Positions 1 through 64,000 of a stretch of DNA of 64,000 bases are shown one piece after another. The translations under genes were made by a program, and so were the position numbers. Every line of letters starts with the position of its first letter. Within the stretch, counting starts at the first letter, position 1. The notes beneath the pieces were generated by a model that did no database searches, was not told the DNA's origin, and was given only the letters and a program-made list of their open reading frames with translations. The stretch lies in contig JAHBUX010000006.1 in the NCBI GenBank assembly GCA_019637855.1, positions 62,001 to 126,000 of the forward strand, given 5' to 3'. The stretch comes from Bdellovibrionales bacterium. Its GTDB lineage: Bacteria; Bdellovibrionota; Bdellovibrionia; Bdellovibrionales; UBA1609.

Positions 1-67
1 CTACGCCGTCGTCGGCGCCCATCCCCGCCCTCAGTCTCCGGTTGACGCCGTCTGGGGCCTCGTCTAA
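1..67 (+). CDS. 3' end of an upstream gene (partial, tentative)
   Basis: The second forward frame is open from the window edge to a TAA at 65-67 and would encode a short tail ending in DAVWGLV. Nothing recognisable is visible in about 21 residues. The frame of the next gene is also open to the left edge, so this fragment could be spurious. Confidence 0.3.
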   Translation, partial: YAVVGAHPRPQSPVDAVWGLV

Positions 68-77
68 ACACCAGCCC

Positions 78-485
78 ATGAACTTAAAAGTCGGTCGCGA
101 ACTCGACATCATTATTGCCCGCGATGTGCTCGGTCACGCTGTGGAAAAGAACAAAAAATTCGGTTTCGTGGAGACCACTCCCAAAGGCACGCGCCCAATG
201 AAGAAGTATTCCAAAGATATCGAAGCAGCCTGGGAAGTGGCGCTGCACCTGGGGGTGACGCTGTTGCCGATTCAAGACGGCACTTGGTTTGCGCTGATCG
301 GCCCCGATGTGGGATGGGAAAGCCCGGCTCAGTTCTATAAATATATGCAAGACGCCGAGTTTATGAAGGCCGGAGCGGCCGTCGCGGACAGTGCTCCATT
401 GGCCATTTGCTTGGCCGCTTATCGTGCGACTCAGCGTCGACAGCTCGAGGAGCAGCCGCAGTCCGAAACGGACACGCTCAATTAA
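78..485 (+). CDS. ABA-sandwich-fold small protein, phage-type domain family
   Basis: A soluble 135-residue protein. Three segments match the small family annotated as phage ABA sandwich domain or BC1872-like fold. An N-terminal stretch reads [14 protein letters not shown], a central part has [12 protein letters not shown], and a C-terminal part has [12 protein letters not shown], the helix that closes the family. The molecular role of the family is unknown; members occur in phages and in bacterial chromosomes. The ATG at 78 is preferred because it places the family start at the N-terminus, although there is no clear Shine-Dalgarno and the frame is open to the window edge. The stop overlaps that of the convergent pstB by 4 bp. 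No other phage gene is nearby, so this looks like a lone accessory gene. Confidence 0.6.
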
Positions 486-1258
486 CCGAAATTTCCGGTA
501 ATGTACTCTTCTGTGAGCTGCACTTGCGGCTTGGTGAATACGCGGCCTGTCTCATTGAACTCGACCAGATCACCCATATACATAAACGCGGTGTAGTCTG
601 AAATGCGCGCCGCTTGCTGCATATTGTGAGTCACGATGGTGACGCAGTAGTCTTTCTTCAGTTCGTTGATCAACTCTTCAATCTGTGCGGTCGAGATCGG
701 ATCAAGCGCCGAAGTGGGCTCGTCCATCAACAGAACTTCGGGGCGCACCGCAATGGCGCGGGCGATGCATAGCCGCTGCTGTTGACCACCGGAAAGGCTG
801 GCACCACTTTGCTTCAGCTTGTCTTTCACTTCGTTCCACAGGGCTGCTTTTTCCAAAGCCCACTGCACGCGCGCGATCAACTGTTCGCGATCTAAGTTTT
901 GGTAGAGCTTTGCACCGAAGGCCACGTTGTCAAAGATCGACATCGGAAACGGTGTGGGTTTTTGAAACACCATGCCGATTTTGGCCCGGATCTTATTGGT
1001 GTCCTGTCTACGATCCAGAATATTGACCCCATTTAACAAGACCTCACCGGTCACGGTTTGCTTGGGGTACAGTTCAAAAATACGGTTAAAGGTGCGCAAT
1101 AAAGTGGATTTGCCACACCCGCTGGGCCCGATAAAAGCCACCACCCGCTTGTCGGGAATGGACATGTTGATGTTCTTGATGGCGTGAAACTTCCCATAGT
1201 GGAAGTTCAGGTCTTTTACGATCAGCTTGGCGCTCGGCGCAGGTGTTACAGTCGACAT
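482..1258 (-). CDS. pstB: Phosphate ABC transporter ATP-binding protein PstB
   Basis: This 258-residue ABC ATPase powers phosphate import through the PstC-PstA channel. It shows a full nucleotide-binding domain: Walker [10 protein letters not shown], the Q-loop region around [14 protein letters not shown] (the FQKP form is typical of PstB), the signature LSGGQQQR, Walker [12 protein letters not shown] and the H-loop [15 protein letters not shown]. The length is normal for PstB. It is the last gene of the pst operon, starting 3 bp after the pstA stop. phoU, which commonly follows pstB, is absent: the next gene is unrelated and on the other strand. PhoB/PhoR-type regulation is expected from the family, but no such regulator genes are present in the window. 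Confidence 0.97.
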
Positions 1259-1261
1259 CGA

Positions 1262-2110
1262 TTATCCCATAGCCTTACGGCGCAATAACGTGCGCGCGAT
1301 GATATTCAAAAGTAAAACTCCAGAGGTGATCAAAAGAGCACCGGCCCATGCCAGACTTTGCCAGTCTTCATAGGGACTCATGGCGAACTGAAAGATCGTG
1401 ACGGGCAAGTTGGCCATAGCCGAGGACAGATTGGTGCTCCAAAATTGATTGTTCAAAGCGGTGAACAAAAGGGGTGCGGACTCTCCACCGATACGAGCCA
1501 CACCGAGTAAAACGCCCGTAAGAATTCCCGCCTTGGCCGCACGATAAGTCACCATCACCGTGATCTTCCACTGTGGCGCGCCCAATGCGGCTGCAGCTTC
1601 ACGCAGAGAGTTCGGCACTAAACGCAGCATGTTCTCCGTGCTGTTGACCACGACCGGAATCAAGATAATGGCCAGGGCACAAGCGCCCGCATAGGCGGAG
1701 AAGTGCTTCATGCGAGCCACCACCAACGCGTAAACGAAAAAGCCGATAATCACCGACGGTGCCGAGAGCAAGATGCCATTGATAAAGCGAACGGTTGACG
1801 CGATCCAGCTGCCGCGCCCAAATTCGGCGAGGTAGGTGCCGATCAGAATACCAATCGGAGTGCCGATCAAAGTGCCAAGCCCTGTGATTACAATGCTGCC
1901 GAAGATGGCATTGAGTAAACCGCCGCTCTCGCCTGGTGGCGGAGTGATTTCCGTGAAGACGCGTTTGCTGATGGCCGGCATTCCGTTTTTCAGCAACGTC
2001 CACAAAATGGCGATCAAAAAGCCAAGGCCAATCACCATGGCCAACATGGCCGTGAATAAGGCGATGCGATTGGTGAGCTTGCGCCGCAAGTAAAGAAAGT
2101 CTTGGCTCAC
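1262..2110 (-). CDS. pstA: Phosphate ABC transporter permease PstA
   Basis: Inner-membrane permease of 282 residues, one half of the phosphate channel. It has about six hydrophobic segments and the binding-protein-dependent permease signature (EAA loop) near [31 protein letters not shown] (split here as [13 protein letters not shown] then [14 protein letters not shown]). The region [11 protein letters not shown]-like (here [15 protein letters not shown]) is characteristic of PstA. The start is a GTG that overlaps the pstC stop in a GTGA junction, indicating translational coupling. Length and order (S-C-A-B) are as in other bacteria. Confidence 0.95.
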
Positions 2111-3147
2111 GTGATCGCCCCTTCGCGCTTCTGCATGCGCAATAGGAAAAATTTGGCGAATGCCAAAACTACAAATGTAATTAAAAACAAAACCAATCCG
2201 AGTTCTATAAGTGCAGCGGGATAAATCTCGCCCACCGCTTCGGTAAACTCGTTGGCCAAAGCCGAAGAGATGGTGTTTCCCGGCATCATCAGCGAGGCCG
2301 ACAGTTCATGCGAGTTCCCGATCACAAATGTGACGGCCATGGTTTCGCCCAAAGCGCGCCCCAGCCCCAGCATCACGCCGCCCACCACTCCGACTTTGGA
2401 ATGCGGAACCACGATTTTTGAAATCACTTCCCAAGTGGTGGCGCCCAGACCGTATGCGGACTCCTTCAGCAACGACGGCGTGAGTTCAAACACATCGCGC
2501 ATCACGGCTGAAATAAAAGGGATGACCATAACCGCTAAGATCAAACTGGCCGTCAGCATGCCAATGCCCATAGAGGGGCCTTTAAACAAAACGCCGATCA
2601 AAGGCAATTCACCCAGATTCTGAGTCATCCAAGGTTGGATGTTTTTGGCAAAGAAGGGCGCAAACACGAACAAGCCCCACATGCCGTAGATAATGCTGGG
2701 AATGGCGGCCAGAAGCTCAACGGCAATCCCAAGGGGGACTTTCAAAAAGCGCGGTGTCAGCTCGGTGAGAAAAAGTGCAATGCCGAAACTGATCGGCACG
2801 GCGATGGCCAAGGCGATAAAGGAAGTCACCAGCGTGCCATACAACGGTACCATGGCGCCAAACTGCTCAGCGACCGGGTCCCAATCGGTGCTGGTAAAGA
2901 ACTTCCAGCCGAAAGCTTTGATGGCCGGCATAGAGCCCGCCACCAAAGTCATAATCATCAAAAGTAAAAGGCCAAGAAGGCCGATGGCCAATAGGCGGGT
3001 GAGACCGCGGAAGGCGGCATCCATCCGACGTTGATTGCGGAGTTTCCTATCTAAATAGTCTTCGTTCGACGCCTCCACAGCCAGGGGCTGTGAGGGCGTG
3101 TCCTCAGTCACGATCAAAGGCATCCACTTCTCATTGTCGGTCAACAT
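2107..3147 (-). CDS. pstC: Phosphate ABC transporter permease PstC
   Basis: Inner-membrane permease of 346 residues that pairs with PstA. A hydrophilic N-terminal tail of roughly 45 residues precedes the first membrane helix ([20 protein letters not shown]). The permease-type EAA loop lies near [16 protein letters not shown], and the segment [19 protein letters not shown] is highly typical of PstC. The tail is somewhat longer than in E. coli PstC. The gene begins only 6 bp after the pstS stop and runs into pstA with a 4-bp overlap, so the four pst genes are read as one operon. Confidence 0.95.
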
Positions 3148-3153
3148 AAAGCA

Positions 3154-4185
3154 CTAAAGGCCTACAGCAAGAGCGGCACCATCAGTGGACTTGAGGTTGT
3201 CCTTCCAAGTCTTTTCTACTGATTTAGCGACGCTCGCGGGCAGGGGGACATAGTGCAGTTCGGTCGCCATGCTTATACCCTTAGTATAAGCCCAGCGGAA
3301 GAACTTAAGCGCCTCTTTGCCCTGCTCGGCGTTGGCCTGCACTTTATGCATCAGAACGAAAGTGGAGCCGGCAATGGGCCAGCTTTTTTTACCCGGGGCA
3401 TTGGTAAGAATTAGGTAGTAGTCCTTAGCCTTACCCCAATCTGCGCCCGCGGCAGCCGCTTCAAAGGTCTCAGAGTTGGGCTCAACAAAGGTGCCGGCGC
3501 TGTTTTGCATACTGGCGGTGGCCATTTTGTTTTGCAAAGCGTAGGCGTACTCGACATAGCCGATCGAACCATCGATTTGTTTTACGTAGGAAGCGACGCC
3601 TTCGTTACCTTTACCGCCTACACCCGTGGGCCATTTGACGGCCGATCCTTCGCCTACTTTTTCCTTCCACTCGGGGCTGACCTTCGACAGGTAGTTGGTC
3701 CAAATAAACGTGCTGCCTGAGCCGTCCGAGCGACGAACCACGGTGATATCTTTGTCCGGAAGCTTGGTGCCTTTGTTGATGGCCACCAAGGCAGGGTCAT
3801 TCCATTTTTTGATTTTGCCTAAGAAGATATCAGCCAAAACAGCGCCACTCAGTTTGAGAGTTGACCCACTCAGGCCTTCGACATGGATCACTGGCACGAT
3901 GGCGCCATTCACGATCGGAAATTGCACCAATCCGTCCTTGGCCAGGTCTTCGGTTTTCAGCGGCATATCGGTGGCGCCGAACGCAACGGTTTTGCTTTGA
4001 ATTTGTTTAATTCCACCGCCCGAACCGATCGATTGATAGTTGATGGCGACACCAGTTTCGTTTTTGTAAACGGTGGCCCATTTTGCCAAGAGTGGGTAGA
4101 CGAAGGTGGATCCAGCGCCGGTGAGTTCCGCGGCGGAGGTAGTGAACGAGAGCATCAGGGCAGCAACAAGCGCAGTGAATTTCAC
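3154..4185 (-). CDS. pstS: Periplasmic phosphate-binding protein PstS
   Basis: This 343-residue protein captures phosphate in the periplasm and delivers it to PstCAB. The GTG at 4185 is chosen over an upstream in-frame ATG because it is preceded at proper distance by a strong AGAGGAG ribosome site and opens directly into a signal peptide (KFTALVAALMLSFTTSAAE). The mature protein starts with LTGAGSTFVYPLLAKW. It carries further PstS hallmarks: the phosphate-contacting SIGSGGG, FGATDMPL and RSDGSGSTFIWTNYL. Extending to the upstream ATG would add about 46 residues with no signal-peptide logic. It is first in the pst operon and lies 112 bp downstream of an outer-membrane barrel gene on the same strand. 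Confidence 0.96.
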   Translation of the reverse strand: MKFTALVAALMLSFTTSAAELTGAGSTFVYPLLAKWATVYKNETGVAINYQSIGSGGGIKQIQSKTVAFGATDMPLKTEDLAKDGLVQFPIVNGAIVPVIHVEGLSGSTLKLSGAVLADIFLGKIKKWNDPALVAINKGTKLPDKDITVVRRSDGSGSTFIWTNYLSKVSPEWKEKVGEGSAVKWPTGVGGKGNEGVASYVKQIDGSIGYVEYAYALQNKMATASMQNSAGTFVEPNSETFEAAAAGADWGKAKDYYLILTNAPGKKSWPIAGSTFVLMHKVQANAEQGKEALKFFRWAYTKGISMATELHYVPLPASVAKSVEKTWKDNLKSTDGAALAVGL

Positions 4186-4199
4186 GGTAGGTCTCCTCT

Positions 4200-4238
4200 T
4201 TTTGGCCAAAATATACGGGCTCAAAGAGGGTGAAATAA
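4200..4238 (-). promoter_or_regulatory. Possible pstS promoter with a 12-bp palindrome at the start point
   Basis: Reading the minus strand, a TATATT -10 box (4210-4215) lies 17 bp from a poor -35 TTATTT (4233-4238), as often seen at activator-dependent promoters. A perfect palindrome TTTTGGCCAAAA (4200-4211) covers the expected start point and directly abuts the ribosome site of pstS. I could not recognise a convincing Pho box. Confidence 0.35.
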
Positions 4239-4297
4239 AGGGGAATGGCGCTCCCAACGGAAACCTGACAAAGGCGCGAGTTAAGCGGTGCGGCGGT

Positions 4298-5242
4298 TTA
4301 AAACAGGTTGGCGCTGGAACCAATGCTCCAAGTGGTGCGGTCGGCTCTCAAATCGCCAATAACGAAGGACACGCCGGGCGACAGGTAAATGTCGCGTGTG
4401 ACCGAGATGCCGACGCCGAAATTCTGCGAAACATCGTAGCGGCGGAAGGTCCACGGATTTTCGCTGGAGCGAATATGTTCGAATACAAAGAGATTCGAAT
4501 CCATCCGCAAGTTCACCTTATCGGTAAGACGGTACTCAATGGCCGGCAGAAAAGCCCAGCTGTAATCACCCTGCTCTTTTTTGAACTCAGGATCATGCTT
4601 AGTGAAAACAGCCGCGCCAATGTACGTGTTGAAGCCGATCGAAAAACCAGTGCCTTCAAACTCGTAGACGCTGGTCTGACCGAAACCCCAGTTGGTTAAA
4701 AAACCTTTGCGTTGTTGATCTGACGCCGACACATAGGTCTGGCGCAAGCTTACAGCCGACTGCAGTCCGAACAAATTGTAAATGTACTGATAGGCGAAGT
4801 AGGGGTTTTCAACATCCACGCGATCGCCTTGATAACCATTCGGTGTACGCGTGCCCGACAGCGGTGCTACCCAACGCAAACCAAAACCGGCAAACAAAGC
4901 CTGTTGGGTAGTGAGATTGTATTTTCCAGAAATGGATCCGCCCAAAGCGGGGAAGTCCGTCGTGCCGAGAGCTCCGGTAATATTGGGGCGCTTTTCACCG
5001 AAAGGCTGCTGTAAGCTGCCGCCGGCGTAATTCAGAGAAGTGGAAATTGAGTAGCGCGATTTCGAACCGGTATCGGTGCGCAGTTTTTTATTGGTGATAA
5101 GAGTGTCGACATCTTGCCCGTCGGGTTTGCTTGTCGTCTCAGTTAGTTCATCGGCGTTAAGCGTGGAAGTGGATTCGCTGGGGGCGGCCAAAACGGCGGG
5201 TCCGATCACAAGAGCGGCAAACAACAGCAGGATCTTCGACAT
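4298..5242 (-). CDS. Exported outer-membrane beta-barrel protein
   Basis: A 314-residue protein with a signal peptide (MSKILLLFAALVIGPAVLAA) and a mature part made of alternating, aromatic-rich strands. It ends in SIGSSANLF; a C-terminal phenylalanine is the usual outer-membrane barrel assembly signal. The ATG at 5242 is preferred to one 30 bp upstream because CGGAGT precedes it. No family is recognised. Its position immediately upstream of pstS on the same strand suggests, but does not prove, that it is a porin-like channel used during phosphate starvation. A hydrophilic Thr/Ser-rich linker of about 40 residues separates the signal peptide from the barrel. Confidence 0.75.
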   Translation of the reverse strand: MSKILLLFAALVIGPAVLAAPSESTSTLNADELTETTSKPDGQDVDTLITNKKLRTDTGSKSRYSISTSLNYAGGSLQQPFGEKRPNITGALGTTDFPALGGSISGKYNLTTQQALFAGFGLRWVAPLSGTRTPNGYQGDRVDVENPYFAYQYIYNLFGLQSAVSLRQTYVSASDQQRKGFLTNWGFGQTSVYEFEGTGFSIGFNTYIGAAVFTKHDPEFKKEQGDYSWAFLPAIEYRLTDKVNLRMDSNLFVFEHIRSSENPWTFRRYDVSQNFGVGISVTRDIYLSPGVSFVIGDLRADRTTWSIGSSANLF

Positions 5243-5287
5243 AGTAAGACTCCGTTTTGGGATCAATATCAATTGGTAATCAAAACC

Positions 5288-5316
5288 ATTTATGGGAGGG
5301 CGGCGGTGGTGGTCAA
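5288..5316 (-). promoter_or_regulatory. Candidate sigma70-type promoter of the barrel gene
   Basis: On the minus strand TTGACC (complement of 5311-5316) is followed after 17 bp by ATAAAT (complement of 5288-5293), giving a leader of roughly 40 nt to the ATG at 5242. Confidence 0.4.
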
Positions 5317-5345
5317 GCGATTACTCTAGGGTATAGAAATCTCGG

Positions 5346-5374
5346 TTACAACACCTCTCCAAGTCCGTTATAGT
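5346..5374 (+). promoter_or_regulatory. Sigma70-type promoter of the GH31 gene
   Basis: TTACAA (5346-5351) and TATAGT (5369-5374) are separated by 17 bp, and the predicted start is about 20 nt upstream of the ATG at 5400. Confidence 0.55.
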
Positions 5375-5399
5375 GCCTGCACTTTTTTGAGGAGGCGGC

Positions 5400-7856
5400 A
5401 TGAAAGATTCGGCATGGGTGCGTTGGGGCCTGGGTATAGGTGTTTTTCTGACCTGCGTGACGCTGGCTTTGGTTGTCAGCCGCAAGTTTCCTTCCAAAAC
5501 ACGGGTGCAAGTCGAAATTCCCAAAACGGGTGAACGCCGCCTGCAACTGCGCGCCATCAGCCCGACGGTTTTTGCTTTTGAAGTTCTGCCGGAGTCAGTC
5601 GCTGAACCGCGTCTTCTGGATTTAAAAGCAGAACCGGTGGTCGGTGGGCAAATCCTGGAGGATGGGTTTGAGACCCAAGCCTTGAAGGTGACGGTCGGCA
5701 GTGATCTATGCATGAACGTCTTTGATAAAATCGCAGGTGTTGCGTTAGCTACATTGTGCCCCGAAGCGCATGATCTGAATATCTCTGCACCGACCATGAC
5801 CCATGCTTATGGTTTAGGGGAGCATCTGACTTTGAAGCCTGAGTTCAACTGGGTCGGAAAGGTACGCACGCCCGGCTCGAAATACGGCAATCGTATGATC
5901 CTGTTTGAAAAGGGCGCTGTCGGTGATGCGCAATTCCCGGTGTTGTACGCGCTCGGTCCGGCAAAACAAAACTTTGCCCTCGTCTATGACAACCCGTTTG
6001 CGCAGACCTGGGATTTGCAGAAGCTGCCGTGGTCGGTGAAGACCGGTCAGGGTTCAGTGCGCGGCTATTTTATCGGCGGTCGCGATATGCCCGAACTGCG
6101 TCGTCAATTTATGGAGATGGCCGGCCGTCCACCGGTGCCGCCTAAAAAAGCGTTTGGTCTATGGATGTCGGAGTACGGTTACGACAATTGGGCTGAGCTC
6201 GATAAAAAACGGCAAAGTCTTAAGGCCAACGGTTTTCCGGTGGAGGGTTTCGTGCTGGATCTGCAATGGTTCGGCGGCATCAAGGGCGGCTCTGAGCTCA
6301 GCAACATGGGCGGACTGCAGTGGGATCTTAAAAATTTTCCTGAACCGGAAAAAAAGATCGCTGAACTGAGAGAGCAGGGACTAGGTATTATAGTGATCGA
6401 AGAGCCGTTTATATCGGCCGGCGTGGTCGATCGCGAGTCGGGTCGCACAGTGTTTGGAGAACTGGAGAAAAAAGGATTTCTGGTGCGCGAAGGCAACGCG
6501 CCTGACGCCAAGCCGGTTCGTATCGATCCCAAAGCGTGGTGGGGCAATGGCGGGATGTTGGATTTTATCCGCAGTGAGGCCGGTGATTTCTGGCACGATT
6601 GGAAACGCCAACCTCTGATCAACGCCGGGGTGATGGGGCATTGGACTGATCTAGGGGAGCCCGAGATGTTTAGCGACAACGGCTTTTACGACAATGGTCG
6701 CTATTCACAAGCGCAAGCGCATAACTTCTACAACCTGCGCTGGAGTGAAAGTCTGTTTCGTGGCTATCAACGCAATGGCGTTGAACAACGGCCCTGGATT
6801 CTTTCGCGCTCCGGCACTATCAGCAGTCAACGCTTTGGTGTTGCGATGTGGTCGGGTGATATTGGTTCGAACTTGGAGAGCTTGGAGTCCACTGTCCGTG
6901 CGCAAGGACATATGTCGCTTTCGGGTATGGATTACTTCGGCTCGGACACGGGCGGATTTCATCGCGAAGGTGTGCGTGGCAAAGAAGGCGAAATGTACAC
7001 GCAGTGGTTTGTGAACTCGGCGATGTTCGATACGCCTTTGCGTCCGCACACCTTGAACCTATGCAACTGTCGAGAGACGGCACCGGATAGAGTAGGGCAC
7101 GTGCCGAGCAACTTGGCGGCGGCCCGACTGCGCCACACCTTGCAACCCTATTACTATTCTCTGGCGCATGAGGCGCAAAGAGTGGGCGAACCTCTGGTGG
7201 CCCCCTTGGTTTACTACTTTCAAGACGATCTGGGCGTGCGCGATCTGGGCGATCACAAGATGGTTGGCCCATTTCTGCTGGCTGTGTCGGTGGCGTCTGA
7301 AAACATCACCAACCGCGGCGTCTATTTTCCAGTCGGTCAATGGTACGACTACTACGACAACACGCTTTATGACAGCCCGGGAGGATGGGTCGGTGAGCGC
7401 GTCGTTCGGCGTGAGGGAAATCTGCGTCTACCGCTTTATGCGCGGGCCGGCGCATTGATTCCCACGCAAAACGCGCGTGGTGACATCGTGATTCAAGTGT
7501 TCCCTTCGCCGCAAGAGTCGACTTTCACGCTGTGGGAGGATGACGGCCGTACGCAAAAGTATTTAAAGGGCGAACGTCGCGCTACACCCTTGTGGCAGAT
7601 GGAAAGCAGCAACGGCACGCGTGTGCGCGTGGGTAAGGTCGAGGGCAGTTATATGGGAGCGCCGTCAGAGCGCTCCTTTGGGGTGGAGATATTTAGGGCC
7701 ACACAACCCACGGTGGTGCAAGTGAATGGCGAGGATTGGCCTCTTGTGCCGACCGACAAGAAAGATTTTTGGTCGTACCAAAATGGACGTGTGCAGGTTT
7801 GGTTGGCTGAACGACCGGTCAGTCAGACTGAGGACATTCTGATTCTTAACAAATAA
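5400..7856 (+). CDS. Membrane-anchored glycoside hydrolase family 31 enzyme
   Basis: An 818-residue alpha-glycosidase-type enzyme. An N-terminal hydrophobic helix at about residues 8-27 (WGLGIGVFLTCVTLALVV) anchors or exports it, so it should act outside the inner membrane. After an N-terminal beta domain comes the (beta/alpha)8 barrel, with GLWMSEYGYDNW near residue 255 and GFVLDLQWFGG. The segment HWTDLGEPE carries the expected nucleophile Asp417, and a typical distal segment reads WSGDIGSNLESL. A C-terminal beta domain follows, containing FTLWEDDGRT. GH31 members cleave alpha-glucosides, alpha-xylosides, sulfoquinovosides or act as transglycosylases; specificity cannot be read here. A strong GAGGAGG site precedes the ATG. 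Confidence 0.93.
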   Translation: MKDSAWVRWGLGIGVFLTCVTLALVVSRKFPSKTRVQVEIPKTGERRLQLRAISPTVFAFEVLPESVAEPRLLDLKAEPVVGGQILEDGFETQALKVTVGSDLCMNVFDKIAGVALATLCPEAHDLNISAPTMTHAYGLGEHLTLKPEFNWVGKVRTPGSKYGNRMILFEKGAVGDAQFPVLYALGPAKQNFALVYDNPFAQTWDLQKLPWSVKTGQGSVRGYFIGGRDMPELRRQFMEMAGRPPVPPKKAFGLWMSEYGYDNWAELDKKRQSLKANGFPVEGFVLDLQWFGGIKGGSELSNMGGLQWDLKNFPEPEKKIAELREQGLGIIVIEEPFISAGVVDRESGRTVFGELEKKGFLVREGNAPDAKPVRIDPKAWWGNGGMLDFIRSEAGDFWHDWKRQPLINAGVMGHWTDLGEPEMFSDNGFYDNGRYSQAQAHNFYNLRWSESLFRGYQRNGVEQRPWILSRSGTISSQRFGVAMWSGDIGSNLESLESTVRAQGHMSLSGMDYFGSDTGGFHREGVRGKEGEMYTQWFVNSAMFDTPLRPHTLNLCNCRETAPDRVGHVPSNLAAARLRHTLQPYYYSLAHEAQRVGEPLVAPLVYYFQDDLGVRDLGDHKMVGPFLLAVSVASENITNRGVYFPVGQWYDYYDNTLYDSPGGWVGERVVRREGNLRLPLYARAGALIPTQNARGDIVIQVFPSPQESTFTLWEDDGRTQKYLKGERRATPLWQMESSNGTRVRVGKVEGSYMGAPSERSFGVEIFRATQPTVVQVNGEDWPLVPTDKKDFWSYQNGRVQVWLAERPVSQTEDILILNK

Positions 7857-7897
7857 TCAATTCTCGTTTTGAGACGGGCTTTGCAGCTAAACCTTGT

Positions 7898-7924
7898 CCA
7901 CTGGACTACCGAAAAGTCCAGTGG
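7898..7924 (+). promoter_or_regulatory. 10-bp perfect inverted repeat overlapping the ribosome site
   Basis: CCACTGGACT (7898-7907) and AGTCCAGTGG (7915-7924) are perfectly complementary with a 7-nt loop. The 3' arm ends inside the GTGGAGGGA ribosome site of the gene starting at 7935. No T-run follows, which argues against a simple terminator. Confidence 0.65.
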
Positions 7925-7934
7925 AGGGACCATA

Positions 7935-8237
7935 ATGCCTACTAAATCAGTCAAGAAGTCCGTTACTCGAAAAGCTCGTAAGACAACCCCCAAAAAGAAG
8001 ACGATCACCAACCTGACCAAGCCTCAGGCTAAAAAAGCCAAGAAGACCCCGCCCACAGCGGAACGCCAAGGTCAGAAGCGTGGTTTTATGTGGAAGCTGC
8101 TGGAGCAGAAAAAAGCTCGTCAGCTTGAGCATCCGGCCCATCGCATGGGTGGTACTGCCAATCCGCATGAGCGTGTGCAACAGCCCAATGGTGCTGGGTT
8201 CACGCGCTTCCATGGTCCGCGCCGTAAGGCTGCCTGA
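7935..8237 (+). CDS. Small lysine-rich basic protein, possibly nucleic-acid binding
   Basis: A 100-residue, very basic protein. The first 45 residues are a Lys/Thr/Pro/Ala-rich tail (KKSVTRKARKTTPKKK and similar), reminiscent of histone-H1-like bacterial tails. The second half is less biased and has the segment GFMWKLLEQKKARQLEHPAH. There is no signal peptide or cysteine. Binding to DNA or RNA is an inference from composition only. The ATG at 7935 is chosen because GGAGGGA precedes it; an upstream extension would run through the hairpin at 7898-7924. It stands alone between the GH31 gene and a terminator. Confidence 0.7.
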   Translation: MPTKSVKKSVTRKARKTTPKKKTITNLTKPQAKKAKKTPPTAERQGQKRGFMWKLLEQKKARQLEHPAHRMGGTANPHERVQQPNGAGFTRFHGPRRKAA

Positions 8238-8254
8238 TTTTAGAATTTTATGTG

Positions 8255-8281
8255 GCCACCGCACGTCCGTGCGGTGGCTTT
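8255..8281 (+). terminator. Hairpin terminator after the lysine-rich gene
   Basis: A perfect 10-bp stem GCCACCGCAC / GTGCGGTGGC with a 4-nt loop, followed by only three T residues. It lies 17 bp after the stop at 8237. Confidence 0.65.
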
Positions 8282-8357
8282 GACTCTCTATCACCCCGGC
8301 ACATTCCTTGATATAGACTGCAGAAACGCTTCTTTCTCTTTGTATATTGGGAATGAA

Positions 8358-8900
8358 ATGAACATTTTTCTACACTGTCTTCGCCTCAGTCTTTTACCGG
8401 TTCTTTTTGTACTCACGTTTTCTGCCAGTGCTTCGACACCGGCTGAGCCTGCCGTCGTTAAATTTTCTTATCGGGCCGGTTGGACTGTGGACGATTATCT
8501 TACTCAATTTTTGACCAAGGTTCCGTTGGCGCAATTTGAATCTTCGCCTTCGGGCGATTCGATTCGCTTGACTGGGGCGATTGTGATCGAGCTGTTCAAT
8601 ATGCCCGAGGCTGTTCAAGTGGCGGTCGAGAATGATCTCCGCCGTGCCTTTCGCGGTGAACGCCGTATTTCTGGCGCCGCATTGGATATCCGCGCGGCCG
8701 AAGTCGTTTTTCTTGCGTCACGCCCAGAAGTGGACACTCCACGGCAGACGTATGGTCCTGCAGAGCCGTCTGACAGAGTGGTGCGCCATGAGGTCGATAT
8801 GGAGGCCATCAAACGCGAAGTGGAAGACCGTCAGCGTTTGCAAGCCCAGGAGCGGGGCGATTTCGGCTGCGGATCATTCTTAGGTCACATCGATAAATAA
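8358..8900 (+). CDS. Exported protein of unknown function
   Basis: A 180-residue protein with a clear signal peptide (LRLSLLPVLFVLTFSASAS). The mature part has no family I recognise. It contains an Ile/Val-rich stretch around IRLTGAIVIELF and a charged C-terminal helix (EAIKREVEDRQRLQAQE), ending in GCGSFLGHIDK with a lone cysteine. The ATG at 8358 is preferred because it begins the signal peptide; the upstream in-frame extension passes through the terminator. Neighbouring genes give no functional hint. Confidence 0.65.
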   Translation: MNIFLHCLRLSLLPVLFVLTFSASASTPAEPAVVKFSYRAGWTVDDYLTQFLTKVPLAQFESSPSGDSIRLTGAIVIELFNMPEAVQVAVENDLRRAFRGERRISGAALDIRAAEVVFLASRPEVDTPRQTYGPAEPSDRVVRHEVDMEAIKREVEDRQRLQAQERGDFGCGSFLGHIDK

Positions 8901-8919
8901 GAGTGCGCGGACAAAATGT

Positions 8920-9813
8920 TCAGCGCAGCCAACGGTGCATCACCTGCACGGTCCAGCTTCGACTCAGGCTGGTGTTGGCGGGTGATCCAAACCAGGTTTG
9001 ATCACTGTACGTCAGCGTGGCTGTCCAGTCGCCAAACGTGCGCGCCAGTGAAAGCGTACCGGTCGCATAGCGCTGCACGGAACCGTTTGAGCGAATCTCA
9101 CCCTCCACGGCAATCGGATCTTCATAGGTCGACAACAAAGCGCCGCCGGCGCGCCATTCGCCCCAGTTGTAGCCGAGGCCTGCACTGTAAAGAGCCCCCA
9201 AACCGGGACGAATGCGTCCACGCGAAAGCGCATTTGAATAGTCGCGAGCCAACGAGCGATGCGCTTCAAAGTGCGCGAAGGTGTCCCAATGGCCAAACAT
9301 TTTGGTCAATAGAGTTCCCGCCCCTATGGCCCAAAAACCACGACCGCGGGCGGAGAGCTGGTAGAGATCGTCGCTTTCCTGAACGGCCCGCCCACTTGGC
9401 ACTGTGACATGAAAGTAGCCAAGACCTTTCGGTCGCCAGGGATGATAGTCCCAGTCCGTGAGGTACTCGTACGCGCCGTTGAGTGAGATATCGCCTAAAC
9501 CCTGCGCGGCCTGACCTTCGCGCTCGCGCCGCACCAGGGGTAGCGCGATGCCGGCCTGCCAGCGATCACTGAGTAAGTGGGCGGCTTCGAGACGCATTTC
9601 ATTTAAAGTTTCACTGTCCTGACGTGCGCGCCATAGACCGTCGCGGCCCACATCGGCGTGGATCGAACCCGACGTCAGAGTGGCGGTGAACTGAGCTTTC
9701 TCTTGTCCCGCGATCAACGCGGGTGCTGAAATGCCACCACCGCAACAGGCCGCCGCCCATGCCGAAGGCGTGCTAAAAAATAAGAGGAATAACAGCTTCG
9801 TCTTTGATCTCAT
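8920..9813 (-). CDS. Exported beta-barrel-like protein with N-terminal ACCGGG motif
   Basis: A 297-residue protein with a signal peptide (TKLLFLLFFSTPSAWA) and a mature N-terminus AACCGGG. The body alternates polar and aromatic residues and has repeated Gly/Trp turns such as GLGYNWGEWRAGGALLSTYE, consistent with a small outer-membrane barrel. The vicinal cysteines at the mature N-terminus could bind metal or form disulfides; this is inferred. Its start overlaps the upstream FixH-like gene by 41 bp and the next gene is a redoxin, so the three genes form one minus-strand operon, probably for a metal or redox task in the envelope. Confidence 0.7.
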   Translation of the reverse strand: MRSKTKLLFLLFFSTPSAWAAACCGGGISAPALIAGQEKAQFTATLTSGSIHADVGRDGLWRARQDSETLNEMRLEAAHLLSDRWQAGIALPLVRREREGQAAQGLGDISLNGAYEYLTDWDYHPWRPKGLGYFHVTVPSGRAVQESDDLYQLSARGRGFWAIGAGTLLTKMFGHWDTFAHFEAHRSLARDYSNALSRGRIRPGLGALYSAGLGYNWGEWRAGGALLSTYEDPIAVEGEIRSNGSVQRYATGTLSLARTFGDWTATLTYSDQTWFGSPANTSLSRSWTVQVMHRWLR

Positions 9814-10213
9814 CGCCGTCTTTCAATTGCACGCGGATTTCCCAGTCACCAGCCATTGTGAAGAACACACGCGAGGCGCGATAGGTGCCGATATCCAGTT
9901 TTTCCACCGTGACCGGACTTGAACCGTGGCCCATGCCAGGCATCCATAGCACGACCGCAAGGTGACCTTCTAGGTCCTGCGCTAAGAAGCTCTGATCGGC
10001 TTTGTTTAAGCGACCGGTTTTCACAATGAACGTGCCAAATGTGGTGGGCGTGGATTTTGTTTCCCAGTTCCAGGTGACACAGTCACCGCTCTTAAAATGG
10101 GCCGCGCAACCTGTGACTTTCTGCTGATTCAGATCTTGGCCCGGTGAAACGTATGTTGGTTTGGCGCAAGAGATCGTGCAAAGACCTAAAACGAAGAGGA
10201 CCAGGGTTCTCAT
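9773..10213 (-). CDS. FixH/YtkA-like lipoprotein
   Basis: A 146-residue lipoprotein with the lipobox-like segment LCTISC near residues 12-16. The C-terminal half carries a FixH/YtkA-type beta-sandwich pattern: LWMPGMGHGSSPV followed by a TYRASRVFFTMAGDWEIRVQL strand. In related proteins the Met/His-rich turn is suspected to bind copper or another metal, but this is not established here. It lies between the redoxin (4-bp overlap) and the barrel gene (41-bp overlap), and has a related partner encoded divergently at 10786. Confidence 0.75.
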   Translation of the reverse strand: MRTLVLFVLGLCTISCAKPTYVSPGQDLNQQKVTGCAAHFKSGDCVTWNWETKSTPTTFGTFIVKTGRLNKADQSFLAQDLEGHLAVVLWMPGMGHGSSPVTVEKLDIGTYRASRVFFTMAGDWEIRVQLKDGDEIKDEAVIPLIF

Positions 10214-10719
10214 CGGAAAATCGCGCAGCCCAGGCTGCGCGTCTCCGCCACTTTGACTTTATCGTCTTTGTCCAAGGCTTCGAGTGCATCTTTTAAATAC
10301 ATCTGCTTGGCCTCTTGCGCTTCGGAAGAGTCTGTGACTCCGCCACGGTAAGCGATTTTACCGTCCTTCGAAATTACAAACGCGTGCGGGGTGCGCGCCG
10401 CTTTGAATTCGTTGGCCAGTTTATTGTTCTCATCGCGAATCACGGGAATGGGAAAATTCTTGAAGTACGTGCGCGCCTCTGCGACGGTTTCTTCACTGTT
10501 GGAGTTTACCGCCACAAAATGAAAGTTTTTAAAGCGAGTGGCTAGCTCTTTGACCATCGGCGCATGACTGTTGGAGCACGGGCAGCGCGCCGACATAAAA
10601 ATAGCGACTAAGCCCTTAGGGCCTGGAGAAACTTCAATCGCTTTCCCTGTCATAAGATCTTGGCCGACGAGAGCAAACGCTTCTGTGCTGAACAGCAACA
10701 AAAATAGAAAAATACGCAT
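10210..10719 (-). CDS. Exported thioredoxin-fold redoxin with CPCS motif
   Basis: A 169-residue thioredoxin-fold protein of the redoxin/AhpC-TSA type with a short signal peptide (MRIFLFLLLFSTEAFA). The active-site region is FMSARCPCSNSH, with two cysteines in CxC spacing rather than the usual CxxC. A cis-Pro region is seen at RTPHAFVISKDGKIAYRGG. It probably acts in the periplasm in disulfide or metal handling. The ATG at 10719 has an AGGGG site. It is the first gene of the minus-strand three-gene operon and diverges from the FixH-like gene at 10786. Confidence 0.8.
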   Translation of the reverse strand: MRIFLFLLLFSTEAFALVGQDLMTGKAIEVSPGPKGLVAIFMSARCPCSNSHAPMVKELATRFKNFHFVAVNSNSEETVAEARTYFKNFPIPVIRDENNKLANEFKAARTPHAFVISKDGKIAYRGGVTDSSEAQEAKQMYLKDALEALDKDDKVKVAETRSLGCAIFR

Positions 10720-10737
10720 ATGCCCCTAATATCAGCA

Positions 10738-10766
10738 TTTACCTCGCGTGCAAACTGTCTTATGAC
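10738..10766 (+). promoter_or_regulatory. Candidate promoter of the forward FixH-like gene
   Basis: TTTACC (10738-10743), 17-bp spacer, TATGAC (10761-10766), ending 20 bp upstream of the ATG at 10786. Both elements are imperfect. Confidence 0.35.
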
Positions 10767-10785
10767 CTCCGCCAAGGAGAAAATC

Positions 10786-11196
10786 ATGAAGACTCTGCTT
10801 AGCCTTATGTTATTCGCTATTGGCTTTAATGCTTCCGCTCACTCGCCCGTGATGGTGTCGCTGGGGGAAGTGGAGGCCACGGTGGCGTTCTTGAAGCCGC
10901 CCAAGGTGGGTGACTATGCGACCATGCGCTTGACGTTCGAGGACGCCTCTAGCCGTCAGTTAGTCACTCCCGACGCCGCAGTGTATGTCAAAATGACCAT
11001 GCCCGATCACGGTCACGATGGTGTGCCTGTTGAGCGTGCGTCCATCACGAATGGCGTCGCCGTTTTCGACGATATGTACTTTATGATGGGCGGGCTGTGG
11101 GAAATCCAAGTGTCGCTCGAGTACAAAGATGGCCGCGTCGTCGGTCCAGCTAGCTTTCATTACCAGCTCGATCAATCCGGCCATCATCATCACTAA
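10786..11196 (+). CDS. Exported FixH/YtkA-like protein with His-rich C-terminus
   Basis: A 136-residue protein with a signal peptide (KTLLSLMLFAIGFNASA) that leaves an N-terminal histidine (HSPVMVSLGEVEA) after cleavage. The core has KMTMPDHGHDGVPV and MYFMMGGLWEIQVSL, matching the same two segments of the lipoprotein at 9773-10213. It ends in four histidines. A free N-terminal His plus Met/His motifs fits a copper-binding periplasmic protein, but that is inferred. The ATG at 10786 is preferred because AGGAGA precedes it; an upstream in-frame ATG lacks a ribosome site. Confidence 0.78.
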   Translation: MKTLLSLMLFAIGFNASAHSPVMVSLGEVEATVAFLKPPKVGDYATMRLTFEDASSRQLVTPDAAVYVKMTMPDHGHDGVPVERASITNGVAVFDDMYFMMGGLWEIQVSLEYKDGRVVGPASFHYQLDQSGHHHH

Positions 11197-11219
11197 AAGA
11201 TAAGGCCAAAAAATTGCAC

Positions 11220-11242
11220 GGCCTCCTTATAACAAGGAGGCC
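11220..11242 (+). promoter_or_regulatory. 9-bp perfect hairpin containing the whole ribosome site
   Basis: GGCCTCCTT (11220-11228) and AAGGAGGCC (11234-11242) pair perfectly across a 5-nt loop. The 3' arm is the ribosome site of the ATG at 11246, so the folded RNA would block initiation. No T-run follows. Confidence 0.7.
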
Positions 11243-11245
11243 ACA

Positions 11246-11722
11246 ATGGCGAACACTCAAGGTCCGCGGCGCTGGGGATGGATTCTTCTCGGTGCTGGAT
11301 TCGGATTGACCACCGCATTCCTATTAGATCCTGTTTCCGGCCGAAAACGCCGAGCTCGTGTGCGGGACAAAAGCGCACGCGCCGCTCGCCACGCACTCGA
11401 CTATGCGGGCCGCCGCGGCATTGCGCTGAAGCATCGGCTGCAGGGAAAAATCTCAGAGTTAAAGCGTGATCTTCAAGGCGAAGTGGAAGTGGATGACATT
11501 ACACTCGTGCAACGCATTCGCTCGCAACTCGGTCATCGCGTCGATCATGCTCGCGCGGTCCAAGTGGAAGCTCAGCGCGGCGTAGTGGTTTTGCGTGGGC
11601 CGATTGTCTATAGCGAAGTCGAAACACTGGTGAACTGTGTGGAGCGTGTTCCGGGTGTGAAGGCAGTCGATGATCGCTTGGAAGTCTTATCGAACATGCC
11701 CTCGGACGGAACACACCACTGA
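11246..11722 (+). CDS. BON-domain protein
   Basis: A 158-residue protein. The N-terminus has a short hydrophobic stretch (WGWILLGAGFGLTTAFLL) followed by DPVSGRKRRAR, a typical transition for small membrane-anchored stress proteins. A basic, Arg-rich middle leads to a BON domain at about residues 83-150 (ITLVQRIRSQLGHRV, GVVVLRGPIVYSEVE, VKAVDDRLEV). BON domains are thought to bind phospholipid or periplasmic surfaces. The AAGGAGG site is inside the hairpin at 11220-11242. Together with the GlsB-like gene and the Rieske oxidoreductase next door it forms a set commonly seen among general stress genes. Confidence 0.85.
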   Translation: MANTQGPRRWGWILLGAGFGLTTAFLLDPVSGRKRRARVRDKSARAARHALDYAGRRGIALKHRLQGKISELKRDLQGEVEVDDITLVQRIRSQLGHRVDHARAVQVEAQRGVVVLRGPIVYSEVETLVNCVERVPGVKAVDDRLEVLSNMPSDGTHH

Positions 11723-11728
11723 TTTAGT

Positions 11729-11983
11729 TTAGTGAACGGTGCGGCCGCGCAGCTGATTGCCGATCCACAGGACGAGGACGGCGCCGACTACGGAGGCAAT
11801 AAATCCTGCCGGCTCACCGGGCAAGTACCAACCGACGGCTTGACCGAGCATCTGTGCGATCAATGCACCGACAATGCCGAGCAGAGTGGTAAAAATAAAG
11901 CCCATGGAATCGCGTCCTGGCATCAGGAAGCGAGCAATGAGACCTACGATAAAACCAATTATGATTGTCCAAATAATCGTCAT
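11729..11983 (-). CDS. GlsB/YeaQ/YmgE family membrane protein
   Basis: An 84-residue inner-membrane protein of the transglycosylase-associated (GlsB/YeaQ) family. It has an N-terminal helix IIWTIIIGFIVGLIARFLMP followed by GRDSMGFIFTTLLGIVGALIA, the family hallmark, and a third helix near the C-terminus. The function is unknown; family members are induced by envelope or acid stress. A near-perfect AAGGAGGT ribosome site precedes the ATG. It converges with the BON gene (6 bp between stops). Confidence 0.9.
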   Translation of the reverse strand: MTIIWTIIIGFIVGLIARFLMPGRDSMGFIFTTLLGIVGALIAQMLGQAVGWYLPGEPAGFIASVVGAVLVLWIGNQLRGRTVH

Positions 11984-12018
11984 AGGACGACCTCCTTTAA
12001 TTGTGCTTCAATTGCAAT

Positions 12019-13584
12019 CTACGGGCCGGTTATCACTGTTTCGCTGTTGGTGACCGTCGGGTCGGGCATAGGCTCGAGCTCTTTGTTGGCGGGGCCGTTG
12101 ATGACTTGCCCGAAGCGATCAAAGCGTGAGCCATGACAGGGGCAGTCCCAAGTTTTCTCCGCCGAGTTCCAGCGCACCAAACCACCTAAGTGCGTGCACA
12201 CTGCAGAGCAGGTGTGCAAGCGACCGACTTCATCTTTATAAACGGCGAGTTTCGCCAATCCGTCACGCATCACTGCACCTTCCCCCGCTTCGATCTGGTG
12301 AACATCACTGACGTCACCTTCGCTCAACCAATCGCCATAGGGCATTGTGGATTCAACGGCGTCTTTGACGTAAGTGGAGAGACTGCGCAGAGGTAGACGG
12401 GCCGGATCATAGAGCGTCGCCCAGGGGTTGTCGCGGCCAACCACCAAATCGGCAATCAGCATTCCGGCCAATGTTCCATGCGTGAGTCCATGGCCTGAAT
12501 CACCGGTAACTATAAAAACATTGTCGGTATCACCCGGATTGCGCCCGATGTAGGCGAGCCCATCAATGGGCTCCATCACCTGCCCTGACCAACGGGTGAC
12601 CGCGCGGCCTCTCACATCAAAGCGTTCGTGCACCCACTGCAGAAGATTGGCGAAGTGTTTTTCCTCGTGGGTGTCTTGACCGGTGCGATGATCTTCGCCT
12701 CCAACCAGTAAGATGTCTTCACCGGTGTTGGGATCTTTTACGAACCGTATGTAATGATAGGGATCGCCGGTGTCCCATAGGAGAGCGGGTGCTACCAAAT
12801 CGCGCGAGACTGGAACGCCAACCACATATGTGCGGTAGGCCGGGTTCTTCGTATGAATGGTCACGCGATTGTTGATCGGCGTGTTGGTGGCGACAACCAC
12901 CGCTTCACATTCGACGGTGAAACCTTGCGTGGTTTTGACTTGCGCGGGATGGCCGCCACGGATCTCGCTCACCTCCGAGTGAGTGAACACATGCCCACCT
13001 TTACGTTGAATCGCGTAGGCTAGACCGTCGATATATTTCAGAGGATGAAACTGCGCTTGCTCTGGAAACTGTAGACAGGGCCCGCTGTCAAAGAACAAAA
13101 CCGGAGTGCGCGGCAGAAGACGCACATCGCGCAAGCCGGCGCGATGAGCAGCGTCGATCTCCTTTGTCAGTTCCGGAAGAGACTCTGTGGGCGACAAAAA
13201 CAAAAATCCATCGACGCGGCGAAATTCACAATCGATCTCTTCTTCCGCTTGAATGGTCTCAATCAAGTCGATGGCGGCGGTGTGGCTTTCAGCAGCTAAA
13301 CGCGCACCGTCTCGGCCATGCAGTCGCTCCAAATTGTAGTAACGATCGTCAAGCGCATTGGACAGATGCGCGGAGGTTAAGCCGGTCTCGCCCAGGCCTA
13401 AGCGTTCGCGATCTAAAACGATCACGCTTTGGCCCTGGCGCAAAAGCATGTAAGCCACAGTGAGGCCTGCAATACCTCCGCCCACCACGCAGACATCAGC
13501 TTTCATATTCTGATGAATGGAAGTGAAAAGCGGTTTTTCGCAGCGTTGCCAAAGTGAATGTGCATCAAAGTAGGCTGAACCCAT
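12019..13584 (-). CDS. FAD-dependent oxidoreductase with C-terminal Rieske domain
   Basis: A 521-residue soluble flavoprotein. The N-terminal dinucleotide-binding motif is VCVVGGGIAGLTVAYML. A DAO-type FAD domain fills the first roughly 400 residues and includes the distal FAD contact GDSGHGLTHGTLAG. The C-terminal 110 residues form a Rieske [2Fe-2S] domain with CTHLGGLVRWN and CPCHGSRFDRFG. The substrate is unknown; similar fusions occur in stress islands of many bacteria. The ATG at 13584 follows an AGGAGGG site, and an in-frame ATG 33 bp upstream is rejected. The gene is read toward the GlsB-like gene, 35 bp away. Confidence 0.92.
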   Translation of the reverse strand: MGSAYFDAHSLWQRCEKPLFTSIHQNMKADVCVVGGGIAGLTVAYMLLRQGQSVIVLDRERLGLGETGLTSAHLSNALDDRYYNLERLHGRDGARLAAESHTAAIDLIETIQAEEEIDCEFRRVDGFLFLSPTESLPELTKEIDAAHRAGLRDVRLLPRTPVLFFDSGPCLQFPEQAQFHPLKYIDGLAYAIQRKGGHVFTHSEVSEIRGGHPAQVKTTQGFTVECEAVVVATNTPINNRVTIHTKNPAYRTYVVGVPVSRDLVAPALLWDTGDPYHYIRFVKDPNTGEDILLVGGEDHRTGQDTHEEKHFANLLQWVHERFDVRGRAVTRWSGQVMEPIDGLAYIGRNPGDTDNVFIVTGDSGHGLTHGTLAGMLIADLVVGRDNPWATLYDPARLPLRSLSTYVKDAVESTMPYGDWLSEGDVSDVHQIEAGEGAVMRDGLAKLAVYKDEVGRLHTCSAVCTHLGGLVRWNSAEKTWDCPCHGSRFDRFGQVINGPANKELEPMPDPTVTNSETVITGP

Positions 13585-13697
13585 GCGCCCTCCTGTTGTA
13601 AAAGAGCGATGGTGCACAATTGGTACCAGCGATTAGCGTGCATTGGATAGGGCATCGGCCTTAGATCCGAGGCAAATTGTCCCGTTTGTCAGCGCGA

Positions 13698-14765
13698 TTA
13701 CTTGCGACTGACCTTATAGACAGCACCTGCAGCATCGTCTGAAACAAGAATGGAGCCGTCCGCGAGCTCCAACACATCCACAGGACGTCCCCAGGCCTTG
13801 TTCGATTGCAAAAAGCCACTGACGAACGACTCGGACTTAGCCACCTTTCCGTCTTTCATCTGCAGTTTGACGACTTCATAGCCAATCGGGGTGCTGCGAT
13901 TCCATGAGCCGTGCAGAGCGACGATAGCTGTGTCTTTCTGCGCCTTTTCGTGACGTAAAAAACGCATGCCGAGGGAGGCGGCATGGGCGGGAAACTCAAA
14001 GTTTGGTGGAGTGAACTGCGCGCAGTCTTTGTTTTCATTGAATTCAGAATCTTTGATGGCTTTGCCGTGACAGTAAGGAAAGCCGAAATGCTCTTTGGTT
14101 TTACTGACCACGTTCAGCTCATCGGGAGGGATGTCATCGCCTAACCAATCGCGGCCGTTGTCGGTAAACCATAGCTGCTTTGTCTGTGGATGCCAGTCAA
14201 AACCGACGGTGTTGCGAACCCCTTGCGCCACCAACTCTTTTTTTCGGCCATCGGCAGAGACGCGCTGAATATTGGCAAAAGTATCGGGTTTTTCTTTGCA
14301 CACATTGCATGGAGCGCCCACAGGAATGTACAGCCAGCCATCTGGACCGAAAGCGATAAACTTCCAGCCGTGATGAGTGCGGTCGGGGAACTTAGGGCCC
14401 CACTCCACCGGTTTGCCCGGACTTTTCACATTTTTCGCAATGTTTTTGTAAACTAAAATCTTATCGATTTCGGCGACATAAAGATCACCATCCTTAAAGG
14501 CCACACCATTCGGTGAACGGCGATCATCGGAAACGGTAACGACCTCGGCTTTGCTGCCGGCCGGTACAAGTGCATACACATGTTTGTTGCGCGTACCTAC
14601 GAACACGATTCCATTTGGACCAAGCGTTAATGAGCGCGCATCGGGAACCGGAAAAGCGTAGATCGAAACCTCATAGCCTTGAGGAACTTTGAGATTGGTG
14701 ATGGGAGGTTCGGGAGCTGCGAGCGCCGTGACTATCGGTAGTAGTGAGGAAAAAAGGACAATCAT
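13698..14765 (-). CDS. Exported sorbosone-dehydrogenase-like beta-propeller protein
   Basis: A 355-residue protein with a signal peptide (LFSSLLPIVTALAAP) and a six-bladed propeller typical of PQQ-dependent sugar or sorbosone dehydrogenases. Family segments include ARSLTLGPNGIVFVGTR, THHGWKFIAFGPDGWLYIPV, and ELWFTDNGRD-like text (here QLWFTDNGRDWLGDD) followed by PPDELNVV. The segment HGSWNRSTPIGYEVV and the ending DDAAGAVYKVSR also fit. There is an unusual Cys pair in PCNVCKE. It should oxidise a sugar or aldehyde in the periplasm if PQQ is bound; cofactor use cannot be confirmed. No quinoprotein-synthesis gene is in the window. Confidence 0.82.
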   Translation of the reverse strand: MIVLFSSLLPIVTALAAPEPPITNLKVPQGYEVSIYAFPVPDARSLTLGPNGIVFVGTRNKHVYALVPAGSKAEVVTVSDDRRSPNGVAFKDGDLYVAEIDKILVYKNIAKNVKSPGKPVEWGPKFPDRTHHGWKFIAFGPDGWLYIPVGAPCNVCKEKPDTFANIQRVSADGRKKELVAQGVRNTVGFDWHPQTKQLWFTDNGRDWLGDDIPPDELNVVSKTKEHFGFPYCHGKAIKDSEFNENKDCAQFTPPNFEFPAHAASLGMRFLRHEKAQKDTAIVALHGSWNRSTPIGYEVVKLQMKDGKVAKSESFVSGFLQSNKAWGRPVDVLELADGSILVSDDAAGAVYKVSRK

Positions 14766-14841
14766 GGCGCCAACTTTAAACGCTAAACTAAAAGTGTCAA
14801 GATGGTTTCAACGGCGTACCGTGGGCGGAAAGGCGCAATCT

Positions 14842-17199
14842 TCAAGACTCACTTTCCTCCCAGAAACGGCGCACATCGCCCAAAATCTGCGAGGACACCA
14901 TCGGTTCCGCGTCCACCCAGTCCTTGGGCATCGACTTGCGATAGCTTTCCAAAGTGAACCGGCGATCCATCAGCACAATCAAGCCGCGATCTTGACTGGA
15001 GCGAATCACTCGCCCAGCACTTTGCACCACGCGCGCCATGGCCGGATATGTATAAGCATAGTCAAAGCCGTCGCCATGTTTGTTTTCGTAATATTCGCGT
15101 AAGAGTTCGCGTTCAAAGTCAAATGTAGGTAGCGCGGGGCCCACGATCAGCGCCCCAATCAACATCTCGCCGGGGTAATCCACGCCCTCGGCAAAAACTC
15201 CGCCCTGCACCGCGAAGATCACGGTGGGCACGTTCTCGCGCAGCATATCTAGGTAGGTGGCCACGGCTTCACGTCGCATTTCGCGTGCTTGGCACAGAAC
15301 ACGAAAACCTGGCAAGTCGATCATCTGAAAGACTTTGTTCATAAAATCAAAGCTGGGAAAGAAGACGAAGTAATTGCCCGGCTTGACGCTCACCACGCGC
15401 TCAATGGTGTCTTTGATCTTGTTGTAGTTGCCGGCCCGATCGCGCATTTTGGTCGAGATTTGCGGGATGAGTAAGAGTTTGCGCCGCTCGCGCGGAAACG
15501 GCGATTGAAACTCGGCGGTTTCCACATCACCGGCTAGACCCAGTAGGCGCGAGTAGTACTCAAACGGCTTTAGTGTGGCTGAAAATCCCACCATATTGCC
15601 AAACTGATCGTAACTTTCGCGTAGCCATTTCGAAGCGTCGCAACAGGTGAGCCTTAGTTGCCCTCCGCCAGAACTCGGAGAGGCGGTGATAAAGAACTCC
15701 TCGTCCACGGTTTCCAGAACTTGGGCGAACTCAGAAACCAAGTTGCATAGCCGTAGCACCGGATCTTGCGCGCGCAATTCGAACGAGGACTCTAGATAGC
15801 GCGCCAACAGCTCTTGCGCCCGCCCCTGAATCGGCGCGAATTGGCCGGAGTGCAGTTCGATGCGCTGTGGTCCCGGCCATCCGCCGCCATTCAACCCCGA
15901 GATTAAATCGCGTAGCCCCTCCAGGATACCGTAGGCCAGTGTGCGTACGGAGTCCGGGCAGGCGGCATAAAGGCGCTCGATCTCATCGCAGGACAGGCGC
16001 GCCGAGTAGTATTCCGTGGCGCGTGCCGGAAGATTGTGAATCTCGTCGATCACCAGATTGGGAAGATTCTTACCGCCATCACCCCAACCATTGTGAATCA
16101 AGCGGCCAATGCTATTGCGAGGAGAAAAGACGTAATTGTAATCGCAGACCACCACATCGGCCTGTGCAGCGGCTTCCATCTGCAATTCGAATGGACAGAC
16201 CTCGTGCTCGATCGCCATTTTGCGAAATGTTTTGGCGGTGAGGCGCTTTTTCTTGTTCAGTTTTTCACGCAAGCCATGGGCACTGACTTTGTCATAGTGG
16301 TTCCGCGCAAACTCGCAATGCTTGGGATTGCAATGTGGCTCTTCTTTCAAGCACATTTTGCTTTTCGCATGAATGGTCACCGAGCGCAGTTTCACTCCGG
16401 CCTCTTGCAGCCGTTTGACCGCATCTTCAGCCACTTCATGCTGCGAGTTCTTGGCGGTCAGGTACACGGTCTTTTGCCCGCGCTTCATCGATTCTTGCAA
16501 AACCGGAAACAAAACACCCGCGGTTTTCCCTAGGCCGGTCGGCGCTTGCAGCAGAAGGCGTGATTTTCCGCCAAGGCCTTGCTCCACGGTGCGCATAAGT
16601 TCACGCTGGCCGGTGCGCGGCTCGGCAAAGGGAAAAACGAAGTTTTCCGCCAAGCGATGGCGGCGCTCGGCAAGAGCTGCGAAAGTGTCTTCTTCCGCCG
16701 CGATTTCATTTAGGCGACGAGCCAGCCACTCCTGATAGTCGTCCACATCAAGCTTGACCTCCACGTCTTGACCTTTGCGCGAGCGCGCATTCACCACGTG
16801 CAAATTCAAGCGTGGTTCGAATCCCGAGTGCAGCCACTGCAAAAATCCGTAGGTGCGCAGCTGTAGTTTGTAGGGATGCTCTGAATGTGCGGCAAGTGCT
16901 GCCATCAATTCATCGACGTTGTAGGCTGATTTGATCTCTTCAATCAAACAGGGGTTGCCAAAACAAAAGCCATCCATTCGACCGCTGACGGTGATGCGGT
17001 ACTTGGCGGTTTCGAAATTATGCGTCACCCATTTCTCGCTCACATAGCCGGGGTATTCGGTCATGCGCTGAGCTTGAATCTCCATATGGATAGCCGTTCC
17101 TAAATTAGGTAGACCACCATAGCCTGAGTAGGTTTCGATGCTACCTGAGCGAGGCGACGGGACGGCGAATTCAGTGATGCTGAGCTGGAGATTCTTCAT
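14842..17199 (-). CDS. RecB/Cas4-like nuclease fused to XPD/DinG-type helicase
   Basis: A 785-residue fusion. Residues 1-130 show the RecB-family nuclease pattern: GTAIHMEI, GRMDGF (acidic ligand), EEIKS (E-x-K) and QLRTY (the QxxxY motif). Residues 185-785 form a superfamily 2 iron-sulfur helicase. It has Walker A QAPTGLGKTAG near 219-227 and four cysteines in CLKEEPHC, KHC and EVCPFEL. It also has the motif VVVCDYNYVF, the DEAH-type box LVIDEIHNLP and the C-terminal motif AGRVIRSSQDRGLIVLMD. It should unwind and process damaged or forked DNA. The ATG at 17199 shares one base with the stop of the upstream transporter (TGATG), so the two are coupled. Confidence 0.88.
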   Translation of the reverse strand: MKNLQLSITEFAVPSPRSGSIETYSGYGGLPNLGTAIHMEIQAQRMTEYPGYVSEKWVTHNFETAKYRITVSGRMDGFCFGNPCLIEEIKSAYNVDELMAALAAHSEHPYKLQLRTYGFLQWLHSGFEPRLNLHVVNARSRKGQDVEVKLDVDDYQEWLARRLNEIAAEEDTFAALAERRHRLAENFVFPFAEPRTGQRELMRTVEQGLGGKSRLLLQAPTGLGKTAGVLFPVLQESMKRGQKTVYLTAKNSQHEVAEDAVKRLQEAGVKLRSVTIHAKSKMCLKEEPHCNPKHCEFARNHYDKVSAHGLREKLNKKKRLTAKTFRKMAIEHEVCPFELQMEAAAQADVVVCDYNYVFSPRNSIGRLIHNGWGDGGKNLPNLVIDEIHNLPARATEYYSARLSCDEIERLYAACPDSVRTLAYGILEGLRDLISGLNGGGWPGPQRIELHSGQFAPIQGRAQELLARYLESSFELRAQDPVLRLCNLVSEFAQVLETVDEEFFITASPSSGGGQLRLTCCDASKWLRESYDQFGNMVGFSATLKPFEYYSRLLGLAGDVETAEFQSPFPRERRKLLLIPQISTKMRDRAGNYNKIKDTIERVVSVKPGNYFVFFPSFDFMNKVFQMIDLPGFRVLCQAREMRREAVATYLDMLRENVPTVIFAVQGGVFAEGVDYPGEMLIGALIVGPALPTFDFERELLREYYENKHGDGFDYAYTYPAMARVVQSAGRVIRSSQDRGLIVLMDRRFTLESYRKSMPKDWVDAEPMVSSQILGDVRRFWEESES

Positions 17200-18137
17200 C
17201 AAGTGCGGGCATTATCGAACAGGGGCACGGTGGTCCGCAAGGCTGGGCTTTTCTTCCACAATAAAAATTGAAAGAACAAACAATGTACGATCAATCCCAC
17301 CGCGGAGGGGAGGGCCGCCTTAGGGTGAAAGAAGAGCATCAGACTGGCGCTGACCGCAAAATTACGTGTGGCAACGCTGATAGCCACCGTCTCCGCATCG
17401 GCAGGAGAGATGAACCAGGCTGAGACGTGGCGCATTAAAGCATAGAGGCCAAAATCTACCAGCAAGAAGATCAGTATCAGCATATAAAAATCTTGGTTCA
17501 GCAAAAAGCGCAAGGGAACGCGGTTGAGCGAGGAGCCCACCAGAATAAACATCAGCACAGCCAGAATCAGGGAGTTCAAAAGAGGAAGTTTCGGGCGTAG
17601 CCACTGTGCTGGAATCAGCGGCGCAAGCAGGAAGCTCAGAAGCAAAGGGCCGGTAGTTAAGGTCAAGAGATAGAGCCCTAGGAAGCGAGCGTCTAAAAAC
17701 ACCGTGCTCAAGCCGAGGAGTTTCAGTAGAGGCACTGTGGCGAGTGGGCAGAGCAGAGTGGAGAGCAAAACAATCCACAGCGCCAACTCCTCATTACCGC
17801 CGCGTACGCGCGCAAAAAACGGATTGACCAACGCGCACGGGGCCAAGCTGCTGACGGCCACGCCCAACACAAAGTCAGCGTCGCGCACCAAGAGCGAAGC
17901 CAAGGCTGTTTGCAGCACGGGGAAGAATAAAAAAATCAGGGCCAGGGTGATGAGGGCGGGAGCGACTTGCGCGCGCGGACGCTCGAGGATTTTCTTCTTG
18001 TCAACGGCGAGGATGTTGAGGAACAAAAGTAGGAAGAGCAATATCGAACTGACCCAGATCAGCGACAACGATTGGTAGGGAAAGGCGATTCCCAGAACGA
18101 TGCCGCAAAAGATCGGTGCCGAAAAGAGTTTGAGCAG
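17199..18137 (-). CDS. BASS-type (bile acid:Na symporter-like) membrane transporter, non-AUG start
   Basis: An integral membrane protein with about 9-10 hydrophobic helices, no soluble domain. VAISVATRNFAVSASLMLFF followed by PKAALPSAVGL resembles the conserved TM9-10 region of BASS/arsenical-resistance-3 type carriers. The substrate is unknown. The start is uncertain. A TTG at 18068 would give 289 residues but has no ribosome site and removes half of the first helix. The open frame continues upstream through LLKLFSAPIFCGIVLGIAFP to a CTG at 18135-18137 preceded by AAGGGA, giving 312 residues. That start is back-to-back with the divergent ATG at 18138. Confidence 0.75.
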   Translation of the reverse strand: MLKLFSAPIFCGIVLGIAFPYQSLSLIWVSSILLFLLLFLNILAVDKKKILERPRAQVAPALITLALIFLFFPVLQTALASLLVRDADFVLGVAVSSLAPCALVNPFFARVRGGNEELALWIVLLSTLLCPLATVPLLKLLGLSTVFLDARFLGLYLLTLTTGPLLLSFLLAPLIPAQWLRPKLPLLNSLILAVLMFILVGSSLNRVPLRFLLNQDFYMLILIFLLVDFGLYALMRHVSAWFISPADAETVAISVATRNFAVSASLMLFFHPKAALPSAVGLIVHCLFFQFLLWKKSPALRTTVPLFDNART

Positions 18138-20213
18138 ATGAATTCCCTTCGCCTTAAACGTTGGACCGCCATTTTAGCCGCAGCTCTCCTATTGGGCACA
18201 AGTATTTTCATTCTTGCTCGCCGTCATACGGCAAGCGGTAGTCATGAGCGCCACTGGAAGCTCTATTGGTTTGTGCCGGATGGTTTGCGGGCCGAGCCGG
18301 ATGTGTTCACCATTTACAAGTGGGCGAGTGAAGGTAAACTGCCGAATATCAAACGCATGATGGAGCAAGGCTCCTACGGCTATTCGATCCCGGTGTTTCC
18401 CAGTCATACGCCGGTGAATTTCGCCTCCCTCTTCACCGGCGTGCAGCCGGCGCGGCATGGTGTAGCCGATGGACCGATTCGCATTCGCGATTACCCCTTG
18501 AAAATGGTGCCACGTTCTGGCTTTAGCTCGGTGGCAAAAACTATCGACCCCTTCTGGTACACTTTGGAGCAGGCCGGTCGGGTGGTCAGTTTGCTCTCGA
18601 TTCCTGGTTCGACACCGCCGGAGCTGACTTCGGGCAATGTGGTGAAAGGCCGTTGGGGTGGTTGGGGTATGGAGTTCCCCAATATCATTTTTCACTCCCA
18701 TGAAGATGCGGACTTTCGTCATCAACTCGGTTGGAACGACAAAGTTTTTCAGCTCGAGAAAAAGTTGACCGAATTTGTCAAAGCCCGTGCTCCAGAGGGA
18801 TGGACCGCGGAGATGCAGAAAAGTTTTTCCCCGGCGCGCGAGGTCGATCTGTCCAACTGGGAGGCTCCGCTCTTTGCGCTCCTGACCGATTCCAGCGATG
18901 ACGGAGTTGAGAACTACGACGAAGCGCATGTCTCGCACGATAAGAAATCCTGGTTGGCGCATTTGAAGACCGGCGAGTGGAGCGATTGGTTTCCGATACG
19001 GCTCTCTTATCGAGTGCAAAAAAACTATCAGGACAATCTGCCGCAGCGCTTGGAGCTTGAGCAATCCATGGCCGAAATTGGGTTCAACACCCAAGCTCGC
19101 GTGCGCGTGGTGAAGCTGGGAAAAAAGGACTTCTTCCGTCTGCGCGTGCTGTATGACGGGTTGAATGAAAGTGTGGTTGTGCCTCCGGACTTGAATGACA
19201 AGCTTCATCGGGCGGCAGGGCCTATGGTGGATTTTGTCGATAACTTTCCGCCTCAGCTTATTTACTTCACTGAGGATAAAGAGGCCTTTCTTGATGAGTT
19301 TGAAATGTCTTTTGCCTGGCACAAACGGGCTCAGCGCTACTTTTTGAACGAAGTGCCGCAGGATGTTTTTATTCAATCCATCTACTCGCCCAATCAGATG
19401 CTGACCAGTCGCTGGTGGATGGGTTACCTGGACCCGCGTGGCGCCCGTTACGCTGAGATCAGTGAGAGCGAACGTGAGCAGCTGCGTGAAGAGGTGTTGG
19501 TGCTCTACAAGCACATCGATGAGATGATCGGGGCGGCGTTAGATGCGCGCGCGCCTGATGCCTATGTGGTTTTGAGTTCCGATCACGGTGCGGTTCCGCT
19601 GAACTACGAAGTGAAGCTGAACAATCTCTTCGCCAAGAAGGGTTGGTTAACGTACGTGAAGGATGCTCAAGGCGTGCCGCGCGTGGATTGGGTGAAAACA
19701 AAGGTCGTGTTTTTAAACATGAACCATATTTTTATCCGACCAGATAACCTCAGTGGCAATTACCGCCCAGCCTCCGGCCCCGCCTATGAAAAGCTGAGAG
19801 CTGAGGTCAGTAAAGCTGTGCGCGAGTTGAAAGATGATTCTGGCCGTGCACCTCTCTCGGCCCTGCACACGCGTGAAGAGGCGTCGACGTGGGGGTTGCC
19901 GACCGATCGAGTCGGCGATTTGATCATCGCCAATGCCTCCGGCTATGGTTGGATTGAAGATGTGACTGAAGACCTCTCCGTATTTGTGCCGTCGCTGAAG
20001 AGCGGATACAAACAGGCCATTTTGCCGGATCAAGAGCGTGGCTTATGGACACCTTTTGCTATCGTGGGTCCGGGGGTGCGCAAAGGTCATGCACTTTCGC
20101 GTCCGATCAGTCATCTCGAGCAATATCCCACGGTGATGAAACTGCTTGGTGTGCAAGCGCCCTACAGTGCCGATGCACAAGCGATTTCCGAGATAATAGA
20201 GGAAACACCTTAG
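18138..20213 (+). CDS. Membrane-anchored alkaline-phosphatase-superfamily phosphodiesterase
   Basis: A 691-residue enzyme with an N-terminal membrane helix (WTAILAAALLLGTSIFIL) and an extracytoplasmic type I phosphodiesterase/nucleotide pyrophosphatase fold. Metal-site and nucleophile segments are YWFVPDGLRAEP (Asp ligand) and PSHTPVNFASLFTGVQPARHG (Thr nucleophile). The C-terminal metal box is VVLSSDHGAVPL, with a further His in SRPISHLEQYP. About 250 residues between these boxes are unlike the usual enzymes and may set specificity. The substrate is unknown; phospholipid headgroups or nucleotides are possibilities. The ATG at 18138 is preferred over a TTG 66 bp earlier. It is first in an operon of three overlapping genes. 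Confidence 0.88.
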   Translation: MNSLRLKRWTAILAAALLLGTSIFILARRHTASGSHERHWKLYWFVPDGLRAEPDVFTIYKWASEGKLPNIKRMMEQGSYGYSIPVFPSHTPVNFASLFTGVQPARHGVADGPIRIRDYPLKMVPRSGFSSVAKTIDPFWYTLEQAGRVVSLLSIPGSTPPELTSGNVVKGRWGGWGMEFPNIIFHSHEDADFRHQLGWNDKVFQLEKKLTEFVKARAPEGWTAEMQKSFSPAREVDLSNWEAPLFALLTDSSDDGVENYDEAHVSHDKKSWLAHLKTGEWSDWFPIRLSYRVQKNYQDNLPQRLELEQSMAEIGFNTQARVRVVKLGKKDFFRLRVLYDGLNESVVVPPDLNDKLHRAAGPMVDFVDNFPPQLIYFTEDKEAFLDEFEMSFAWHKRAQRYFLNEVPQDVFIQSIYSPNQMLTSRWWMGYLDPRGARYAEISESEREQLREEVLVLYKHIDEMIGAALDARAPDAYVVLSSDHGAVPLNYEVKLNNLFAKKGWLTYVKDAQGVPRVDWVKTKVVFLNMNHIFIRPDNLSGNYRPASGPAYEKLRAEVSKAVRELKDDSGRAPLSALHTREEASTWGLPTDRVGDLIIANASGYGWIEDVTEDLSVFVPSLKSGYKQAILPDQERGLWTPFAIVGPGVRKGHALSRPISHLEQYPTVMKLLGVQAPYSADAQAISEIIEETP

Positions 20214-20230
20214 TGAAGGACGGGGGGATC

Positions 20231-20803
20231 GTGCGTTATTGGCTAGGCCTAGGGCTCATCATCTCGGTGCCTGTGTTCGCCGCTCTGCCCTCGGGGCTTA
20301 GCCTCAATCCCAAATTGAAAGCTAGTGAGTCGTCCGTGAGTGATCGTGGCTTTGCGCAAACTTTCGAGCAGGACGGCATCGAGATTCATTTGAAAGGCAC
20401 GCAGTTCAGCGCGCCGCAAGCGGCTCGGCAAATGGCGGCGGTTGAATTGGCCAACGTGATGCGCCTGTATTCGACCCGTGGCAATCCCTATGAGGGGCAG
20501 ATCTCGGATTTAATCAAGTGCTCGCCGCTCTACACACCGCAAGTGTTTGAGTTCAAGCTGAACGGCTATGTGGTGCCGGGGATCAGTGCGGGCGCCACCG
20601 ACCGGAAGCTCTTCGGCGCCTGTGCGCGTGAGCAGATCGGTTACTGGGCGGCCTATATTAGCTTTTATTATCCGCCGGCGCAGATGGTAATTGAAGCACG
20701 TTTGTTTAAGCGCGCGGCACATCCCTCCGCCCAACAGCTTAAGACTTTGAACAAGTCTTTGCAGAGAGCGGCGAGTTCCCTCTTGCGCGGGAGCAGGCAG
20801 TGA
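20231..20803 (+). CDS. Small exported protein between two phosphatase-superfamily genes
   Basis: A 190-residue protein of unknown function with a signal peptide (RYWLGLGLIISVPVFA). Two cysteines (IKCSPLY and FGACARE) may form a disulfide in the periplasm. The middle is aromatic-rich (YWAAYISFYYPP). The GTG at 20231 is chosen because it gives a clean signal peptide. Another GTG at 20213 overlaps the preceding stop (TAGTG) and is served by GAGGA at about 20199, so it is also possible. The end overlaps the next start in a GTGA junction. Conserved coupling with both enzymes suggests an accessory or chaperone role. Confidence 0.7.
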   Translation: MRYWLGLGLIISVPVFAALPSGLSLNPKLKASESSVSDRGFAQTFEQDGIEIHLKGTQFSAPQAARQMAAVELANVMRLYSTRGNPYEGQISDLIKCSPLYTPQVFEFKLNGYVVPGISAGATDRKLFGACAREQIGYWAAYISFYYPPAQMVIEARLFKRAAHPSAQQLKTLNKSLQRAASSLLRGSRQ

Positions 20804-22224
20804 AACGCCCAAAGCGTTGGCTGGCTATGCTCATGCTAACGGCCTTTGTCTGCGCCTCTGTGGGCTTTGCGGTCTCCAATTTTAGAATTGCGCGAGATCC
20901 GCAGCGCCGGCTGAACGTTCTGGTGGTAAGCCTGTGTTCATTTCGCTTGGCCAACCTCACGCACTATGGGCATCGCGGCGCCTCGGTGGCGCCGAACATC
21001 GATAAATTTATCGCCAACAGCACCTATGTGTTCGACAAGATGTTCAACGGTGTGGGGTGGACATCGCTGTTTGGTTACACCGCCAATGTGATGTGGCAGG
21101 ACGTGCCCTTGCTCAACGGCTACACGCTATTTGGTACCAATGCGGATTGGGGACACTTCTTTCGTATTCCGGTTCGGCGCTCGGATTGGAGTGAGGACCT
21201 GGCGGTCAATGACAGCGACTTCGAAAAAGACCATCAGAAGATGACCGATTATTTGAAAGCGCAGATTTTGGCGGCACGCTCTCCGTTCTATGTGAACGCG
21301 CACTACAAATACATGCATTATCCGCTGATCGATCGTTTCAACGAAGACGCCGGTTGGGACCGTTACCTGGATGCGAACGATCGTGCGTTGATGGACGAGT
21401 ATCTGGCTCATCCAGAAAAGCACTACAGCAAGCTGCCACTGCTTTTGTTGCTCACCAATGATTCCAAGTATGCCTTTGCTCATCCAAAAGTGAGCAAGCG
21501 CTATCCTAAGCCGAGTGTGCAAGACGGGCGCGAGGTCACGGGTCTTTTGACCAACCCTGAGTTTTTGGCCGAGTGGAAGGCAAGTCCCGGCTACGAGCGC
21601 GATCTTCAGCTGCTTGAGAAAGTGTATCAGGGGAATGTGTCTTATATCGACAGCGTGGTTGGGCCGTTGCTCGATCTCTATGGCGATAAAGAGTTGCAAG
21701 ACAACACCGTCGTCGTCTTTTCACCCGATCATGGTGAGGAGCATATGGAGCGCGGCTATCTTACGCATGGCGATTCGCTTTATGATGAGGCTTTGCGCGT
21801 GCCGATGGCCATTCGATTTCCTGGCAAATCGGGCAACGAGGTCATTCACGATCAGTTCGAGTTTTCGGCGATTGCGAAGCTGTTGCGTGAGGTGGTTGAG
21901 GGCAAGGCCGATGCGGCCAACTTCCGCCAACGTCTGTTCGCTTTGAAGGATGACGTGGTGGTGACCCGCGATTGCATGGATACCCAGCGGGGTTTGCGTT
22001 ACAAAAACGAGTACAAGTACTTCGTGCGGGTGACCGACGGCGAGCGTTTCCTCTATGACCTTAAGAGCGATCCGGGTGAGACCCGCAATATCGCCTCGGA
22101 ACGTCCTCAGGTGGTGGCGGAACTTGAGGATCTCTATTGGCGGCGCTATCCGGAGTTCACCTCGACCAACGTGTATCGTTGCGCCCCCTGGATGCTGGTC
22201 GGGGAATCGGCCGTCTCATTTTGA
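20800..22224 (+). CDS. Sulfatase-like alkaline-phosphatase-superfamily protein with altered active site
   Basis: A 474-residue protein with an N-terminal signal anchor (LAMLMLTAFVCASVGFAV) and a sulfatase fold. The C-terminal metal box is present (VVVFSPDHGEEHMERG) and so is the distal YDEALRVPMAIRFPG. The N-terminal box normally reads I-D-T-x-R with an Asp metal ligand. Here it is VVSLCSFRLANLTHYG, so Cys replaces the ligand and Ser sits at the usual nucleophile position. The following PNIDKFIANS is typical. It may be an altered-metal enzyme or an inactive relative. The GTG start overlaps the preceding stop by 4 bp, so it belongs to the 18138-22224 operon. Confidence 0.85.
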   Translation: MKRPKRWLAMLMLTAFVCASVGFAVSNFRIARDPQRRLNVLVVSLCSFRLANLTHYGHRGASVAPNIDKFIANSTYVFDKMFNGVGWTSLFGYTANVMWQDVPLLNGYTLFGTNADWGHFFRIPVRRSDWSEDLAVNDSDFEKDHQKMTDYLKAQILAARSPFYVNAHYKYMHYPLIDRFNEDAGWDRYLDANDRALMDEYLAHPEKHYSKLPLLLLLTNDSKYAFAHPKVSKRYPKPSVQDGREVTGLLTNPEFLAEWKASPGYERDLQLLEKVYQGNVSYIDSVVGPLLDLYGDKELQDNTVVVFSPDHGEEHMERGYLTHGDSLYDEALRVPMAIRFPGKSGNEVIHDQFEFSAIAKLLREVVEGKADAANFRQRLFALKDDVVVTRDCMDTQRGLRYKNEYKYFVRVTDGERFLYDLKSDPGETRNIASERPQVVAELEDLYWRRYPEFTSTNVYRCAPWMLVGESAVSF

Positions 22225-22260
22225 GGCACGTCTCGTTCTGGGCTCTTTAAATCACTGTTT

Positions 22261-22276
22261 TTAAGTGTAAACTTAA
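22261..22276 (+). promoter_or_regulatory. Small hairpin abutting the ribosome site
   Basis: TTAAGT (22261-22266) and ACTTAA (22271-22276) pair across a 4-nt loop; the AAGG ribosome site of the ATG at 22280 begins within the 3' arm (22275-22278). The stem is AT-rich and weak. Confidence 0.4.
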
Positions 22277-22279
22277 GGC

Positions 22280-23893
22280 ATGCGAATATTAGTCCCCGCC
22301 TTCGCATTTGTCGTGTTCTTCGGGCTGACATCCACGTCAAATGCGGCCATCACACTTTCTCAAGCTCTTAGCAAAGTGAACTGTCCCGCCAAAGCGGCTC
22401 CCGATGTTCCGGGCAATGCGGCCGCTTCGGTCGGCAATCGCACCTGCTACTATACGGCCTATCGTTTGTGTGAAAATCCGAGCATCGATCGCGGTGAATG
22501 TGCTTCGTATGGATTCTCGACCGGCGCCCCCAGTAATTCGCGCTCTGCACCTGCACCGGCGTGGGGTTCATATGCCAATCAATCGACTCTCGCGGCTGCG
22601 GCAAATAAGTTGGAGTATTCGGCGAGGCAACAACAACAAGCCGCTCAAAGTGCTTGCAGTGAAGAGGCGATGAGCAGCTGCCCTTCTTCACCTTCCGACG
22701 CTTATGAGGCTTGCACGCGCGCGGCGAGTGCGAGCTCTAAAGGTTCGATGAACGCCAATCAAAAAGTTTTGGCAAGTGCTACCAATGACGGCTTTATTGC
22801 CAACTCGGCCTATGCCGGCGGCTGCAATGGTTCAAAGCTAGCGTGCATGGAAAAATACGATCAATTGCTTTCAGGCTTGCAGCCCAGCGTGTGTTCGACC
22901 GGCGATCAGGGTTGTCTTGGTGAGGTGAACAAACGCCGCAACAGCTACTCGCAATCGCGTGAGAGCTGCAATCGGATGGATTTGGCGAGTGCTCGCCAGC
23001 AAGCGCAGTCGCTGTTCAATAACTCAGGTGATTCGACAAAGGGCGCCGAGAAGACACAAGCTCAGAACGGCGCCGCTGGTGCCCAGTCTGAGTCCGTGAA
23101 GGGTGGCAGCGGCTCGACCGGTGGCACTACCAACAGTGCAATGGCACAGCAGCTCTTGCCGATGGCTATGATGATGGCGCAAAGCCTGCTTGGCCAGCAA
23201 CAGCAGCAAGAAGATCCCTACGCCCAACAGCAGGTAGCTGCGGATTGCAGCACTACGGATGCATACGGCAATCCGGTGCTTGCTGGTTGTATGGTGACGG
23301 GTACGACAACGACACAGTCTTGGAATACGCAAGCTTCGGGTGAGTCGGCCGCGCAATCGGCAGGTTCCGACAGTTCGGGGTTTAGTCTTGGCGACACCGG
23401 CAATGTGGGAGGCGGCGGTATTGATACCGGCGCCAGTCCACAGAGCGTCCCTATTACTACGACGCCGATTGCTAATGGCGGCGGCGGTTTTGGTATGGGT
23501 GCGGCTTCGGCTCCCGCTCAGTTGGGCGGCACTGGTGCCGGCGGCGCAGTTCCTGGCGGCTCGAAAACTAATACTGATATTCTAAGAGGTGAGGGTGGTG
23601 CCGGCGGCGGTGGCGGAGGATTGGCGGCAATGAACGCCAATATGCGCCCCGAAGTGCAAGGTGGTGGCGGCGGCGGTTGGTCGCAAAATCAAGGCGGCAG
23701 TGAGTTTGAAAATCTGCGATTGGGTGACTATCTTCCCGGCGGTGCCAAATACCAAGGCGGCCGCAACGTGGCCGGCGTGGGTGGCGCGACCGGCATGCAG
23801 ATTCAATCCAAGAGCGTGAACATCTGGAACAAGGTTTCCGATATCATCCGCGGCCGCTGCGCCCAAGGGCGTCTGCGCGACTGCGGCGGTTAA
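22280..23893 (+). CDS. Secreted Cys-rich, Gly/Gln-rich low-complexity protein
   Basis: A 537-residue protein with a signal peptide (ILVPAFAFVVFFGLTSTSNA). The first 230 residues are Cys-rich, with paired cysteines such as RTCYYTAYRLCENP, GECASYG, QSACSEEAMSSC and NGSKLACME, suggesting disulfides. The remainder is low complexity: a Met/Gln segment (LLPMAMMMAQSLL, then a Q run), Ser/Thr/Gly linkers and several poly-Gly tracts (GGGGGGL, GGGGGGW). The C-terminal 60 residues are again ordered and include KSVNIWNKVSDIIRGRC. Likely surface-exposed or secreted; no family is recognised. Its stop overlaps the convergent aminopeptidase stop by 4 bp. Confidence 0.75.
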   Translation: MRILVPAFAFVVFFGLTSTSNAAITLSQALSKVNCPAKAAPDVPGNAAASVGNRTCYYTAYRLCENPSIDRGECASYGFSTGAPSNSRSAPAPAWGSYANQSTLAAAANKLEYSARQQQQAAQSACSEEAMSSCPSSPSDAYEACTRAASASSKGSMNANQKVLASATNDGFIANSAYAGGCNGSKLACMEKYDQLLSGLQPSVCSTGDQGCLGEVNKRRNSYSQSRESCNRMDLASARQQAQSLFNNSGDSTKGAEKTQAQNGAAGAQSESVKGGSGSTGGTTNSAMAQQLLPMAMMMAQSLLGQQQQQEDPYAQQQVAADCSTTDAYGNPVLAGCMVTGTTTTQSWNTQASGESAAQSAGSDSSGFSLGDTGNVGGGGIDTGASPQSVPITTTPIANGGGGFGMGAASAPAQLGGTGAGGAVPGGSKTNTDILRGEGGAGGGGGGLAAMNANMRPEVQGGGGGGWSQNQGGSEFENLRLGDYLPGGAKYQGGRNVAGVGGATGMQIQSKSVNIWNKVSDIIRGRCAQGRLRDCGG

Positions 23894-26538
23894 AGCCCAC
23901 TAGCAGCTCGAATTTTCTGGCAGCGTTCATCTTCTTGTAGTCGAACCTTGAGCTCGCGGCTTATCGAGGGGGCGAAATCCTTTTCCTTTTCTACGAACGC
24001 CTTAAAGACTTGCGAAGTTTTAGCCTCGCAGTTCAACGGCGCCAGCGCTCTAGCGATAGACTCCACGAAAACCTCGTTCTCCGAATTTCCGTTCTTCTTT
24101 ATGTACTCGTAATAGTCAGGCGCAAAGACCATTTTTGAATCCGACTGCTCTTCCGGGAAGAGGGAGAACATGACGGTACGTGCGTTGGCATACGATACGC
24201 TGGGCTTGGGCTCTTTCAGGATAGTGACCCATTTCTGCTTCACCGCCATGTCGGGCTGAATGGCTTCGGCTCCCATGCCGGCGCGCACCCCGCGATCGGA
24301 AGTGTCTTTGGCAGAAAGCTCGGCGACAATGGCCGCCGCTTGCGGGTGACGATAGCGGCTAAGCTGGCGCGCCATATGCCAGCGGCGATCCAGATCCAAA
24401 GGCAAACCAGGATTTATTTTTTCCTGCCGCGCCCATGTGGCTAGATGATCCAACGCCTGTGGCGTTTGCGCCGCCACGATGTAGTTGTCTAACCAGATTT
24501 TCTGTTCATCTGCGCTCTTGGCTTCGTTAAAGCGGCGCAAAAACTGCACTTCCGTCTTTACGATAAAATCGGTGCGCGACCCTTTCGCCGCCTCAGTCTG
24601 CGGCCAATAGCGCGTGACATTGCTCTCGGAGCGGGCTGGAGCAATCGTGCGCACAATTTGATTGAGAACTGCCCTGTTTTTTTCTTTGGGGAAATGCGCA
24701 TTTACGATCTCGATGTAATCCTTAAGCGGCATTTCGGTTGAGCGCACCATCTGCCACAGATCATCCCACACCATAGTGCGCAGCAGATCGTCCTGCACCT
24801 GACTTAGATTTTTCTTTAAGTAGGCGAGGCTGGCGGGATCGAGTTTCACTGCCACATAGCCGTAGTCGCCGTAATTGGGATAGATGAAAGCCGGGCATGA
24901 CCAATCGCCCTTGAACGTTTCATGAGGTTGATTCATTTCGGCCCGCAGCAAGATGGGTAAGGCGCTTTTCGAAAACAAAGCCACGTTCACGGCTTGTGGG
25001 CGAAACCGCGCACCTTCGCTAGGTGTGTTGATAAGCGAAATCTCGCGCAGACGATCGCCCTCACAGGTCCACTGGGCGGTGACTTTATCTGTTCCGCTCT
25101 GTCGCAGCCAGCGTTCGGACCATAGATTCAAATCGCGTTTGGTCTGTGTCTGTAGGGCAGCGATAAAGTCTTTGAGCTCGGCATTCTTCATCGCGTGTTG
25201 AGCGATGAAGAGCTGAATGCCCTTCTTAAAGCCTTCTGGCGTGACGTAGGCCTGAAGCTGCTTCAGCACGGCCGCCCCTTTGCCATAGGTGATGCCATCG
25301 AAATTGGCGAAGGCCTCTTTGACAGTGTTGACTGGCGCTTGGATCGGATGCGTGGTGACTAAGCCGTCTTCCCAATAGGCCCAAACTTTTTCGCCCGAGA
25401 AAAACTCTTGCCAAGCCTCTTTAAATTCGGTGGCTTCATACAGCGCCAAGGTGGCCAGAAACGAAGCGAAACTCTCATTCAGCCAAAGATCGTTCCACCA
25501 CTTCATGGTGACCACATCGCCAAACCACATATGGGCCATCTCGTGCAGCAATGTCGTGTAGACATCCATACGTTCTTCGCGTGTGGGAGCTCCGCGCGGA
25601 ATGTAGCGTTCAGAGAAAGTGACGGCCCCGACGTTCTCCATAGCTCCTGCATTGAATTCAGGAACGAAGAGTTGGTCATATTTCTTAAACGGGTACTTGA
25701 AGGCAAAGTAATTTTCGAAAAACTTCATGCCCTGTTTGGTGACTTTGAACCACTCGGCGGGTTTTACGAATTTGGCCATGCTGGGACGAACCATTAAGCG
25801 CAGCGGAATATTCTGGTATTGATCCTTCCACACCTTAAAAGGGCCCGCATGTAGAGAGAACAGGTAGGTTGCAATCGGTAAGGTTTTGGGAAAAACCCAC
25901 AGCTTGTTGCCGCCAGGCATAGTCTTGATCGCAGATTCCATCGTGGCCGAAACCACGGTCCACTTAGCCGGTGCTTCTACAGTCATTGCGAAGGTGGCGC
26001 GTAAGTCGGGCTGGTCAAAGCACGGCATAAAGCGATTGGCATCGAAGGTTTGAAATTGCGTATATAGAAAAACGTCTTTGCTTTGTGGGTCGATAAACTT
26101 GTGCAAGCCTTGGCCTTGGCTCGAATAGGCTTGTGTGTAATCGACTTGCACCCGGTTGCGTCCCACGCGTAGCTCGGCGGCCGGGAGCTCGATCCAGTAC
26201 GCCTTCTTTGCGTTGTCAATGGACACCGGCTTGTCGTTCACGCGGAGGTTGCTGACCTTGCCTTCAAAGAAATCCAGCCGCAGCGGTTGGTTTGCGTCCA
26301 GCAAATCAAAACCGATATCGATGCGTCCTTGAAAGGTCGAACCCGGATCGGTGAGATTGATATTTAGATCGTAACTGACATTGGCTAGGCGCGCTTTGCG
26401 GGCTTCGGCCTCACTTAAAGTCAAATCGGAAGAGGCTTCGTTTTTACTTTGAGATTTCGAAGCGGTTTTACAACCGATGCTGGTGAGAAACATCATGGGA
26501 AGCAGTATGGGAAGTAGGAGTTGGAGCAGGCGAATCAT
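23890..26538 (-). CDS. M1-family aminopeptidase lipoprotein (PepN-like)
   Basis: An 882-residue zinc aminopeptidase with a lipoprotein signal peptide (lipobox TSIGC at about residues 19-23), so it is probably anchored in the envelope. The exopeptidase motif GAMENVGAVTF and the zinc motif HEMAHMWFGD (His332) followed by WLNESFASFLA are intact. An N-terminal beta-saddle precedes them and a helical ERAP1-like C-terminal domain follows. It should remove N-terminal residues from peptides in the periplasm or at the surface, consistent with a proteolytic or predatory lifestyle. GAGGGA precedes the ATG. Confidence 0.95.
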   Translation of the reverse strand: MIRLLQLLLPILLPMMFLTSIGCKTASKSQSKNEASSDLTLSEAEARKARLANVSYDLNINLTDPGSTFQGRIDIGFDLLDANQPLRLDFFEGKVSNLRVNDKPVSIDNAKKAYWIELPAAELRVGRNRVQVDYTQAYSSQGQGLHKFIDPQSKDVFLYTQFQTFDANRFMPCFDQPDLRATFAMTVEAPAKWTVVSATMESAIKTMPGGNKLWVFPKTLPIATYLFSLHAGPFKVWKDQYQNIPLRLMVRPSMAKFVKPAEWFKVTKQGMKFFENYFAFKYPFKKYDQLFVPEFNAGAMENVGAVTFSERYIPRGAPTREERMDVYTTLLHEMAHMWFGDVVTMKWWNDLWLNESFASFLATLALYEATEFKEAWQEFFSGEKVWAYWEDGLVTTHPIQAPVNTVKEAFANFDGITYGKGAAVLKQLQAYVTPEGFKKGIQLFIAQHAMKNAELKDFIAALQTQTKRDLNLWSERWLRQSGTDKVTAQWTCEGDRLREISLINTPSEGARFRPQAVNVALFSKSALPILLRAEMNQPHETFKGDWSCPAFIYPNYGDYGYVAVKLDPASLAYLKKNLSQVQDDLLRTMVWDDLWQMVRSTEMPLKDYIEIVNAHFPKEKNRAVLNQIVRTIAPARSESNVTRYWPQTEAAKGSRTDFIVKTEVQFLRRFNEAKSADEQKIWLDNYIVAAQTPQALDHLATWARQEKINPGLPLDLDRRWHMARQLSRYRHPQAAAIVAELSAKDTSDRGVRAGMGAEAIQPDMAVKQKWVTILKEPKPSVSYANARTVMFSLFPEEQSDSKMVFAPDYYEYIKKNGNSENEVFVESIARALAPLNCEAKTSQVFKAFVEKEKDFAPSISRELKVRLQEDERCQKIRAASGL

Positions 26539-26702
26539 CGAAGTCCCTCGCTGGCGTTGAAGTCCTTTTTATCAGACCCGGTCTGTGTGCCAAAGTCATG
26601 TGTTTGTCACGGTCAGTTCACAGTTCTTACTTGATCTTCACGACGCATGGGGGTACTCCAGAATTTCACCCCATCTCCAGCGACTTTTTAAAGAGGGCGA
26701 AA

Positions 26703-28031
26703 ATGGAAAACGAAACCTCAGAGCTGGACTGGTCCGACCTCAACACGCTCAAAGAGCACTGGTCTGAGCTCGATCACTCCAGCCGAAAAGAAAAGTTTGC
26801 GCGTTTGAACCGCCCCGATGCGGAAGAGCTGTTTTTAAGCTTCGGCCCGTTGGAGCAAATCGAACTGATCATTGATCTTCCTGCGGTGGAAAAACGCTCT
26901 TGGGTGCGTCTCTTGGCACTCGATGATGCGGCTGACTTTCTACAAAATCTTGATCCTGAGCCTCGCCAGGAATTCTTGGCCCTGTTGGATGAGGTCTCGC
27001 GCCAAGAGGTGGTGGGTCTTCTAGCCTATGCGGAAGACGAAGCCGGGGGCGTGATGAATCCACGCTATATCCGTTTGCGTCCCGATATGTCAGTGGAAGA
27101 GGCGATCCGCTATCTCAGGGCCCAGGCGCGTACGCCGATTGAGACTATCTATTACACTTACGTGTTGGATTACGATCAGAAGCTGCTCGGTGTAGTGTCC
27201 TTCCGCGAGCTGCTGCTGGCCTCGCCCGACAAGCGCGTGCGCGAGATTATGAAAACCGACTTGGTCACCGTGCCGGAAGAAATGGACCGCGAGGCGCTCT
27301 CAGACGTGTTCTCAAGCCATAACTTCATGGCTCTTCCTGTGGTCGATGAAATTGGCCATATGAAGGGGATTGTGACCTACGACGACATCGTCGATGTGGT
27401 GCAAAAGGAAGCCACCGAAGACATCCAAAAGCTAGGTGGTATGGAAGCTTTGGATGCTCCGTACTTCAAAACCTCTTTCCTTGAGATGATGAAGAAGCGG
27501 GCCGGTTGGCTGATGGTGCTCTTTATTGGCGAGATGTTTACCGCAACCGCTATGGCCCAGTACGAGCATGCCATTGCCAAGGCCGTGGTGTTGTCGCTTT
27601 TTATTCCACTGATCATTAGCTCGGGCGGTAACAGCGGGTCGCAGGCCTCCACTTTGATCATTCGTTCTTTGGCTTTAAGAGAGATTCGTTTACGCGATTG
27701 GTGGCGCGTGTTTATGCGCGAACTTTCTGCCGGTCTGGTGCTTGGGGGAATACTCGGCGCTCTTGGCCTGTTTCGTGTGTATGCCTGGCATTTATGGAGT
27801 CCGGTCTACGGCGAGCACTATCTGCTCATTGCCATGACGGTGGCTTGCAGCGTGCTGGGGGTAGTGCTGTGGGGAACGCTCACCGGTGCCATGTTGCCCT
27901 TTCTTTTACGCCGAGTGGGGCTCGATCCGGCCAGTGCTTCAGCTCCCATGGTGGCGACCATTGTGGATGTGACCGGTCTGGTGATTTATTTCTCTATGGC
28001 CAGCATGTTTCTCTCAGGCACGCTGCTCTAA
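26703..28031 (+). CDS. mgtE: Magnesium transporter MgtE
   Basis: A 442-residue Mg2+ channel. Residues 1-110 form the helical N domain. Two CBS domains follow (AGGVMNPRYIRLRPDMSVEEA and VREIMKTDLVTVPEEMDRE are their entries). The C-terminal membrane domain has five helices, including the selectivity region SSGGNSGSQASTLIIR and the last helix PMVATIVDVTGLVIYF. Cytosolic Mg2+ binding to N and CBS domains gates the channel in this family. The ATG at 26703 follows GAGGG. The upstream gap of 164 bp shows no recognisable magnesium riboswitch. A second Mg2+/Co2+ carrier (CorA) lies 2.8 kb downstream. Confidence 0.95.
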   Translation: MENETSELDWSDLNTLKEHWSELDHSSRKEKFARLNRPDAEELFLSFGPLEQIELIIDLPAVEKRSWVRLLALDDAADFLQNLDPEPRQEFLALLDEVSRQEVVGLLAYAEDEAGGVMNPRYIRLRPDMSVEEAIRYLRAQARTPIETIYYTYVLDYDQKLLGVVSFRELLLASPDKRVREIMKTDLVTVPEEMDREALSDVFSSHNFMALPVVDEIGHMKGIVTYDDIVDVVQKEATEDIQKLGGMEALDAPYFKTSFLEMMKKRAGWLMVLFIGEMFTATAMAQYEHAIAKAVVLSLFIPLIISSGGNSGSQASTLIIRSLALREIRLRDWWRVFMRELSAGLVLGGILGALGLFRVYAWHLWSPVYGEHYLLIAMTVACSVLGVVLWGTLTGAMLPFLLRRVGLDPASASAPMVATIVDVTGLVIYFSMASMFLSGTLL

Positions 28032-28059
28032 TTCCGAAATGTAACCAGTTTTGAATTCG

Positions 28060-28089
28060 TTACACTTCTAACGCACCGCACCTTATGCT
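28060..28089 (+). promoter_or_regulatory. Candidate promoter of the trypsin-like protease gene
   Basis: TTACAC (28060-28065) and TATGCT (28084-28089) with an 18-bp spacer, 34 bp upstream of the ATG at 28124. Confidence 0.4.
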
Positions 28090-28111
28090 AATGATCGGAA
28101 ATTCGATCATT
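28090..28111 (+). promoter_or_regulatory. 8-bp perfect inverted repeat just upstream of the ribosome site
   Basis: AATGATCG (28090-28097) and CGATCATT (28104-28111) are perfect complements with a 6-nt loop. The AGGAGGGG ribosome site begins 2 nt after the 3' arm. It could be an operator at the promoter or an RNA hairpin. Confidence 0.5.
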
Positions 28112-28123
28112 TAGGAGGGGCAG

Positions 28124-29839
28124 ATGCGGGTTTCAGTAGGGGTTGTCACTTTACTTTGTACAGGGATTTTCACGGCTCCGGCTTTCGGGCACACCGGTGA
28201 GGTGCCGACCGAAATGCCGATCAAAGTGGAAGCACCCGAGGCTCCACCCGCCCCGCCGACCGCCGTTGAGCAGGCGGCCCAGGAAGTGTCGGTCGAAGCT
28301 TTGATGTCTTCGGTCGTAAAGATCACCAACACCGTGGCCAATATCTTTGAGCCCTCGCCGCAACAAAGTCACGGCACCGGATTTTTCGTCGGTCTGGATC
28401 CGAAATCGGGTCGCGGACTGATCTTCACCAACAAACATGTGATCGACTCGATACCGCTACAGGCACAGCAGCTGAAGCTTGAATTCAACACTCAAGACCC
28501 GGTGGGTGAGACGGTTTCGGCCAAGCTCATTTATGTCAGCAATGTGCACGACTTCGCGGTTTTGGAGTTCGATGTCCAGGCGCTAAAGCGGGCCAAGCCG
28601 AGTTCGCAATTGAAACTACCGTCCGCGCAAAGCCCGCTGTTCGACTTTGTTCGCAACGCGCGTGCCTTGCGTGGCTATCCTGTGTTGGCCATTGGCAATC
28701 CCTTTGATGGCAGCAACGTGGTGACCTATGGAGAAGTCACCGGTCTTCAGATGCGTGAAGTGGCAGGCCCTTTTATCCAAACGCAAACGCCGATCAACCC
28801 AGGCAACTCCGGCGGTCCGTTGATCTCGCGCCTGACGGGTGAAGTAGTGGGTATCAATACCGCGATCTATAACGGTGCCAACAGCGTAGGTTTCGCCACT
28901 CCCATCGGCCCGGTGATGAAAGAGTTTATGTTGTGGCGCCATCAGCGCGACAATAAAATTCGTCCCGATGCCAGTGCTTCGCGCGTGATCACCTTTAAAT
29001 CCGGTGTTTTGAGTGATGAGCAGCTCAAAGTTTTAGGTCTGTATGATGCGGTGACGGCGGCGATCCCGGATTACTGGAACAACCATCGTACCGTTTTGAC
29101 GATCAACGATGTGATCACTGAAAATGGTTTGCAAAAGGACGATATTCTTTTGCGTATGGATGGAGAAGTGATCGGTGGATTTCCCTACAATCTATTCAAA
29201 CGTCTGCAGCGCTCGGGCGAGATTGTGGAAGTCGAAGTTTTGCGCAACGGTCAACTGGTGAAACTAAAAGTGCCATTTCGTAGTGCCGGCTACGCGGAAC
29301 TGAAAAACGACGTGGACTTTGTTTATATCTCGGGCATGTTTTTGCGTGAGATGCCTTCGTCCACTAAGGGCCGCGTGCTACCTGGTGTGAATTCGGTGGT
29401 CTCTATGGGCGGCGTCGTCGACTCGGCTGAGACGCGCTTTTTGGCCGGTCAGTTGCCTAATCCGGGCAGCATCATTACGGCTGTGAACTTTGGCGGCGAA
29501 GACTATCCGATCGAATCCCTTTTCGACTTGAAAAAGGCGGTGAATGCCAATCGCGACAAGTCTTGGATCAAGCTGCGCGTTCATTCGGCCAATATGCTGC
29601 GTACGAAAGATGGATTCGAGCCTCTGCGCAGTCCGGCCACCGGAATGCCTCTTCTGGACGCCACTTTGATGACCGTGATCGTGCCGATGCGTGAAGTGCT
29701 GACGCCGTTTCAGTTTTCGATTCACAGATTCAAAAAGCAATTCGGTTTCACTCAAGCCGATGCGGCCACCTGGGACTGGCGTGACTTCCGCCATCCTGAG
29801 CGTTTGCCCAGCCCCTGTTCGGCCGCTTTGGCGAAGTAG
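28124..29839 (+). CDS. Exported DegP-like trypsin-type serine protease with PDZ domain
   Basis: A 571-residue periplasmic protease. A signal peptide (VGVVTLLCTGIFTAPAFG) and a Pro/Glu-rich linker lead to a trypsin fold with the full triad: His105 in FTNKHVID, Asp143 in HDFAVLEFD and Ser229 in NPGNSGGPL. A PDZ-like domain follows at about residues 310-385 (DDILLRMDGEVIGGFPYNLFK). The C-terminal 180 residues are unfamiliar and may be a second degenerate PDZ. The segment containing NPGSIITAVNFGGEDYPIES looks PDZ-derived. The length exceeds DegP (about 450). A very strong AGGAGGGG site precedes the ATG. Confidence 0.9.
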   Translation: MRVSVGVVTLLCTGIFTAPAFGHTGEVPTEMPIKVEAPEAPPAPPTAVEQAAQEVSVEALMSSVVKITNTVANIFEPSPQQSHGTGFFVGLDPKSGRGLIFTNKHVIDSIPLQAQQLKLEFNTQDPVGETVSAKLIYVSNVHDFAVLEFDVQALKRAKPSSQLKLPSAQSPLFDFVRNARALRGYPVLAIGNPFDGSNVVTYGEVTGLQMREVAGPFIQTQTPINPGNSGGPLISRLTGEVVGINTAIYNGANSVGFATPIGPVMKEFMLWRHQRDNKIRPDASASRVITFKSGVLSDEQLKVLGLYDAVTAAIPDYWNNHRTVLTINDVITENGLQKDDILLRMDGEVIGGFPYNLFKRLQRSGEIVEVEVLRNGQLVKLKVPFRSAGYAELKNDVDFVYISGMFLREMPSSTKGRVLPGVNSVVSMGGVVDSAETRFLAGQLPNPGSIITAVNFGGEDYPIESLFDLKKAVNANRDKSWIKLRVHSANMLRTKDGFEPLRSPATGMPLLDATLMTVIVPMREVLTPFQFSIHRFKKQFGFTQADAATWDWRDFRHPERLPSPCSAALAK

Positions 29840-29840
29840 T

Positions 29841-30731
29841 TTAAGGCGCTTGTATCCACAGGAAATCTGCCCGCGCGCCATAGCGCGGGTCGGGTGAGGT
29901 CACGCGCGCGATCTCTTGATCGCTCAGATCGGCCGCTTGCACTTGCAGCAAAGTTCGTACATCAGATGCGCCATGGGTGTGCACCCGCGCGGCCAGGCCA
30001 TGGCCAAATTCGACATGAAACTCTCCCGCAATCACGACTTGCACGGCTAGAGGATCGGCTCTTAAGCCTTTGACGATGTTCCATGCCATGGTGTCGTCCC
30101 ATAAGGACTGCGCCCAGAAGTAGCGCTCCAAAGCCTCTGGGGCGATATGGCCTGAGCCCATGGCCTCTTGAAAGCGTTCGAAGTATTCGGAACTGCCACG
30201 CTCCCACAGTGGTGGGAGAAGTGTGCGTTGCTCGGGGCTCAGGCTCTCCGGCCCGCCGCGCGCCACCTGTCGGCTCAGTTCGGGCGGGGCGTTTAAGGCC
30301 AGGGTGCGTCCTCCGCTCTGGCGTGAAATCAGAATCTGTTCGCGATAGAGCGTGAAGGGATTGCCTTTAGGCCAACCGGCAGCGCGCAAGAAACTCGCCT
30401 CATCCATAGCGCCGCGAACGTAAAGATCGGTGAGGTCTTGTACTGTGTACTTTAAGAATTCCATGCCGACGCTGAGATGAGTGTTGGTCAGCAAAGCCTG
30501 GGCGGTGAGGGCGCGCAGCAGGCGCACTTGGTTGGCGTGGTGCTCGATCACGGCGGGATCGTTTTCACTTTCGGAAGTGGCGTGCTGTTCACCGAACACC
30601 AAGACAGTGCCGGGCGCGTGCAGGCGGGCGAACTCTTCGACCGTGTAGCCGCGAGCGGCGCGCGTGTCCCAGATCACCTCGGCGGCGTGGGTGTGCAAGA
30701 ACGTGAACATCGAGAGTAAAAACAATCCCAA
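29841..30731 (-). CDS. Exported ChaN/Tiki-superfamily (haem-binding uptake) protein
   Basis: A 296-residue exported protein of the ChaN-like family. Family features are VLVFGEQHATSESEND (FGExH), SVGMEFLKYTVQDLTDLY, the ALNAPPELSRQVARGG segment and VVIAGEFHVEFGHGLAARV near the C-terminus. ChaN of Campylobacter binds haem, and related Tiki-fold proteins are metalloproteases; which applies here is unknown. The start is a TTG at 30731 preceded by AGGGGG, giving a signal peptide (GLFLLSMFTFLHTHA) without a lipobox. It converges on the protease gene with a single base between stops. Confidence 0.82.
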   Translation of the reverse strand: MGLFLLSMFTFLHTHAAEVIWDTRAARGYTVEEFARLHAPGTVLVFGEQHATSESENDPAVIEHHANQVRLLRALTAQALLTNTHLSVGMEFLKYTVQDLTDLYVRGAMDEASFLRAAGWPKGNPFTLYREQILISRQSGGRTLALNAPPELSRQVARGGPESLSPEQRTLLPPLWERGSSEYFERFQEAMGSGHIAPEALERYFWAQSLWDDTMAWNIVKGLRADPLAVQVVIAGEFHVEFGHGLAARVHTHGASDVRTLLQVQAADLSDQEIARVTSPDPRYGARADFLWIQAP

Positions 30732-30801
30732 AAAATCCCCCTATCCCAGCAGTTGCTAATCGCGTGGTGAAATCCTACACTGGCTTCACTTGAGGTAAAG
30801 C

Positions 30802-31764
30802 GTGCCGGAATCGCGTTTGCAATTTCAAAGTTTCGAATGGCTAGATGTGGCCAATCCCACATCCGAAGTGCTGAATAAACTGGCAGAGCAGTATCAGCTG
30901 CATCCCACCTCTGTACAGGATTGCTTACAGCCTGAGCATTTGCCGAAGTTCGAAATGATTGAGGATGTGGGCTTCGTGGTTTTGCGCGCCTATGATCCGG
31001 ATTGCGCCAAAGAGGCCGATTCGGTGCAAGAGCTGACCCGCAAGATCGCGATTTTTTATTCCGAACGTTTTGTTATCAGCATTCACCGCCAGGATCAGCC
31101 GTTTATGACGGCGTTGCTCGAAAAATGGAAGAAGCGCAAGATCAATGATCCGGTGCTTACGCCAGAGCATGTGTTGATCGATATTTTGAATGAAGTGGTG
31201 TTGTCCTATCAGAGCCCGATCATGAGTTGCCTGGGCGCGATCGAACTGTTTGAGGCGGAGATCTTTCACACCAGCACTCAGCGCAAGTTCCGCATCAACA
31301 AGGGCTATTATGTGAAGCGCAAAGTGTCGGTGTTCAAGCACATGCTGCGTGCAACGCGCGAACCGGTGAACCGCATTCTGGTCAACGCGGAGGCGATCCT
31401 CGTCCCGCACTTTCAGAACATCAGCGAGCAGATCGATCAGCAGTCCTATTACGCCAGCGACATCGAAGACAGTATGAATTCGCTGCTCAATCTGCACGTG
31501 TCGCTGCAGGGCCAACGCACCAACGAGGCGTCCCGGCGTACGAACGAAGTGATGCGTGTGTTGACTATCTTCAGCTGCTTTTTCTTGCCCATCAATTTTA
31601 TCGCCAGCATTTACGGCATGAACTTCGAGCACATGCCGGAGATCAAGGATCCCTTTGGTTATTGGTACGCCTTGGCATTCATGGCCACGGTGTCGTTGGT
31701 GATCTTTATGTGGTTCCGGCGCAAGGGCTGGCTCAAAAAAGCGGATCTCAGAGATAGTGAGTAG
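30802..31764 (+). CDS. corA: CorA-type Mg2+/Co2+ transporter
   Basis: A 320-residue CorA-family channel. The soluble alpha/beta domain occupies residues 1-250 with a long stalk helix, followed by two C-terminal membrane helices. The signature YGMNFEHMPEI (GMN motif) lies between the helices and the protein ends in a basic tail (FRRKGWLKKADLR). Family members import Mg2+ or Co2+, some export Zn2+. The start is GTG with GAGGT upstream. Its 3' end overlaps the following exporter by 8 bp, so the two are co-translated. Confidence 0.93.
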   Translation: MPESRLQFQSFEWLDVANPTSEVLNKLAEQYQLHPTSVQDCLQPEHLPKFEMIEDVGFVVLRAYDPDCAKEADSVQELTRKIAIFYSERFVISIHRQDQPFMTALLEKWKKRKINDPVLTPEHVLIDILNEVVLSYQSPIMSCLGAIELFEAEIFHTSTQRKFRINKGYYVKRKVSVFKHMLRATREPVNRILVNAEAILVPHFQNISEQIDQQSYYASDIEDSMNSLLNLHVSLQGQRTNEASRRTNEVMRVLTIFSCFFLPINFIASIYGMNFEHMPEIKDPFGYWYALAFMATVSLVIFMWFRRKGWLKKADLRDSE

Positions 31765-32641
31765 ATTCACGGCTTCCGCCGAACTCTTTGTCGCGGCGGC
31801 TCTTTGGGGTTTTGGGTTTATTGCCGCAGTCTGGGCCATGCGCGAGATCAATGCCTTTGAGCTCACCTTTATGCGCTACTTCTTGGCGTTTTTGGTTGTG
31901 GTGCCGTTTTTACTGGTGCCCCGGTTTCGCCGCGGCTTCGTCGAAAATGTGCGCAAAGCCTTTTGGCCGGGAGTGTTTTTTGCCGCCACCTTGGTCACGC
32001 AAACCTGGGGCCTGCAATACACCACGGCCACCAAGAGCGGTTTTATCACCACTCTTTATGTGGTGCTGGTGCCGCTGCTTGAGAGTTACATGCATCGGCG
32101 CCGTTTACCCGTAGGTATATGGACCTGCGTGGGCGTGTCGTTGCTCGGCACTGGAATGATCGTGAATGTCGGCTTCGGTGAAATAAATAAAGGTGATTTA
32201 CTTACGTTGCTTTGCGCCTTCTTGGCGGCGGGCCAGATCTACATTATCGGCGTGGTCAGCCCGAGTGTGAGGAATCCTTTCTTGTTCAACGGGGCTCAAT
32301 GCATGTGGGCGGGCCTGTTCTGTTTGCCATTTGTGCTCAACGCCGCCACATGGGAGAAAATGGCGCGTTTTGCCGCTTGGGGTGCAGAGGCTAAAGCGGG
32401 GCTTTTGATTTTGGGCCTGGGCTCCACGGTAATTGCGTTTAGTCTGCAGGTGCGCGCACAGGCGCGTTTATCGGCCACGGTCAGCAGCCTATTATTTTTG
32501 CTTGAGTCCCCATTTGCCATGATCTTCGCTTTCTTCTTGCTCGGTGAATCGCTGGGGCGTTGGGAAACTTTGGGGGCGATTTTAATCTTCATGTCTGCCT
32601 TGGCGGCCAGTCAGCTGGAAGCGCGCAGAAAAAAGGTCTAA
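31757..32641 (+). CDS. DMT-superfamily (EamA) transporter
   Basis: A 294-residue inner-membrane transporter with about ten helices arranged as two EamA repeats. Typical segments are AALWGFGFIAAVWAM, YFLAFLVVVPFLLV, TTATKSGFITTLYVVLVPLLE and, in the second repeat, LSATVSSLLFLLESPFAMIF followed by GAILIFMSALAASQL. The substrate cannot be told from sequence; relatives export amino acids or drugs. The GTG start lies within the corA 3' end. Confidence 0.9.
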   Translation: MSRFTASAELFVAAALWGFGFIAAVWAMREINAFELTFMRYFLAFLVVVPFLLVPRFRRGFVENVRKAFWPGVFFAATLVTQTWGLQYTTATKSGFITTLYVVLVPLLESYMHRRRLPVGIWTCVGVSLLGTGMIVNVGFGEINKGDLLTLLCAFLAAGQIYIIGVVSPSVRNPFLFNGAQCMWAGLFCLPFVLNAATWEKMARFAAWGAEAKAGLLILGLGSTVIAFSLQVRAQARLSATVSSLLFLLESPFAMIFAFFLLGESLGRWETLGAILIFMSALAASQLEARRKKV

Positions 32642-32681
32642 GAGCGTTGCCCGCACGCGGCGATCGCCTTACTCTTGAACT

Positions 32682-33473
32682 ATGAGCAGCATGCACGCCA
32701 TTGTTCTCGCGATCGTCGAAGGTTTGACCGAATATCTTCCCGTGTCCTCCACCGGGCATATCATCTTGGCCTCTTGGTTTATGGGTATCCATGAAGACGC
32801 CTTCGTGAAGGACTACACGGTGATGGTCCAATTCGGCGCCATCCTTGCCGTACTGGTTCTGTATTGGCGACGTTTTCTTCTGAACTTCAAAATCTATCCC
32901 AAGGTGTTCGTGGCCTTCTTGCCGGCCGCGGTGATTGGCTTAGCGATTAAAAACCATGTCGAAAAACTGATCGGCAATGTGACGATGGTGGGCATTGCGC
33001 TACTGGTCGGGGGCGTGCTTTTGGTGCTGACTGATCGCTGGGTACGTCGACTAAAGGTGCGCGTCACTCGCACTGAAGACCTTCCGCTCAAGTCGGCCTT
33101 TCAGATCGGATTGTTTCAGTGTCTGGCTATGATCCCCGGGACCTCACGCTCGGCGGCCACCATTTGGGGCGGACTCTATCAAGGTATGAGCTTACCTCTG
33201 GCCACGGAGTTCTCTTTCTTTTTGGCTGTGCCGACCTTGATGGGGGCGGGCTTTTTGGAGCTGCGCAAGGTGTGGCCGACGCTCACCTCGGAGCAAATCG
33301 ACTCGCTCTTGTGGGGCAATTTGATTTCGTTTGTGGTGGGTGCGCTCACCATCCGCTTCTTTATGCATCTGGTGAGCCGGGTGGGTCTGCGGCACTTTGG
33401 TTACTACCGCATTGTCGTGGGACTTTTAGTCTTGATCCTCATCTACAGCGGGGCCGAACTCCAGATTGTTTGA
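32682..33473 (+). CDS. uppP: Undecaprenyl-diphosphatase UppP (BacA)
   Basis: A 263-residue membrane enzyme that dephosphorylates undecaprenyl diphosphate to recycle the lipid carrier for cell-wall synthesis. The two catalytic segments are present: VEGLTEYLPVSSTGHI near residues 11-26 and MIPGTSRSAATI near residues 149-160. About seven or eight helices are seen. An alternative ATG 9 bp downstream also fits the family start. The last 48 bp overlap the convergent nuclease gene. Confidence 0.96.
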   Translation: MSSMHAIVLAIVEGLTEYLPVSSTGHIILASWFMGIHEDAFVKDYTVMVQFGAILAVLVLYWRRFLLNFKIYPKVFVAFLPAAVIGLAIKNHVEKLIGNVTMVGIALLVGGVLLVLTDRWVRRLKVRVTRTEDLPLKSAFQIGLFQCLAMIPGTSRSAATIWGGLYQGMSLPLATEFSFFLAVPTLMGAGFLELRKVWPTLTSEQIDSLLWGNLISFVVGALTIRFFMHLVSRVGLRHFGYYRIVVGLLVLILIYSGAELQIV

Positions 33474-33935
33474 GGCGACGCCGCACTTCCAAGGTTTAGG
33501 CTCCTGTGGATTCATTTTGGCGTCGACGATAATCTCCATGGCGGCGGTCTGCGTGATCTCTCCGCGGCGCATTTGATCAAAAAGGTTTTGCTCTAAGAAA
33601 CGGCGTGTAGCTTTGACATAACGATGTTCGGGCCACAGGTTCACGTCGTGGTTGCTGCCGCCCAGGGCCAGCGGAATAAAGTGATCGATGGTGTAGTACT
33701 TACGGCAATGTTCGGGAATGCCGTAGGCTTTATAGATGCGCGCTTTTTGCTCCATTCCCACATTACGAACGCAGTAAGCGATCTGTTCGGAATAGCGGTG
33801 GTCCAAGAAGTCGCGGTCTTGCGGGTTGCACAGTTCGCCATAAGTGATGTGCGGATCCGGTTTAACCACCTGTCCGGCTTGCACAGTTAGGGTGAAAGAG
33901 ATCGCGGTCAGTGCGATAAAAGTCTTTAGCATCAT
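33426..33935 (-). CDS. Exported HNH-type nuclease
   Basis: A 169-residue protein with a signal peptide (LKTFIALTAISFTLTVQA) and a compact HNH/beta-beta-alpha nuclease motif YTIDHFIPLALGGSNHDVN followed by LWPEHR. The DH, GGSN and NLWP elements are the family core. Two cysteine pairs (ELCNPQ, AYCVRN, EHCRKY, KCG) could stabilise it in the periplasm. A secreted nuclease fits scavenging or predation. Two adjacent ATGs (33935 and 33932) follow AGAGGGGG; either may be used. The 48-bp convergent overlap with uppP is long. Confidence 0.82.
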   Translation of the reverse strand: MMLKTFIALTAISFTLTVQAGQVVKPDPHITYGELCNPQDRDFLDHRYSEQIAYCVRNVGMEQKARIYKAYGIPEHCRKYYTIDHFIPLALGGSNHDVNLWPEHRYVKATRRFLEQNLFDQMRRGEITQTAAMEIIVDAKMNPQEPKPWKCGVASNNLEFGPAVDEDQD

Positions 33936-34028
33936 GCCCCCTCTTGGTGTTTGTCTGAAAATTTTGCTAACAGATCGGGGTAGAGAGCAATGTCCGTGGG
34001 CCGTCCAAACAGAATCTAAAAATTAGGG

Positions 34029-34060
34029 TCGATATCCACATTGAGAATTGTGGATATCGA
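34029..34060 (+). repeat. 12-bp perfect inverted repeat in the intergenic region before the PuuD-like gene
   Basis: TCGATATCCACA (34029-34040) and TGTGGATATCGA (34049-34060) are perfect complements with an 8-nt loop. It lies about 100 bp upstream of the ATG at 34160 and about 95 bp upstream of the divergent nuclease gene, with no T-run on either side, so an operator is more likely than a terminator. Confidence 0.55.
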
Positions 34061-34159
34061 TTTCGACACGCCGCAACCTGCATTCTAGACAGCTTTATGG
34101 CTCAGTCATATATATCAACACGTTAGACAACCGTGTTTTGACGCAAAAGGAGATTCAAT

Positions 34160-34882
34160 ATGCTTTCAACTCTGCTGAGTGATCCGAACCTCGGCCTACA
34201 TTTTGTTATGCGCTGGCTACACCTGTTCTTCGGTGTGATCTGGATCGGTCTGCTCTACTACTTTAACTTTGTGCAAGGGGCCTTCATGGCCGAAACCGAT
34301 GCGGGGGCCAAATCGCAAGTGACGCAAAAACTAGTTCCACGCGCGTTGTGGTGGTTTCGTTACGGAGCGCTCTACACATTCCTTACTGGCGTGGTGATGC
34401 TTATGATCCGTGGACACCTGGATGCCAAGTCCGGTGGCGGTGCCGCTGTTTTCACCAGCTATTATTGGATCAATATTCTGTCCGGCGGCTTGCTTGCGAC
34501 TCTGATGTTCTTGAACGTGTGGGGCATCATCTGGCGTAAACAAAAAATAGTTATTGCCAATGCGGTCGCAGTCGCCGGTGGCGGCGCTCCGAATCCGGCA
34601 GCGGCCACTGCTGCTGCAGCTGCGGGCTTGGCTTCACGCACCAACGTGTTGTTCTCGATCCCGATGCTGTTCTTCATGCTGGGTTCGAACCACTTAGGTT
34701 TTGCGGTGACAGAAACTTCCAATGTTTCGCTTTATTGGACTCTTTTTATCCTGATCGTGGCGGCCATTCAGGGCAATGCCATGTACGGAAAAATGGGGCC
34801 GCTGACGACCATTAAAGGCGTTGTCACCTGCGGTTTTATTCTTACTGGTCTGTTCGTTCTTCTTAACGCCGTGACCATCTGA
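34160..34882 (+). CDS. PuuD-like (urate hydroxylase N-terminal domain) membrane protein
   Basis: A 240-residue inner-membrane protein with about six helices. The entry HFVMRWLHLFFGVIWIGLLYYFNFVQG and the segment KLVPRALWWFRYGALYTFLTG (quoted in parts here: MRWLHLFFGVIWIGLLYYF and LVPRALWWFRYGA) match the membrane domain of PuuD-type urate hydroxylases. The C-terminal cytochrome c domain of PuuD is missing; the length fits the stand-alone domain. Conserved His residues in RWLH and GSNHLGF could bind haem. No purine-catabolism gene is adjacent, so the role in urate oxidation is uncertain. AAGGAG precedes the ATG. Confidence 0.75.
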   Translation: MLSTLLSDPNLGLHFVMRWLHLFFGVIWIGLLYYFNFVQGAFMAETDAGAKSQVTQKLVPRALWWFRYGALYTFLTGVVMLMIRGHLDAKSGGGAAVFTSYYWINILSGGLLATLMFLNVWGIIWRKQKIVIANAVAVAGGGAPNPAAATAAAAAGLASRTNVLFSIPMLFFMLGSNHLGFAVTETSNVSLYWTLFILIVAAIQGNAMYGKMGPLTTIKGVVTCGFILTGLFVLLNAVTI

Positions 34883-34885
34883 TTA

Positions 34886-34930
34886 AGGTTTAGCCAGCTG
34901 TTTAATTCGTAAACAGCTGGCTTCAAACCT
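34886..34930 (+). terminator. Long hairpin after the PuuD-like gene
   Basis: A perfect 13-bp stem AGCCAGCTGTTTA / TAAACAGCTGGCT with a 5-nt loop (34892-34922), extended by AGGTTT / AAACCT across a 2-nt bulge. It starts 3 bp after the stop at 34882. There is no U-tract, so it is either a non-canonical terminator or an RNA-stabilising end. Confidence 0.6.
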
Positions 34931-34992
34931 AGAGCTTCCCACCGGTATATCCCTTGCTCTTTTAAGGGGTGAGGGTGATCAGGGGGACAGCT

Positions 34993-35943
34993 GTGAAAAC
35001 GCTATCTTGGCCGCACTCACGTGCGGCGGCGAAAGAGCGCCTACGCATCTTGGTGGCCGACGATGATACGCCATTTGCGCGCCGTTTAGCTTCTTATCTT
35101 TTCGATCATGGTTTTGAAACTCGAGTGGTTTCGCATGTGGATGCGGCCAAAGAGATCATTGAGTTCTGGCAGCCCGATACGATTTTTCTAGATCTGCTTT
35201 TGCCGGCGACGAACGCGCTCTCTATCTTTAAATTCCTTAATGGCCGCCCGCTTAAGAAAATTCCTAAGGTCATCGTGATGTCGAAGCAGGCCTTGCCACG
35301 AGGAGTGGAGCAGATGAAAAAGCTCGGCGCGGCGGATTACCTGGTGAAGCCCTTTTCCCTGCAGGAGGCTTTCCGCGCCGTGAATACGGTGGAAGAGTTG
35401 GACCATCGTTTAAACACTCAACTTACTTTGGGCACGGGCACGATCAAAGAGATGCATTTGCTCAATCTTTTTTTGAAGCAAGCCACGCAAGGGGTTGAGG
35501 GCGAGAATGGGCTGTACAACCTGATGCGTATGATCAACCTGAAGGTGAAGGGCATGCGCTGTTCCTTCGTGCAGTGGATCAGCGAGGAGCGCGGCATGGT
35601 TCTAGCCTCCAACGATGATCATGCTTTGCAGGGCCTGGCGATCGATCTTAAGAAATATCCCGAGGTGCGTGAGGTGCGTCGGACTATGGGGCCAGTGGTC
35701 ATTCCCAATGTTCGCCAGTCTGACCTTATGGCTGAAGTGCGCAATCAGCTGGGGCGCGTTCCTTTTGAAACGGTTTTGTTGTTTCCGGTCTTTCGTGCGG
35801 GGCAGTTCTTTGGTGTGTTGAGCATCCGTATGCAGCAGCGTGATCCAGTTGAGATTTTTTACGTCGAGAAGTTTGGGCAGGTGTGCTCGCAGATCATCTC
35901 TCTGGCTATCGGCACTCCGGGTCAGCGGCTTATCGCCGAGTAG
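34993..35943 (+). CDS. Response regulator receiver domain fused to a GAF domain
   Basis: A 316-residue signalling protein. The receiver domain covers about residues 18-138: acidic pocket VADDD, phosphoacceptor in TIFLDLLLPA and the conserved lysine in DYLVKPFSL. A GAF-like domain covers about residues 165-305 (MRCSFVQWISEERGMVLAS, VVIPNVRQSDLMA, LLFPVFRAGQFFGVLSIRM). There is no DNA-binding or catalytic output domain, so it probably acts through a partner protein. The GTG at 34993 is chosen for its AGGGGGA site; two earlier GTGs lack one. No kinase gene is adjacent. Confidence 0.85.
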   Translation: MKTLSWPHSRAAAKERLRILVADDDTPFARRLASYLFDHGFETRVVSHVDAAKEIIEFWQPDTIFLDLLLPATNALSIFKFLNGRPLKKIPKVIVMSKQALPRGVEQMKKLGAADYLVKPFSLQEAFRAVNTVEELDHRLNTQLTLGTGTIKEMHLLNLFLKQATQGVEGENGLYNLMRMINLKVKGMRCSFVQWISEERGMVLASNDDHALQGLAIDLKKYPEVREVRRTMGPVVIPNVRQSDLMAEVRNQLGRVPFETVLLFPVFRAGQFFGVLSIRMQQRDPVEIFYVEKFGQVCSQIISLAIGTPGQRLIAE

Positions 35944-35968
35944 ACAAAATCGTGCTACAGTTCTGCCC

Positions 35969-36286
35969 ATGGGCAAATTTATCCTTATCGGAGTGCTGCT
36001 CCTTGCTGGCTGTACCAAGAGCAACAAGCCTCCACCGACTCCATTAGAAAAAGGCCGCAGCCTCTACGCCACTCATTGCACAGCCTGCCACAGTCCCAAT
36101 CCCAAACTCGACGGGGCCGTGGGGCCAACGGCTTTCGGCGCAAGCTCCGAACTGCTAGAGCGGCGGATTTTGCACGGGGATTATCCCGCGGGTTACAAAG
36201 CCAAGCGGGCGACCCATATCATGCCGGTTTTGCCGTTTCTGAAGGATGATATTCCTGCCTTGCATGCATACTTGAATAGCCCGTAA
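35969..36286 (+). CDS. Small cytochrome-c-type lipoprotein
   Basis: A 105-residue lipoprotein: signal peptide FILIGVLLLAGC with lipobox LAGC, then a single haem-binding motif CTACH in GRSLYATHCTACHSPNPKL. A plausible distal methionine lies in THIMPVLPFL. It is a class I-like monohaem cytochrome c for periplasmic electron transfer. The ATG at 35969 is the only start giving a lipobox; its ribosome site is poor. Its partner is unknown; the PuuD-like membrane protein lies 1.1 kb upstream and normally carries such a domain. Confidence 0.82.
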   Translation: MGKFILIGVLLLAGCTKSNKPPPTPLEKGRSLYATHCTACHSPNPKLDGAVGPTAFGASSELLERRILHGDYPAGYKAKRATHIMPVLPFLKDDIPALHAYLNSP

Positions 36287-36312
36287 TCTTTATAGAGCAA
36301 GGGGAGTGGGGC

Positions 36313-37512
36313 ATGTTTCAACTTGGCATTGAACGTCTTTTGTCGGAACCGGATCTGCAAAAAAAGCTGATCGATAAACGTTTAGCGCTTCTGGCGCACC
36401 CTGCTTCGACCGACCGGCACTTACGCCACTCTCTCGATCTGCTGATGGAGACGAAGGGGCTCAAAGTGACGGCGGCTTTTGGTCCGCAGCACGGTATGCG
36501 GGGCGAGAAGCAAGACAATATGATTGAGAGCGATGACTACGTCGATCCGGTCCACAAGATCCCGGTGTACAGTCTGTATGGCAAAGTGCGCCGACCCACG
36601 CCTGAGATGATGAAGGGCTGGGATGTTCTGTTGGTGGATCTGCAGGATGTGGGCTGTCGTATTTATACTTTTTTAACTACTTTATTTTACATGATGGACG
36701 CGGTTCAGTCGACAGGTCAGGAGATCTGGGTTTTGGATCGTCCGAATCCTGCGGGACGCGAGATCGAAGGTCATAAACTGGATATGGCCTACGAGAGTTT
36801 TGTGGGTGCGGCGCCGGTGCCGATGCGCCACGGGCTCACCTTGGGTGAAGCGGCGTTGTGGTATCGCGACCATAAGAAGTCCAAGGCGGCTCTGACGGTG
36901 ATCGCGATGAATGGCTATGATCCGTTGGCGGCACCTACGTTTGGTTGGGCTGATATCCCGTGGGTGAATCCGTCGCCCAATATGCCGCGCCTATCATGCG
37001 CTCGCGTTTACCCAGGAAGTGTTTTGATTGAGGGCTGCAACTTGTCCGAGGGGCGGGGGACGACGACGCCTTTAGAGATTTTTGGGGCTCCCGGTTTGGA
37101 TGTTACGCGCATAGTGAGTGAGATGCGTGAGATGGCGCCGAAGTGGACGGAGGGTTGCATTTTGCGTCCCGCGTTTTATGAGCCGACGTTTCACAAGTTT
37201 AAAGGTGAGCTAGTGTCGGCGTTGCAAGTGCATGTGGATGGGTCTTGGTATGATCCCAGTCGGTTTAAACCTTATCGTTTGATCAATTTGTATTTTAAAG
37301 CGGTTCATCGGGTTCATCCTGAGTTTGATCTGTGGCGCAAGCCGCCTTATGAGTATGAAGAAAAGCTGATGCCGATTGATATTTTGTCGGGCAACGGTTT
37401 GTTGCGGGAGTGGGTGGCTGATAAGCAGGCGCTTGTCAGCGAATGGGATCAGTCGTTGGCTAAGGATGAGGGGGAATGGGCGGTGGAGAGGAAGTCTTAT
37501 TTGCTCTACTAG
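36313..37512 (+). CDS. NamZ-like exo-beta-N-acetylmuramidase (DUF1343 family)
   Basis: A 399-residue protein of the DUF1343 family, whose characterised member NamZ releases N-acetylmuramic acid from the non-reducing end of peptidoglycan fragments. Family segments are FGPQHGMRGEKQDNM, LLVDLQDVGCRIYTF, WVLDRPNPAGREIEG, PMRHGLTLGEAALW and IEGCNLSEGRGTTTPLEIFG. Length matches the family. No signal peptide is visible, so it would act in the cytosol on imported fragments, unlike exported relatives. GGGGAG precedes the ATG. Base composition toward the 3' end looks T-richer than in neighbours. Confidence 0.87.
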   Translation: MFQLGIERLLSEPDLQKKLIDKRLALLAHPASTDRHLRHSLDLLMETKGLKVTAAFGPQHGMRGEKQDNMIESDDYVDPVHKIPVYSLYGKVRRPTPEMMKGWDVLLVDLQDVGCRIYTFLTTLFYMMDAVQSTGQEIWVLDRPNPAGREIEGHKLDMAYESFVGAAPVPMRHGLTLGEAALWYRDHKKSKAALTVIAMNGYDPLAAPTFGWADIPWVNPSPNMPRLSCARVYPGSVLIEGCNLSEGRGTTTPLEIFGAPGLDVTRIVSEMREMAPKWTEGCILRPAFYEPTFHKFKGELVSALQVHVDGSWYDPSRFKPYRLINLYFKAVHRVHPEFDLWRKPPYEYEEKLMPIDILSGNGLLREWVADKQALVSEWDQSLAKDEGEWAVERKSYLLY

Positions 37513-37516
37513 TAAT

Positions 37517-37790
37517 AGCTGGCCCCTCGCCGTGCAGATTTCAAGGCCAGAGGGTTTTTGCTAATGGTTGCTCTCCATAGGCGAAGGATTGCTCAAGTAG
37601 GCCTATATTGTTCCATAGAATCTTGGTTATCCGAAACTCGGTCACATGTCCGGAGGACCGTCCCCTTCTGCAGCTTTATGACCGATGAGTTTGGAAAGTT
37701 CTGGCAATAAATGTCGCAGCAAAGGCGGCAGTTTGTGACTGCAGAAGGTGCTTTTTAGGCGCAGATTATCTGCACGAAGAGGGGCCAGCT
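37517..37790. mobile_element. MITE-like element with 23-bp terminal inverted repeats
   Basis: The intergenic gap is almost exactly filled by an element with inverted ends: 37517-37539 and 37768-37790 agree at 21 of 23 positions (AGCTGGCCCCTC, two mismatches, CGTGCAGAT). Inside are further palindromes: GTCCGGAGGAC (37648-37658), CTTCTGCAG paired with CTGCAGAAG (37665-37673 and 37739-37747) and GCAGATTATCTGC (37761-37773). No ORF is seen and no clear target duplication. It begins 5 bp after the muramidase stop and ends just before the kinase stop. A structured bidirectional RNA is the alternative. No second copy was noticed in the window. Confidence 0.5.
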
Positions 37791-37791
37791 T

Positions 37792-38946
37792 TTAAGAGGC
37801 AAATCTTGGCCGATAAAAGCCATCCTCCAAAACCCGCTGCTTCGGCAACTCCACCCAAAACACCGAGCCGACGCCCAACTCCGAATCCAACAGCAGCTTC
37901 CCACCCATACCTTCACTCAGCTTACGGCTAATTGGCATCCCCAATCCCGTGCCTTTGTGATGTAAAGCTACCTGCCCAATCGTCTCAAACTCGTTGAACA
38001 CCTTCTCGAATTGATCTTTGGCGATGCCTTGCCCGGTGTCCTTAACGGAAATCTTAATCGCGTCGCCCATATCCGCAAACTCGATGTCCACGCGCCCTTG
38101 CGGCTTGTTGTACTTAATGGCGTTGTTGATGATGTTGGACAAAATCTGACGCAAGCGCAGTTCGTCGAAGTAGCACTCCACCGGCGCGGAAGGAACATGC
38201 AGATGCAGCTTCACTTTGTTAGTTTCAGCCATGCCTTCGAAGTTTTTTGCCACCGCGTTGACCAGGGCCACGGGGTCTTGTTTCTCGATATAGAAGTCCA
38301 TCTTGCCAGCTTGGATTTTGGCGAAATCCAAAATGTCATTCACGAGATCCTGCAGGTGCAAGCCTTGATCGTAGATCATCTCGATGAATTCACGCATCTG
38401 CTCTTCGTTGTCGTAAATCCCGAGTTTTAGAATTTCGGCCGACGCCACCATCGCCGAGAGCGGCGTGCGCAGCTCGTGCGTGGTCAGGGCGATAAAGCGG
38501 TCTTTGGCGTGATCGAGCTCTTTGAGCTTGCGGTTTTGGTTCAAAAGCTCTTCGAATGTGGCTTTGATCTCTGTTTGCTTGGCCATGATTTCCCGTTGCA
38601 GTTTTTTCTGCAGAGTCACATCTTGCAGCATCAGCAAGTGAGCCTGATGGCCATCGACTTCGATAAAGCGCACGCCCAGATTAGAAATAAAAGTGGAGCC
38701 GTCGCTCCGGCGCACCAGAATGTCCTGATAAAAACCATCCTGTTTGCAAAATTCGGGAGTGAATGTCTTCAGCTGCGGATGCGATTCGGTCGGCACCATG
38801 GCCGCCAACTGGTGGCTTTCAGCGCCCAACATCTGATCGGCCATCCTGTTGGAAAACAGGCAGACACCGCTGGCCTCAAAGACCACGATGCCGAACATGG
38901 CCTCATGCGCGATGGTTTCGTAAAGGTGAGGCAAAAGCTTGTGCAT
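37792..38946 (-). CDS. PAS-domain histidine kinase
   Basis: A 384-residue cytosolic sensor kinase without membrane helices. A PAS domain spans about residues 10-125 (AMFGIVVFEASGVCLFSNRMAD), followed by a short coiled coil. The HisKA domain has the H-box RFIALTTHELRTPLSAM. The ATPase domain has the N-box LSNIINNAIKY, G1 DTGQGIAKD and G2 GTGLGMPIS. The ATG at 38946 follows GGGAGG; 84 bp of upstream frame overlap the HDOD gene and are rejected. It is third in an operon with a CheY-like regulator and an HDOD protein; its start is 1 bp past the HDOD stop. Confidence 0.92.
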   Translation of the reverse strand: MHKLLPHLYETIAHEAMFGIVVFEASGVCLFSNRMADQMLGAESHQLAAMVPTESHPQLKTFTPEFCKQDGFYQDILVRRSDGSTFISNLGVRFIEVDGHQAHLLMLQDVTLQKKLQREIMAKQTEIKATFEELLNQNRKLKELDHAKDRFIALTTHELRTPLSAMVASAEILKLGIYDNEEQMREFIEMIYDQGLHLQDLVNDILDFAKIQAGKMDFYIEKQDPVALVNAVAKNFEGMAETNKVKLHLHVPSAPVECYFDELRLRQILSNIINNAIKYNKPQGRVDIEFADMGDAIKISVKDTGQGIAKDQFEKVFNEFETIGQVALHHKGTGLGMPISRKLSEGMGGKLLLDSELGVGSVFWVELPKQRVLEDGFYRPRFAS

Positions 38947-38947
38947 G

Positions 38948-39832
38948 CTAGTTGCCTCCCAGGACGCGCAAGAAATCCTGCGCTTTGTCCAAACCGGCTT
39001 TGATCTCTTGCAAAAGATTTTTAAAATCACGCTCCAGATTGATCGTCATGCGCCCAAGCACATCTGTCGGGGCGCCTAAGATTTTATCATGGCCCGAATG
39101 ACCGAATTTCAGAGCGTGGGTCAGAAGATTGGCCAGATAGACAATGTCGACATTCAAATTCTGTTCGGCGGTCAGTCGGCGACCCTCTTTGCTGTGGTGA
39201 TGTTTAATCACCGCCTGAATATTGGCCGGCAGCTGCCAGCGCTGAGCCAAAAGCTGGCCGATCGCCGTGTGACCGGGAATTCCCAGTTTCACTTCGGCCT
39301 CCGCATAGGAGATTTGCTCTTCCTTCGCGGTCTGCGTGATCGTCAGCATCACATCCGGATCGATCGTATAGAGCGCCACTTTCCCCATGTCGTGCACCAG
39401 TCCGCAGGTGAACAGGTCGGCCGGCATCGGATGACGCACAAACTTGGCCACGGTCTCGGCTGCGATCGCCACACCGATGGAGTGTTTCCAGAATTCGTTC
39501 ATATCAAAGCGCTGCGGCCCCTTGGTTTCCAATGCTTTCAAAATCGAAGCCGACAGCACCAACTGGTTGACCGTATCGAAACCAATGTAGGCGATCGCGC
39601 GCGACAGCGAACTGACGCCACCGGGAATTGCATAGTAGGCCGAATTCACCAGGCGCAGAACTTTTGTGGTTAAGCTGATGTCGTTGGCCATCAACTTTTC
39701 AACATCCGAAGTTGAGGACATCGGATCGTTGATCACGCGGCTCAATTCATAGACGATCGTGGGCAAGGTCGGCAGCTCGTCCAGACGGGCGACAATCGTC
39801 TCCTGCGTGAGTGTGCGAGGCGCCGCCGTCAT
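38948..39832 (-). CDS. HDOD-domain signalling protein
   Basis: A 294-residue protein dominated by an HDOD domain at about residues 12-215 (ARLDELPTLPTIVYELSRV, SLTTKVLRLVNSAYYAIPGG, AIAYIGFDTVNQLVLS, FTCGLVHDMGKVALY). HDOD domains resemble HD phosphohydrolases and usually lack full catalytic sets; they act as protein-binding hubs in signalling, cell division or chemotaxis. The ATG overlaps the stop of the preceding regulator by one base (TAATG). Between the regulator and the kinase it probably links phosphorylation to output. Confidence 0.9.
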   Translation of the reverse strand: MTAAPRTLTQETIVARLDELPTLPTIVYELSRVINDPMSSTSDVEKLMANDISLTTKVLRLVNSAYYAIPGGVSSLSRAIAYIGFDTVNQLVLSASILKALETKGPQRFDMNEFWKHSIGVAIAAETVAKFVRHPMPADLFTCGLVHDMGKVALYTIDPDVMLTITQTAKEEQISYAEAEVKLGIPGHTAIGQLLAQRWQLPANIQAVIKHHHSKEGRRLTAEQNLNVDIVYLANLLTHALKFGHSGHDKILGAPTDVLGRMTINLERDFKNLLQEIKAGLDKAQDFLRVLGGN

Positions 39833-40248
39833 TAGGCAGCCAGTTTAGGAAAGGTTTTGGCGGGAAAGAGCTCTTGCAGTTTGCTGATCACGCGCTGGAA
39901 AGTGACGGGCTTTAGGATGTAACCGTTCACGTTCAAGTCTTTCGCTTGCACGATATAATCTTTTTCGCTCACAGCCGTGACCAGAACCACATTCATGTCT
40001 TTGTAGTCGCTGTGCTCGCGCACCTTTTTCAGCAATTGAATGCCATCCATCGTCGGCATCATGATGTCGGAAATAATGGCGACCACGCCCTCGGCTTTGC
40101 ACTCTTCCAGTTTTTCCCAAGCGTCTTGGCCGTGCTCGCAAGCCAGGACGTCATAGCCAAGTTTCTGCAGAAGGTGGGCTAGGATCTTGCGATTGGGCGG
40201 CGAATCTTCGGCAATGATGATCTTGTCGCGGACTTCGGTGTCGGACAT
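39832..40248 (-). CDS. CheY-like single-domain response regulator
   Basis: A 138-residue stand-alone receiver domain. The acidic pair is in IIIAEDSPPNRK, the phosphoacceptor in AIISDIMMPTMDG, the switch residue in VVLVTAVSE and the lysine in GYILKPVTFQRV. No output domain follows. It is first in the minus-strand operon with the HDOD protein and PAS kinase, which is the likely phosphodonor. AGGAG precedes the ATG. Confidence 0.93.
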   Translation of the reverse strand: MSDTEVRDKIIIAEDSPPNRKILAHLLQKLGYDVLACEHGQDAWEKLEECKAEGVVAIISDIMMPTMDGIQLLKKVREHSDYKDMNVVLVTAVSEKDYIVQAKDLNVNGYILKPVTFQRVISKLQELFPAKTFPKLAA

Positions 40249-40357
40249 CGCGTTCTCCTCTGAAATATGACAGTTTCTTTTCGGCGGAAACGGCGCCGGA
40301 ATGAAACAAATATAGTTTAGAGTAACGAGTCTCGACTGGACCGAGGTCGCGGACCTT

Positions 40358-40852
40358 TTAGCGCAGGTATTTCTTAAGCAAGGATTGGCTTTTTTTGACC
40401 TTGGTTTTCATTTTACTACGGTGCTGATGTAAGGCCTTGCGCAGTTTGAGGTCACTTAGGGCCAGGATACGCGCCGCCAACAATCCCGCGTTATGAGCAT
40501 TGTCGATGGCAGTGGTGGCCACCGGCACACCCTTTGGCATTTGCGCAATCGACAGTAGGCTATCCAAACCGTTGGTGCGGTTCACGGCCACGGGTACGCC
40601 GATGACAGGGAGTGGAGTCAAAGACGCCACCATGCCGGGGAGGTGAGCCGCACCACCGGCGCCGGCGATGATCACTTGCAGGCCGCGCTCCTCGGCTTGT
40701 AAGGCGTACTCCTGCATGTACTCAGGAGTGCGATGGGCGGAGACAACTTTCATCTCGAAAGGAATTTTAAAGTCTCTTAAGACTTCGGCCGCGGCCTTCA
40801 TGATGCGCGCATCGCTTTGGCTGCCCATAATGATTCCGACTTTGGCTTTCAT
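40358..40852 (-). CDS. purE: N5-carboxyaminoimidazole ribonucleotide mutase PurE
   Basis: A 164-residue enzyme converting N5-CAIR to CAIR in purine synthesis. Motifs: [40 protein letters not shown] and PVIGVPV, with the typical [19 protein letters not shown]. The C-terminus is extended by about 15 basic residues ([19 protein letters not shown]). The ATG at 40852 overlaps the purK stop in an ATGA junction, preferred to an ATG 21 bp upstream inside purK. Confidence 0.96.
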
Positions 40853-41979
40853 AGTTGAAAATCCTTTCTCCATGACAGCGCACGTTCCAGCGCTTTTTTG
40901 CCGGTTTCATCCAGCGTGGTGATATGGCCGAGCTTGCGGCCCGGGCGGTTTTCAAATTTGCCGTACCAATGCAAGTGACCCATCGGTTTGTACGAGAGTT
41001 TCACGCGCCCGCCCTCACCTAAAAGGTTCACCATGGCGAAACCCTTGCTCTTCAGCTCCACCCGCGGCAAAGGCAGATCCAATCCGGCGCGCCAGTGATA
41101 TTCAAACTGACTGCAGGTGAGTGCATCGATCGAGTAGTGGGCCGAATTGTGCACGCGGGGCGCCAGCTCATTGACCAAAAGTTCTTTGCCCGTATCGAAG
41201 AGTTCGACCGCCAAAACACCCACGTAGTCCAGATCGTCCATTAATTTTTTAAACTGCTGCGTGAGGGGCTTAATGCCACGGTGGCTGATCGGCCCGTGTA
41301 CGCTAAAGCAGCGAGAGTTCACTTGCACACTCTGCACCAACGGCAGAGTCACAAAGGCGCCGGAGACCGAGCGCACGAATGAAATGGCCAGCTCCCGTTT
41401 AAATGGAACAAAGCCCTCCGCGATAAAACCATGATTCGATTTCAGCAGAACTTTAGCGTCGGCCTTGCCGTTCTTGAACACAAACGTGCCGTAACCATCA
41501 TAGCCAAAGCGACGTTGTTTCAATACGAAACCATTTTCAAACACGTTTTCGACTTCGCTCAGATCACGTTTGTTACTGACTTCACGCCAAGGGGCGGTGG
41601 GAATTTTATAGCGATCGAGCAGACGTTTTTGCGGCAGACGGTCCTGAATGCCTTCGATCACTTCAAGGCGCGGGAACACATGCAGGTTCTGCGGCATGCA
41701 GCGTGCGAGTTTGGCGGTGTCCACAAACTCACTCTCAAAGGTGACGGCATCGAGTTTGGAAAGGTAGCGGCGCAAATCGGTGCGGTCTTCCATCGAGCCC
41801 AGCACGGCCCGGCCGCACACTTGCGATGCGGGGTCGTTGCTTTGGGCGGCGAACACCGATACCTCAAGTCCGAGGGGATGAGCGTTTAAGAGGAGCATTC
41901 GGGCCAGTTGGCCCCCGCCAAGAATTCCGATCTGCTGATTTGCCACGACCAAACCATAGCGCCCTATGGCGTAATCCAC
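40849..41979 (-). CDS. purK: 5-(carboxyamino)imidazole ribonucleotide synthase PurK
   Basis: A 376-residue ATP-grasp enzyme making N5-CAIR from AIR, bicarbonate and ATP, feeding PurE. The N-terminal motif is [18 protein letters not shown]-grasp features include [40 protein letters not shown] and [15 protein letters not shown]. The start is uncertain: GTG at 41979 gives 11 residues before the family start, while a GTG at 41946 starts right before it; neither has a good ribosome site. It is divergent from a dihydrouridine synthase gene whose start lies within about 20 bp. Confidence 0.94.
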
Positions 41980-42000
41980 AAGTTTGGGTTATGTGAAAGC

Positions 42001-43098
42001 GTGCTCGATTCCGAAGCGCGGGTCACGCCGCATCATTCAGGCGCTCAATTCCTACGTCGTCCATTGTTGGAGGGTTGGGTCAACTTTCCAGTGGCTTTGG
42101 CGCCCATGGTAGGCCTTTCGCATGTGGCTTTGCGCCTTTTGGTGCGCCGCTATCTTCCCGTAGGCGCGCGCACGCTGTGGCCAACCGAAATGCTGTCGAG
42201 TTGGCGTTTACCAAAAGAAGATTTGGGCGCCACCGCGGAGACACTAATGGCCGAAGGCGGAGAAGATGATTTGGTGCCGCAGATTTTGGGCAATGAGGAA
42301 GAGCCGATCCGCCAATCCGTGCAGAAGTTGGCCGCTTGGGGAGCTCGTGGTGTCGACATCAATATGGGTTGTCCGGTCAAAAAGGCCTTGAAGCACAACT
42401 ACGGAGTGGCGTTGATGGGCGATCAAGCCTACGCGGCGGAAGTCGTTCGCATGACGGTGAAGCACTCTCCCATCCCAGTGTCGGTCAAACTGCGCGCCGG
42501 TTTGCAAAACGACCAAGAATTTTTACTGCGTTTCGTGCGCGGTTTGGAAGAGGCGGGCGCGGCTTGGATCACCTTACATCCGCGCATTGGTCATATGAAA
42601 CGTCGTGGTGCGGCCGATTGGTCGCAAGTGCGCTTGGTGCGTGAGGCGCTCGGCATCCCGGTGATCGGCAATGGCGACGTGCAATGCGTGGAAGATGTGT
42701 TTAGCTTAAACGAAGTCAGTGGTTGTGATGCGGTGATGGTGGGTCGCGCTTTGGCCGCTAGACCTTGGCTGCTCTGGCAAGTGGGTGAGGCACTGGGATT
42801 TTCGCCACCGCCGGGTTTTGCGGGCCAGCGCGCCCCGCACACGCCCTTTGAGGAGGGTGCGGAGTATGGTCGAGCCTTGATTTATTTTATCGATCTACTC
42901 GCCAAATATTTCGATTTTGAAGCCGGTGCCAAGCGCTTCCGTTTTCATGTGCGTATGACCGGCGGATGGCTGGAGTGGGGACAGAACCTGTACTCGATTG
43001 GCTGCAAAGCGAAGGACTATGTGGAACTGCGGGCCGAGAGCGAACGCTTCTTCGCGAGCCCGCAGAAGATGTATGCCCGCACTCAGCTGCGCGAATAA
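42001..43098 (+). CDS. tRNA-dihydrouridine synthase family protein
   Basis: A flavoenzyme of about 365 residues with a TIM barrel that reduces uridines in tRNA. Motifs are PVALAPMVGLSHVALR (FMN loop), DINMGCPVKKALKHNYG with the catalytic cysteine, SVKLRAGLQND, TLHPRIGHMKRRGAADW and IPVIGNGDVQCVED. VMVGRALAARPWLL follows. The start is a guess: GTG at 42001 is taken because the upstream frame overlaps purK; the family start is near VNFPVALAPM. A second, different Dus gene is at 44946. Confidence 0.88.
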   Translation: MLDSEARVTPHHSGAQFLRRPLLEGWVNFPVALAPMVGLSHVALRLLVRRYLPVGARTLWPTEMLSSWRLPKEDLGATAETLMAEGGEDDLVPQILGNEEEPIRQSVQKLAAWGARGVDINMGCPVKKALKHNYGVALMGDQAYAAEVVRMTVKHSPIPVSVKLRAGLQNDQEFLLRFVRGLEEAGAAWITLHPRIGHMKRRGAADWSQVRLVREALGIPVIGNGDVQCVEDVFSLNEVSGCDAVMVGRALAARPWLLWQVGEALGFSPPPGFAGQRAPHTPFEEGAEYGRALIYFIDLLAKYFDFEAGAKRFRFHVRMTGGWLEWGQNLYSIGCKAKDYVELRAESERFFASPQKMYARTQLRE

Positions 43099-44112
43099 CT
43101 AATCTTCAAACAAGGAGAGCTGGCGCTCATCCCTCTCCTCGTGGCGCGGGCGTACGCGTCGCCGCTTCATTTCGAGCGGGGGACCGCTTTCGTTAAAGCT
43201 GAGGACCTCAAGATAGGCATGCTGTCCTTTGATGTCTTTAAGCTCATGCGCCAAGAAATCCCGTTCGCGCTCAAATTCATTCAAAACCCGCTGCACTAAG
43301 GCCGGGCTTTCGCCACTGACGGAAAACCCCCAGGCCGGATGGGCTTGCCATTCGCGTATCTGCGCCTCTAAGTGATCGGACTCGCGCTTCAGCCAAGCAT
43401 GCACTTCGTGGGCATCGCTGATGGTTAACTCGCTCAATTCCATCTGGCGCAAAAGGCTGACTTTGTAGAGCGCATCTAGCTCGGCCACATTGCCTTGTTG
43501 GCGTGCCACTTGTGAGAGGTGCCAAATCCGCTTCTGCCAGCGCACCTCTGTTGGATCACTGAGCGGCCCTTGCATATCTGGGTGCAGTCGCCGTACCAGT
43601 CGTCGATACACCAGCTTCATGCGCTCGCCCGCATCACTTTCGTTTATCACTGCAGTGAATTCAAGCGGCTCACTGCGATGGCGATTGAACTCGCTATTGA
43701 GATCCTCGCGAATAAATTCTTCGCGCGCCAAGCGCTCCTCTTCAATCCGCCGCCGCTTGGTTTCACTGCCGCCAACATAGGCCACTTGCTCGTCCCGCAT
43801 CGCGGTGAACGCCTGGGAAAGCGAAACCTCGCGCATCTTTGAAACAGCAACGATGGAGTTGTGAAAAGCAACGCTTGCCGCCAGTTCGCGCTCCAGGGTC
43901 GAGATCAATTCTCGCTCCGGAGCAAAAGAAGATTCGTACCAGCGATTGTAGGCTGGTAGATCCTGCGTCTGATAGCGCTCACTCTCATCTTCCATTGAGT
44001 CGAGGTTCTGCAAAAGCTGTTGCGCTAAAATCAGTATTTGACGGCGAAAACGCAGGCTGCCGGCAGCGGGATCTTTGGCCTCAGTGTTGTCCATCGATGA
44101 CGGTTTGTTCAT
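43099..44112 (-). CDS. J-domain-like protein ending in a beta-clamp-type motif
   Basis: A 337-residue hydrophilic, helical protein. The N-terminal half is coiled-coil-like. At about residues 165-215 it carries a J-domain-like segment, LVYRRLVRRLHPDMQGPLS, with the HPD tripeptide that stimulates Hsp70. The C-terminus ends RQLSLFED, and QLSLF matches the consensus pentapeptide by which many bacterial proteins bind the DNA-polymerase sliding clamp. No enzymatic domain is seen. A second J-domain-like gene is at 53090. Its stop abuts that of the convergent Dus gene. Confidence 0.65.
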   Translation of the reverse strand: MNKPSSMDNTEAKDPAAGSLRFRRQILILAQQLLQNLDSMEDESERYQTQDLPAYNRWYESSFAPERELISTLERELAASVAFHNSIVAVSKMREVSLSQAFTAMRDEQVAYVGGSETKRRRIEEERLAREEFIREDLNSEFNRHRSEPLEFTAVINESDAGERMKLVYRRLVRRLHPDMQGPLSDPTEVRWQKRIWHLSQVARQQGNVAELDALYKVSLLRQMELSELTISDAHEVHAWLKRESDHLEAQIREWQAHPAWGFSVSGESPALVQRVLNEFERERDFLAHELKDIKGQHAYLEVLSFNESGPPLEMKRRRVRPRHEERDERQLSLFED

Positions 44113-44146
44113 TGTGCCGGCAAACTAACATATCGATCCTCTTGAT

Positions 44147-44713
44147 TCAGTAGATTTTTTGCTGACGTTCTATGGTGTTGATAAGATTTTGCCGCATGAG
44201 TTTAGCCATCTTGTCGTCGGGGGCCAGAGTGAGCACTTGTTCAATGTATTCGAGCGCCAGCTTGGGCTGGTCAAAGCCAATTAAGAGTTGAGCGGTCATG
44301 GTTAGGGTGACTAGATCTCTGGGATCTTTTTCTAACGATTGTAAGAGGTATCTTAGCGCGTCGCCGAGCTGACCAAGGGCGCGCAAGGATTTCGCGTAGT
44401 CGACCAAGCCCCTAGCTGTCGGGCCTTCCATTACCAGGGCACGGCCGAAACACTTTAAGCTGTCTTCAAACTTATTTTGTTTAAAATAGAAGTGCCCGAG
44501 CGAGGTCCAATTGCGGAAATTGGCAGGCTCTATGGCGGTCAGAGCTAAGATGGCGTGTTCTTCGGCTATGGAGTCACCGGTGTGTCGCGCGTCCTGGATC
44601 TCTCGCCGCAGCTGGCTTGCGGGTGAAAGCCAGTGCGCGCATTCGTCGCCAGGAACTGCGGTCGCGGGTAAACTTGCCACAAAAGAAAGCCAAAGAAGGA
44701 GAGCGCGAGTCAT
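44147..44713 (-). CDS. Exported TPR-repeat protein
   Basis: A 188-residue protein with a signal peptide (ALLLWLSFVASLPATAV). From about residue 55 it has roughly three tetratricopeptide repeats (NWTSLGHFYFKQNKFEDSLK, then LVDYAKSLRALGQLGDALRY and TMTAQLLIGFDQPKLALEY), giving a protein-binding scaffold in the periplasm. The partner is unknown. One lone cysteine lies near the mature N-terminus (DECAHWL). It is 34 bp downstream of the J-domain-like gene start, on the same strand. Confidence 0.8.
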   Translation of the reverse strand: MTRALLLWLSFVASLPATAVPGDECAHWLSPASQLRREIQDARHTGDSIAEEHAILALTAIEPANFRNWTSLGHFYFKQNKFEDSLKCFGRALVMEGPTARGLVDYAKSLRALGQLGDALRYLLQSLEKDPRDLVTLTMTAQLLIGFDQPKLALEYIEQVLTLAPDDKMAKLMRQNLINTIERQQKIY

Positions 44714-44760
44714 GTCGCATGCAAAGGCAATTTTCAGACCAAGCGTATGTCGACACCGCG

Positions 44761-45015
44761 TTAGCGACCCAGGATGCGGTCCAACTCGCCTTTCGAGTCG
44801 AGCTCGGCCAACTCAGTAAAGCCACCGATCAATTTCTCATCGAAAAATATCTGCGGCACCGTACGCATACCCGTGCGTTCGACCAGCGCCTTCATCTCGG
44901 CCGGCCCGTCCACGCTGATCTCTTTGAACTCAACGCCTTTATGGCTCAGCAAAGCCTTGGCGCGTTCGCAGAAAGGGCAGTAGGCGACGCGGGTGTAAAC
45001 GGTAATGGCAGGCAT
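44761..45015 (-). CDS. grxC: Glutaredoxin, GrxC type
   Basis: An 84-residue dithiol glutaredoxin that reduces disulfides with glutathione in the cytosol. The active site is AYCPFCERAKALL, the cis-Pro region GMRTVPQIFFDEKLIGGF. The length is that of E. coli GrxC. The first 70 bp overlap, in another frame, the 3' end of the upstream Dus gene. Confidence 0.93.
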   Translation of the reverse strand: MPAITVYTRVAYCPFCERAKALLSHKGVEFKEISVDGPAEMKALVERTGMRTVPQIFFDEKLIGGFTELAELDSKGELDRILGR

Positions 45016-45986
45016 TTGGACTCCCGTATTCGTTCACGCAAAAAATCTTGGGCTTGCGTAGCCTGCGTGAACAGCTTGGCCTGCGCAAACCATAAAGCGG
45101 CGGTTGCATCCGCTGCCGCCCAATAGCGCAGCATTTGCTTTAACCGTGCCACCGCATAGGCTTCGCCTCGATAGGCGAGTGTGGAAGCAAAAAACTCAGT
45201 CAAAAACTGCAAGGGCTCGAAATCATAACTCGCCGTCACGCCCAAGATCTCAGCGCGGATCTCATGCGCCAAGGTGGGGCGTCGGACCAGTCCGCGCCCC
45301 AGTGCCACGCGTTCAACGCCTGAGGCAAGAGCGCACGCATGATAGTCGCTCACGCCCCATATTTCACCGTTGGCCAAGAAAGGCAGGCGGCGGCCCACCT
45401 TCATGCGTGCGATGTATTCCCAGTGCGCTGGCGGCTGATACATTTCTTTTTTGGTGCGCGCATGCACAACAATATGGCTCGCTCCGGCCTCATCGACCGC
45501 GGCCGCGATCTCGCGATGAAACTCCTTGTGGTCGAAGCCAAGACGCACTTTCGCCGTCACCGGAATCTCTGCCGGCAGCGCTGCGCGAATAGCCTTGGTG
45601 ACTTCATACAGGCGCTCGGGCTTTTGCAAAAGTGCGGCGCCACCGTCATGACGATTTACGGTCTTGGCCGGGCAACCGAAGTTGATATCAATGCCCGGCG
45701 CGCCGAGTGCTGCCACGCGCGCGGCGTTTTCCGCCATCGGCCCGCTTTGGCCACCCAGGAGCTGCACGAACACAGGTGTACCCGCGCGCGTCTTACCCCC
45801 TTGTTCCAGTTCGGGGCAATAGCGGCGAAATACGTGATCGGGTAGAAGTTTGTCAGTGACGCGCACGAATTCGGTGACCATGCGGTCTACACCACCGATT
45901 GCACTCAGTTGTTCGCGCAAAACCCAATCCAAAACGCCCTCCATGGGCGCCAGTTGGATTAGCGGCGGGCCAGCCGACGAATGCAC
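44946..45986 (-). CDS. tRNA-dihydrouridine synthase, DusC-like
   Basis: A 346-residue FMN enzyme of the dihydrouridine synthase family, closer to DusC: PLIQLAPMEGVLDWVLREQL, PVFVQLLGGQSGPMAENAAR, DINFGCPAKTVNRHDGGAALL with the catalytic cysteine, VTAKVRLGFDHK and VHARTKKEMYQPPAHWEYIA, then PFLANGEIW. The last about 23 residues (from ESKCLPLPF onward) are low complexity and lie in the 70-bp overlap with grxC, suggesting that the original stop was lost. The start overlaps the EVE-domain gene by 28 bp. Confidence 0.92.
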   Translation of the reverse strand: MHSSAGPPLIQLAPMEGVLDWVLREQLSAIGGVDRMVTEFVRVTDKLLPDHVFRRYCPELEQGGKTRAGTPVFVQLLGGQSGPMAENAARVAALGAPGIDINFGCPAKTVNRHDGGAALLQKPERLYEVTKAIRAALPAEIPVTAKVRLGFDHKEFHREIAAAVDEAGASHIVVHARTKKEMYQPPAHWEYIARMKVGRRLPFLANGEIWGVSDYHACALASGVERVALGRGLVRRPTLAHEIRAEILGVTASYDFEPLQFLTEFFASTLAYRGEAYAVARLKQMLRYWAAADATAALWFAQAKLFTQATQAQDFLRERIRESKCLPLPFTPASPTALSANAPRLC

Positions 45987-46417
45987 TCAAACTCCTTAGC
46001 TGTAGCCGGCTGAATAGATAGGCGTTGGCCTTTTTTCAGCACCAGCATGTCCTTGAGCTCTTTCGTCGCGCGCAGCTCTGCCAAACTCACCAGACGGGGA
46101 AATTTCTCGACGAATTTGACCCGTACGCAGTACCAAATCGGTTTATCTTTGGTGGCTTTCGGGTCGTAGTACTCGGACTTTTTATCGAATTGGCTGGGAT
46201 CAGGTTCGGCCACACTCGCCACTTTTGCCACCCCCGCCACGCCCGGAGGTTCACAGCTCGAGTGATAAAACAGCACGCTATCGCCCACCTTCATGTCGTT
46301 TCTCATAAAGTTGCGTGCCTGATAGTTGCGAACGCCGTCCCACAGGGAGGTCTCGCGTTTTTTAAGCTCGTCGATCGAGAACACATCGGGTTCTGATTTC
46401 ATCAGCCAGTATTGCAT
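45959..46417 (-). CDS. EVE-domain protein
   Basis: A 152-residue EVE (PUA-like) domain protein that in relatives binds modified nucleobases in DNA or RNA. Segments: MQYWLMKSEPDVFSIDEL, LWDGVRNYQARNFMRNDM, GDSVLFYHSSCEPPGVAGVA and PIWYCVRVKFVEKF. The ATG at 46417 is the family start; a longer in-frame extension lacks similarity and overlaps the divergent fumC leader. It is the first gene of a minus-strand run EVE-Dus-grxC. Confidence 0.92.
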   Translation of the reverse strand: MQYWLMKSEPDVFSIDELKKRETSLWDGVRNYQARNFMRNDMKVGDSVLFYHSSCEPPGVAGVAKVASVAEPDPSQFDKKSEYYDPKATKDKPIWYCVRVKFVEKFPRLVSLAELRATKELKDMLVLKKGQRLSIQPATAKEFECIRRLARR

Positions 46418-46520
46418 AGGGAAGATTCCTATCTGAAGGCAGCGCGCAAGTCCAACTTTTGGATGCAAATAGATAGGAAAACCGGCTACTTTCATGGGTT
46501 CGCAAACTCTAGGAGATAAC

Positions 46521-47915
46521 GTGGCTTTTCGTACTGAGAAAGACAGCATGGGAGAGATCCAGGTTCCGGCCGAGCGCCTCTGGGGGGCCCAAACTCAACG
46601 TTCGATTCAAAACTTCAAAATCGGCGGTGATCGTTTCCCGCGCGAAATGATCCGCGCCTTGGGTGTTCTTAAGAAAAGCGCTGCCCGCGCCAACGAAAAG
46701 CTGGGCCTGCTAGCGCCGGAGAAAGCCAAACCTATCATTCAGGCGGCCGACGAAGTGATGCAAGGGCAATGGGATAGTGAATTCCCGCTGGTGGTGTGGC
46801 AGACGGGTAGTGGCACGCAAACGAATATGAACGCCAATGAGGTTATCGCCAATCGCGCCCTGATACTGAAGGGGCATAAGCTCGGCGAAAAGCACATTCA
46901 TCCCAACGACGATGTCAACAAGGCGCAGTCGTCGAACGACACCTTTCCCACCGCCATGCATATTGCGGTGGCCGAGCGCGTGCATCACTACCTGATTCCG
47001 CAGCTGCAGAAGTTGGCCAACGCGCTTAAGAGCAAACAAAAAGAATTCCAAGACATCGTCAAGATTGGTCGGACGCACTTGATGGATGCGACGCCACTCA
47101 CGCTCGGGCAAGAGTTCTCGGGCTACGTAACGCAAGTTGAAAACGACATCACGCGCTTGAACACCTCTCTGCCGCATGTGTTTCAGCTCGCTCTTGGCGG
47201 CACCGCAGTCGGCACGGGACTGAACACGCACCAACATTTTGCCGAGACGGCGGCTAAGATGATTGCGGAAGAGACGGGTTTGCCGTTTGTCAGCGCGCCG
47301 AACAAGTTCGAAGCTCTCGCGGCTCATGATGCCCTGGTGCAAATGTCGGGCACTTTAAAAACCATCGCCTGCAGTTTGATGAAAATCGCCAATGACTTTC
47401 GCTTGCTGGGTTCAGGCCCGCGTTGCGGGATCGGCGAGCTGATTTTGCCTGCCAATGAGCCGGGTAGTTCCATTATGCCGGGCAAAGTGAACCCCACGCA
47501 GTCCGAAGCCATGACTATGGTGTGTGCGCAGGTGATCGGCAACGATATGGCCGTGGCCGTCGGTGGGGCGACGGGGCACTTTGAGCTCAATGTGTTTAAA
47601 CCTTTGATCGTCTTCAACGTGCTCAACAGCATTCGTTTGCTCGGAGATGCGGCCGAATCCTTCCGTGAAAACTGCGTGGAAGGCACCGAGGCCAATTTGC
47701 CGCAGATCAAAAAGCACCTAGAGAACAGCTTGATGTTAGTGACGGCTCTCAACTCGCATATCGGTTACGACAATGCGGCCAAGATCGCCAAGGCCGCCTG
47801 GGAGCGCGGCACCACTTTGAAAGAAGAGGCGCTGCGTTCGGGTTTGCTCGACGAAGCGAAGTTTGATGCGGTCGTGCGGCCTGAGAAAATGATTGGACCG
47901 GACGGCATCGGATGA
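46521..47915 (+). CDS. fumC: Fumarate hydratase class II FumC
   Basis: A 464-residue iron-independent fumarase of the citric acid cycle, fumarate to L-malate. Family motifs: [72 protein letters not shown] and the signature [15 protein letters not shown]. The GTG at 46521 is chosen because AGGAGATAAC precedes it; an ATG 27 bp earlier has no site. The stop overlaps the next gene by 4 bp (ATGA). Confidence 0.97.
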
Positions 47916-48451
47916 GAGTTGGCGTCTTTTGCAGCTGCAGTGACAAGGTCAGCCCCTTCTTTCTCTCGGAGATCGAGAGTTTAGGGGAGACTTTGGCTAA
48001 GGATGGCCACGAGGTCATCTATGGCGGTGCCACGGGAGGCTGCATGGGACGTTTGGCTGACGGTGTAAGGGCCGGTGGTGGCCGCTTGGTTGGGGTTTTG
48101 CCCGAGATGGACTTTATGGACGGCCTCGAGCATGCCGGCCTGTGTGAACGCCATGTAGTGCGCGACCTGGCTAGCCGTAAGACCAAGATGAACGAGATCG
48201 CGGATGCTTTTATCATTTACCCGGGCGGAATCGGAACTCTCGACGAAGCCTTTGAAGTGCTGGCTTTGAAAAGCTGCGGAAGCTTACGGAAACCAGTGAT
48301 CTTTTATAACTTCATGGATGTGTGGACGCCTTTGATCCAGGCTATGGAGATCCTTGTGCAACAACAACTGATTCGTCACCCGCTCGACGAACTCCTGGTC
48401 GTGTTGGACAAACCCGAGCAGGTGCGTGAACATTTAAGGAAGCATGTCTGA
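47912..48451 (+). CDS. LOG-family protein (TIGR00730)
   Basis: A 179-residue Rossmann-fold protein of the LOG family, which includes cytokinin-activating phosphoribohydrolases and nucleotide 5'-monophosphate nucleosidases. Motifs: [46 protein letters not shown] and the catalytic [13 protein letters not shown]. It is coupled to fumC through an ATGA overlap and to the next gene by 8 bp. Cellular role is not evident; nucleotide salvage is the likely activity. Confidence 0.93.
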
Positions 48452-49322
48452 GCTGCTAAGCAATCCCAAGTTGCAATGGATGTCGGGAGAATATCTCAGG
48501 CCGTACGTTTACGTACGCAATGAAAACCGTATTCCCGATCCGGGCAAAAAGTTTTCCGTCGACTGGTTCCCCATTCAACCCATGTTCAAAAATCCGCTGG
48601 CTATGGACGAAGTCGACTTTGCCGATCAGATTCTGCGTTTGGAATCGCGCGCTTTTGCGGCCACCAATATGCCGATGCCGCGCTGGGTGTTTTACGATTG
48701 CGCCATTATGCCGGGCTTTGTGGCCGGTTACGCCATTCATCGTTCGAAGGCCAGCAAAGAGATGCTCGATTTGCTGCAACCCATGGCCACCACCGAATGG
48801 CTGCCTATTTCGCTGTTTATTATCATTCCCACGATGGCGCCCAAGGAGTGGGTGGCGCACAACCTGTGCTCGGTCAATTCCCTCTTGCCAGCCGAGCAGT
48901 CGATCTATGGCCTGGGCTTTCTGACCAAAGCCTTCGGCCTATGGTACGCCAATGTGGAGGTTTTGTGTGGGGTTACCCAATGGGCCAGTCCGGCGGTGCG
49001 CCTGCATACCCATTATGGCGATTTTGAGGTCTTAACCGCTTATACGCCCGTTCATAGCTATGCTCGCACGCTGACTTATCGTATGGTGACCGACTCTAAG
49101 GAGTGGAAACGCTTCTTTTCTCGTGAACAGGCGCCGGATTTTACTGCTAAATACCAGGATGCAGGATTTCAGGTAGACCCTAAAAACGATGAGAGTTTGA
49201 AGGCTTTTCAGAGGAAACTCGAGGCAGGCGGCGTGCGTTATTACCTTAACGCCACCCAGATTCGGACTGAACCGCTAGACAGCGCATTGCAAGTTTACAA
49301 ACGCACGTCGAACAAAGGATAA
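48444..49322 (+). CDS. Conserved-looking protein of unknown function
   Basis: A 292-residue soluble protein with no family I recognise. It lacks signal peptide and membrane helices. It is rich in aromatic and Pro residues (YLRPYVYVRNENRIPDPGKK, PRWVFYDCAIMPGFVAGY, GLGFLTKAFGLWYANVE). The compact central hydrophobic part may be a beta-rich barrel or lipocalin-like fold such as that of acetoacetate decarboxylase, but this is a guess. It starts 8 bp inside the LOG gene, so translation is coupled. Confidence 0.7.
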   Translation: MSELLSNPKLQWMSGEYLRPYVYVRNENRIPDPGKKFSVDWFPIQPMFKNPLAMDEVDFADQILRLESRAFAATNMPMPRWVFYDCAIMPGFVAGYAIHRSKASKEMLDLLQPMATTEWLPISLFIIIPTMAPKEWVAHNLCSVNSLLPAEQSIYGLGFLTKAFGLWYANVEVLCGVTQWASPAVRLHTHYGDFEVLTAYTPVHSYARTLTYRMVTDSKEWKRFFSREQAPDFTAKYQDAGFQVDPKNDESLKAFQRKLEAGGVRYYLNATQIRTEPLDSALQVYKRTSNKG

Positions 49323-49329
49323 TGGATCA

Positions 49330-49749
49330 ATGATACAATTGCCGGCCGTTGCTAAGAAAGTGTTCTATCCCTGTAAGAAGTGCGAAACCGACCGCTACCA
49401 GGTGGTGACTGCACACACCTCAGCGACTGGCGCGCGCCTCGAATGCGAAGTTTGCAAAACCAAAAACACCTTTAAACTTGAAGAGCCAAAAACCACCCGC
49501 GCCCGCTCGACGGTGCCGAAGAAGGGCTCTGCGTCCACTCGCGCGGCCGCTCACGTGGCCCGTTGGACGGAGTTACGCGATAAGACAGAGGGTAAGCCCA
49601 CTCCGTACACCATGAAGTCGGCATTTGAAGTTGGCTCGGTGGTGCAACATCCGAAGTTCGGTGTTGGCTTTGTGGTGCAGATCACCGGTCAGTCGATTCA
49701 TGTGATCTTCGAAGATGCTGAACGTTCTTTGGTTCATAACCGCACTTAA
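49330..49749 (+). CDS. Zinc-ribbon protein with C-terminal Tudor/CarD-like barrel
   Basis: A 139-residue protein. The N-terminus has a zinc-ribbon-like pair YPCKKCETD and LECEVCKTK (four cysteines). A basic, Ala/Lys/Thr linker follows, and the last 45 residues form a small barrel: FEVGSVVQHPKFGVGFVV then SIHVIFEDAERSLVHNR. Such barrels occur in proteins that contact RNA polymerase or RNA; binding is inferred. It lies 7 bp after the preceding gene and 8 bp before the next, so it is part of a forward operon from fumC to bolA. Confidence 0.72.
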   Translation: MIQLPAVAKKVFYPCKKCETDRYQVVTAHTSATGARLECEVCKTKNTFKLEEPKTTRARSTVPKKGSASTRAAAHVARWTELRDKTEGKPTPYTMKSAFEVGSVVQHPKFGVGFVVQITGQSIHVIFEDAERSLVHNRT

Positions 49750-49757
49750 AATCTGAC

Positions 49758-50807
49758 ATGCGTTTTCTGACCTTCAATCTGTGGCACGGTCTGAGCCCTA
49801 CAAGCCCCGTGGCCTTTGAAGGTCTCGAGCCCTCTGAACGTCGTCGGCTGCGCGAAGAGCTGCAGATTGAAGTCATCCGACAAGCTCAGCCCGATGTTTG
49901 CTTCTTTCAGGAGGTCAACCCGGTCGTTAGGCGCGCGCCCTTGATCGCTGAGCGCTTGGGTATGGACGTCACCTACCAGCCCGATTTAGTGGGCTTAAAA
50001 CTCTTCGGCTTAGGGCTGCCATTCAATTTAAATTCCGGATTGGTCATAATGACCTCAAAGCGCTTTGGCGTAAAACGGATAGAGGGTGTGTCGCTCTCGC
50101 GCCCTGGCCTCAGTTTGGTGCATAGCTGGGGCAGCTGGCAGTTAAAAGAAGAACGCTTCGCTCTCTTCAGCGAGACGCTTTTGCCGAAGTGGGGCCGCGT
50201 GCTTTTGGTCAACACCCACTTGCACCACGGTTTGGAGTCCACCACAGAATACTTGGATGAATTGGAAAAATTGGGGCGTGAGCTGGAGCTTTCCAATGCC
50301 CTGATGTCTGAACTCAAGGATCGTCTGGCGCAAGGCAATCAACGCCGCAATCAAGAGCTTAGCGTCTTGCTGAGGGCTTTGCAGCGTTTAGAGAAGCGCT
50401 ACGAGGCGGTGGTTTTGGGGGGCGACTTCAATGCCTCGCCGGCCAGTGAGTTGGGGCAGATGCTCAGGGAGATGGGCTTTCGCGATGTGTGGCAAGAGAG
50501 CCACGGCAGTAGTGAGCCGGGCTTGACCTATGATCACACCGCCAATCAGGCCAATCACAAGCTCCAGAGCCGGTTCCCGCTCACCATGGTGGTTGAGGAT
50601 CTGTCTTTTTCCACCAAGGTCAAAGATGCGCTGATGGGCCTCGCGCGTAAACACGAAAACCGCCCGCGCCGCATAGACTACCTCTGGGTTCGCTCGGCCA
50701 ACGTAGAACTAAAGGTAAAAAAAGCAGAGATGATTGGATATCCGAACCGCGAAGACCTAGCGCCGTCAGATCATTTTGGTGTAATAGCAGACATCGAACC
50801 CGTATAA
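49758..50807 (+). CDS. Endonuclease/exonuclease/phosphatase-family hydrolase
   Basis: A 349-residue metal-dependent hydrolase of the EEP superfamily, without signal peptide. Active-site boxes in order: LTFNLWHGL (Asn), VCFFQEVNP (Glu), VLLVNTHLHHG (His), VVLGGDFNASP (Asp/Asn), RRIDYLWVRS and the final PSDHFGVIADI. Substrate could be DNA, a phosphoinositide-like compound or sphingomyelin. It has an unusual charged helical insert between the NTHLHHG and GGDFNA boxes (LEKLGRELELSNALMSELKD). Confidence 0.88.
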   Translation: MRFLTFNLWHGLSPTSPVAFEGLEPSERRRLREELQIEVIRQAQPDVCFFQEVNPVVRRAPLIAERLGMDVTYQPDLVGLKLFGLGLPFNLNSGLVIMTSKRFGVKRIEGVSLSRPGLSLVHSWGSWQLKEERFALFSETLLPKWGRVLLVNTHLHHGLESTTEYLDELEKLGRELELSNALMSELKDRLAQGNQRRNQELSVLLRALQRLEKRYEAVVLGGDFNASPASELGQMLREMGFRDVWQESHGSSEPGLTYDHTANQANHKLQSRFPLTMVVEDLSFSTKVKDALMGLARKHENRPRRIDYLWVRSANVELKVKKAEMIGYPNREDLAPSDHFGVIADIEPV

Positions 50808-50818
50808 AGGATGAATCG

Positions 50819-51151
50819 ATGGGCCCCTGGGAAATGGTGATCCGAGAAAAACTAACCAGCGTTCTCTCGCCTTCGCATTTAGAGCTTGTCAATGAGAGTG
50901 CCTCGCACGGCCTAAAACCTGAGGCCGAAAAGCACTTCCGAGTGATCGCCGTCTCCGAATTCTTCAACGATATGTCAAGAATCGACCGCCATCGTCGCGT
51001 TCATGAGATCCTGGCTGCCGAATTGCGCGATCATGTGCATGCTTTGAGCGTTCAGGCCTTCACTCCTGTGGAGTGGCGCGAGAAAAACGGGGCTACATTT
51101 GCTTCGCCCGCCTGTTTGGGTGGGGGCAAGCGGGAGAGCAGGGTTAAGTAG
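50819..51151 (+). CDS. bolA: BolA-family protein
   Basis: A 110-residue BolA-like protein. Segments: IREKLTSVLSPSHLELVNES, EKHFRVIAVSEFFNDM and the helix SRIDRHRRVHEILAAELRD with the conserved RxxxVH residues, then VHALSVQAFTPVEW. BolA proteins work with CGFS monothiol glutaredoxins in iron-sulfur handling; no such glutaredoxin is in the window (the GrxC at 44761 is the dithiol type). A 20-residue C-terminal tail (from REKNGATF) is extra. AAGGA precedes the ATG. Confidence 0.9.
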   Translation: MGPWEMVIREKLTSVLSPSHLELVNESASHGLKPEAEKHFRVIAVSEFFNDMSRIDRHRRVHEILAAELRDHVHALSVQAFTPVEWREKNGATFASPACLGGGKRESRVK

Positions 51152-51317
51152 ACAAGTCCGCAAGCTGTCGCTTGAGTTGCTCCATAAGCTGAGCCAACCG
51201 AGCCTCGTCTTCTTTTGGGGGCTGAGGTTCCGCCTTAACCGCAAGCTCATCCAGTTGGATTTTCAGCTTACGGCATAATTCTTGGACGCCACTGGCGCTA
51301 TCGCTCTTCGTCTTCAT
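51144..51317 (-). CDS. Possible small charged coiled-coil protein
   Basis: A 57-residue reading frame starting at the ATG 51317: rich in Lys, Glu, Leu, Gln, with heptad-like spacing (ELCRKLKIQLDELAVKAE, LAQLMEQLKRQLADL). The composition looks like a real protein rather than a shadow, as it lies mostly in an otherwise empty gap. It overlaps the bolA stop by 8 bp. The ribosome site is weak. Function unknown. Confidence 0.42.
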   Translation of the reverse strand: MKTKSDSASGVQELCRKLKIQLDELAVKAEPQPPKEDEARLAQLMEQLKRQLADLST

Positions 51318-51322
51318 AGGCT

Positions 51323-51341
51323 TAAGTCTAAGTCTAAGTCT
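51323..51341. repeat. Short tandem repeat of a hexanucleotide
   Basis: The unit AAGTCT occurs three times in tandem between the small gene start (51317) and ettA. Probably slippage-derived; its position upstream of the minus-strand ATG could alter the leader of that frame. Confidence 0.45.
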
Positions 51342-51419
51342 ACGGATCAGTGAAGCCCTTTGACAAGAGTTAAAGAGCGGAATAAGCCAAAGAATTCCAC
51401 TCTCTCGAGGAGAAACCGC

Positions 51420-53093
51420 ATGAATGAAATCATCTATACGATGAAGGGCGTGAGCAAAGTCTATCCGCCGAACCGTTACGTGCTTAAAGACATCTATCTG
51501 TCTTATTTTTACGGCGCAAAGATCGGTGTTCTCGGTTTGAACGGCGCTGGTAAATCCACTCTGCTTAGAATTATGGCTGGTACCGACCATGAGTTTCTCG
51601 GCGAAGCCTTTCCGGCGCGCGATTTCAAAGTCGGTTATCTCGAGCAAGATCCAAAGCTCGACGAGACAAAAACGGTGAAAGAAAACATCATGGATGGTTT
51701 GGGCGAGATCAATGATCTGCTCAAAGAGTTTCAAGCTATCTCGGACAAATTCTCTGATCCTGACCTGGACCCCGATCAGATGGAAAAGCTGATCGAAAAA
51801 CAGGGCAAGATCCAAGAGAAGATCGAGGCGCAAGACGGTTGGGCCATTGATCAAAAGATCGAGCAGGCGGCCGATGCGCTTCGTTGTCCTCCGGGGGACT
51901 GGTCAGTTAAAAACCTCTCTGGCGGAGAGAAGCGGCGGGTGGCCTTGGCCCGTTTGCTGCTTTCGAATCCGGATATCCTGCTTTTGGATGAGCCGACCAA
52001 CCATCTCGATGCCGAATCAGTTGGCTGGCTTGAGAACTATCTGCACAAATTCCCTGGAACCGTGATCGCGGTGACCCACGATCGCTACTTCCTCGACAAT
52101 GTGGCGGGTTGGATTCTGGAGCTCGATCGCGGTGAGGGCATTCCCTGGAAGGGCAACTACACGTCGTGGTTGGAGCAAAAAGAAAAACGTCTAGAACAAC
52201 AAGAGAAAGCCGATCAGAAGCGCAATCGCACCTTGGAGCGCGAGCTCGAGTGGGTGCGCATGTCGCCACGCGCTCGGCAGGCCAAGGCCAAGTCGCGTCT
52301 TTCGGCCTATGAAGCCATGTTGAAAGAGCCCACGCCCGAGAAACTGCAAGAGATGCAGATCTACATTCCTCCTGGTCCGCGTTTGGGCGAAGTCGTTATC
52401 GAAGCGCAGAATGTGTCCAAAGCCTATGGCGATAAGCTGTTGTTCTCTGATTTGAATTTCAGCATCCCGCGGGGAGCGATGGTCGGTATCGTCGGTCCCA
52501 ACGGGGCGGGCAAGACCACTTTGTTCCGCATGATCACCGGTCAAGAGCAGCCCGATAGCGGCACCTTTAAAGTGGGTGAGACCGTGAAGCTCTCGTACCT
52601 GGATCAGGCGCGTTCCGACGTGAATCCGGAAAACACCGTATGGCAAGAGATCGCCAACAACCAGGATGTCGTGAAGCTCGGCTCGCGTGAGGTGCCGTCG
52701 CGAGCTTATGCTTCGTGGTTCGCCTTTACTGGCGATGCCCAACAAAAGCGCGTCAAAGATCTCTCGGGCGGGGAGCGCAACCGTCTATACATGGCCAAAA
52801 TGCTCAAGCAGGGTGGCAACGTTTTGCTCTTGGATGAGCCGACCAATGATCTGGATGTCAACACCATGCGAGCGCTCGAAGACGCTATGTTGGAGTTCGG
52901 CGGCTGTGTGGCGGTGATCTCTCACGACCGCTGGTTCTTGGATCGTGTGTGTACCCACATTCTGGCTTTCGAAGGTGATTCGAAGGTGGAGTTCTTCGCC
53001 GGCAACTACAGCGACTACGAAGCGGATCTTAAAAAGCGTCTTGGAGTGGATTCTCTCACGCCCAAGCGCATTCACTATCGCTCGATCAACTAG
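51420..53093 (+). CDS. ettA: Energy-dependent translational throttle protein EttA (ABC-F)
   Basis: A 557-residue ABC-F ATPase with two nucleotide-binding domains and no membrane part; EttA binds the ribosomal E site and gates the first elongation step according to ATP level. First domain: GLNGAGKSTLL, LSGGEKRRVALARLL, LLDEPTNHLD. The inter-domain linker (P-site tRNA interaction motif) is at about residues 240-305 (SWLEQKEKRLEQQEKADQKR). Second domain: GPNGAGKTTLF, LSGGERNRLYMAKML, LLDEPTNDLDVNT. Length is as in E. coli EttA. AGGAG precedes the ATG at 51420. The stop overlaps a convergent gene by 4 bp. Confidence 0.96.
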   Translation: MNEIIYTMKGVSKVYPPNRYVLKDIYLSYFYGAKIGVLGLNGAGKSTLLRIMAGTDHEFLGEAFPARDFKVGYLEQDPKLDETKTVKENIMDGLGEINDLLKEFQAISDKFSDPDLDPDQMEKLIEKQGKIQEKIEAQDGWAIDQKIEQAADALRCPPGDWSVKNLSGGEKRRVALARLLLSNPDILLLDEPTNHLDAESVGWLENYLHKFPGTVIAVTHDRYFLDNVAGWILELDRGEGIPWKGNYTSWLEQKEKRLEQQEKADQKRNRTLERELEWVRMSPRARQAKAKSRLSAYEAMLKEPTPEKLQEMQIYIPPGPRLGEVVIEAQNVSKAYGDKLLFSDLNFSIPRGAMVGIVGPNGAGKTTLFRMITGQEQPDSGTFKVGETVKLSYLDQARSDVNPENTVWQEIANNQDVVKLGSREVPSRAYASWFAFTGDAQQKRVKDLSGGERNRLYMAKMLKQGGNVLLLDEPTNDLDVNTMRALEDAMLEFGGCVAVISHDRWFLDRVCTHILAFEGDSKVEFFAGNYSDYEADLKKRLGVDSLTPKRIHYRSIN

Positions 53094-53569
53094 GCGGCAG
53101 TTTTGTAGTGGGGTAAGGCCTCAAGCAGGCTCTCGTAAGCCGTTTGCAGATTCATGAACAGATTTTTATGGCGCTCCCTGATGGGGGCGCTTTCTTTTTG
53201 TTGCATGTCGGGGTGCAAGCGCTTGGCAAGGCGGCGGTGCGCTTTCTTCAAACGCTTTTCCGAGACGCCATCGTTTAGTTCCGAGGCGCCGAGTGCGAGC
53301 AGAACTTGCGCTTGTTTACGGTCACTCTCCGCCAGGTCCGCCAGTGGGATCAGGTGTTCCACGGGTGCGGCCTGTGGTTCTACAGGTGCTGCGAGTGGTG
53401 TCGTTATGCGTGCGGGAGAGGGGTAACTCCCCTTGGTGGCGTGAGTTGTGGGACGCGGACCTTGCCAGAAAAAGCTCGTTTCTCGAGGGGAAAACAGCTG
53501 TTGCACGGGCTCAACCGGCGTTTCCTCCTCTAGAAACTCGGACAAAATGTCGCGGAAGGTCTTCTCCAT
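53090..53569 (-). CDS. Protein with C-terminal J-domain-like segment
   Basis: A 159-residue protein. The first 85 residues are low complexity, Pro/Ala/Thr-rich, and contain FSPRET, which is the translation of one copy of the palindromic DNA repeat found downstream at 53598-53821. The last 70 residues form a J-domain-like region: KRLKKAHRRLAKRLHPDMQ with HPD, then NLFMNLQTAYESLL. It may recruit Hsp70, or the fold may serve another purpose. The start ATG at 53569 has no clear ribosome site. Confidence 0.65.
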   Translation of the reverse strand: MEKTFRDILSEFLEEETPVEPVQQLFSPRETSFFWQGPRPTTHATKGSYPSPARITTPLAAPVEPQAAPVEHLIPLADLAESDRKQAQVLLALGASELNDGVSEKRLKKAHRRLAKRLHPDMQQKESAPIRERHKNLFMNLQTAYESLLEALPHYKTAA

Positions 53570-53821
53570 ATATGTAGCGTTTCGGTACGGGAGGGTGATT
53601 TCCCGAGGGAAACACGACCTTTCCTGGCCAAAAAACTGGCCTTAATTCACCAATCTCCGAGTGAAAACGCACCTTTTCGCTCGGGTGAAGCTTGCCGTGA
53701 TTTGCTAGAACGCGCGGCTTTTTCCGAGTGAAAAGTGGCATTTCTCGAGGGGAAAATGGATGTTTTCACCGCTGCGAACCGCTTTTCTCGAGGGGAAAAC
53801 TGCTTTTCCCCTCGGAGAAAG
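53478..53821. repeat. Array of palindromic motifs with about 21-22-bp phasing
   Basis: The only gene-free stretch above 300 bp (53570-53935) contains repeated imperfect palindromes with consensus TTTCTCGAGGGGAAAA. Copies: 53478-53495 (inside the J-domain gene), 53598-53613, 53652-53668, 53674-53691, 53719-53735, 53740-53757, 53782-53800 and an inverted one at 53803-53821. From 53652 onward core spacings are about 24, 43, 21, 43 and 22 bp, i.e. one or two units of about 21-22 bp; degenerate copies fill the wider slots near 53697 and 53762. The last two face each other and could form a strong hairpin. Confidence 0.7.
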
Positions 53822-53854
53822 TGCAAAAATAATTGTTTTTCTCTGCATTTTTCT

Positions 53855-53883
53855 TTGGACAAGGCTTTTTATCTCAGTATCAT
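53855..53883 (+). promoter_or_regulatory. Sigma70-type promoter of the SWIB gene
   Basis: TTGGAC (53855-53860), 17-bp spacer and TATCAT (53878-53883), giving a leader of about 45 nt to the ATG at 53936. The palindrome array ends 34 bp upstream of the -35 box. Confidence 0.6.
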
Positions 53884-53935
53884 CGTGTGTGAAGGCCATA
53901 ACTATTAACCAAAGCAATTTGGAGGGGAACACAAC

Positions 53936-54295
53936 ATGGCAACTAAGAAAGCTACGAAAAAAGCCACTAAGAAAGCCGCTGCTAAAGGCACTAAAAAAGC
54001 CACTAAAAAAGTAGCGAAGAAAGCCACTAAGAAAGCCGGCAGCAAGCGCAAGCCGAACGCCGCTTTCATGAAGCCTTTGACTCCGAGCTCGGCTCTCGCC
54101 GAAGTGATCGGTTCGTCGCCGCTTCCGCGCACTCAAGTAGTTAAGAAGCTCTGGGCTTACATCAAGAAGAACGGACTTCAAGACACTAAGAACCGCCGCA
54201 ACATCAACGCCGATGCCAAGCTGAAAGCCGTTTTCGGCAAAGGCACTGTGTCGATGTTTGAAATGACCAAACTGGTCAGCAAGCACCTGCGCTAG
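53936..54295 (+). CDS. SWIB-domain protein with histone-H1-like lysine tail
   Basis: A 119-residue chromatin-type protein. Residues 1-42 are tandem Lys-Lys-Ala-Thr units (ATKKATKKATKKAAAKG and so on), as in histone H1-like bacterial proteins. Residues 43-119 form a SWIB/MDM2 domain: FMKPLTPSSALAEVIGSSPL, RTQVVKKLWAYIKKNGLQD, NRRNINADAKLKAVFG and TVSMFEMTKLVSKHL. SWIB-tail fusions occur in Chlamydiae and some other bacteria and probably condense DNA. GGAGGGG precedes the ATG. It has its own promoter and terminator, suggesting strong monocistronic expression. Confidence 0.93.
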   Translation: MATKKATKKATKKAAAKGTKKATKKVAKKATKKAGSKRKPNAAFMKPLTPSSALAEVIGSSPLPRTQVVKKLWAYIKKNGLQDTKNRRNINADAKLKAVFGKGTVSMFEMTKLVSKHLR

Positions 54296-54328
54296 TCTTC
54301 AACGCGCGGATTTCCGTCGTTGAAACCG

Positions 54329-54363
54329 AACCCACGGCCTCAAAGCCGTGGGTTTTTGTTTTT
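54329..54363 (+). terminator. Intrinsic terminator after the SWIB gene
   Basis: AACCCACGGC / GCCGTGGGTT stem with a 6-nt loop followed by TTTTTGTTTTT. It sits 33 bp after the stop at 54295 and reaches the stop of the convergent gene at 54362. Confidence 0.92.
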
Positions 54364-55003
54364 AGCTTTCCTGCATGTGTAAGGCTAAGGCCAGAAGCAG
54401 GCGTTGCTCAATGGCTCTCCTGACCCGTCCACTCTTCACACCCACCACTTCGATCGCCACGCGCTTACGCATAATCAGGCGGATGTTGGTAGTGAAGTCG
54501 AAGATGCGAAACTTCACCACGCGGGGATAGCCCTCGGCGTACAGCCGGTTCAAAAATCGGTCTAAGAAGGTCTGTAAATGTTCGCGGCTAATAAACCCGC
54601 GCTGGAAATCGAAAGGCTTACTGGAGTTGTGCCAAGTCACTGTCACAGCCCCACGGGCGGCGATATCGTCTACCGCCAGATAGATCTTTAGATCATCGGG
54701 CACCTGCATATCGGAAAAGCTAGAGCGGATGCGAAAGACCGGGGCTGTGATTCGAAGACGATCAGGCGGAGAGATGTGGATATCCAGGAATTCCTTTAGC
54801 GGCTCATCGAGAAAGAAAAGCTCTTCCTCTTCACGTTCAAAAAGCCAGTGTTCGCGCGCCAGTGCGCCGGCAAGTTCGGGCTGAAGCGGGATCGGGGTTG
54901 GCCCCGGTGCGCGCATGTAGGAGGCGCATCGGCGCACGAAATCGCGAAAGCCAGCCTGGGCTGAGGGCGGTGCGAGCAAAGCCAGGAGCAAAACAAGGCG
55001 CAT
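54362..55003 (-). CDS. Exported protein of unknown function
   Basis: A 213-residue protein with a signal peptide (RLVLLLALLAPPSAQA). The mature part starts GFRDFVRRCASYMR, then a charged Glu-rich region (FEREEEELFFLDEPLKEFL) and beta-like strands (RLRITAPVFRIRSSF, AVTVTWHNSSKPF, VKFRIFDFTTNIRLIM). No family is recognised. The ATG at 55003 gives the signal peptide; a longer in-frame extension of 50 residues is rejected. Confidence 0.65.
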   Translation of the reverse strand: MRLVLLLALLAPPSAQAGFRDFVRRCASYMRAPGPTPIPLQPELAGALAREHWLFEREEEELFFLDEPLKEFLDIHISPPDRLRITAPVFRIRSSFSDMQVPDDLKIYLAVDDIAARGAVTVTWHNSSKPFDFQRGFISREHLQTFLDRFLNRLYAEGYPRVVKFRIFDFTTNIRLIMRKRVAIEVVGVKSGRVRRAIEQRLLLALALHMQES

Positions 55004-55242
55004 GAGAGTTCCATTGGTGAACGTTGATGCAGGTCTGTAGCCACCTAGAGCAAAGCTCGCGCCGGCAAAGAGAGTATGAATACCTTTCAGGGTTGGCCAA
55101 CAATCTACGCTCACCGGTTCGTCAAAATCCGCGGCCCCGCTGCGTTCTCTCACGGGATTTAGCCACTTATGAGCAGGGAACGGTCTTTGCTATTAGGGTC
55201 TTCCACATTCACATTAAATCTTAGGCGATACGGAGATTGCCG

Positions 55243-55539
55243 ATGAATCACACAAAAGAGCAGGCGAGGTTGGGTTGGTTGCCGGCAGCGATGCCGGTGC
55301 TGTTCGTTGCGCTATTTTCATCGGCAAACGCCATGGGGTCCGCCTTGACGGCGGACCCCATCCGTAACTTCGATTCCGTCATTCAACAGAATGAGAGCGA
55401 CGCTGCTCAAATTCTATCCACCCTAGGGCGCGATAAGAAGCCCGACAGTCAGACCTCCAGCGCCACTCGTAAGAAGCTGCGGGTCCAGTTGTTGCCCGCT
55501 AAAAAGACCGCTAAGGGCGGCAAAGCCCGCCGCGCCTAA
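55243..55539 (+). CDS. Small exported or membrane-anchored basic protein
   Basis: A 98-residue protein: a hydrophobic segment (LPAAMPVLFVALFSSANAMG) serves as signal peptide or anchor, then a polar region and a Lys/Arg/Ala-rich tail (LLPAKKTAKGGKARRA). Function unknown. The ATG at 55243 has CGGAG at good spacing; a TTG two codons earlier overlaps that site. The codons at 55333-55361 form a perfect 12-bp hairpin. Confidence 0.55.
   Translation: MNHTKEQARLGWLPAAMPVLFVALFSSANAMGSALTADPIRNFDSVIQQNESDAAQILSTLGRDKKPDSQTSSATRKKLRVQLLPAKKTAKGGKARRA
55333..55361 (+). repeat. 12-bp perfect GC-rich hairpin inside a small gene
   Basis: ATGGGGTCCGCC (55333-55344) and GGCGGACCCCAT (55350-55361) pair perfectly across TTGAC. 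It follows the signal-peptide codons of the gene at 55243. No T-run follows. Confidence 0.7.
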
Positions 55540-55584
55540 ACCGTCTTGCGACTCACGCCGCGTTCTGTTAACACTGTTTACGAA

Positions 55585-56340
55585 ATGAAGCCTCTATCGC
55601 CCTCAGAAATTCCGAAAATGCGCGCTGCTGGCCGTCTGGCGGCCCGTACGCTTGAGCATGCGGGTAAGTTTGTCCGCGCTGGTATTACGACCGACGAAAT
55701 CAATAAGATCGTGCATGACTTCACTTTGTCCCACGGCGCTGTTCCGGCCCCGCTCGGCTATCACGGTTTTCCGAAGTCCGTTTGTACCTCGGTCAATGAC
55801 TGTATCTGCCACGGTGTTCCTGACGCCACGGTTTTAAAGGACGGCGACATCATCAATGTGGACGTCACTTGCATCTTGGATGGCTATTACGGCGACACCT
55901 CCGCCACTTATTTTGTCGGCGAAGTGTCGGATTTGGCCAAAGACATCACCGACTGTGCTCAAAAAGCCATGTGGAAGGGCATCGAGGAGGTGCGACCCTT
56001 TGCGGCCACTGGCGATATCGGTTTTGCTATCGAGAAATTCGTTAACCGTCGTGGGTACTATGTGGTGCGCGAAATCGGCGGCCACGGCATTGGTAAGGTC
56101 TTTCATGACGATCCTTTTGTGCCATCCCATGGCAAGAAGGGGCGGGGGCCGAAGCTGCAACCCTGGTGCTGCATCACGGTTGAACCTATGATCAATCAGA
56201 CCAGCGCCGAGTTTGAGGAGATCGATATCCCCAACTCCTCGATCAAGTATTACCTGACCGGTGATCGCACGCTGTCAGCTCAGTTCGAGCACACGGTCTT
56301 GATCACCGACACCGGTTACGAAATCATGACTCTTCCCTAA
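55585..56340 (+). CDS. map: Type I methionine aminopeptidase
   Basis: A 251-residue metalloprotease removing initiator methionine from nascent proteins. Segments: MRAAGRLAARTLEHAGKFV, GYHGFPKSVCTSVNDCICHG (His of the substrate pocket), INVDVTCILDGYYGDTSATY (metal Asp residues), EIGGHGIGKVFHDDP (metal His) and TVEPMINQ with the Glu ligands, ending FEHTVLITDTGYE. The ATG at 55585 is preferred to one 39 bp earlier, though neither has a clear ribosome site. The gap of 45 bp after the previous gene shows nothing special. Confidence 0.96.
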   Translation: MKPLSPSEIPKMRAAGRLAARTLEHAGKFVRAGITTDEINKIVHDFTLSHGAVPAPLGYHGFPKSVCTSVNDCICHGVPDATVLKDGDIINVDVTCILDGYYGDTSATYFVGEVSDLAKDITDCAQKAMWKGIEEVRPFAATGDIGFAIEKFVNRRGYYVVREIGGHGIGKVFHDDPFVPSHGKKGRGPKLQPWCCITVEPMINQTSAEFEEIDIPNSSIKYYLTGDRTLSAQFEHTVLITDTGYEIMTLP

Positions 56341-56356
56341 AAGCTTGGCCTAGTGC

Positions 56357-56386
56357 TTGAGGTTCCCTAAAAAGCCGGCTTATACT
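56357..56386 (+). promoter_or_regulatory. Sigma70-type promoter of ahcY
   Basis: TTGAGG (56357-56362), 18-bp spacer, TATACT (56381-56386). The leader would be only about 15 nt, leaving no room for a SAH riboswitch. Confidence 0.55.
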
Positions 56387-56408
56387 GCCGGTTCTCAAGG
56401 AGAACTTA

Positions 56409-57839
56409 ATGCGTGAGGCTACGATGAAATCGAAGACGTCGAAAAGCGTTCCGAAGGGCGCAATGAAAAACAACAGCAAGAGCGCTCCGGCCGTAAAGAC
56501 CGCAGCCAAAGCCGGCCAGGTGGATTACCGGGTATGCAAGGCCGCTATGGAAGACCCCAAAGTGTTTGCCGATATGGCGCGCTGGGGCCGCGAAGAAATC
56601 AAAATCGCTGAAACTGAAATGCCAGGCTTGATGGCCATCCGCAAAGAGTACGGCAAATCCAAGCCGCTCAAAGGTGCGCGCATCGCTGGCTGCTTGCACA
56701 TGACCATTCAAACGGCCGTGTTGATTGAAACTCTGATCGAGCTTGGCGCTAAAATCCGCTGGAGCTCTTGCAACATCTTTTCGACCCAGGATCACGCGGC
56801 TGTGGCGATCGCCGCTGCCGGCATCCCGGTGTTCGCTTGGAAAGGCGAAACCGAAGAGGAGTTCAACTGGTGCATCGAGCAGACCATCGAAGGCTGGGGC
56901 CCGGGCGGTTACGACCTGATCCTGGACGATGGTGGCGATCTGACCAACATGATGCACGAATCACGCTACGCTAAGTTCATGAAGCAAATCGTGGGCATTT
57001 CTGAAGAAACCACCACAGGCGTTCACAATCTGGAAAAACTGCATAAAGACGGCAAACTCAAAGTGCCGGCGATCAACATCAACGATTCGGTGACCAAGTC
57101 GAAGTTCGATAACCTGTACGGCTGCCGCGAATCGCTGGCCGACGGTATCAAGCGCGCCACCGACGTGATGTTGGCCGGTAAGATCGTTGTGGTGGCCGGT
57201 TACGGCGACGTGGGCAAGGGCTGTGCGATGAGCATGAAGTCCTACGGCTCGCGCGTGTTGGTGACTGAGATCGATCCGATCTGCGCTCTGCAAGCGGCGA
57301 TGGAAGGTTTTGAAGTTACGACGATGGATGATGCTGCGGCTCAAGGCGATATCTTTGTAACCGCCACCGGCTGCTGCGACATCATCACGGACAAACACTT
57401 CAAAGCCATGAAGAGCGGCGCCATCGTGTGCAACATCGGTCACTTTGACATCGAGATCGATATGGCTTGGTTGAACAAAAACACCGCTATGCGCGAGATC
57501 AAACCGCAAGTGGATATTCACAAGTTCAAAGACGGTCGTGAGATCATCGTTTTGGCCAAAGGTCGTTTGGTGAACCTTGGTTGTGCCACCGGTCACCCTT
57601 CGTTCGTGATGTCCAACTCCTTCAGCAACCAAGTGTTGGCCCAGATGGAGCTGTGGATGAATCGCGCCAAATACCAAGACGTGGGCGTGTACCGTTTGCC
57701 GAAAGAGCTCGACGAAAAAGTGGCGGCTTTCCACTTGGAAAAGATCGGCGTAAAGCTGACCAAGCTGTCCGACAAGCAGTCGAAGTACTTGGGTCTCGAT
57801 AGCAAGGGCCCGTTTAAGCCCGATCACTATCGTTACTAG
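56409..57839 (+). CDS. ahcY: Adenosylhomocysteinase (SAH hydrolase)
   Basis: A 476-residue NAD-dependent enzyme that splits S-adenosylhomocysteine to adenosine and homocysteine, in the methyl cycle. Segments: [57 protein letters not shown]-like text (here [19 protein letters not shown]), NAD motif [20 protein letters not shown] and the C-terminal [15 protein letters not shown] basic N-terminal extension of about 37 residues ([18 protein letters not shown]) is unusual for the family; AAGGAG supports the ATG at 56409 at its beginning. Confidence 0.96.
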
Positions 57840-57865
57840 GTTTTTCAGGAGTTAAGCCCAGCGAG

Positions 57866-57916
57866 TGAACGGGCGTATTTTCCGATACGAAAAGCGATGG
57901 AAAATACGACCGTTCA
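57866..57916 (+). promoter_or_regulatory. 18-bp near-perfect hairpin across the start codon of the AAA-M41 gene
   Basis: 57866-57883 and 57899-57916 are complementary at 17 of 18 positions, with a 15-nt loop. The ATG (57897-57899) sits at the loop/3'-arm junction, so the fold would hide the start codon and first codons. No T-run follows, so a terminator for ahcY is less likely. Confidence 0.65.
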
Positions 57917-59876
57917 GAAGCTTGAATCTCTGTGTAGCCCGCGCCGCAAACCCGCGACTCGCGTGGGTCTCCCCAGTATTGAAGATATTCAGCGCCGCGC
58001 AGGTCATCTGAAGGACGTGGCGCTGGTTTTAAAAGCCGAGTTCGCCGGCCTGGACGAACAAATAGATCAAATCCTGACCTTAGTGAGACCTTGGTATGTT
58101 TTGCCACAGGCGCAGCGTCGTCCGACCGTGATTAGCCTATGGGGCATGACTGGTGTGGGGAAGTCGAGCTTTGTGCGCCGTATGGTCGAGTGCTTGGACT
58201 GCATGTCGTCCTTCGCTTACTTGGATTTAGGTAAGGCGAGTGAAGGAGCGGCGTCGCGGCTGTCAGGTGACTCGAGTCTGCCGAGTTCGATGAATCGCCT
58301 GTCGGGGCAACCTTGCGTTTTATTTTTTGATGAGATGCACACCGTGCGCACAGTGGACGAGGGCGGTCACGACATCGATCGTCCACAGCTGTGTGACTTT
58401 TGGTCGCTGATCGATAGTGGCTTGATCACGCAAAACATGGACGCGATCGCCAATGCTTTGAATGGCGTTTTGCGCGAGATCCGCTATTTGCCGCAGAACA
58501 TGCACAACCTGGAGCATGCGCCGTTTGCCGATGAGTATCAGCTGGATCATATGATCGGCATGCTGGAGCTAAAGACGTCATCGCGTGATTTGCGCGAGAT
58601 CGCGTTGAGTGACCCTCATGGCTTTTTGAACTGGAACGTGCAGAAGCTCGAGCAGTTGTACAAGAACAACACACCGATGGACTTCACGCAGGCCCTGATT
58701 TTTACAGCGGGTAATCTGGATGAAGTCTATGGCGATTCGTTTTCGGTGAACCCGGATGATATGAACGCCGAAGATCTGTATCGTCGCACCTCGCAGGTTT
58801 CTCCCGATAAGGTGAAAGAGTCTTTGCTGCGCCGGTTTCGCCCGGAGCAAGTGGCGCGTTTAGGCAGCATGCAGATCGTGTTTCCCAGCCTCTCCAAAAA
58901 TGCATTCTTGCGCCTGATTCGCTTGCGTCTGCAAGGATTGTCGTCATGGATCAAGTCTGCGTTTGATGTGAGTCTTGAGTTCGATGAAACCATCGTACAG
59001 ATGATTTTGCATGAAGGTGTTGTTCCTGCCCAGGGCGCTCGTCCCGTGCTGTCGACTATTACGGAACTTATTGAGATTCGCACCTCGGCCTGGTTGATCG
59101 CCGCCAGCGAGCGAGGCGTGAGCGGATTGAATGTGCGCTACGACCGTTTGGCGCAGACGATCGAGTGTATGGCGGGTAGTGCGACTCTGTGGTCGGCGCG
59201 AATCAAAACCAAAGAAGAGCGTTTGCCGCAAATCACAATGAATGAAACCGTTCGCCAAGTGATCATGGTGCACGAAGCCGGTCACACCGTGGTGGGAATC
59301 GTCACGCAAGGGCGCCTGCCTATCAAGATTCTGACGGGCTCCATGGCCTGGCATCGCGGCGGCCCGCGCGTGGAGTTTCCGCCCACCGACACACTAACCC
59401 GAGACTGCGCCATGGCGATGTTAGCTACTTCTTTGGCCGGAATGGCCGCCGAGCAGGTCATCTTCGGTAAAGAGTCTTTCTCAATGGGCTGCAGCTCTGA
59501 TTTGCAGAAGGCCACATCGCTCGCGGCCTCCATGGTTTCCCAGTGCGGAATGGGCTCCCATCTTGGAGTGTCTTTCCTAGATCAAATGAACCCGGGCAAT
59601 CTGGCCACAGTAAAAGAAAACGACGATCGCGATGTAGAAGCTTTGTTGCAAACGGCTTTGCAGCAGGCCCGTAAAATCCTTCTCGCTCAGCGCCCATTGC
59701 TCAACGCCATCATCGAACTTCTGGACAGCAGCGAACGTGTCACCAGAAAAGACATTGGCGAATCCGTGCGTCGGTTCTATCGCGGCAGCAAAAAAGAAAT
59801 TGATGAAATCTTGCTGCGTGAGCACTCGCGAACGCTTGAAGTCTTAGTCCCTCGCCGCCTGAAAAAAGTATCTTAA
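57897..59876 (+). CDS. Cytosolic fusion of Clp-type AAA+ ATPase and FtsH-type M41 peptidase
   Basis: A 659-residue protein without membrane helices. Residues about 45-420 are an AAA+ module: Walker A GMTGVGKS (83-90), Walker B VLFFDEMH (Asp145, Glu146), sensor 1 LIFTAGNLDE, arginine-finger region LLRRFRPEQVARL and sensor 2 GARPVLSTITELIE. These are of the Clp/HslU type, not the FtsH type. Residues about 450-640 form an M41 zinc peptidase: HEAGHTVVG (459-467) and third ligand Asp535 in GCSSDLQKATSLAASMVSQCG, 76 residues away as in FtsH. It should be a soluble ATP-driven protease. No clear ribosome site; a large hairpin covers the ATG. The next gene converges with a 4-bp overlap. Confidence 0.88.
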   Translation: MENTTVQKLESLCSPRRKPATRVGLPSIEDIQRRAGHLKDVALVLKAEFAGLDEQIDQILTLVRPWYVLPQAQRRPTVISLWGMTGVGKSSFVRRMVECLDCMSSFAYLDLGKASEGAASRLSGDSSLPSSMNRLSGQPCVLFFDEMHTVRTVDEGGHDIDRPQLCDFWSLIDSGLITQNMDAIANALNGVLREIRYLPQNMHNLEHAPFADEYQLDHMIGMLELKTSSRDLREIALSDPHGFLNWNVQKLEQLYKNNTPMDFTQALIFTAGNLDEVYGDSFSVNPDDMNAEDLYRRTSQVSPDKVKESLLRRFRPEQVARLGSMQIVFPSLSKNAFLRLIRLRLQGLSSWIKSAFDVSLEFDETIVQMILHEGVVPAQGARPVLSTITELIEIRTSAWLIAASERGVSGLNVRYDRLAQTIECMAGSATLWSARIKTKEERLPQITMNETVRQVIMVHEAGHTVVGIVTQGRLPIKILTGSMAWHRGGPRVEFPPTDTLTRDCAMAMLATSLAGMAAEQVIFGKESFSMGCSSDLQKATSLAASMVSQCGMGSHLGVSFLDQMNPGNLATVKENDDRDVEALLQTALQQARKILLAQRPLLNAIIELLDSSERVTRKDIGESVRRFYRGSKKEIDEILLREHSRTLEVLVPRRLKKVS

Positions 59877-61651
59877 GGCAGCGGCTCTTCGCCCTCCTCA
59901 GGCATAGTCCATAGCCGAATAAGATCTCGCTCCACCAGCGGCATCAACCCGCCGTTCACATTGGGCATAGGACTAATTTCGTTGTTAATGCGCGAAACCA
60001 GCATGCCGGTCCCCGCTGTTTCCGCCGCCGCGTTGAACTGAAAGAGCTTGAGTTTATTGTATCCAGGATTCGTATTCGTCCCGTGACATGTAAAACAGCG
60101 ATTGAAAAAAACAGCGCGCGGGCCCCCCGTCGTCGAGGTCAGTTGCGAGAATGTGATGGCGCCAAATGGGTTGTTGGCGGCCATCACATTCGAGGCTGAG
60201 GAGACGTTTCCTGCCTCGTCTCGCACAAAGACCCAGACGTTGCGGGACCCGCCGCCTTTAAAGCCTATTGTGGTTGGTTTTGTTCCACCGTCCGTCCAGC
60301 GCCAGCACTCATCGTCGAGCTCCGGCCGACCTGGCGGACTGCGAATCACGTTTTGTTCGATCACACACCAGCCCGCCACCTGCGATTCATTGGGATGCGA
60401 GAGCGACATTGTTCCTACCTGCGTGTCGGTAACAGCGATCGCGTCGATCGCGGCCGGCGCAGGGGCCGTGGTGTCCAAGGTGATCTCGACAGTGGCTGGC
60501 GCCGCATTGATTTTGAGATTTTGATCGGCCACCCACAGATACAGTTTTTTTAAGCCGTCTCCAGCCTGCACAGTGTAGCGCAAGGGGCGTGAAGTGATCC
60601 ATCCGTTCACTACACCTGCGCCGCTGGCTGAGCTGATGCATGGTTGATCGGTGGAGGCAGGCGCCGTGGGGGATTCGGACAAACACCAGCGCACAATGCC
60701 TGAATCGCGCAAAATCGTGACCCGCGCTTCGCGGCTTTTGAGCAAGCGCTCTGAGCCGGTGTCGGGATCGTTGGCAAAAAGTATGGGTGTCAGGGGCGGA
60801 GGGGCATCTTCAGCGCCGGACGTTAGGGCAATTCGGCGAATGTACAGTTGAAACGTATCGCTTGTCCCCAAAGGAGAAATCAGAGTGTTGGCTTGTGCGT
60901 TCATCAACGGCACGCTTTGCGCTCCGGTGACCACGCGGCTCACATTGGTGAAGGTTGTTTGACTTGAAATGGCCTGGCGATTGATTTGAAAGAACAATCC
61001 TTCAATCACTACTGGCTTCATAGTGTCTTTTAATTGCAGTGTGGGATTGGTGAAGATATAGCCTTGCGCCAGATTATTTTGATAAAGCACTTTCACATCG
61101 ATAGAAATGCGGGCGGGCACGGCGCGATTGGTGCTCGGATCTACATCGCTGGCGAGGTCCAGTTCCCAGGTTAAAGTTTGTGTGGCGTTCGCTCCCGTGT
61201 AGATACGATTGGCTGCTTTGGGCGCGGTCAATAGCGCTTCGTTGACCCCGCCATTTTGCGATTTGCTCTGACACTCCAAATACAATCCTTGCGCCGTGTT
61301 CCATTGGGCCGAGAACAAATCCACCGCGGCTTTGTTGTGTGTCCCTGTGTAGGGCGGTTTGTGTTGAGGATTGGTGGCCATAAAGGCCACCTTGCTTACG
61401 CCGGCGGCTGAAAACGCGGCAAAGGAAGATTCGAGTTTAGGTGAGGCGAATGTTCCTAAGCCCTGACCGCCCTCAATATGGCAAGACACGCAGGTGTTGC
61501 GAAAGAACGGATACACTTTGCTTTGATACTCCTGCAACAAAGCCACGTCGCAGTCGGCGGAGCTGCTAAAGGCATTGCTCACCGTGCCGGTGTGGGAGCC
61601 GCATCCGGTAAGTATAAATAAAAGCGTAACGTAATACTTGAGGGGTTTCAT
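59873..61651 (-). CDS. Large lipoprotein with two haem-c-type CxxCH motifs
   Basis: A 592-residue lipoprotein (lipobox LTGC in FILTGCGSHTG). Near the mature N-terminus is FFRNTCVSCHIEGGQG and near the C-terminus FFNRCFTCHGTNTN, two CxxCH haem-attachment motifs. Between them lie Ig/bacterial-surface-like beta domains with TFTNPTLQLKDTMKPV-like strands and a DTTAPAPAAI motif typical of Big-like repeats. The C-terminal 90 residues match the paralogue at 61648. It may carry electrons or sense redox at the outer membrane. The ATG at 61651 overlaps the upstream stop (ATGA). Confidence 0.75.
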   Translation of the reverse strand: MKPLKYYVTLLFILTGCGSHTGTVSNAFSSSADCDVALLQEYQSKVYPFFRNTCVSCHIEGGQGLGTFASPKLESSFAAFSAAGVSKVAFMATNPQHKPPYTGTHNKAAVDLFSAQWNTAQGLYLECQSKSQNGGVNEALLTAPKAANRIYTGANATQTLTWELDLASDVDPSTNRAVPARISIDVKVLYQNNLAQGYIFTNPTLQLKDTMKPVVIEGLFFQINRQAISSQTTFTNVSRVVTGAQSVPLMNAQANTLISPLGTSDTFQLYIRRIALTSGAEDAPPPLTPILFANDPDTGSERLLKSREARVTILRDSGIVRWCLSESPTAPASTDQPCISSASGAGVVNGWITSRPLRYTVQAGDGLKKLYLWVADQNLKINAAPATVEITLDTTAPAPAAIDAIAVTDTQVGTMSLSHPNESQVAGWCVIEQNVIRSPPGRPELDDECWRWTDGGTKPTTIGFKGGGSRNVWVFVRDEAGNVSSASNVMAANNPFGAITFSQLTSTTGGPRAVFFNRCFTCHGTNTNPGYNKLKLFQFNAAAETAGTGMLVSRINNEISPMPNVNGGLMPLVERDLIRLWTMPEEGEEPLP

Positions 61652-63075
61652 TGCTGCACCGGTGTTGTGGTTTGAGTGAGCCACAGGCGAATCAGCGCCC
61701 GCTGTTTTTCATCCAACAATCCTGTCGGCGGCATCGGTGCAGAGCCGCTATCGATGCGTGAGAGCAGTGCAGCTTTCTTGGCGACGGTTGCGCTGTAGGA
61801 TGTCGAATCCCATTGCGCTTGATTGACACCAGATTCGCCGTGGCAAGAAGAGCAAGTGTTGGCGAAGACGGCGCGTGCTCCCGTGCTGGGATCAATAAGC
61901 TGCGCGAAACTGATTTGACCAAATGGATTGTTTGCACTGCGTACCGTTGAGCCCGCCGTGTTGCCGGCGCGATCGCGCACGAACACGCGCACAAAGCGCG
62001 TGCCTCCGCCGCGTAGTCCGGCATACAAGGGTTTGGTCGAGCTATATGAGCAACCCTGATCGTCTTGCACATTGTTCTGATTGGCGTTCTCTTTCACGCA
62101 CCAGCTGACCGTCTCATTGGAGTTCCCCAGTCCGTCGAGTGTCGCCATCTGGGAATCGCTCACTGTTACCGAAGCGAGGGCGGGCGCGCTGGGCGCGGTG
62201 CTGTCGAAGGTGACTTGCGCCTGCGCCGCTGTCGCACTGATCTTGAGATCCGCGTTGGCGATCCAAAGATAGAACTGCACGGTTTCACCCGAGGCAATCA
62301 AGCGGCCCACATTCACCAGGTCAAAATTTGTAGGGCGAGTGGATGTCCAAATATATCCGGGGCAAGGTTCGTTGGTTGAGCGCGGCCGCACAGGTGAAGC
62401 GGTCAAGCACCAGCGTCTAGCGGTGCCATCGCCACTGACTTGAATTGGTACCTGCGTTTGACGAGTGAAAGGGTTGGGGACGGTGATTGTCGGTTGTGGC
62501 GGCACGGGCGGATTGTCGGTGCGTGGCTGCAGCGTCAGCTGAGTGAAGGCCACACCGACCGTATCACCGCTCGATACCGCGGTCATTTTTGTGCGTACCG
62601 AACCCGAATAGATATTTACTGAGTCGATGCCCTTCGCGGTTTTTTGCGCCGAGAGCAGATTCTCTGTGCCAGGGGCGAGCGCTCCGTTTACTCGAATATC
62701 CACACCCGAAACCACAACCTCCATTTCGCCGGTAAACATCTGCATGCGCGGATTGGTGAAGGTGTAGCCGACAGCAAGACTCTGGCCGGCGACTGTTTCG
62801 TAGGTCACGCGCACGTCGAGCAAAAACAATCCGGGAAAGCGCGCATGGGATGGAATCACGTCGCCACTCGACAAATCCCACATCAATGTGGCCGTGCGTC
62901 CATCGCCGAAGTAGAGACTGGGTGTGTTGCGTGAAGCGAGCAGCATGGCGTCCGTGCCAAGTTGGGCCTGTTCCCGGGCCGCTGCTTGGTCCTCTACCTT
63001 GGGCATATCAGTGGCCAAGCCACAGCCCGCGATAAAGATGACCCCTAAAAATAAACAAATACGGATCAGCTTCAC
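61648..63075 (-). CDS. Lipoprotein with one CxxCH motif, paralogue of the downstream gene
   Basis: A 475-residue lipoprotein (lipobox IAGC in LGVIFIAGCGLATD). The middle has FTNPRMQMFTGEM and DSTAPSAPALASVTVSDSQM; the C-terminal part has ANNPFGQISFAQL and a single haem-type motif VFANTCSSCHGESG, then PMPPTGLLDEKQRALIRLWL. These align with ANNPFGAITFSQL, FFNRCFTCHG and PLVERDLIRLW of the gene at 59873, so the pair arose by duplication. It lacks the N-terminal CxxCH of its partner. The GTG start at 63075 has AAGGAT and lies 3 bp after the preceding stop. Confidence 0.77.
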   Translation of the reverse strand: MKLIRICLFLGVIFIAGCGLATDMPKVEDQAAAREQAQLGTDAMLLASRNTPSLYFGDGRTATLMWDLSSGDVIPSHARFPGLFLLDVRVTYETVAGQSLAVGYTFTNPRMQMFTGEMEVVVSGVDIRVNGALAPGTENLLSAQKTAKGIDSVNIYSGSVRTKMTAVSSGDTVGVAFTQLTLQPRTDNPPVPPQPTITVPNPFTRQTQVPIQVSGDGTARRWCLTASPVRPRSTNEPCPGYIWTSTRPTNFDLVNVGRLIASGETVQFYLWIANADLKISATAAQAQVTFDSTAPSAPALASVTVSDSQMATLDGLGNSNETVSWCVKENANQNNVQDDQGCSYSSTKPLYAGLRGGGTRFVRVFVRDRAGNTAGSTVRSANNPFGQISFAQLIDPSTGARAVFANTCSSCHGESGVNQAQWDSTSYSATVAKKAALLSRIDSGSAPMPPTGLLDEKQRALIRLWLTQTTTPVQQ

Positions 63076-63078
63076 GTT

Positions 63079-64000
63079 TTATCCTTTATGAAGCTTGATT
63101 GTTTGCGCGCGCAAAGCGGCATCACCCAAGATGCGGTACGATTCAAGAAAGTCCATGCGACCGTTCCACGCGGCATAGTTGGCGAATACGGCTTGCGCGG
63201 CGAGATCCGCACTGGTCCCAGTGGGAAACTTTCCGTCAGCCGCTTGGCCATTGTTAAAGCCACCGATTTGCGCCGAGCTGGTGACGGGGCGTTTGGTCGG
63301 ATCGTAGGCCAGAATGTATTGCATACCGGCGATGCCGCGATCACTCATCCACGGTGAGTCGGCGGTGATGGAGTCCCCCGACACAGTGGCTCCATCGGCA
63401 CACACATAGACAAACACGGGTTTTTTCAAGAAAGCGGCGGTCTGCAGAATTTTTCCCACCACTTGACCTGCGGCAAGGTCACGCGCATCGCCGGTGGCGC
63501 GCGTGCCATCGTGATAGTCATAGCCACCCATGTTCAAGTTTACAGTGGAGGCGTTGCCAGAGATTCCGTTGTACACCATGCAGGCGAAAACCGCGTTCTG
63601 ACTGCGACGATCGTTGGCTTGAATGCCCCATATGCGCGCAAGCTCCGTGGTCAGGCTGCCGCCCACGGCCAGCGGATTGACGTCCCCGCCGCCAGTGGTG
63701 ATCAGATCCACATTGCGAATGCCCGCGCACTCAATCAACTGGCCCACCACAGTGGCGCCGCTCGATGCAGCGATTCGGCGCACTTGGCTGCCGGAGAGTT
63801 TAGAGATCGCGCGTGCCAATGCCGTCTTCTGATTTTTACTTAAACTATTTAGTGAAGCGGCATAGCCAAGGGCATTGGTTAGGTCGTTCACTCCCCCTAC
63901 CCGAAATGGTGCGGGTGGAGGGAGTAGCGAAGGCATTTGATTGATGCCCGTCACACTGTCCACAGTGCCTAGGTTAGGGAGTTTGCTACCGCTTAGGCCC
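63079..64000 (-). CDS. DUF1501-like protein, cut by the right window edge
   Basis: The frame is open from the stop at 63079 to the window end, so the N-terminus is missing; an in-frame GTG at 63961-63963 is probably internal. About 307 residues are visible. The segments DVNPLAVGGSLTTELARIW, LNMGGYDYHDGTRATGDARD and FLKKPVFVYVCADGATVSGD resemble the GYDTH and late metal-site regions of DUF1501 proteins, alkaline-phosphatase-like exported enzymes. This assignment is tentative. It is the first visible gene of an operon with the two haem-motif lipoproteins, an association suggesting a shared envelope function. Confidence 0.6.
   Translation of the reverse strand, partial: GLSGSKLPNLGTVDSVTGINQMPSLLPPPAPFRVGGVNDLTNALGYAASLNSLSKNQKTALARAISKLSGSQVRRIAASSGATVVGQLIECAGIRNVDLITTGGGDVNPLAVGGSLTTELARIWGIQANDRRSQNAVFACMVYNGISGNASTVNLNMGGYDYHDGTRATGDARDLAAGQVVGKILQTAAFLKKPVFVYVCADGATVSGDSITADSPWMSDRGIAGMQYILAYDPTKRPVTSSAQIGGFNNGQAADGKFPTGTSADLAAQAVFANYAAWNGRMDFLESYRILGDAALRAQTIKLHKG

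Follow-up and report, generated by a model that had tools for sequence, protein, structure and literature searches.

A hairpin enclosing the ribosome site of a BON-domain gene as a possible translational brake in a Bdellovibrionales bacterium

In the genome of a Bdellovibrionales bacterium, the complete ribosome site of a BON-domain gene lies inside a perfect hairpin located between this gene and its upstream neighbor. Such an arrangement raises the question of what the hairpin does: does it control translation of the gene that follows it, does it serve the 3' end of the gene that precedes it, or is it an inverted repeat that arose by chance around a strong ribosome site? The locus was analyzed within a 64,000-nucleotide stretch of DNA, here called the window, to which all unprefixed coordinates refer. 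The data are compatible with a model in which the hairpin acts as a translational brake on the BON gene in read-through mRNA, a reading to which we assign a probability of about 0.45.

Results

The hairpin spans positions 11220-11242 of the plus strand and consists of a 9-bp stem, formed by a 5' arm (11220-11228) and a 3' arm (11234-11242), closed by a 5-nt loop (11229-11233). In letters it reads GGCCTCCTT-ATAAC-AAGGAGGCC, and the entire Shine-Dalgarno sequence (SD) of the BON gene, AAGGAGG (11234-11240, plus strand), is contained in the 3' arm, 5 nt ahead of the ATG (11246-11248). The 23-nt hairpin alone has a folding energy of -15.4 kcal/mol and the segment 11203-11251 one of -21.5 kcal/mol, values that none of 200 dinucleotide shuffles reached in either case. 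An extended predicted fold (11205-11250, plus strand) also pairs the start codon, with 11205-11208 opposite 11247-11250 and 11214-11216 opposite 11244-11246; this flank pairing (GCCA at 11205-11208 and UUG at 11214-11216 against CAAUGGC at 11244-11250) is weaker than the hairpin stem. In the lowest-energy fold predicted for the BON leader, the SD is paired. Sequence and folding thereby confirm the position of the hairpin and the enclosure of the SD by a perfect 9-bp stem, both of which a sequence-only reading of this DNA had reported. Because the SD is enclosed, reduced initiation is expected, and the hairpin would be expected to hinder translation of the BON gene.

The BON gene (11246-11722, plus strand), small and of a stress type, encodes a 158-aa protein that combines a YtxH-like N-terminal part, which falls under the Pfam cut-off, with a BON domain (PF04972). 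It follows, on the same strand and after a gap of 49 nt, a gene (10786-11196, plus strand) whose stop codon ends 23 nt upstream of the hairpin. This upstream gene had been described as FixH-like, but Pfam assigns it to the YtkA-like family (PF13115) and does not report FixH. Downstream lies a convergent transglycosylase-associated gene (PF04226; 11729-11983, minus strand), whose stop is 6 nt from that of the BON gene. Gene starts were set by open reading frames (ORFs) and an SD heuristic rather than by a gene caller. A promoter scan of the plus strand found no sigma-70-like site in the gap separating the BON gene from its upstream neighbor. A promoter inside the hairpin was likewise rejected, the only sigma-70-like site in 10700-12100 being at 11937 in a scan that covers sites of this type.

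Within its genome the arrangement is rare. Perfect stems of at least 9 bp with loops of 3-8 nt number 9 in the window against 1-3 in six Markov sequences, and 424 kb of the same genome (the window, L036-L041 and L058-L069) contain 48 perfect hairpins with stems of 9 bp or more, compared with a mean of 12 under the Markov model. In 184 kb with 51 SD-bearing starts, a stem of this length lies on the SD once, where about 0.02 would be expected with the upstream sequence shuffled, and a contiguous-stem test of the same starts gave a stem longer than 4 bp at the BON hairpin only. Scaled by length from these 184 kb to the 3.37-Mb genome, the extrapolated expectation is about 0.4 SD hairpins of at least 9 bp, so that such a hairpin is improbable at this particular spot and unsurprising somewhere in the genome. 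Opening the BON SD costs 11.7 kcal/mol, a value reached by none of 200 upstream shuffles and ranking third among 228 sampled starts of the genome (median 2.8), which were picked by a simple heuristic and among which some other high-ranking starts may be false. An exact search of the genome for CCTCCT-N3-12-AGGAGG returned 2 places, and a backward control likewise returned 2 per strand. A repeated element or operator was rejected: allowing up to three mismatches, only one further place in the genome (C22) was found, which by its sequence and ORF list does not lie on an SD. Rfam returned no match for 10600-12100 at E<=1, and a search of the entire window at gathering scores was equally empty.

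The window holds a second SD-enclosing hairpin, at 7897-7925 on the plus strand, with a stem of 11 bp extended by CCU/GGG. It precedes an ORF (7935-8237) for a 100-aa lysine-rich protein with no Pfam match, and its SD-opening cost of 10.9 kcal/mol ranks fourth among the 228 starts. In L071, a relative from the same genus, no more than a short stem touches the SD, and occlusion is no higher than in shuffles.

Is the pairing kept in related leaders? Matches to the BON protein occur in 3 of 58 near genomes, the source genome included, the two others showing 44% and 30% identity; a profile built from these three rows matched 34 of the 140 genomes of the order, in many cases through the BON part only. 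Ten SD-bearing leaders were tested, nine from YtxH+BON proteins and one (L021) from a YtxH-only protein, and in none did occlusion exceed that of the shuffles at a 5% threshold. L009 came closest (44 of 200 shuffles), and L010 folds into a bulged SD hairpin, yet freeing its SD costs as much as in the average shuffle (91 of 200). L014, a relative of L010, has no SD at the tested place, and a contig end truncates L016. The sequence-only reading had proposed a comparison of orthologous leaders and counted the lack of a complementary 5' arm against itself; in the available relatives this arm is missing. The result weakens the reading without overturning it, since the relatives are distant (at most 44% identity where measured) and none was found to carry the ytkA-BON junction: the ytkA-like gene has matches in 11 of 39 genomes, and the BON gene does not follow it in the seven loci inspected. 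As far as these distant and non-syntenic sequences indicate, the stem pairing is not kept in related leaders.

Across the order, hairpins of this kind are more frequent than expected. The pattern CTCCTT-N3-10-AAGGAG-N4-9-ATG gave 121 matches in 140 genomes, compared with 59 when the first arm was swapped to TCTTCC and 27 for the backward pattern (both strands summed throughout), which makes SD-enclosing hairpins before an ATG about twice as common as the shuffled-arm control predicts; some of the 121 are redundant, in that about nine repeat a hairpin already matched on the opposite strand and a few count adjacent ATGs twice. Surroundings were inspected for those of the 121 matches that have a locus and for two matches of the source genome, and stems at these loci measure 6 to 12 bp. 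Some of the hairpins precede very short ORFs, and not all of them are therefore leaders. Others have an ATG on both sides (for example L080, L086, L087 and L093), each arm then serving as SD on one strand and as anti-SD on the other; inverted repeats at divergent starts can arise in this ordinary way.

The comparison also revealed a conserved SD hairpin of about 10 bp, here termed R1, which in genus g37 precedes the gene for a small exported, helix-rich protein. The protein, represented by L113, has matches in 49 of 140 genomes, and leaders were taken from 30 loci. R1 lies just upstream of the ATG in L113-L134 (for example at L113:1813-1853 and L126:1810-1850, both on the minus strand) and has the form AAACTGGTCTCC-N-GGAGACCAGTTT at the ATG. 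Twenty of 30 leaders, 17 of them distinct, were aligned; outside the alignment stand L116 and L132, with the same stem type and a longer loop, L137 and L142, with other stem sequences, and L135, L136 and L138-L141, with no comparable hairpin or an uncertain ATG. Specifically, 90.6% of cells are paired across the 20 leaders, against 30-48% for slid partners. A U-A pair is exchanged for A-U in 2 of the 17 distinct rows, and other pairs vary by G-U. R1 exceeds its shuffle control in cells paired and in covariation score, whereas neither the number of pairs with changes in both partners (198 of 500) nor that of further pair types (426 of 500) exceeds the shuffles. In the more distant L137 and L142, the stem letters differ and the pairing of the SD is retained. 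The gene upstream of R1 varies: it encodes a small exported protein, another enzyme, or what we take from a motif to be a uracil-DNA-glycosylase-like protein. Since R1 persists under different upstream genes, a hairpin of this kind can go with the gene that follows it.

R1 and the BON hairpin resemble each other in shape. The L113 hairpin (GGTCTCCTT-GAATT-AAGGAGACC) matches it in stem and loop length with one pair exchanged, and it too is intercistronic, in a gap of 39 nt. However, the genes are unrelated, there are no common flanks, and a covariance model of R1 that matched 22 of 24 g37 genomes (training genomes included) scores 11220-11242 as its best match in the window at 12.8 bits, which is not significant (E 0.44). 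In the source genome the model returned nothing at E 0.1 or better, and Rfam gave no match at six R1 loci. The two hairpins share a shape, with no demonstrated kinship. R1, whose stem exists in several natural variants behind a range of upstream genes, offers a model in which this minimal design can be tested, and the comparative finding is of more interest and use than the BON locus alone.

The sequence-only reading had also offered the hairpin as an RNA thermometer, for which the nearest systems would presumably be the fourU thermometers, alongside ROSE elements. As in these, a hairpin in the 5' leader occludes the SD, and here one hairpin takes in both the SD and the start codon. Unlike them, the BON hairpin is far more stable, is perfectly paired and has no Rfam match. 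The computed cost of freeing its SD is 16.2 kcal/mol at 20 °C, 12.6 at 37 °C, 11.7 at 42 °C and still 8.5 at 60 °C, and mean SD accessibility is computed as 0.009 at 20 °C, 0.021 at 42 °C and 0.040 at 60 °C. By these values the SD does not open in the physiological temperature range, and the hairpin is far too stable for a heat sensor. Described thermometers (PMC8346122) depend on weak or non-canonical pairs around the ribosome site, whereas this stem is perfect and GC-rich. A thermometer is thus unlikely by computation, and we regard it as the least credible of the explanations considered. Among titles and abstract openings, no literature pairing the BON domain with an RNA thermometer was found, nor was this hairpin recognized elsewhere.

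Discussion

The model favored here is that the intercistronic hairpin keeps the BON SD double-stranded, while its flanks would also pair the start codon. Any mRNA that carries both arms, for instance one produced by read-through from the ytkA-like gene, would then have its BON translation braked, and the protein would stay at a low level unless pairing of the 5' arm were prevented. Relief might come from ribosomes or a protein loading before the hairpin folds, from an RNA-binding protein or helicase, or from a transcript that starts inside the hairpin. The shared mRNA, the lowered translation and any relief of the brake are inferences. Several lines of evidence speak for the model: a fold that shuffling does not reproduce, an SD among the costliest to open in the genome, a codirectional neighbor that ends 49 nt upstream and is followed by no sigma-70-like promoter on the plus strand of the gap, the recurrence of the arrangement in the order, and the retention of R1 under different upstream genes. 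Against the brake stand the ten related leaders, the presence of a protein match in only 2 of 57 other near genomes and the low R1-model score, as well as the fact that about half of the order's such hairpins are expected without selection, judged by one shuffled control.

By its predicted fold, the hairpin fits a known structural class, that of SD-sequestering hairpins. It resembles translational attenuators of this class in that the SD occupies the 3' arm, the complementary 5' arm lies immediately upstream and the start codon adjoins or enters the structure; it differs in that neither a leader peptide nor a ligand domain nor a competing partner strand could be recognized. Activator-dependent translation, the other option raised from the sequence, is possible. 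The genome encodes a CsrA gene, and the ACAAGGA of loop and arm fits what we take to be the CsrA core; CsrA is nevertheless a weak candidate for relief, since a match of this type overlaps any AAGGA-type SD. If the brake works, read-through mRNA would yield almost no BON protein, and the hairpin would provide a simple means to very unequal protein levels within one operon.

Two other explanations remain serious rivals to the brake. The hairpin may mainly serve the 3' end of the ytkA-like gene, as a weak terminator or as an exonuclease barrier after factor-dependent termination, with its overlap with the BON SD a by-product of the tight gap. In the 424-kb sample, hairpins of at least 9 bp cluster 0-60 nt past stop codons, where the BON hairpin also begins (23 nt past the stop), with 23 rows for 401 genes (21 distinct hairpins, two being counted on both strands, and those at 11220 and 7897 included); before stops they number 0-4 per 30-nt bin, about 1 per 30 nt. 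The earlier objection that the stem lacks a U-tract holds for the plus strand, where no U-tract for an intrinsic terminator of the ytkA-like gene follows (tail ACAATGGCGA), but it fails to exclude a 3'-end hairpin, because only 4 of the 23 post-stop hairpins have a T-rich tail (at least 5 T in the first eight tail bases). U-less stabilizing hairpins have been described at Rho-dependent ends in E. coli (PMC13289151); like the BON hairpin they are GC-rich, follow soon after the stop and have no U-tract, and what sets the BON hairpin apart is its overlap with the SD of the next gene in a 49-nt gap. A 3'-end role sits less well with the exact coincidence of 3' arm and SD, or with the 75 codirectional gaps shorter than 60 nt, among which the BON gap alone holds such a hairpin. 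Furthermore, the ribosome reportedly represses a terminator located shortly past a stop codon (PMC4824070). We consider a 3'-end role rather unlikely overall, while taking it seriously. Among 14 codirectional hairpins, only two, the BON hairpin and the one at 7897-7925, have 10 nt or less between their end and the start that follows. As a separate observation, the mostly T-poor post-stop hairpins hint that this organism terminates transcription in a U-poor manner or trims its Rho-dependent ends.

The second serious rival, a chance inverted repeat around a strong SD, would have no selected function and could still reduce expression. The extrapolated 0.4 cases per genome, the 59 matches of a composition-matched arm in 140 genomes and the lack of conservation in related leaders all speak for it. 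It is harder to reconcile with the shuffles, none of 200 of which matched the hairpin in stability or in SD-opening cost, with the roughly twofold excess of the arrangement across the order, and with a second SD-enclosing hairpin about 3.3-3.4 kb away; pure chance is in our view unlikely, a little more so than a 3'-end role. On the minus strand, the same bases might instead terminate read-through from the convergent gene (11983-11729), given that the two convergent genes, 6 nt apart, leave no room between them. A scanner calls a terminator-like site at 11245-11217, the first listed and the one with most pairs on either strand of 1-20000 (13 including G-U, then CAATTTTTTG), near a T6 tract at 11208-11217 (plus-strand A6 at 11208-11213). 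Yet this tract begins 6 nt past the nine Watson-Crick pairs, although with three wobble pairs the scanner accepts the site; the site lies about 490 nt beyond the stop of the convergent gene, and the scan yields 29 sites against 25.5 in shuffles, which is no excess. A minus-strand terminator is accordingly very improbable.

A broader and more doubtful proposal is that perfect hairpins swallowing the SD beside an ATG form a recurrent, partly conserved throttle on single cistrons in operons of this order, relieved by some factor, and that the BON hairpin is an independently evolved instance, together with the 7935 leader and R1. The survey additionally yielded two isolated cases. Near position 1501 of L100, on the minus strand, an 8-bp SD hairpin lies three bases ahead of the ATG of a 501-aa ORF that we take by eye to be transposase-like, an arrangement that recalls the shielding of transposase genes against read-through translation. 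At L004:1501-1520, the palindrome CCTCCTCG-TATG-CGAGGAGG lies upstream of a minus-strand ORF; its neighbors are, presumably and by eye, a multicopper-oxidase-like and a CsoR/RcnR-like ORF, and the palindrome may be the operator of a metal regulator.

Follow-up and report, generated by a model that had tools for sequence, protein, structure and literature searches.

A Clp/HSP100-type AAA+ motor joined to an M41 zinc peptidase in a predicted protease family of large phages and few bacteria

We describe a gene from a Bdellovibrionales genome whose product combines, in a single chain, a Clp/HSP100 D2-type AAA+ module and a C-terminal peptidase of the FtsH family (M41). The chimera has intact ATPase and zinc motifs, contains no detectable membrane helix, and belongs to a family found mainly in viruses. 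Our best reading is that it represents a class of AAA+ proteases, with predicted proteolytic activity, for which the databases and open-access texts searched contain no description, and which huge phages disseminate while a few bacteria have retained it. We consider it likely that the protein acts as a soluble and self-contained ATP-dependent protease, in which the Clp-type motor serves a zinc peptidase supplied in cis within a hexamer resembling those of FtsH and Clp.

Introduction

To our knowledge, the motor-peptidase pairings used by AAA+ proteases are few, and are regarded as ancient and fixed. A natural exchange of the FtsH motor for a Clp motor implies that this pairing is modular, and the hybrid provides a clean system to examine which motor properties an M41 peptidase depends on, and whether pore loops of the GYVG type are required. 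Further, it points to a protease by which uncultured huge phages could reshape the proteomes of their hosts; since one member is present in the cultured Chryseobacterium rhizosphaerae, the enzyme class is open to study at once.

The initial annotation of this DNA knew of no characterised protease with this layout, and likewise we found no published description of a Clp-motor/M41 hybrid in open-access full text. Passages of a jumbo-phage survey list phage-encoded ClpP, ClpS, ClpA, ClpX, MoxR and BCS1, and name no M41 hybrid (PMC7824862). The "peptidase M41" named for an Ochrobactrum jumbo phage is a replication protein annotated through a remote HHpred match (PMC7139368), and was discarded as a family member.

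Results

The gene and its genomic setting

The window analysed here comprises 64,000 nucleotides of a Bdellovibrionales contig. Within it, the hybrid gene (Table 1) starts with ATG and runs for 659 codons with no internal stops, and no in-frame ATG, GTG or TTG lies between the preceding stop and this start. A frameshift, an assembly error or a chance join of two genes, which the initial annotation had named as a possible pitfall, was rejected and is in our judgement next to impossible: the ORF is single and uninterrupted, 51 non-redundant relatives from independent assemblies display the same layout, and nothing was found in favour of an artefact.

The gene is single-copy in its 3.37-Mb, 99.98% complete genome, which also encodes a canonical membrane FtsH, a ClpA-type protein and ClpP. 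Its GC content (54.1%) equals that of the window and its GC3 is native too, and a recent transfer, as judged by base composition, was therefore rejected. The slot 3' of the map-ahcY gene pair varies within the genus, being occupied by the protease here, by an acyltransferase-like gene in genome G003, and by a gene resembling a 2Fe-2S oxidoreductase subunit in genome G001. Downstream, on the opposite strand (window 59873-63075, -), we observed two adjoining lipoprotein genes that look paralogous and match cytochrome c weakly (CxxCH motifs). Among the PADLOC profiles of anti-phage defence proteins, the hybrid protease gave only two weak P-loop matches, the best with E 0.019.

Table 1. Features of the hybrid protease gene, with coordinates in the window.
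Feature	Coordinates	Strand	Evidence
Whole gene, 659-aa Clp-type AAA+/M41 hybrid protease	57897..59876	+	ORF and Pfam
N-terminus, residues 1-37, variable in the family, no Clp N-domain	57897..58007	+	mean column conservation 0.16
Lead-in box LKxEFxGxDxxID...WYxxP, residues 38-76	58008..58124	+	near-invariant A6 columns; aligns with ClpE LKAHVVGQDDAVDK
Walker A GMTGVGKS, residues 83-90	58143..58166	+	T85, G88, K89 invariant, 47 sequences
Walker B VLFFDE, residues 141-146	58317..58334	+	D145 invariant, E146 nearly so
Helical insert in the Clp pre-sensor-1 hairpin, residues 177-262, variable in length and sequence	58425..58682	+	comparison with the genome's Clp D2; helices in model
Sensor 1 box GNLDE, residues 272-276	58710..58724	+	N273, D275 invariant
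Arginine-finger box RFRPEQVARLG, residues 313-323	58833..58865	+	E317, R321, G323 invariant; aligns with Clp FTPEFLNRF
ClpB_D2-small lid domain, residues 332-397	58890..59087	+	PF10431, 28.1 bits, cut-off 21.9
Sensor 2 QGARP, residues 379-383	59031..59045	+	Q379, G380, R382 invariant
Peptidase M41 domain, residues 448-620	59238..59756	+	PF01434 E 2e-24; family profile against FtsH protease domain 2di4 E 2e-39
HEAGH zinc-binding catalytic motif, residues 459-463	59271..59285	+	H459, E460, H463 invariant, 47-sequence alignment
D535, third zinc ligand	59499..59501	+	invariant (47 sequences); aligns with FtsH Asp in TGAENDLQRAT

The C-terminal half is an M41 peptidase

By fold, profile and zinc motif, the C-terminal half of the hybrid belongs to peptidase family M41. 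The Pfam Peptidase_M41 match reaches 86.8 bits, far above its cut-off of 29.9, and the HEAGH motif and Asp535 were found at the residues where the initial annotation had placed them. We built two family profiles, A7 from the ATPase halves of 46 relatives and A8 from the matching peptidase halves; A8 matched FtsH in the PDB (E 2e-39), and the modelled M41 part of a viral member superposed on the FtsH protease domain 2di4 at 2.4 A over 167 residues. The NCBIfam FtsH equivalog TIGR01241 scored 70.5 bits on the hybrid, against a cut-off of 600, and covered the M41 part only.

The ATPase half is of the Clp/HSP100 D2 type

The initial annotation had assigned the AAA+ module to the ClpA/B-HslU kind and proposed to profile the two halves separately. 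In the single hybrid sequence, the M41 and ClpB_D2-small profiles scored above their cut-offs, the generic AAA profile matched residues 80-155 at threshold (21.5 bits, cut-off 21.2), AAA_lid_3 gave no match in Pfam, and AAA_2 reached just E 0.26; the module is therefore assigned to Clp by its lid, its arginine-finger and sensor-2 boxes, the family profile and the structure. In the PDB, profile A7 matched ClpE best (3e-18), followed by Hsp104 (3e-16) and ClpB (4e-15), with ClpC and ClpA also matched, and no FtsH chain was among the best 60 matches. When both profiles were run against six proteins, A7 recognised the genome's ClpA (E 3e-15) but not its FtsH, with one phage FtsH at the margin (E 0.001), whereas A8 scored every FtsH-like protein but not ClpA. 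Whole-protein NCBIfam scores for ClpB (37.5 bits, cut-off 1232) and ClpA (31.6 bits, cut-off 993) covered the lid half only.

Structural comparison was in agreement. In the AlphaFold monomer model of the hybrid (mean pLDDT 86, pTM 0.77), residues 28-434 superposed on the D2 domains of Skd3, ClpC and ClpA at 2.7-3.4 A over about 290 residues (Z 22-23), compared with a fit of only 7 A for whole-length FtsH, and the ATPase part of a separately modelled viral member (monomer, pLDDT 86) likewise superposed on HSP100 D2 domains. We conclude that the ATPase half is a Clp/HSP100 D2-type AAA+ module and not that of FtsH, as the initial annotation had anticipated.

An ordinary FtsH that has lost its membrane segment and drifted in sequence would be an alternative account of these proteins. 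A whole-length Foldseek search does rank FtsH first, which is explained by the presence of both domains in the same order; further, some M41 proteins, such as one from a Rhizobium plasmid, combine a classical AAA domain with the apparent absence of a membrane helix. However, the ATPase profile of the family matches Clp and not FtsH, the lid is ClpB_D2-small rather than AAA_lid_3, and the other M41 proteins examined match PF00004 at E 3e-30 or better, a profile for which the hybrid family stands at the noise edge. An FtsH derivative is thus highly improbable, and was rejected on the A7 searches against the PDB and against the genome's ClpA and FtsH.

Conserved and divergent features of the motor

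Conservation was assessed in a 47-sequence alignment of diverse members. Invariant residues of the ATPase side were T85, G88, K89, D145, W169, N273, D275, L310, E317, R321, G323, Q379, G380 and R382, and those of the peptidase side were H459, E460, H463, P475, G515, E519, G531 and D535, a set that covers Walker A, Walker B, sensor 1, the arginine finger, sensor 2 and the zinc site. Within the finger box, the arginine that never varies is R321 rather than R313.

The distance between Walker B and sensor 1, given as roughly 130 residues in the initial annotation, was counted as 127 (E146 to N273), compared with about 41 in the Clp D2 of the same genome, which leaves a net insert of about 85 residues. 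Since the Clp D2 segment LLQVMDSGRLTD[SNGRT]ADFQNVILIMTSN aligns with WSLIDSGLIT, the insert, and MDFTQALIFTAGN of the hybrid, the extra residues are located in the pre-sensor-1 hairpin. Across the family this region spans 88-180 residues and is poorly conserved. In Clp motors, the pre-sensor-1 hairpin is located at the pore, on the side that faces the peptidase; by analogy, we propose that the insert probably serves to recognise substrates or adaptors, or forms the lining of the portal to the peptidase chamber.

The aromatic GYVG pore-1 loop of Clp motors was found in none of the 47 members, and an aromatic residue is kept in the same loop region by 41 of them. Consequently, it is not certain that substrates are threaded processively by the known mechanism, and a role in limited cleavage or remodelling is possible; this is our main reservation. 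The IGF/L-like tripeptide for docking to ClpP is missing from the hybrid and from 45 of the 47 members, and the corresponding region of the family carries a DxDADxxH motif instead, a pattern that fits a peptidase supplied in cis. Finally, a simple Kyte-Doolittle scan indicated no membrane helix, in line with the soluble protein foreseen from the first reading: the maximum per 19 residues was 1.41, inside the M41 domain, against 2.49 for the FtsH of the same genome.

Relatives of the hybrid in bacteria

The fusion was mapped across sequenced genomes, as had been suggested at the outset, and its layout is shared by 51 non-redundant full-length or near full-length relatives, bacterial and mostly viral, with HExxH kept in 50 of them. 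Among Bdellovibrionota, 6 of 369 genomes carry the gene, all in one order: four copies are intact, one lacks the zinc residues and one is a remnant with an internal deletion. These copies fall into a single, internally deeply diverged clade (support 100/99), in a tree built without the remnant.

The copy without zinc residues (L004:1438-3447, -) comes from the same genus, is full-length and keeps all ATPase residues, with the HEXXH site lost through replacement; thus, an ATPase-only role has been tolerated at least once. Its N-terminus resembles a signal peptide (MRKASLICWTMVLTTIFTNLPAHA), and its product is possibly an exported pseudoprotease. In the remnant (L005:1345-2410, -, genome G045), the ATPase core is deleted and the two pieces adjoin in different frames.

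Other bacterial carriers are two Chryseobacterium genomes, a Sphingobacteriaceae MAG, a Chitinophagales MAG and a short Rhodoferax MAG contig; the copy on the latter groups tightly with a viral sequence, and the contig may be mis-binned. A pattern-limited scan of 84,980 species yielded at least 7 loci, which is a lower bound. In both Chryseobacterium genomes (L011:6883-9845 and L012:6883-9857, +), the protease gene lies directly 3' of a DUF4407 gene, which suggests an operon; this adjacency was seen nowhere else. No conserved operon was found: neighbours differ among Bdellovibrionota, and across 26 loci the sole widely shared protein is the protease itself.

The family is mainly viral

Most known members are found in IMG/VR, which contains 54 loci of the family on contigs of up to 548 kb, and we conclude that the family is mainly viral and carried by large phages. 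A T4-type portal was present on 14 of 41 IMG/VR contigs and a tail-sheath match on 8 of 41, while terminase matched in 7 viral records of 27 records tested; any of these three hallmark genes was detected on just 16 of the 41 viral contigs, many of which are fragments. Ribosomal protein S7 was found on none of the 41, compared with four of five bacterial hosts. Genes near the viral members encode, among others, an SbcC-like nuclease, a DNA helicase, nicotinamide phosphoribosyltransferase (NAMPT) and homing endonuclease families. The viral loci L086, L031 and L065 harbour very long-branched members, and their contigs may represent unusual phage lineages. At the sensitivity used, 50,697 GenBank phage records and 72,556 plasmids contained no full-length member, only matches to the M41 part, which suggests that the family is restricted to uncultured phages, apart from rare bacterial copies.

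Bacterial members fall in several separate places among deep viral branches. The tree is unrooted and the direction of transfer cannot be read from it; the breadth of viral diversity and this scattering point to a phage-first origin. The opposite course, in which the protease arose on bacterial chromosomes and was acquired several times by huge phages, would concern origin only and is compatible with a threading mechanism. The occurrence of bacterial members in up to three phyla and the native composition of the Bdellovibrionota gene (GC 54.1%) speak for it, but members are rare both in that phylum and in the species scan, and their placement among viral branches argues against it; we regard a bacterial origin as rather unlikely.

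Discussion

An alternative reading takes the protein for a site-specific processing enzyme rather than a general unfoldase-protease: its Clp-type ring would reshape or position a small number of proteins of phage or host, and limited cuts by the M41 domain would serve, for instance, virion maturation or host takeover. The absence of the GYVG loop throughout the alignment, the T4-type virions of many carrier phages, and the highly variable insert, which could bind lineage-specific partners, are compatible with such a role. On the other hand, the aromatic residue retained in the pore-loop region by most members, the invariance of the full Walker, sensor and finger set, and the lack of a conserved structural-gene neighbourhood count against it, and we consider limited processing unlikely, if less remote than an FtsH derivative.

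We favour an ATP-dependent threading protease. By analogy with FtsH and Clp, six subunits would form a ring; the motor would grip a substrate, unfold it at the expense of ATP, thread it through the pore and deliver it into an underlying chamber that holds six M41 sites in place. The fusion in cis would stand in for both the membrane anchor of FtsH and the docking of Clp to a separate ClpP. Large phages are the main carriers, and one lineage would have entered Bdellovibrionota chromosomes long ago, leaving in this genome what is now a solitary chromosomal copy. Candidate substrates are host proteins and phage assembly or takeover factors.

Since the hybrid has neither the motor nor the membrane anchor of FtsH, nor the docking loop of a ClpP partner, it would define a new motor-peptidase class. 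In broader terms, we lean, with some reserve, towards a further class of AAA+ protease beside the Clp, Lon, FtsH, HslUV and proteasome types, put together in huge phages by joining an HSP100 motor to an M41 peptidase. Its pore would be non-canonical and its portal insert lineage-specific; it would degrade host or phage proteins and would occasionally have been domesticated by bacteria.

Comparison with known systems

Like FtsH, Yme1 and AFG3L2 (MEROPS M41), the hybrid carries an M41 peptidase with HEXXH and an Asp ligand, C-terminal to an AAA+ module in one chain. In contrast to them, its motor is of the Clp/HSP100 D2 type and not a classical AAA with AAA_lid_3, transmembrane helices and FtsH_ext are lacking, and there is an extra pre-sensor-1 insert.

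M41 peptidases also occur on phages and other mobile elements in the FtsH-like AAA-M41 proteins of Pseudomonas jumbo phages (Wroclawvirus/PA5oct group) and of Rhizobium, Pseudomonas and Euzebya plasmids. The hybrid differs from these proteins, whose AAA domain is classical (PF00004, E 3e-30 or better), with FtsH_ext in the phage one, and the hybrid-family profile matches essentially their M41 part only. A 658-aa M41 protein of a Rhizobium conjugative plasmid (L103:1202-3178, +), annotated merely as an AAA family ATPase, combines a classical AAA domain with an N-terminus in which no membrane segment is evident, and represents a different non-FtsH arrangement.

With the D2 domains of ClpA, ClpB, ClpC, ClpE and Hsp104, and with Skd3 (human CLPB), the hybrid shares the AAA+ subtype, the D2-small lid and the arginine-finger and sensor-2 boxes, its modelled ATPase half (AlphaFold) lying at about 3 A over about 290 residues from Clp D2 and Skd3. 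Unlike Clp/HSP100 proteins, it is predicted to form a single AAA+ ring, has no N-domain or first AAA+ domain, lacks the GYVG pore loop and the IGF/L ClpP loop, and bears its peptidase fused in cis. The Lon peptidase is a Ser/Lys protease, unlike the M41 zinc type of the hybrid. Lon nevertheless joins an AAA+ motor of the pre-sensor-1 group to a peptidase in the same chain, as the hybrid does (PMC7226402).
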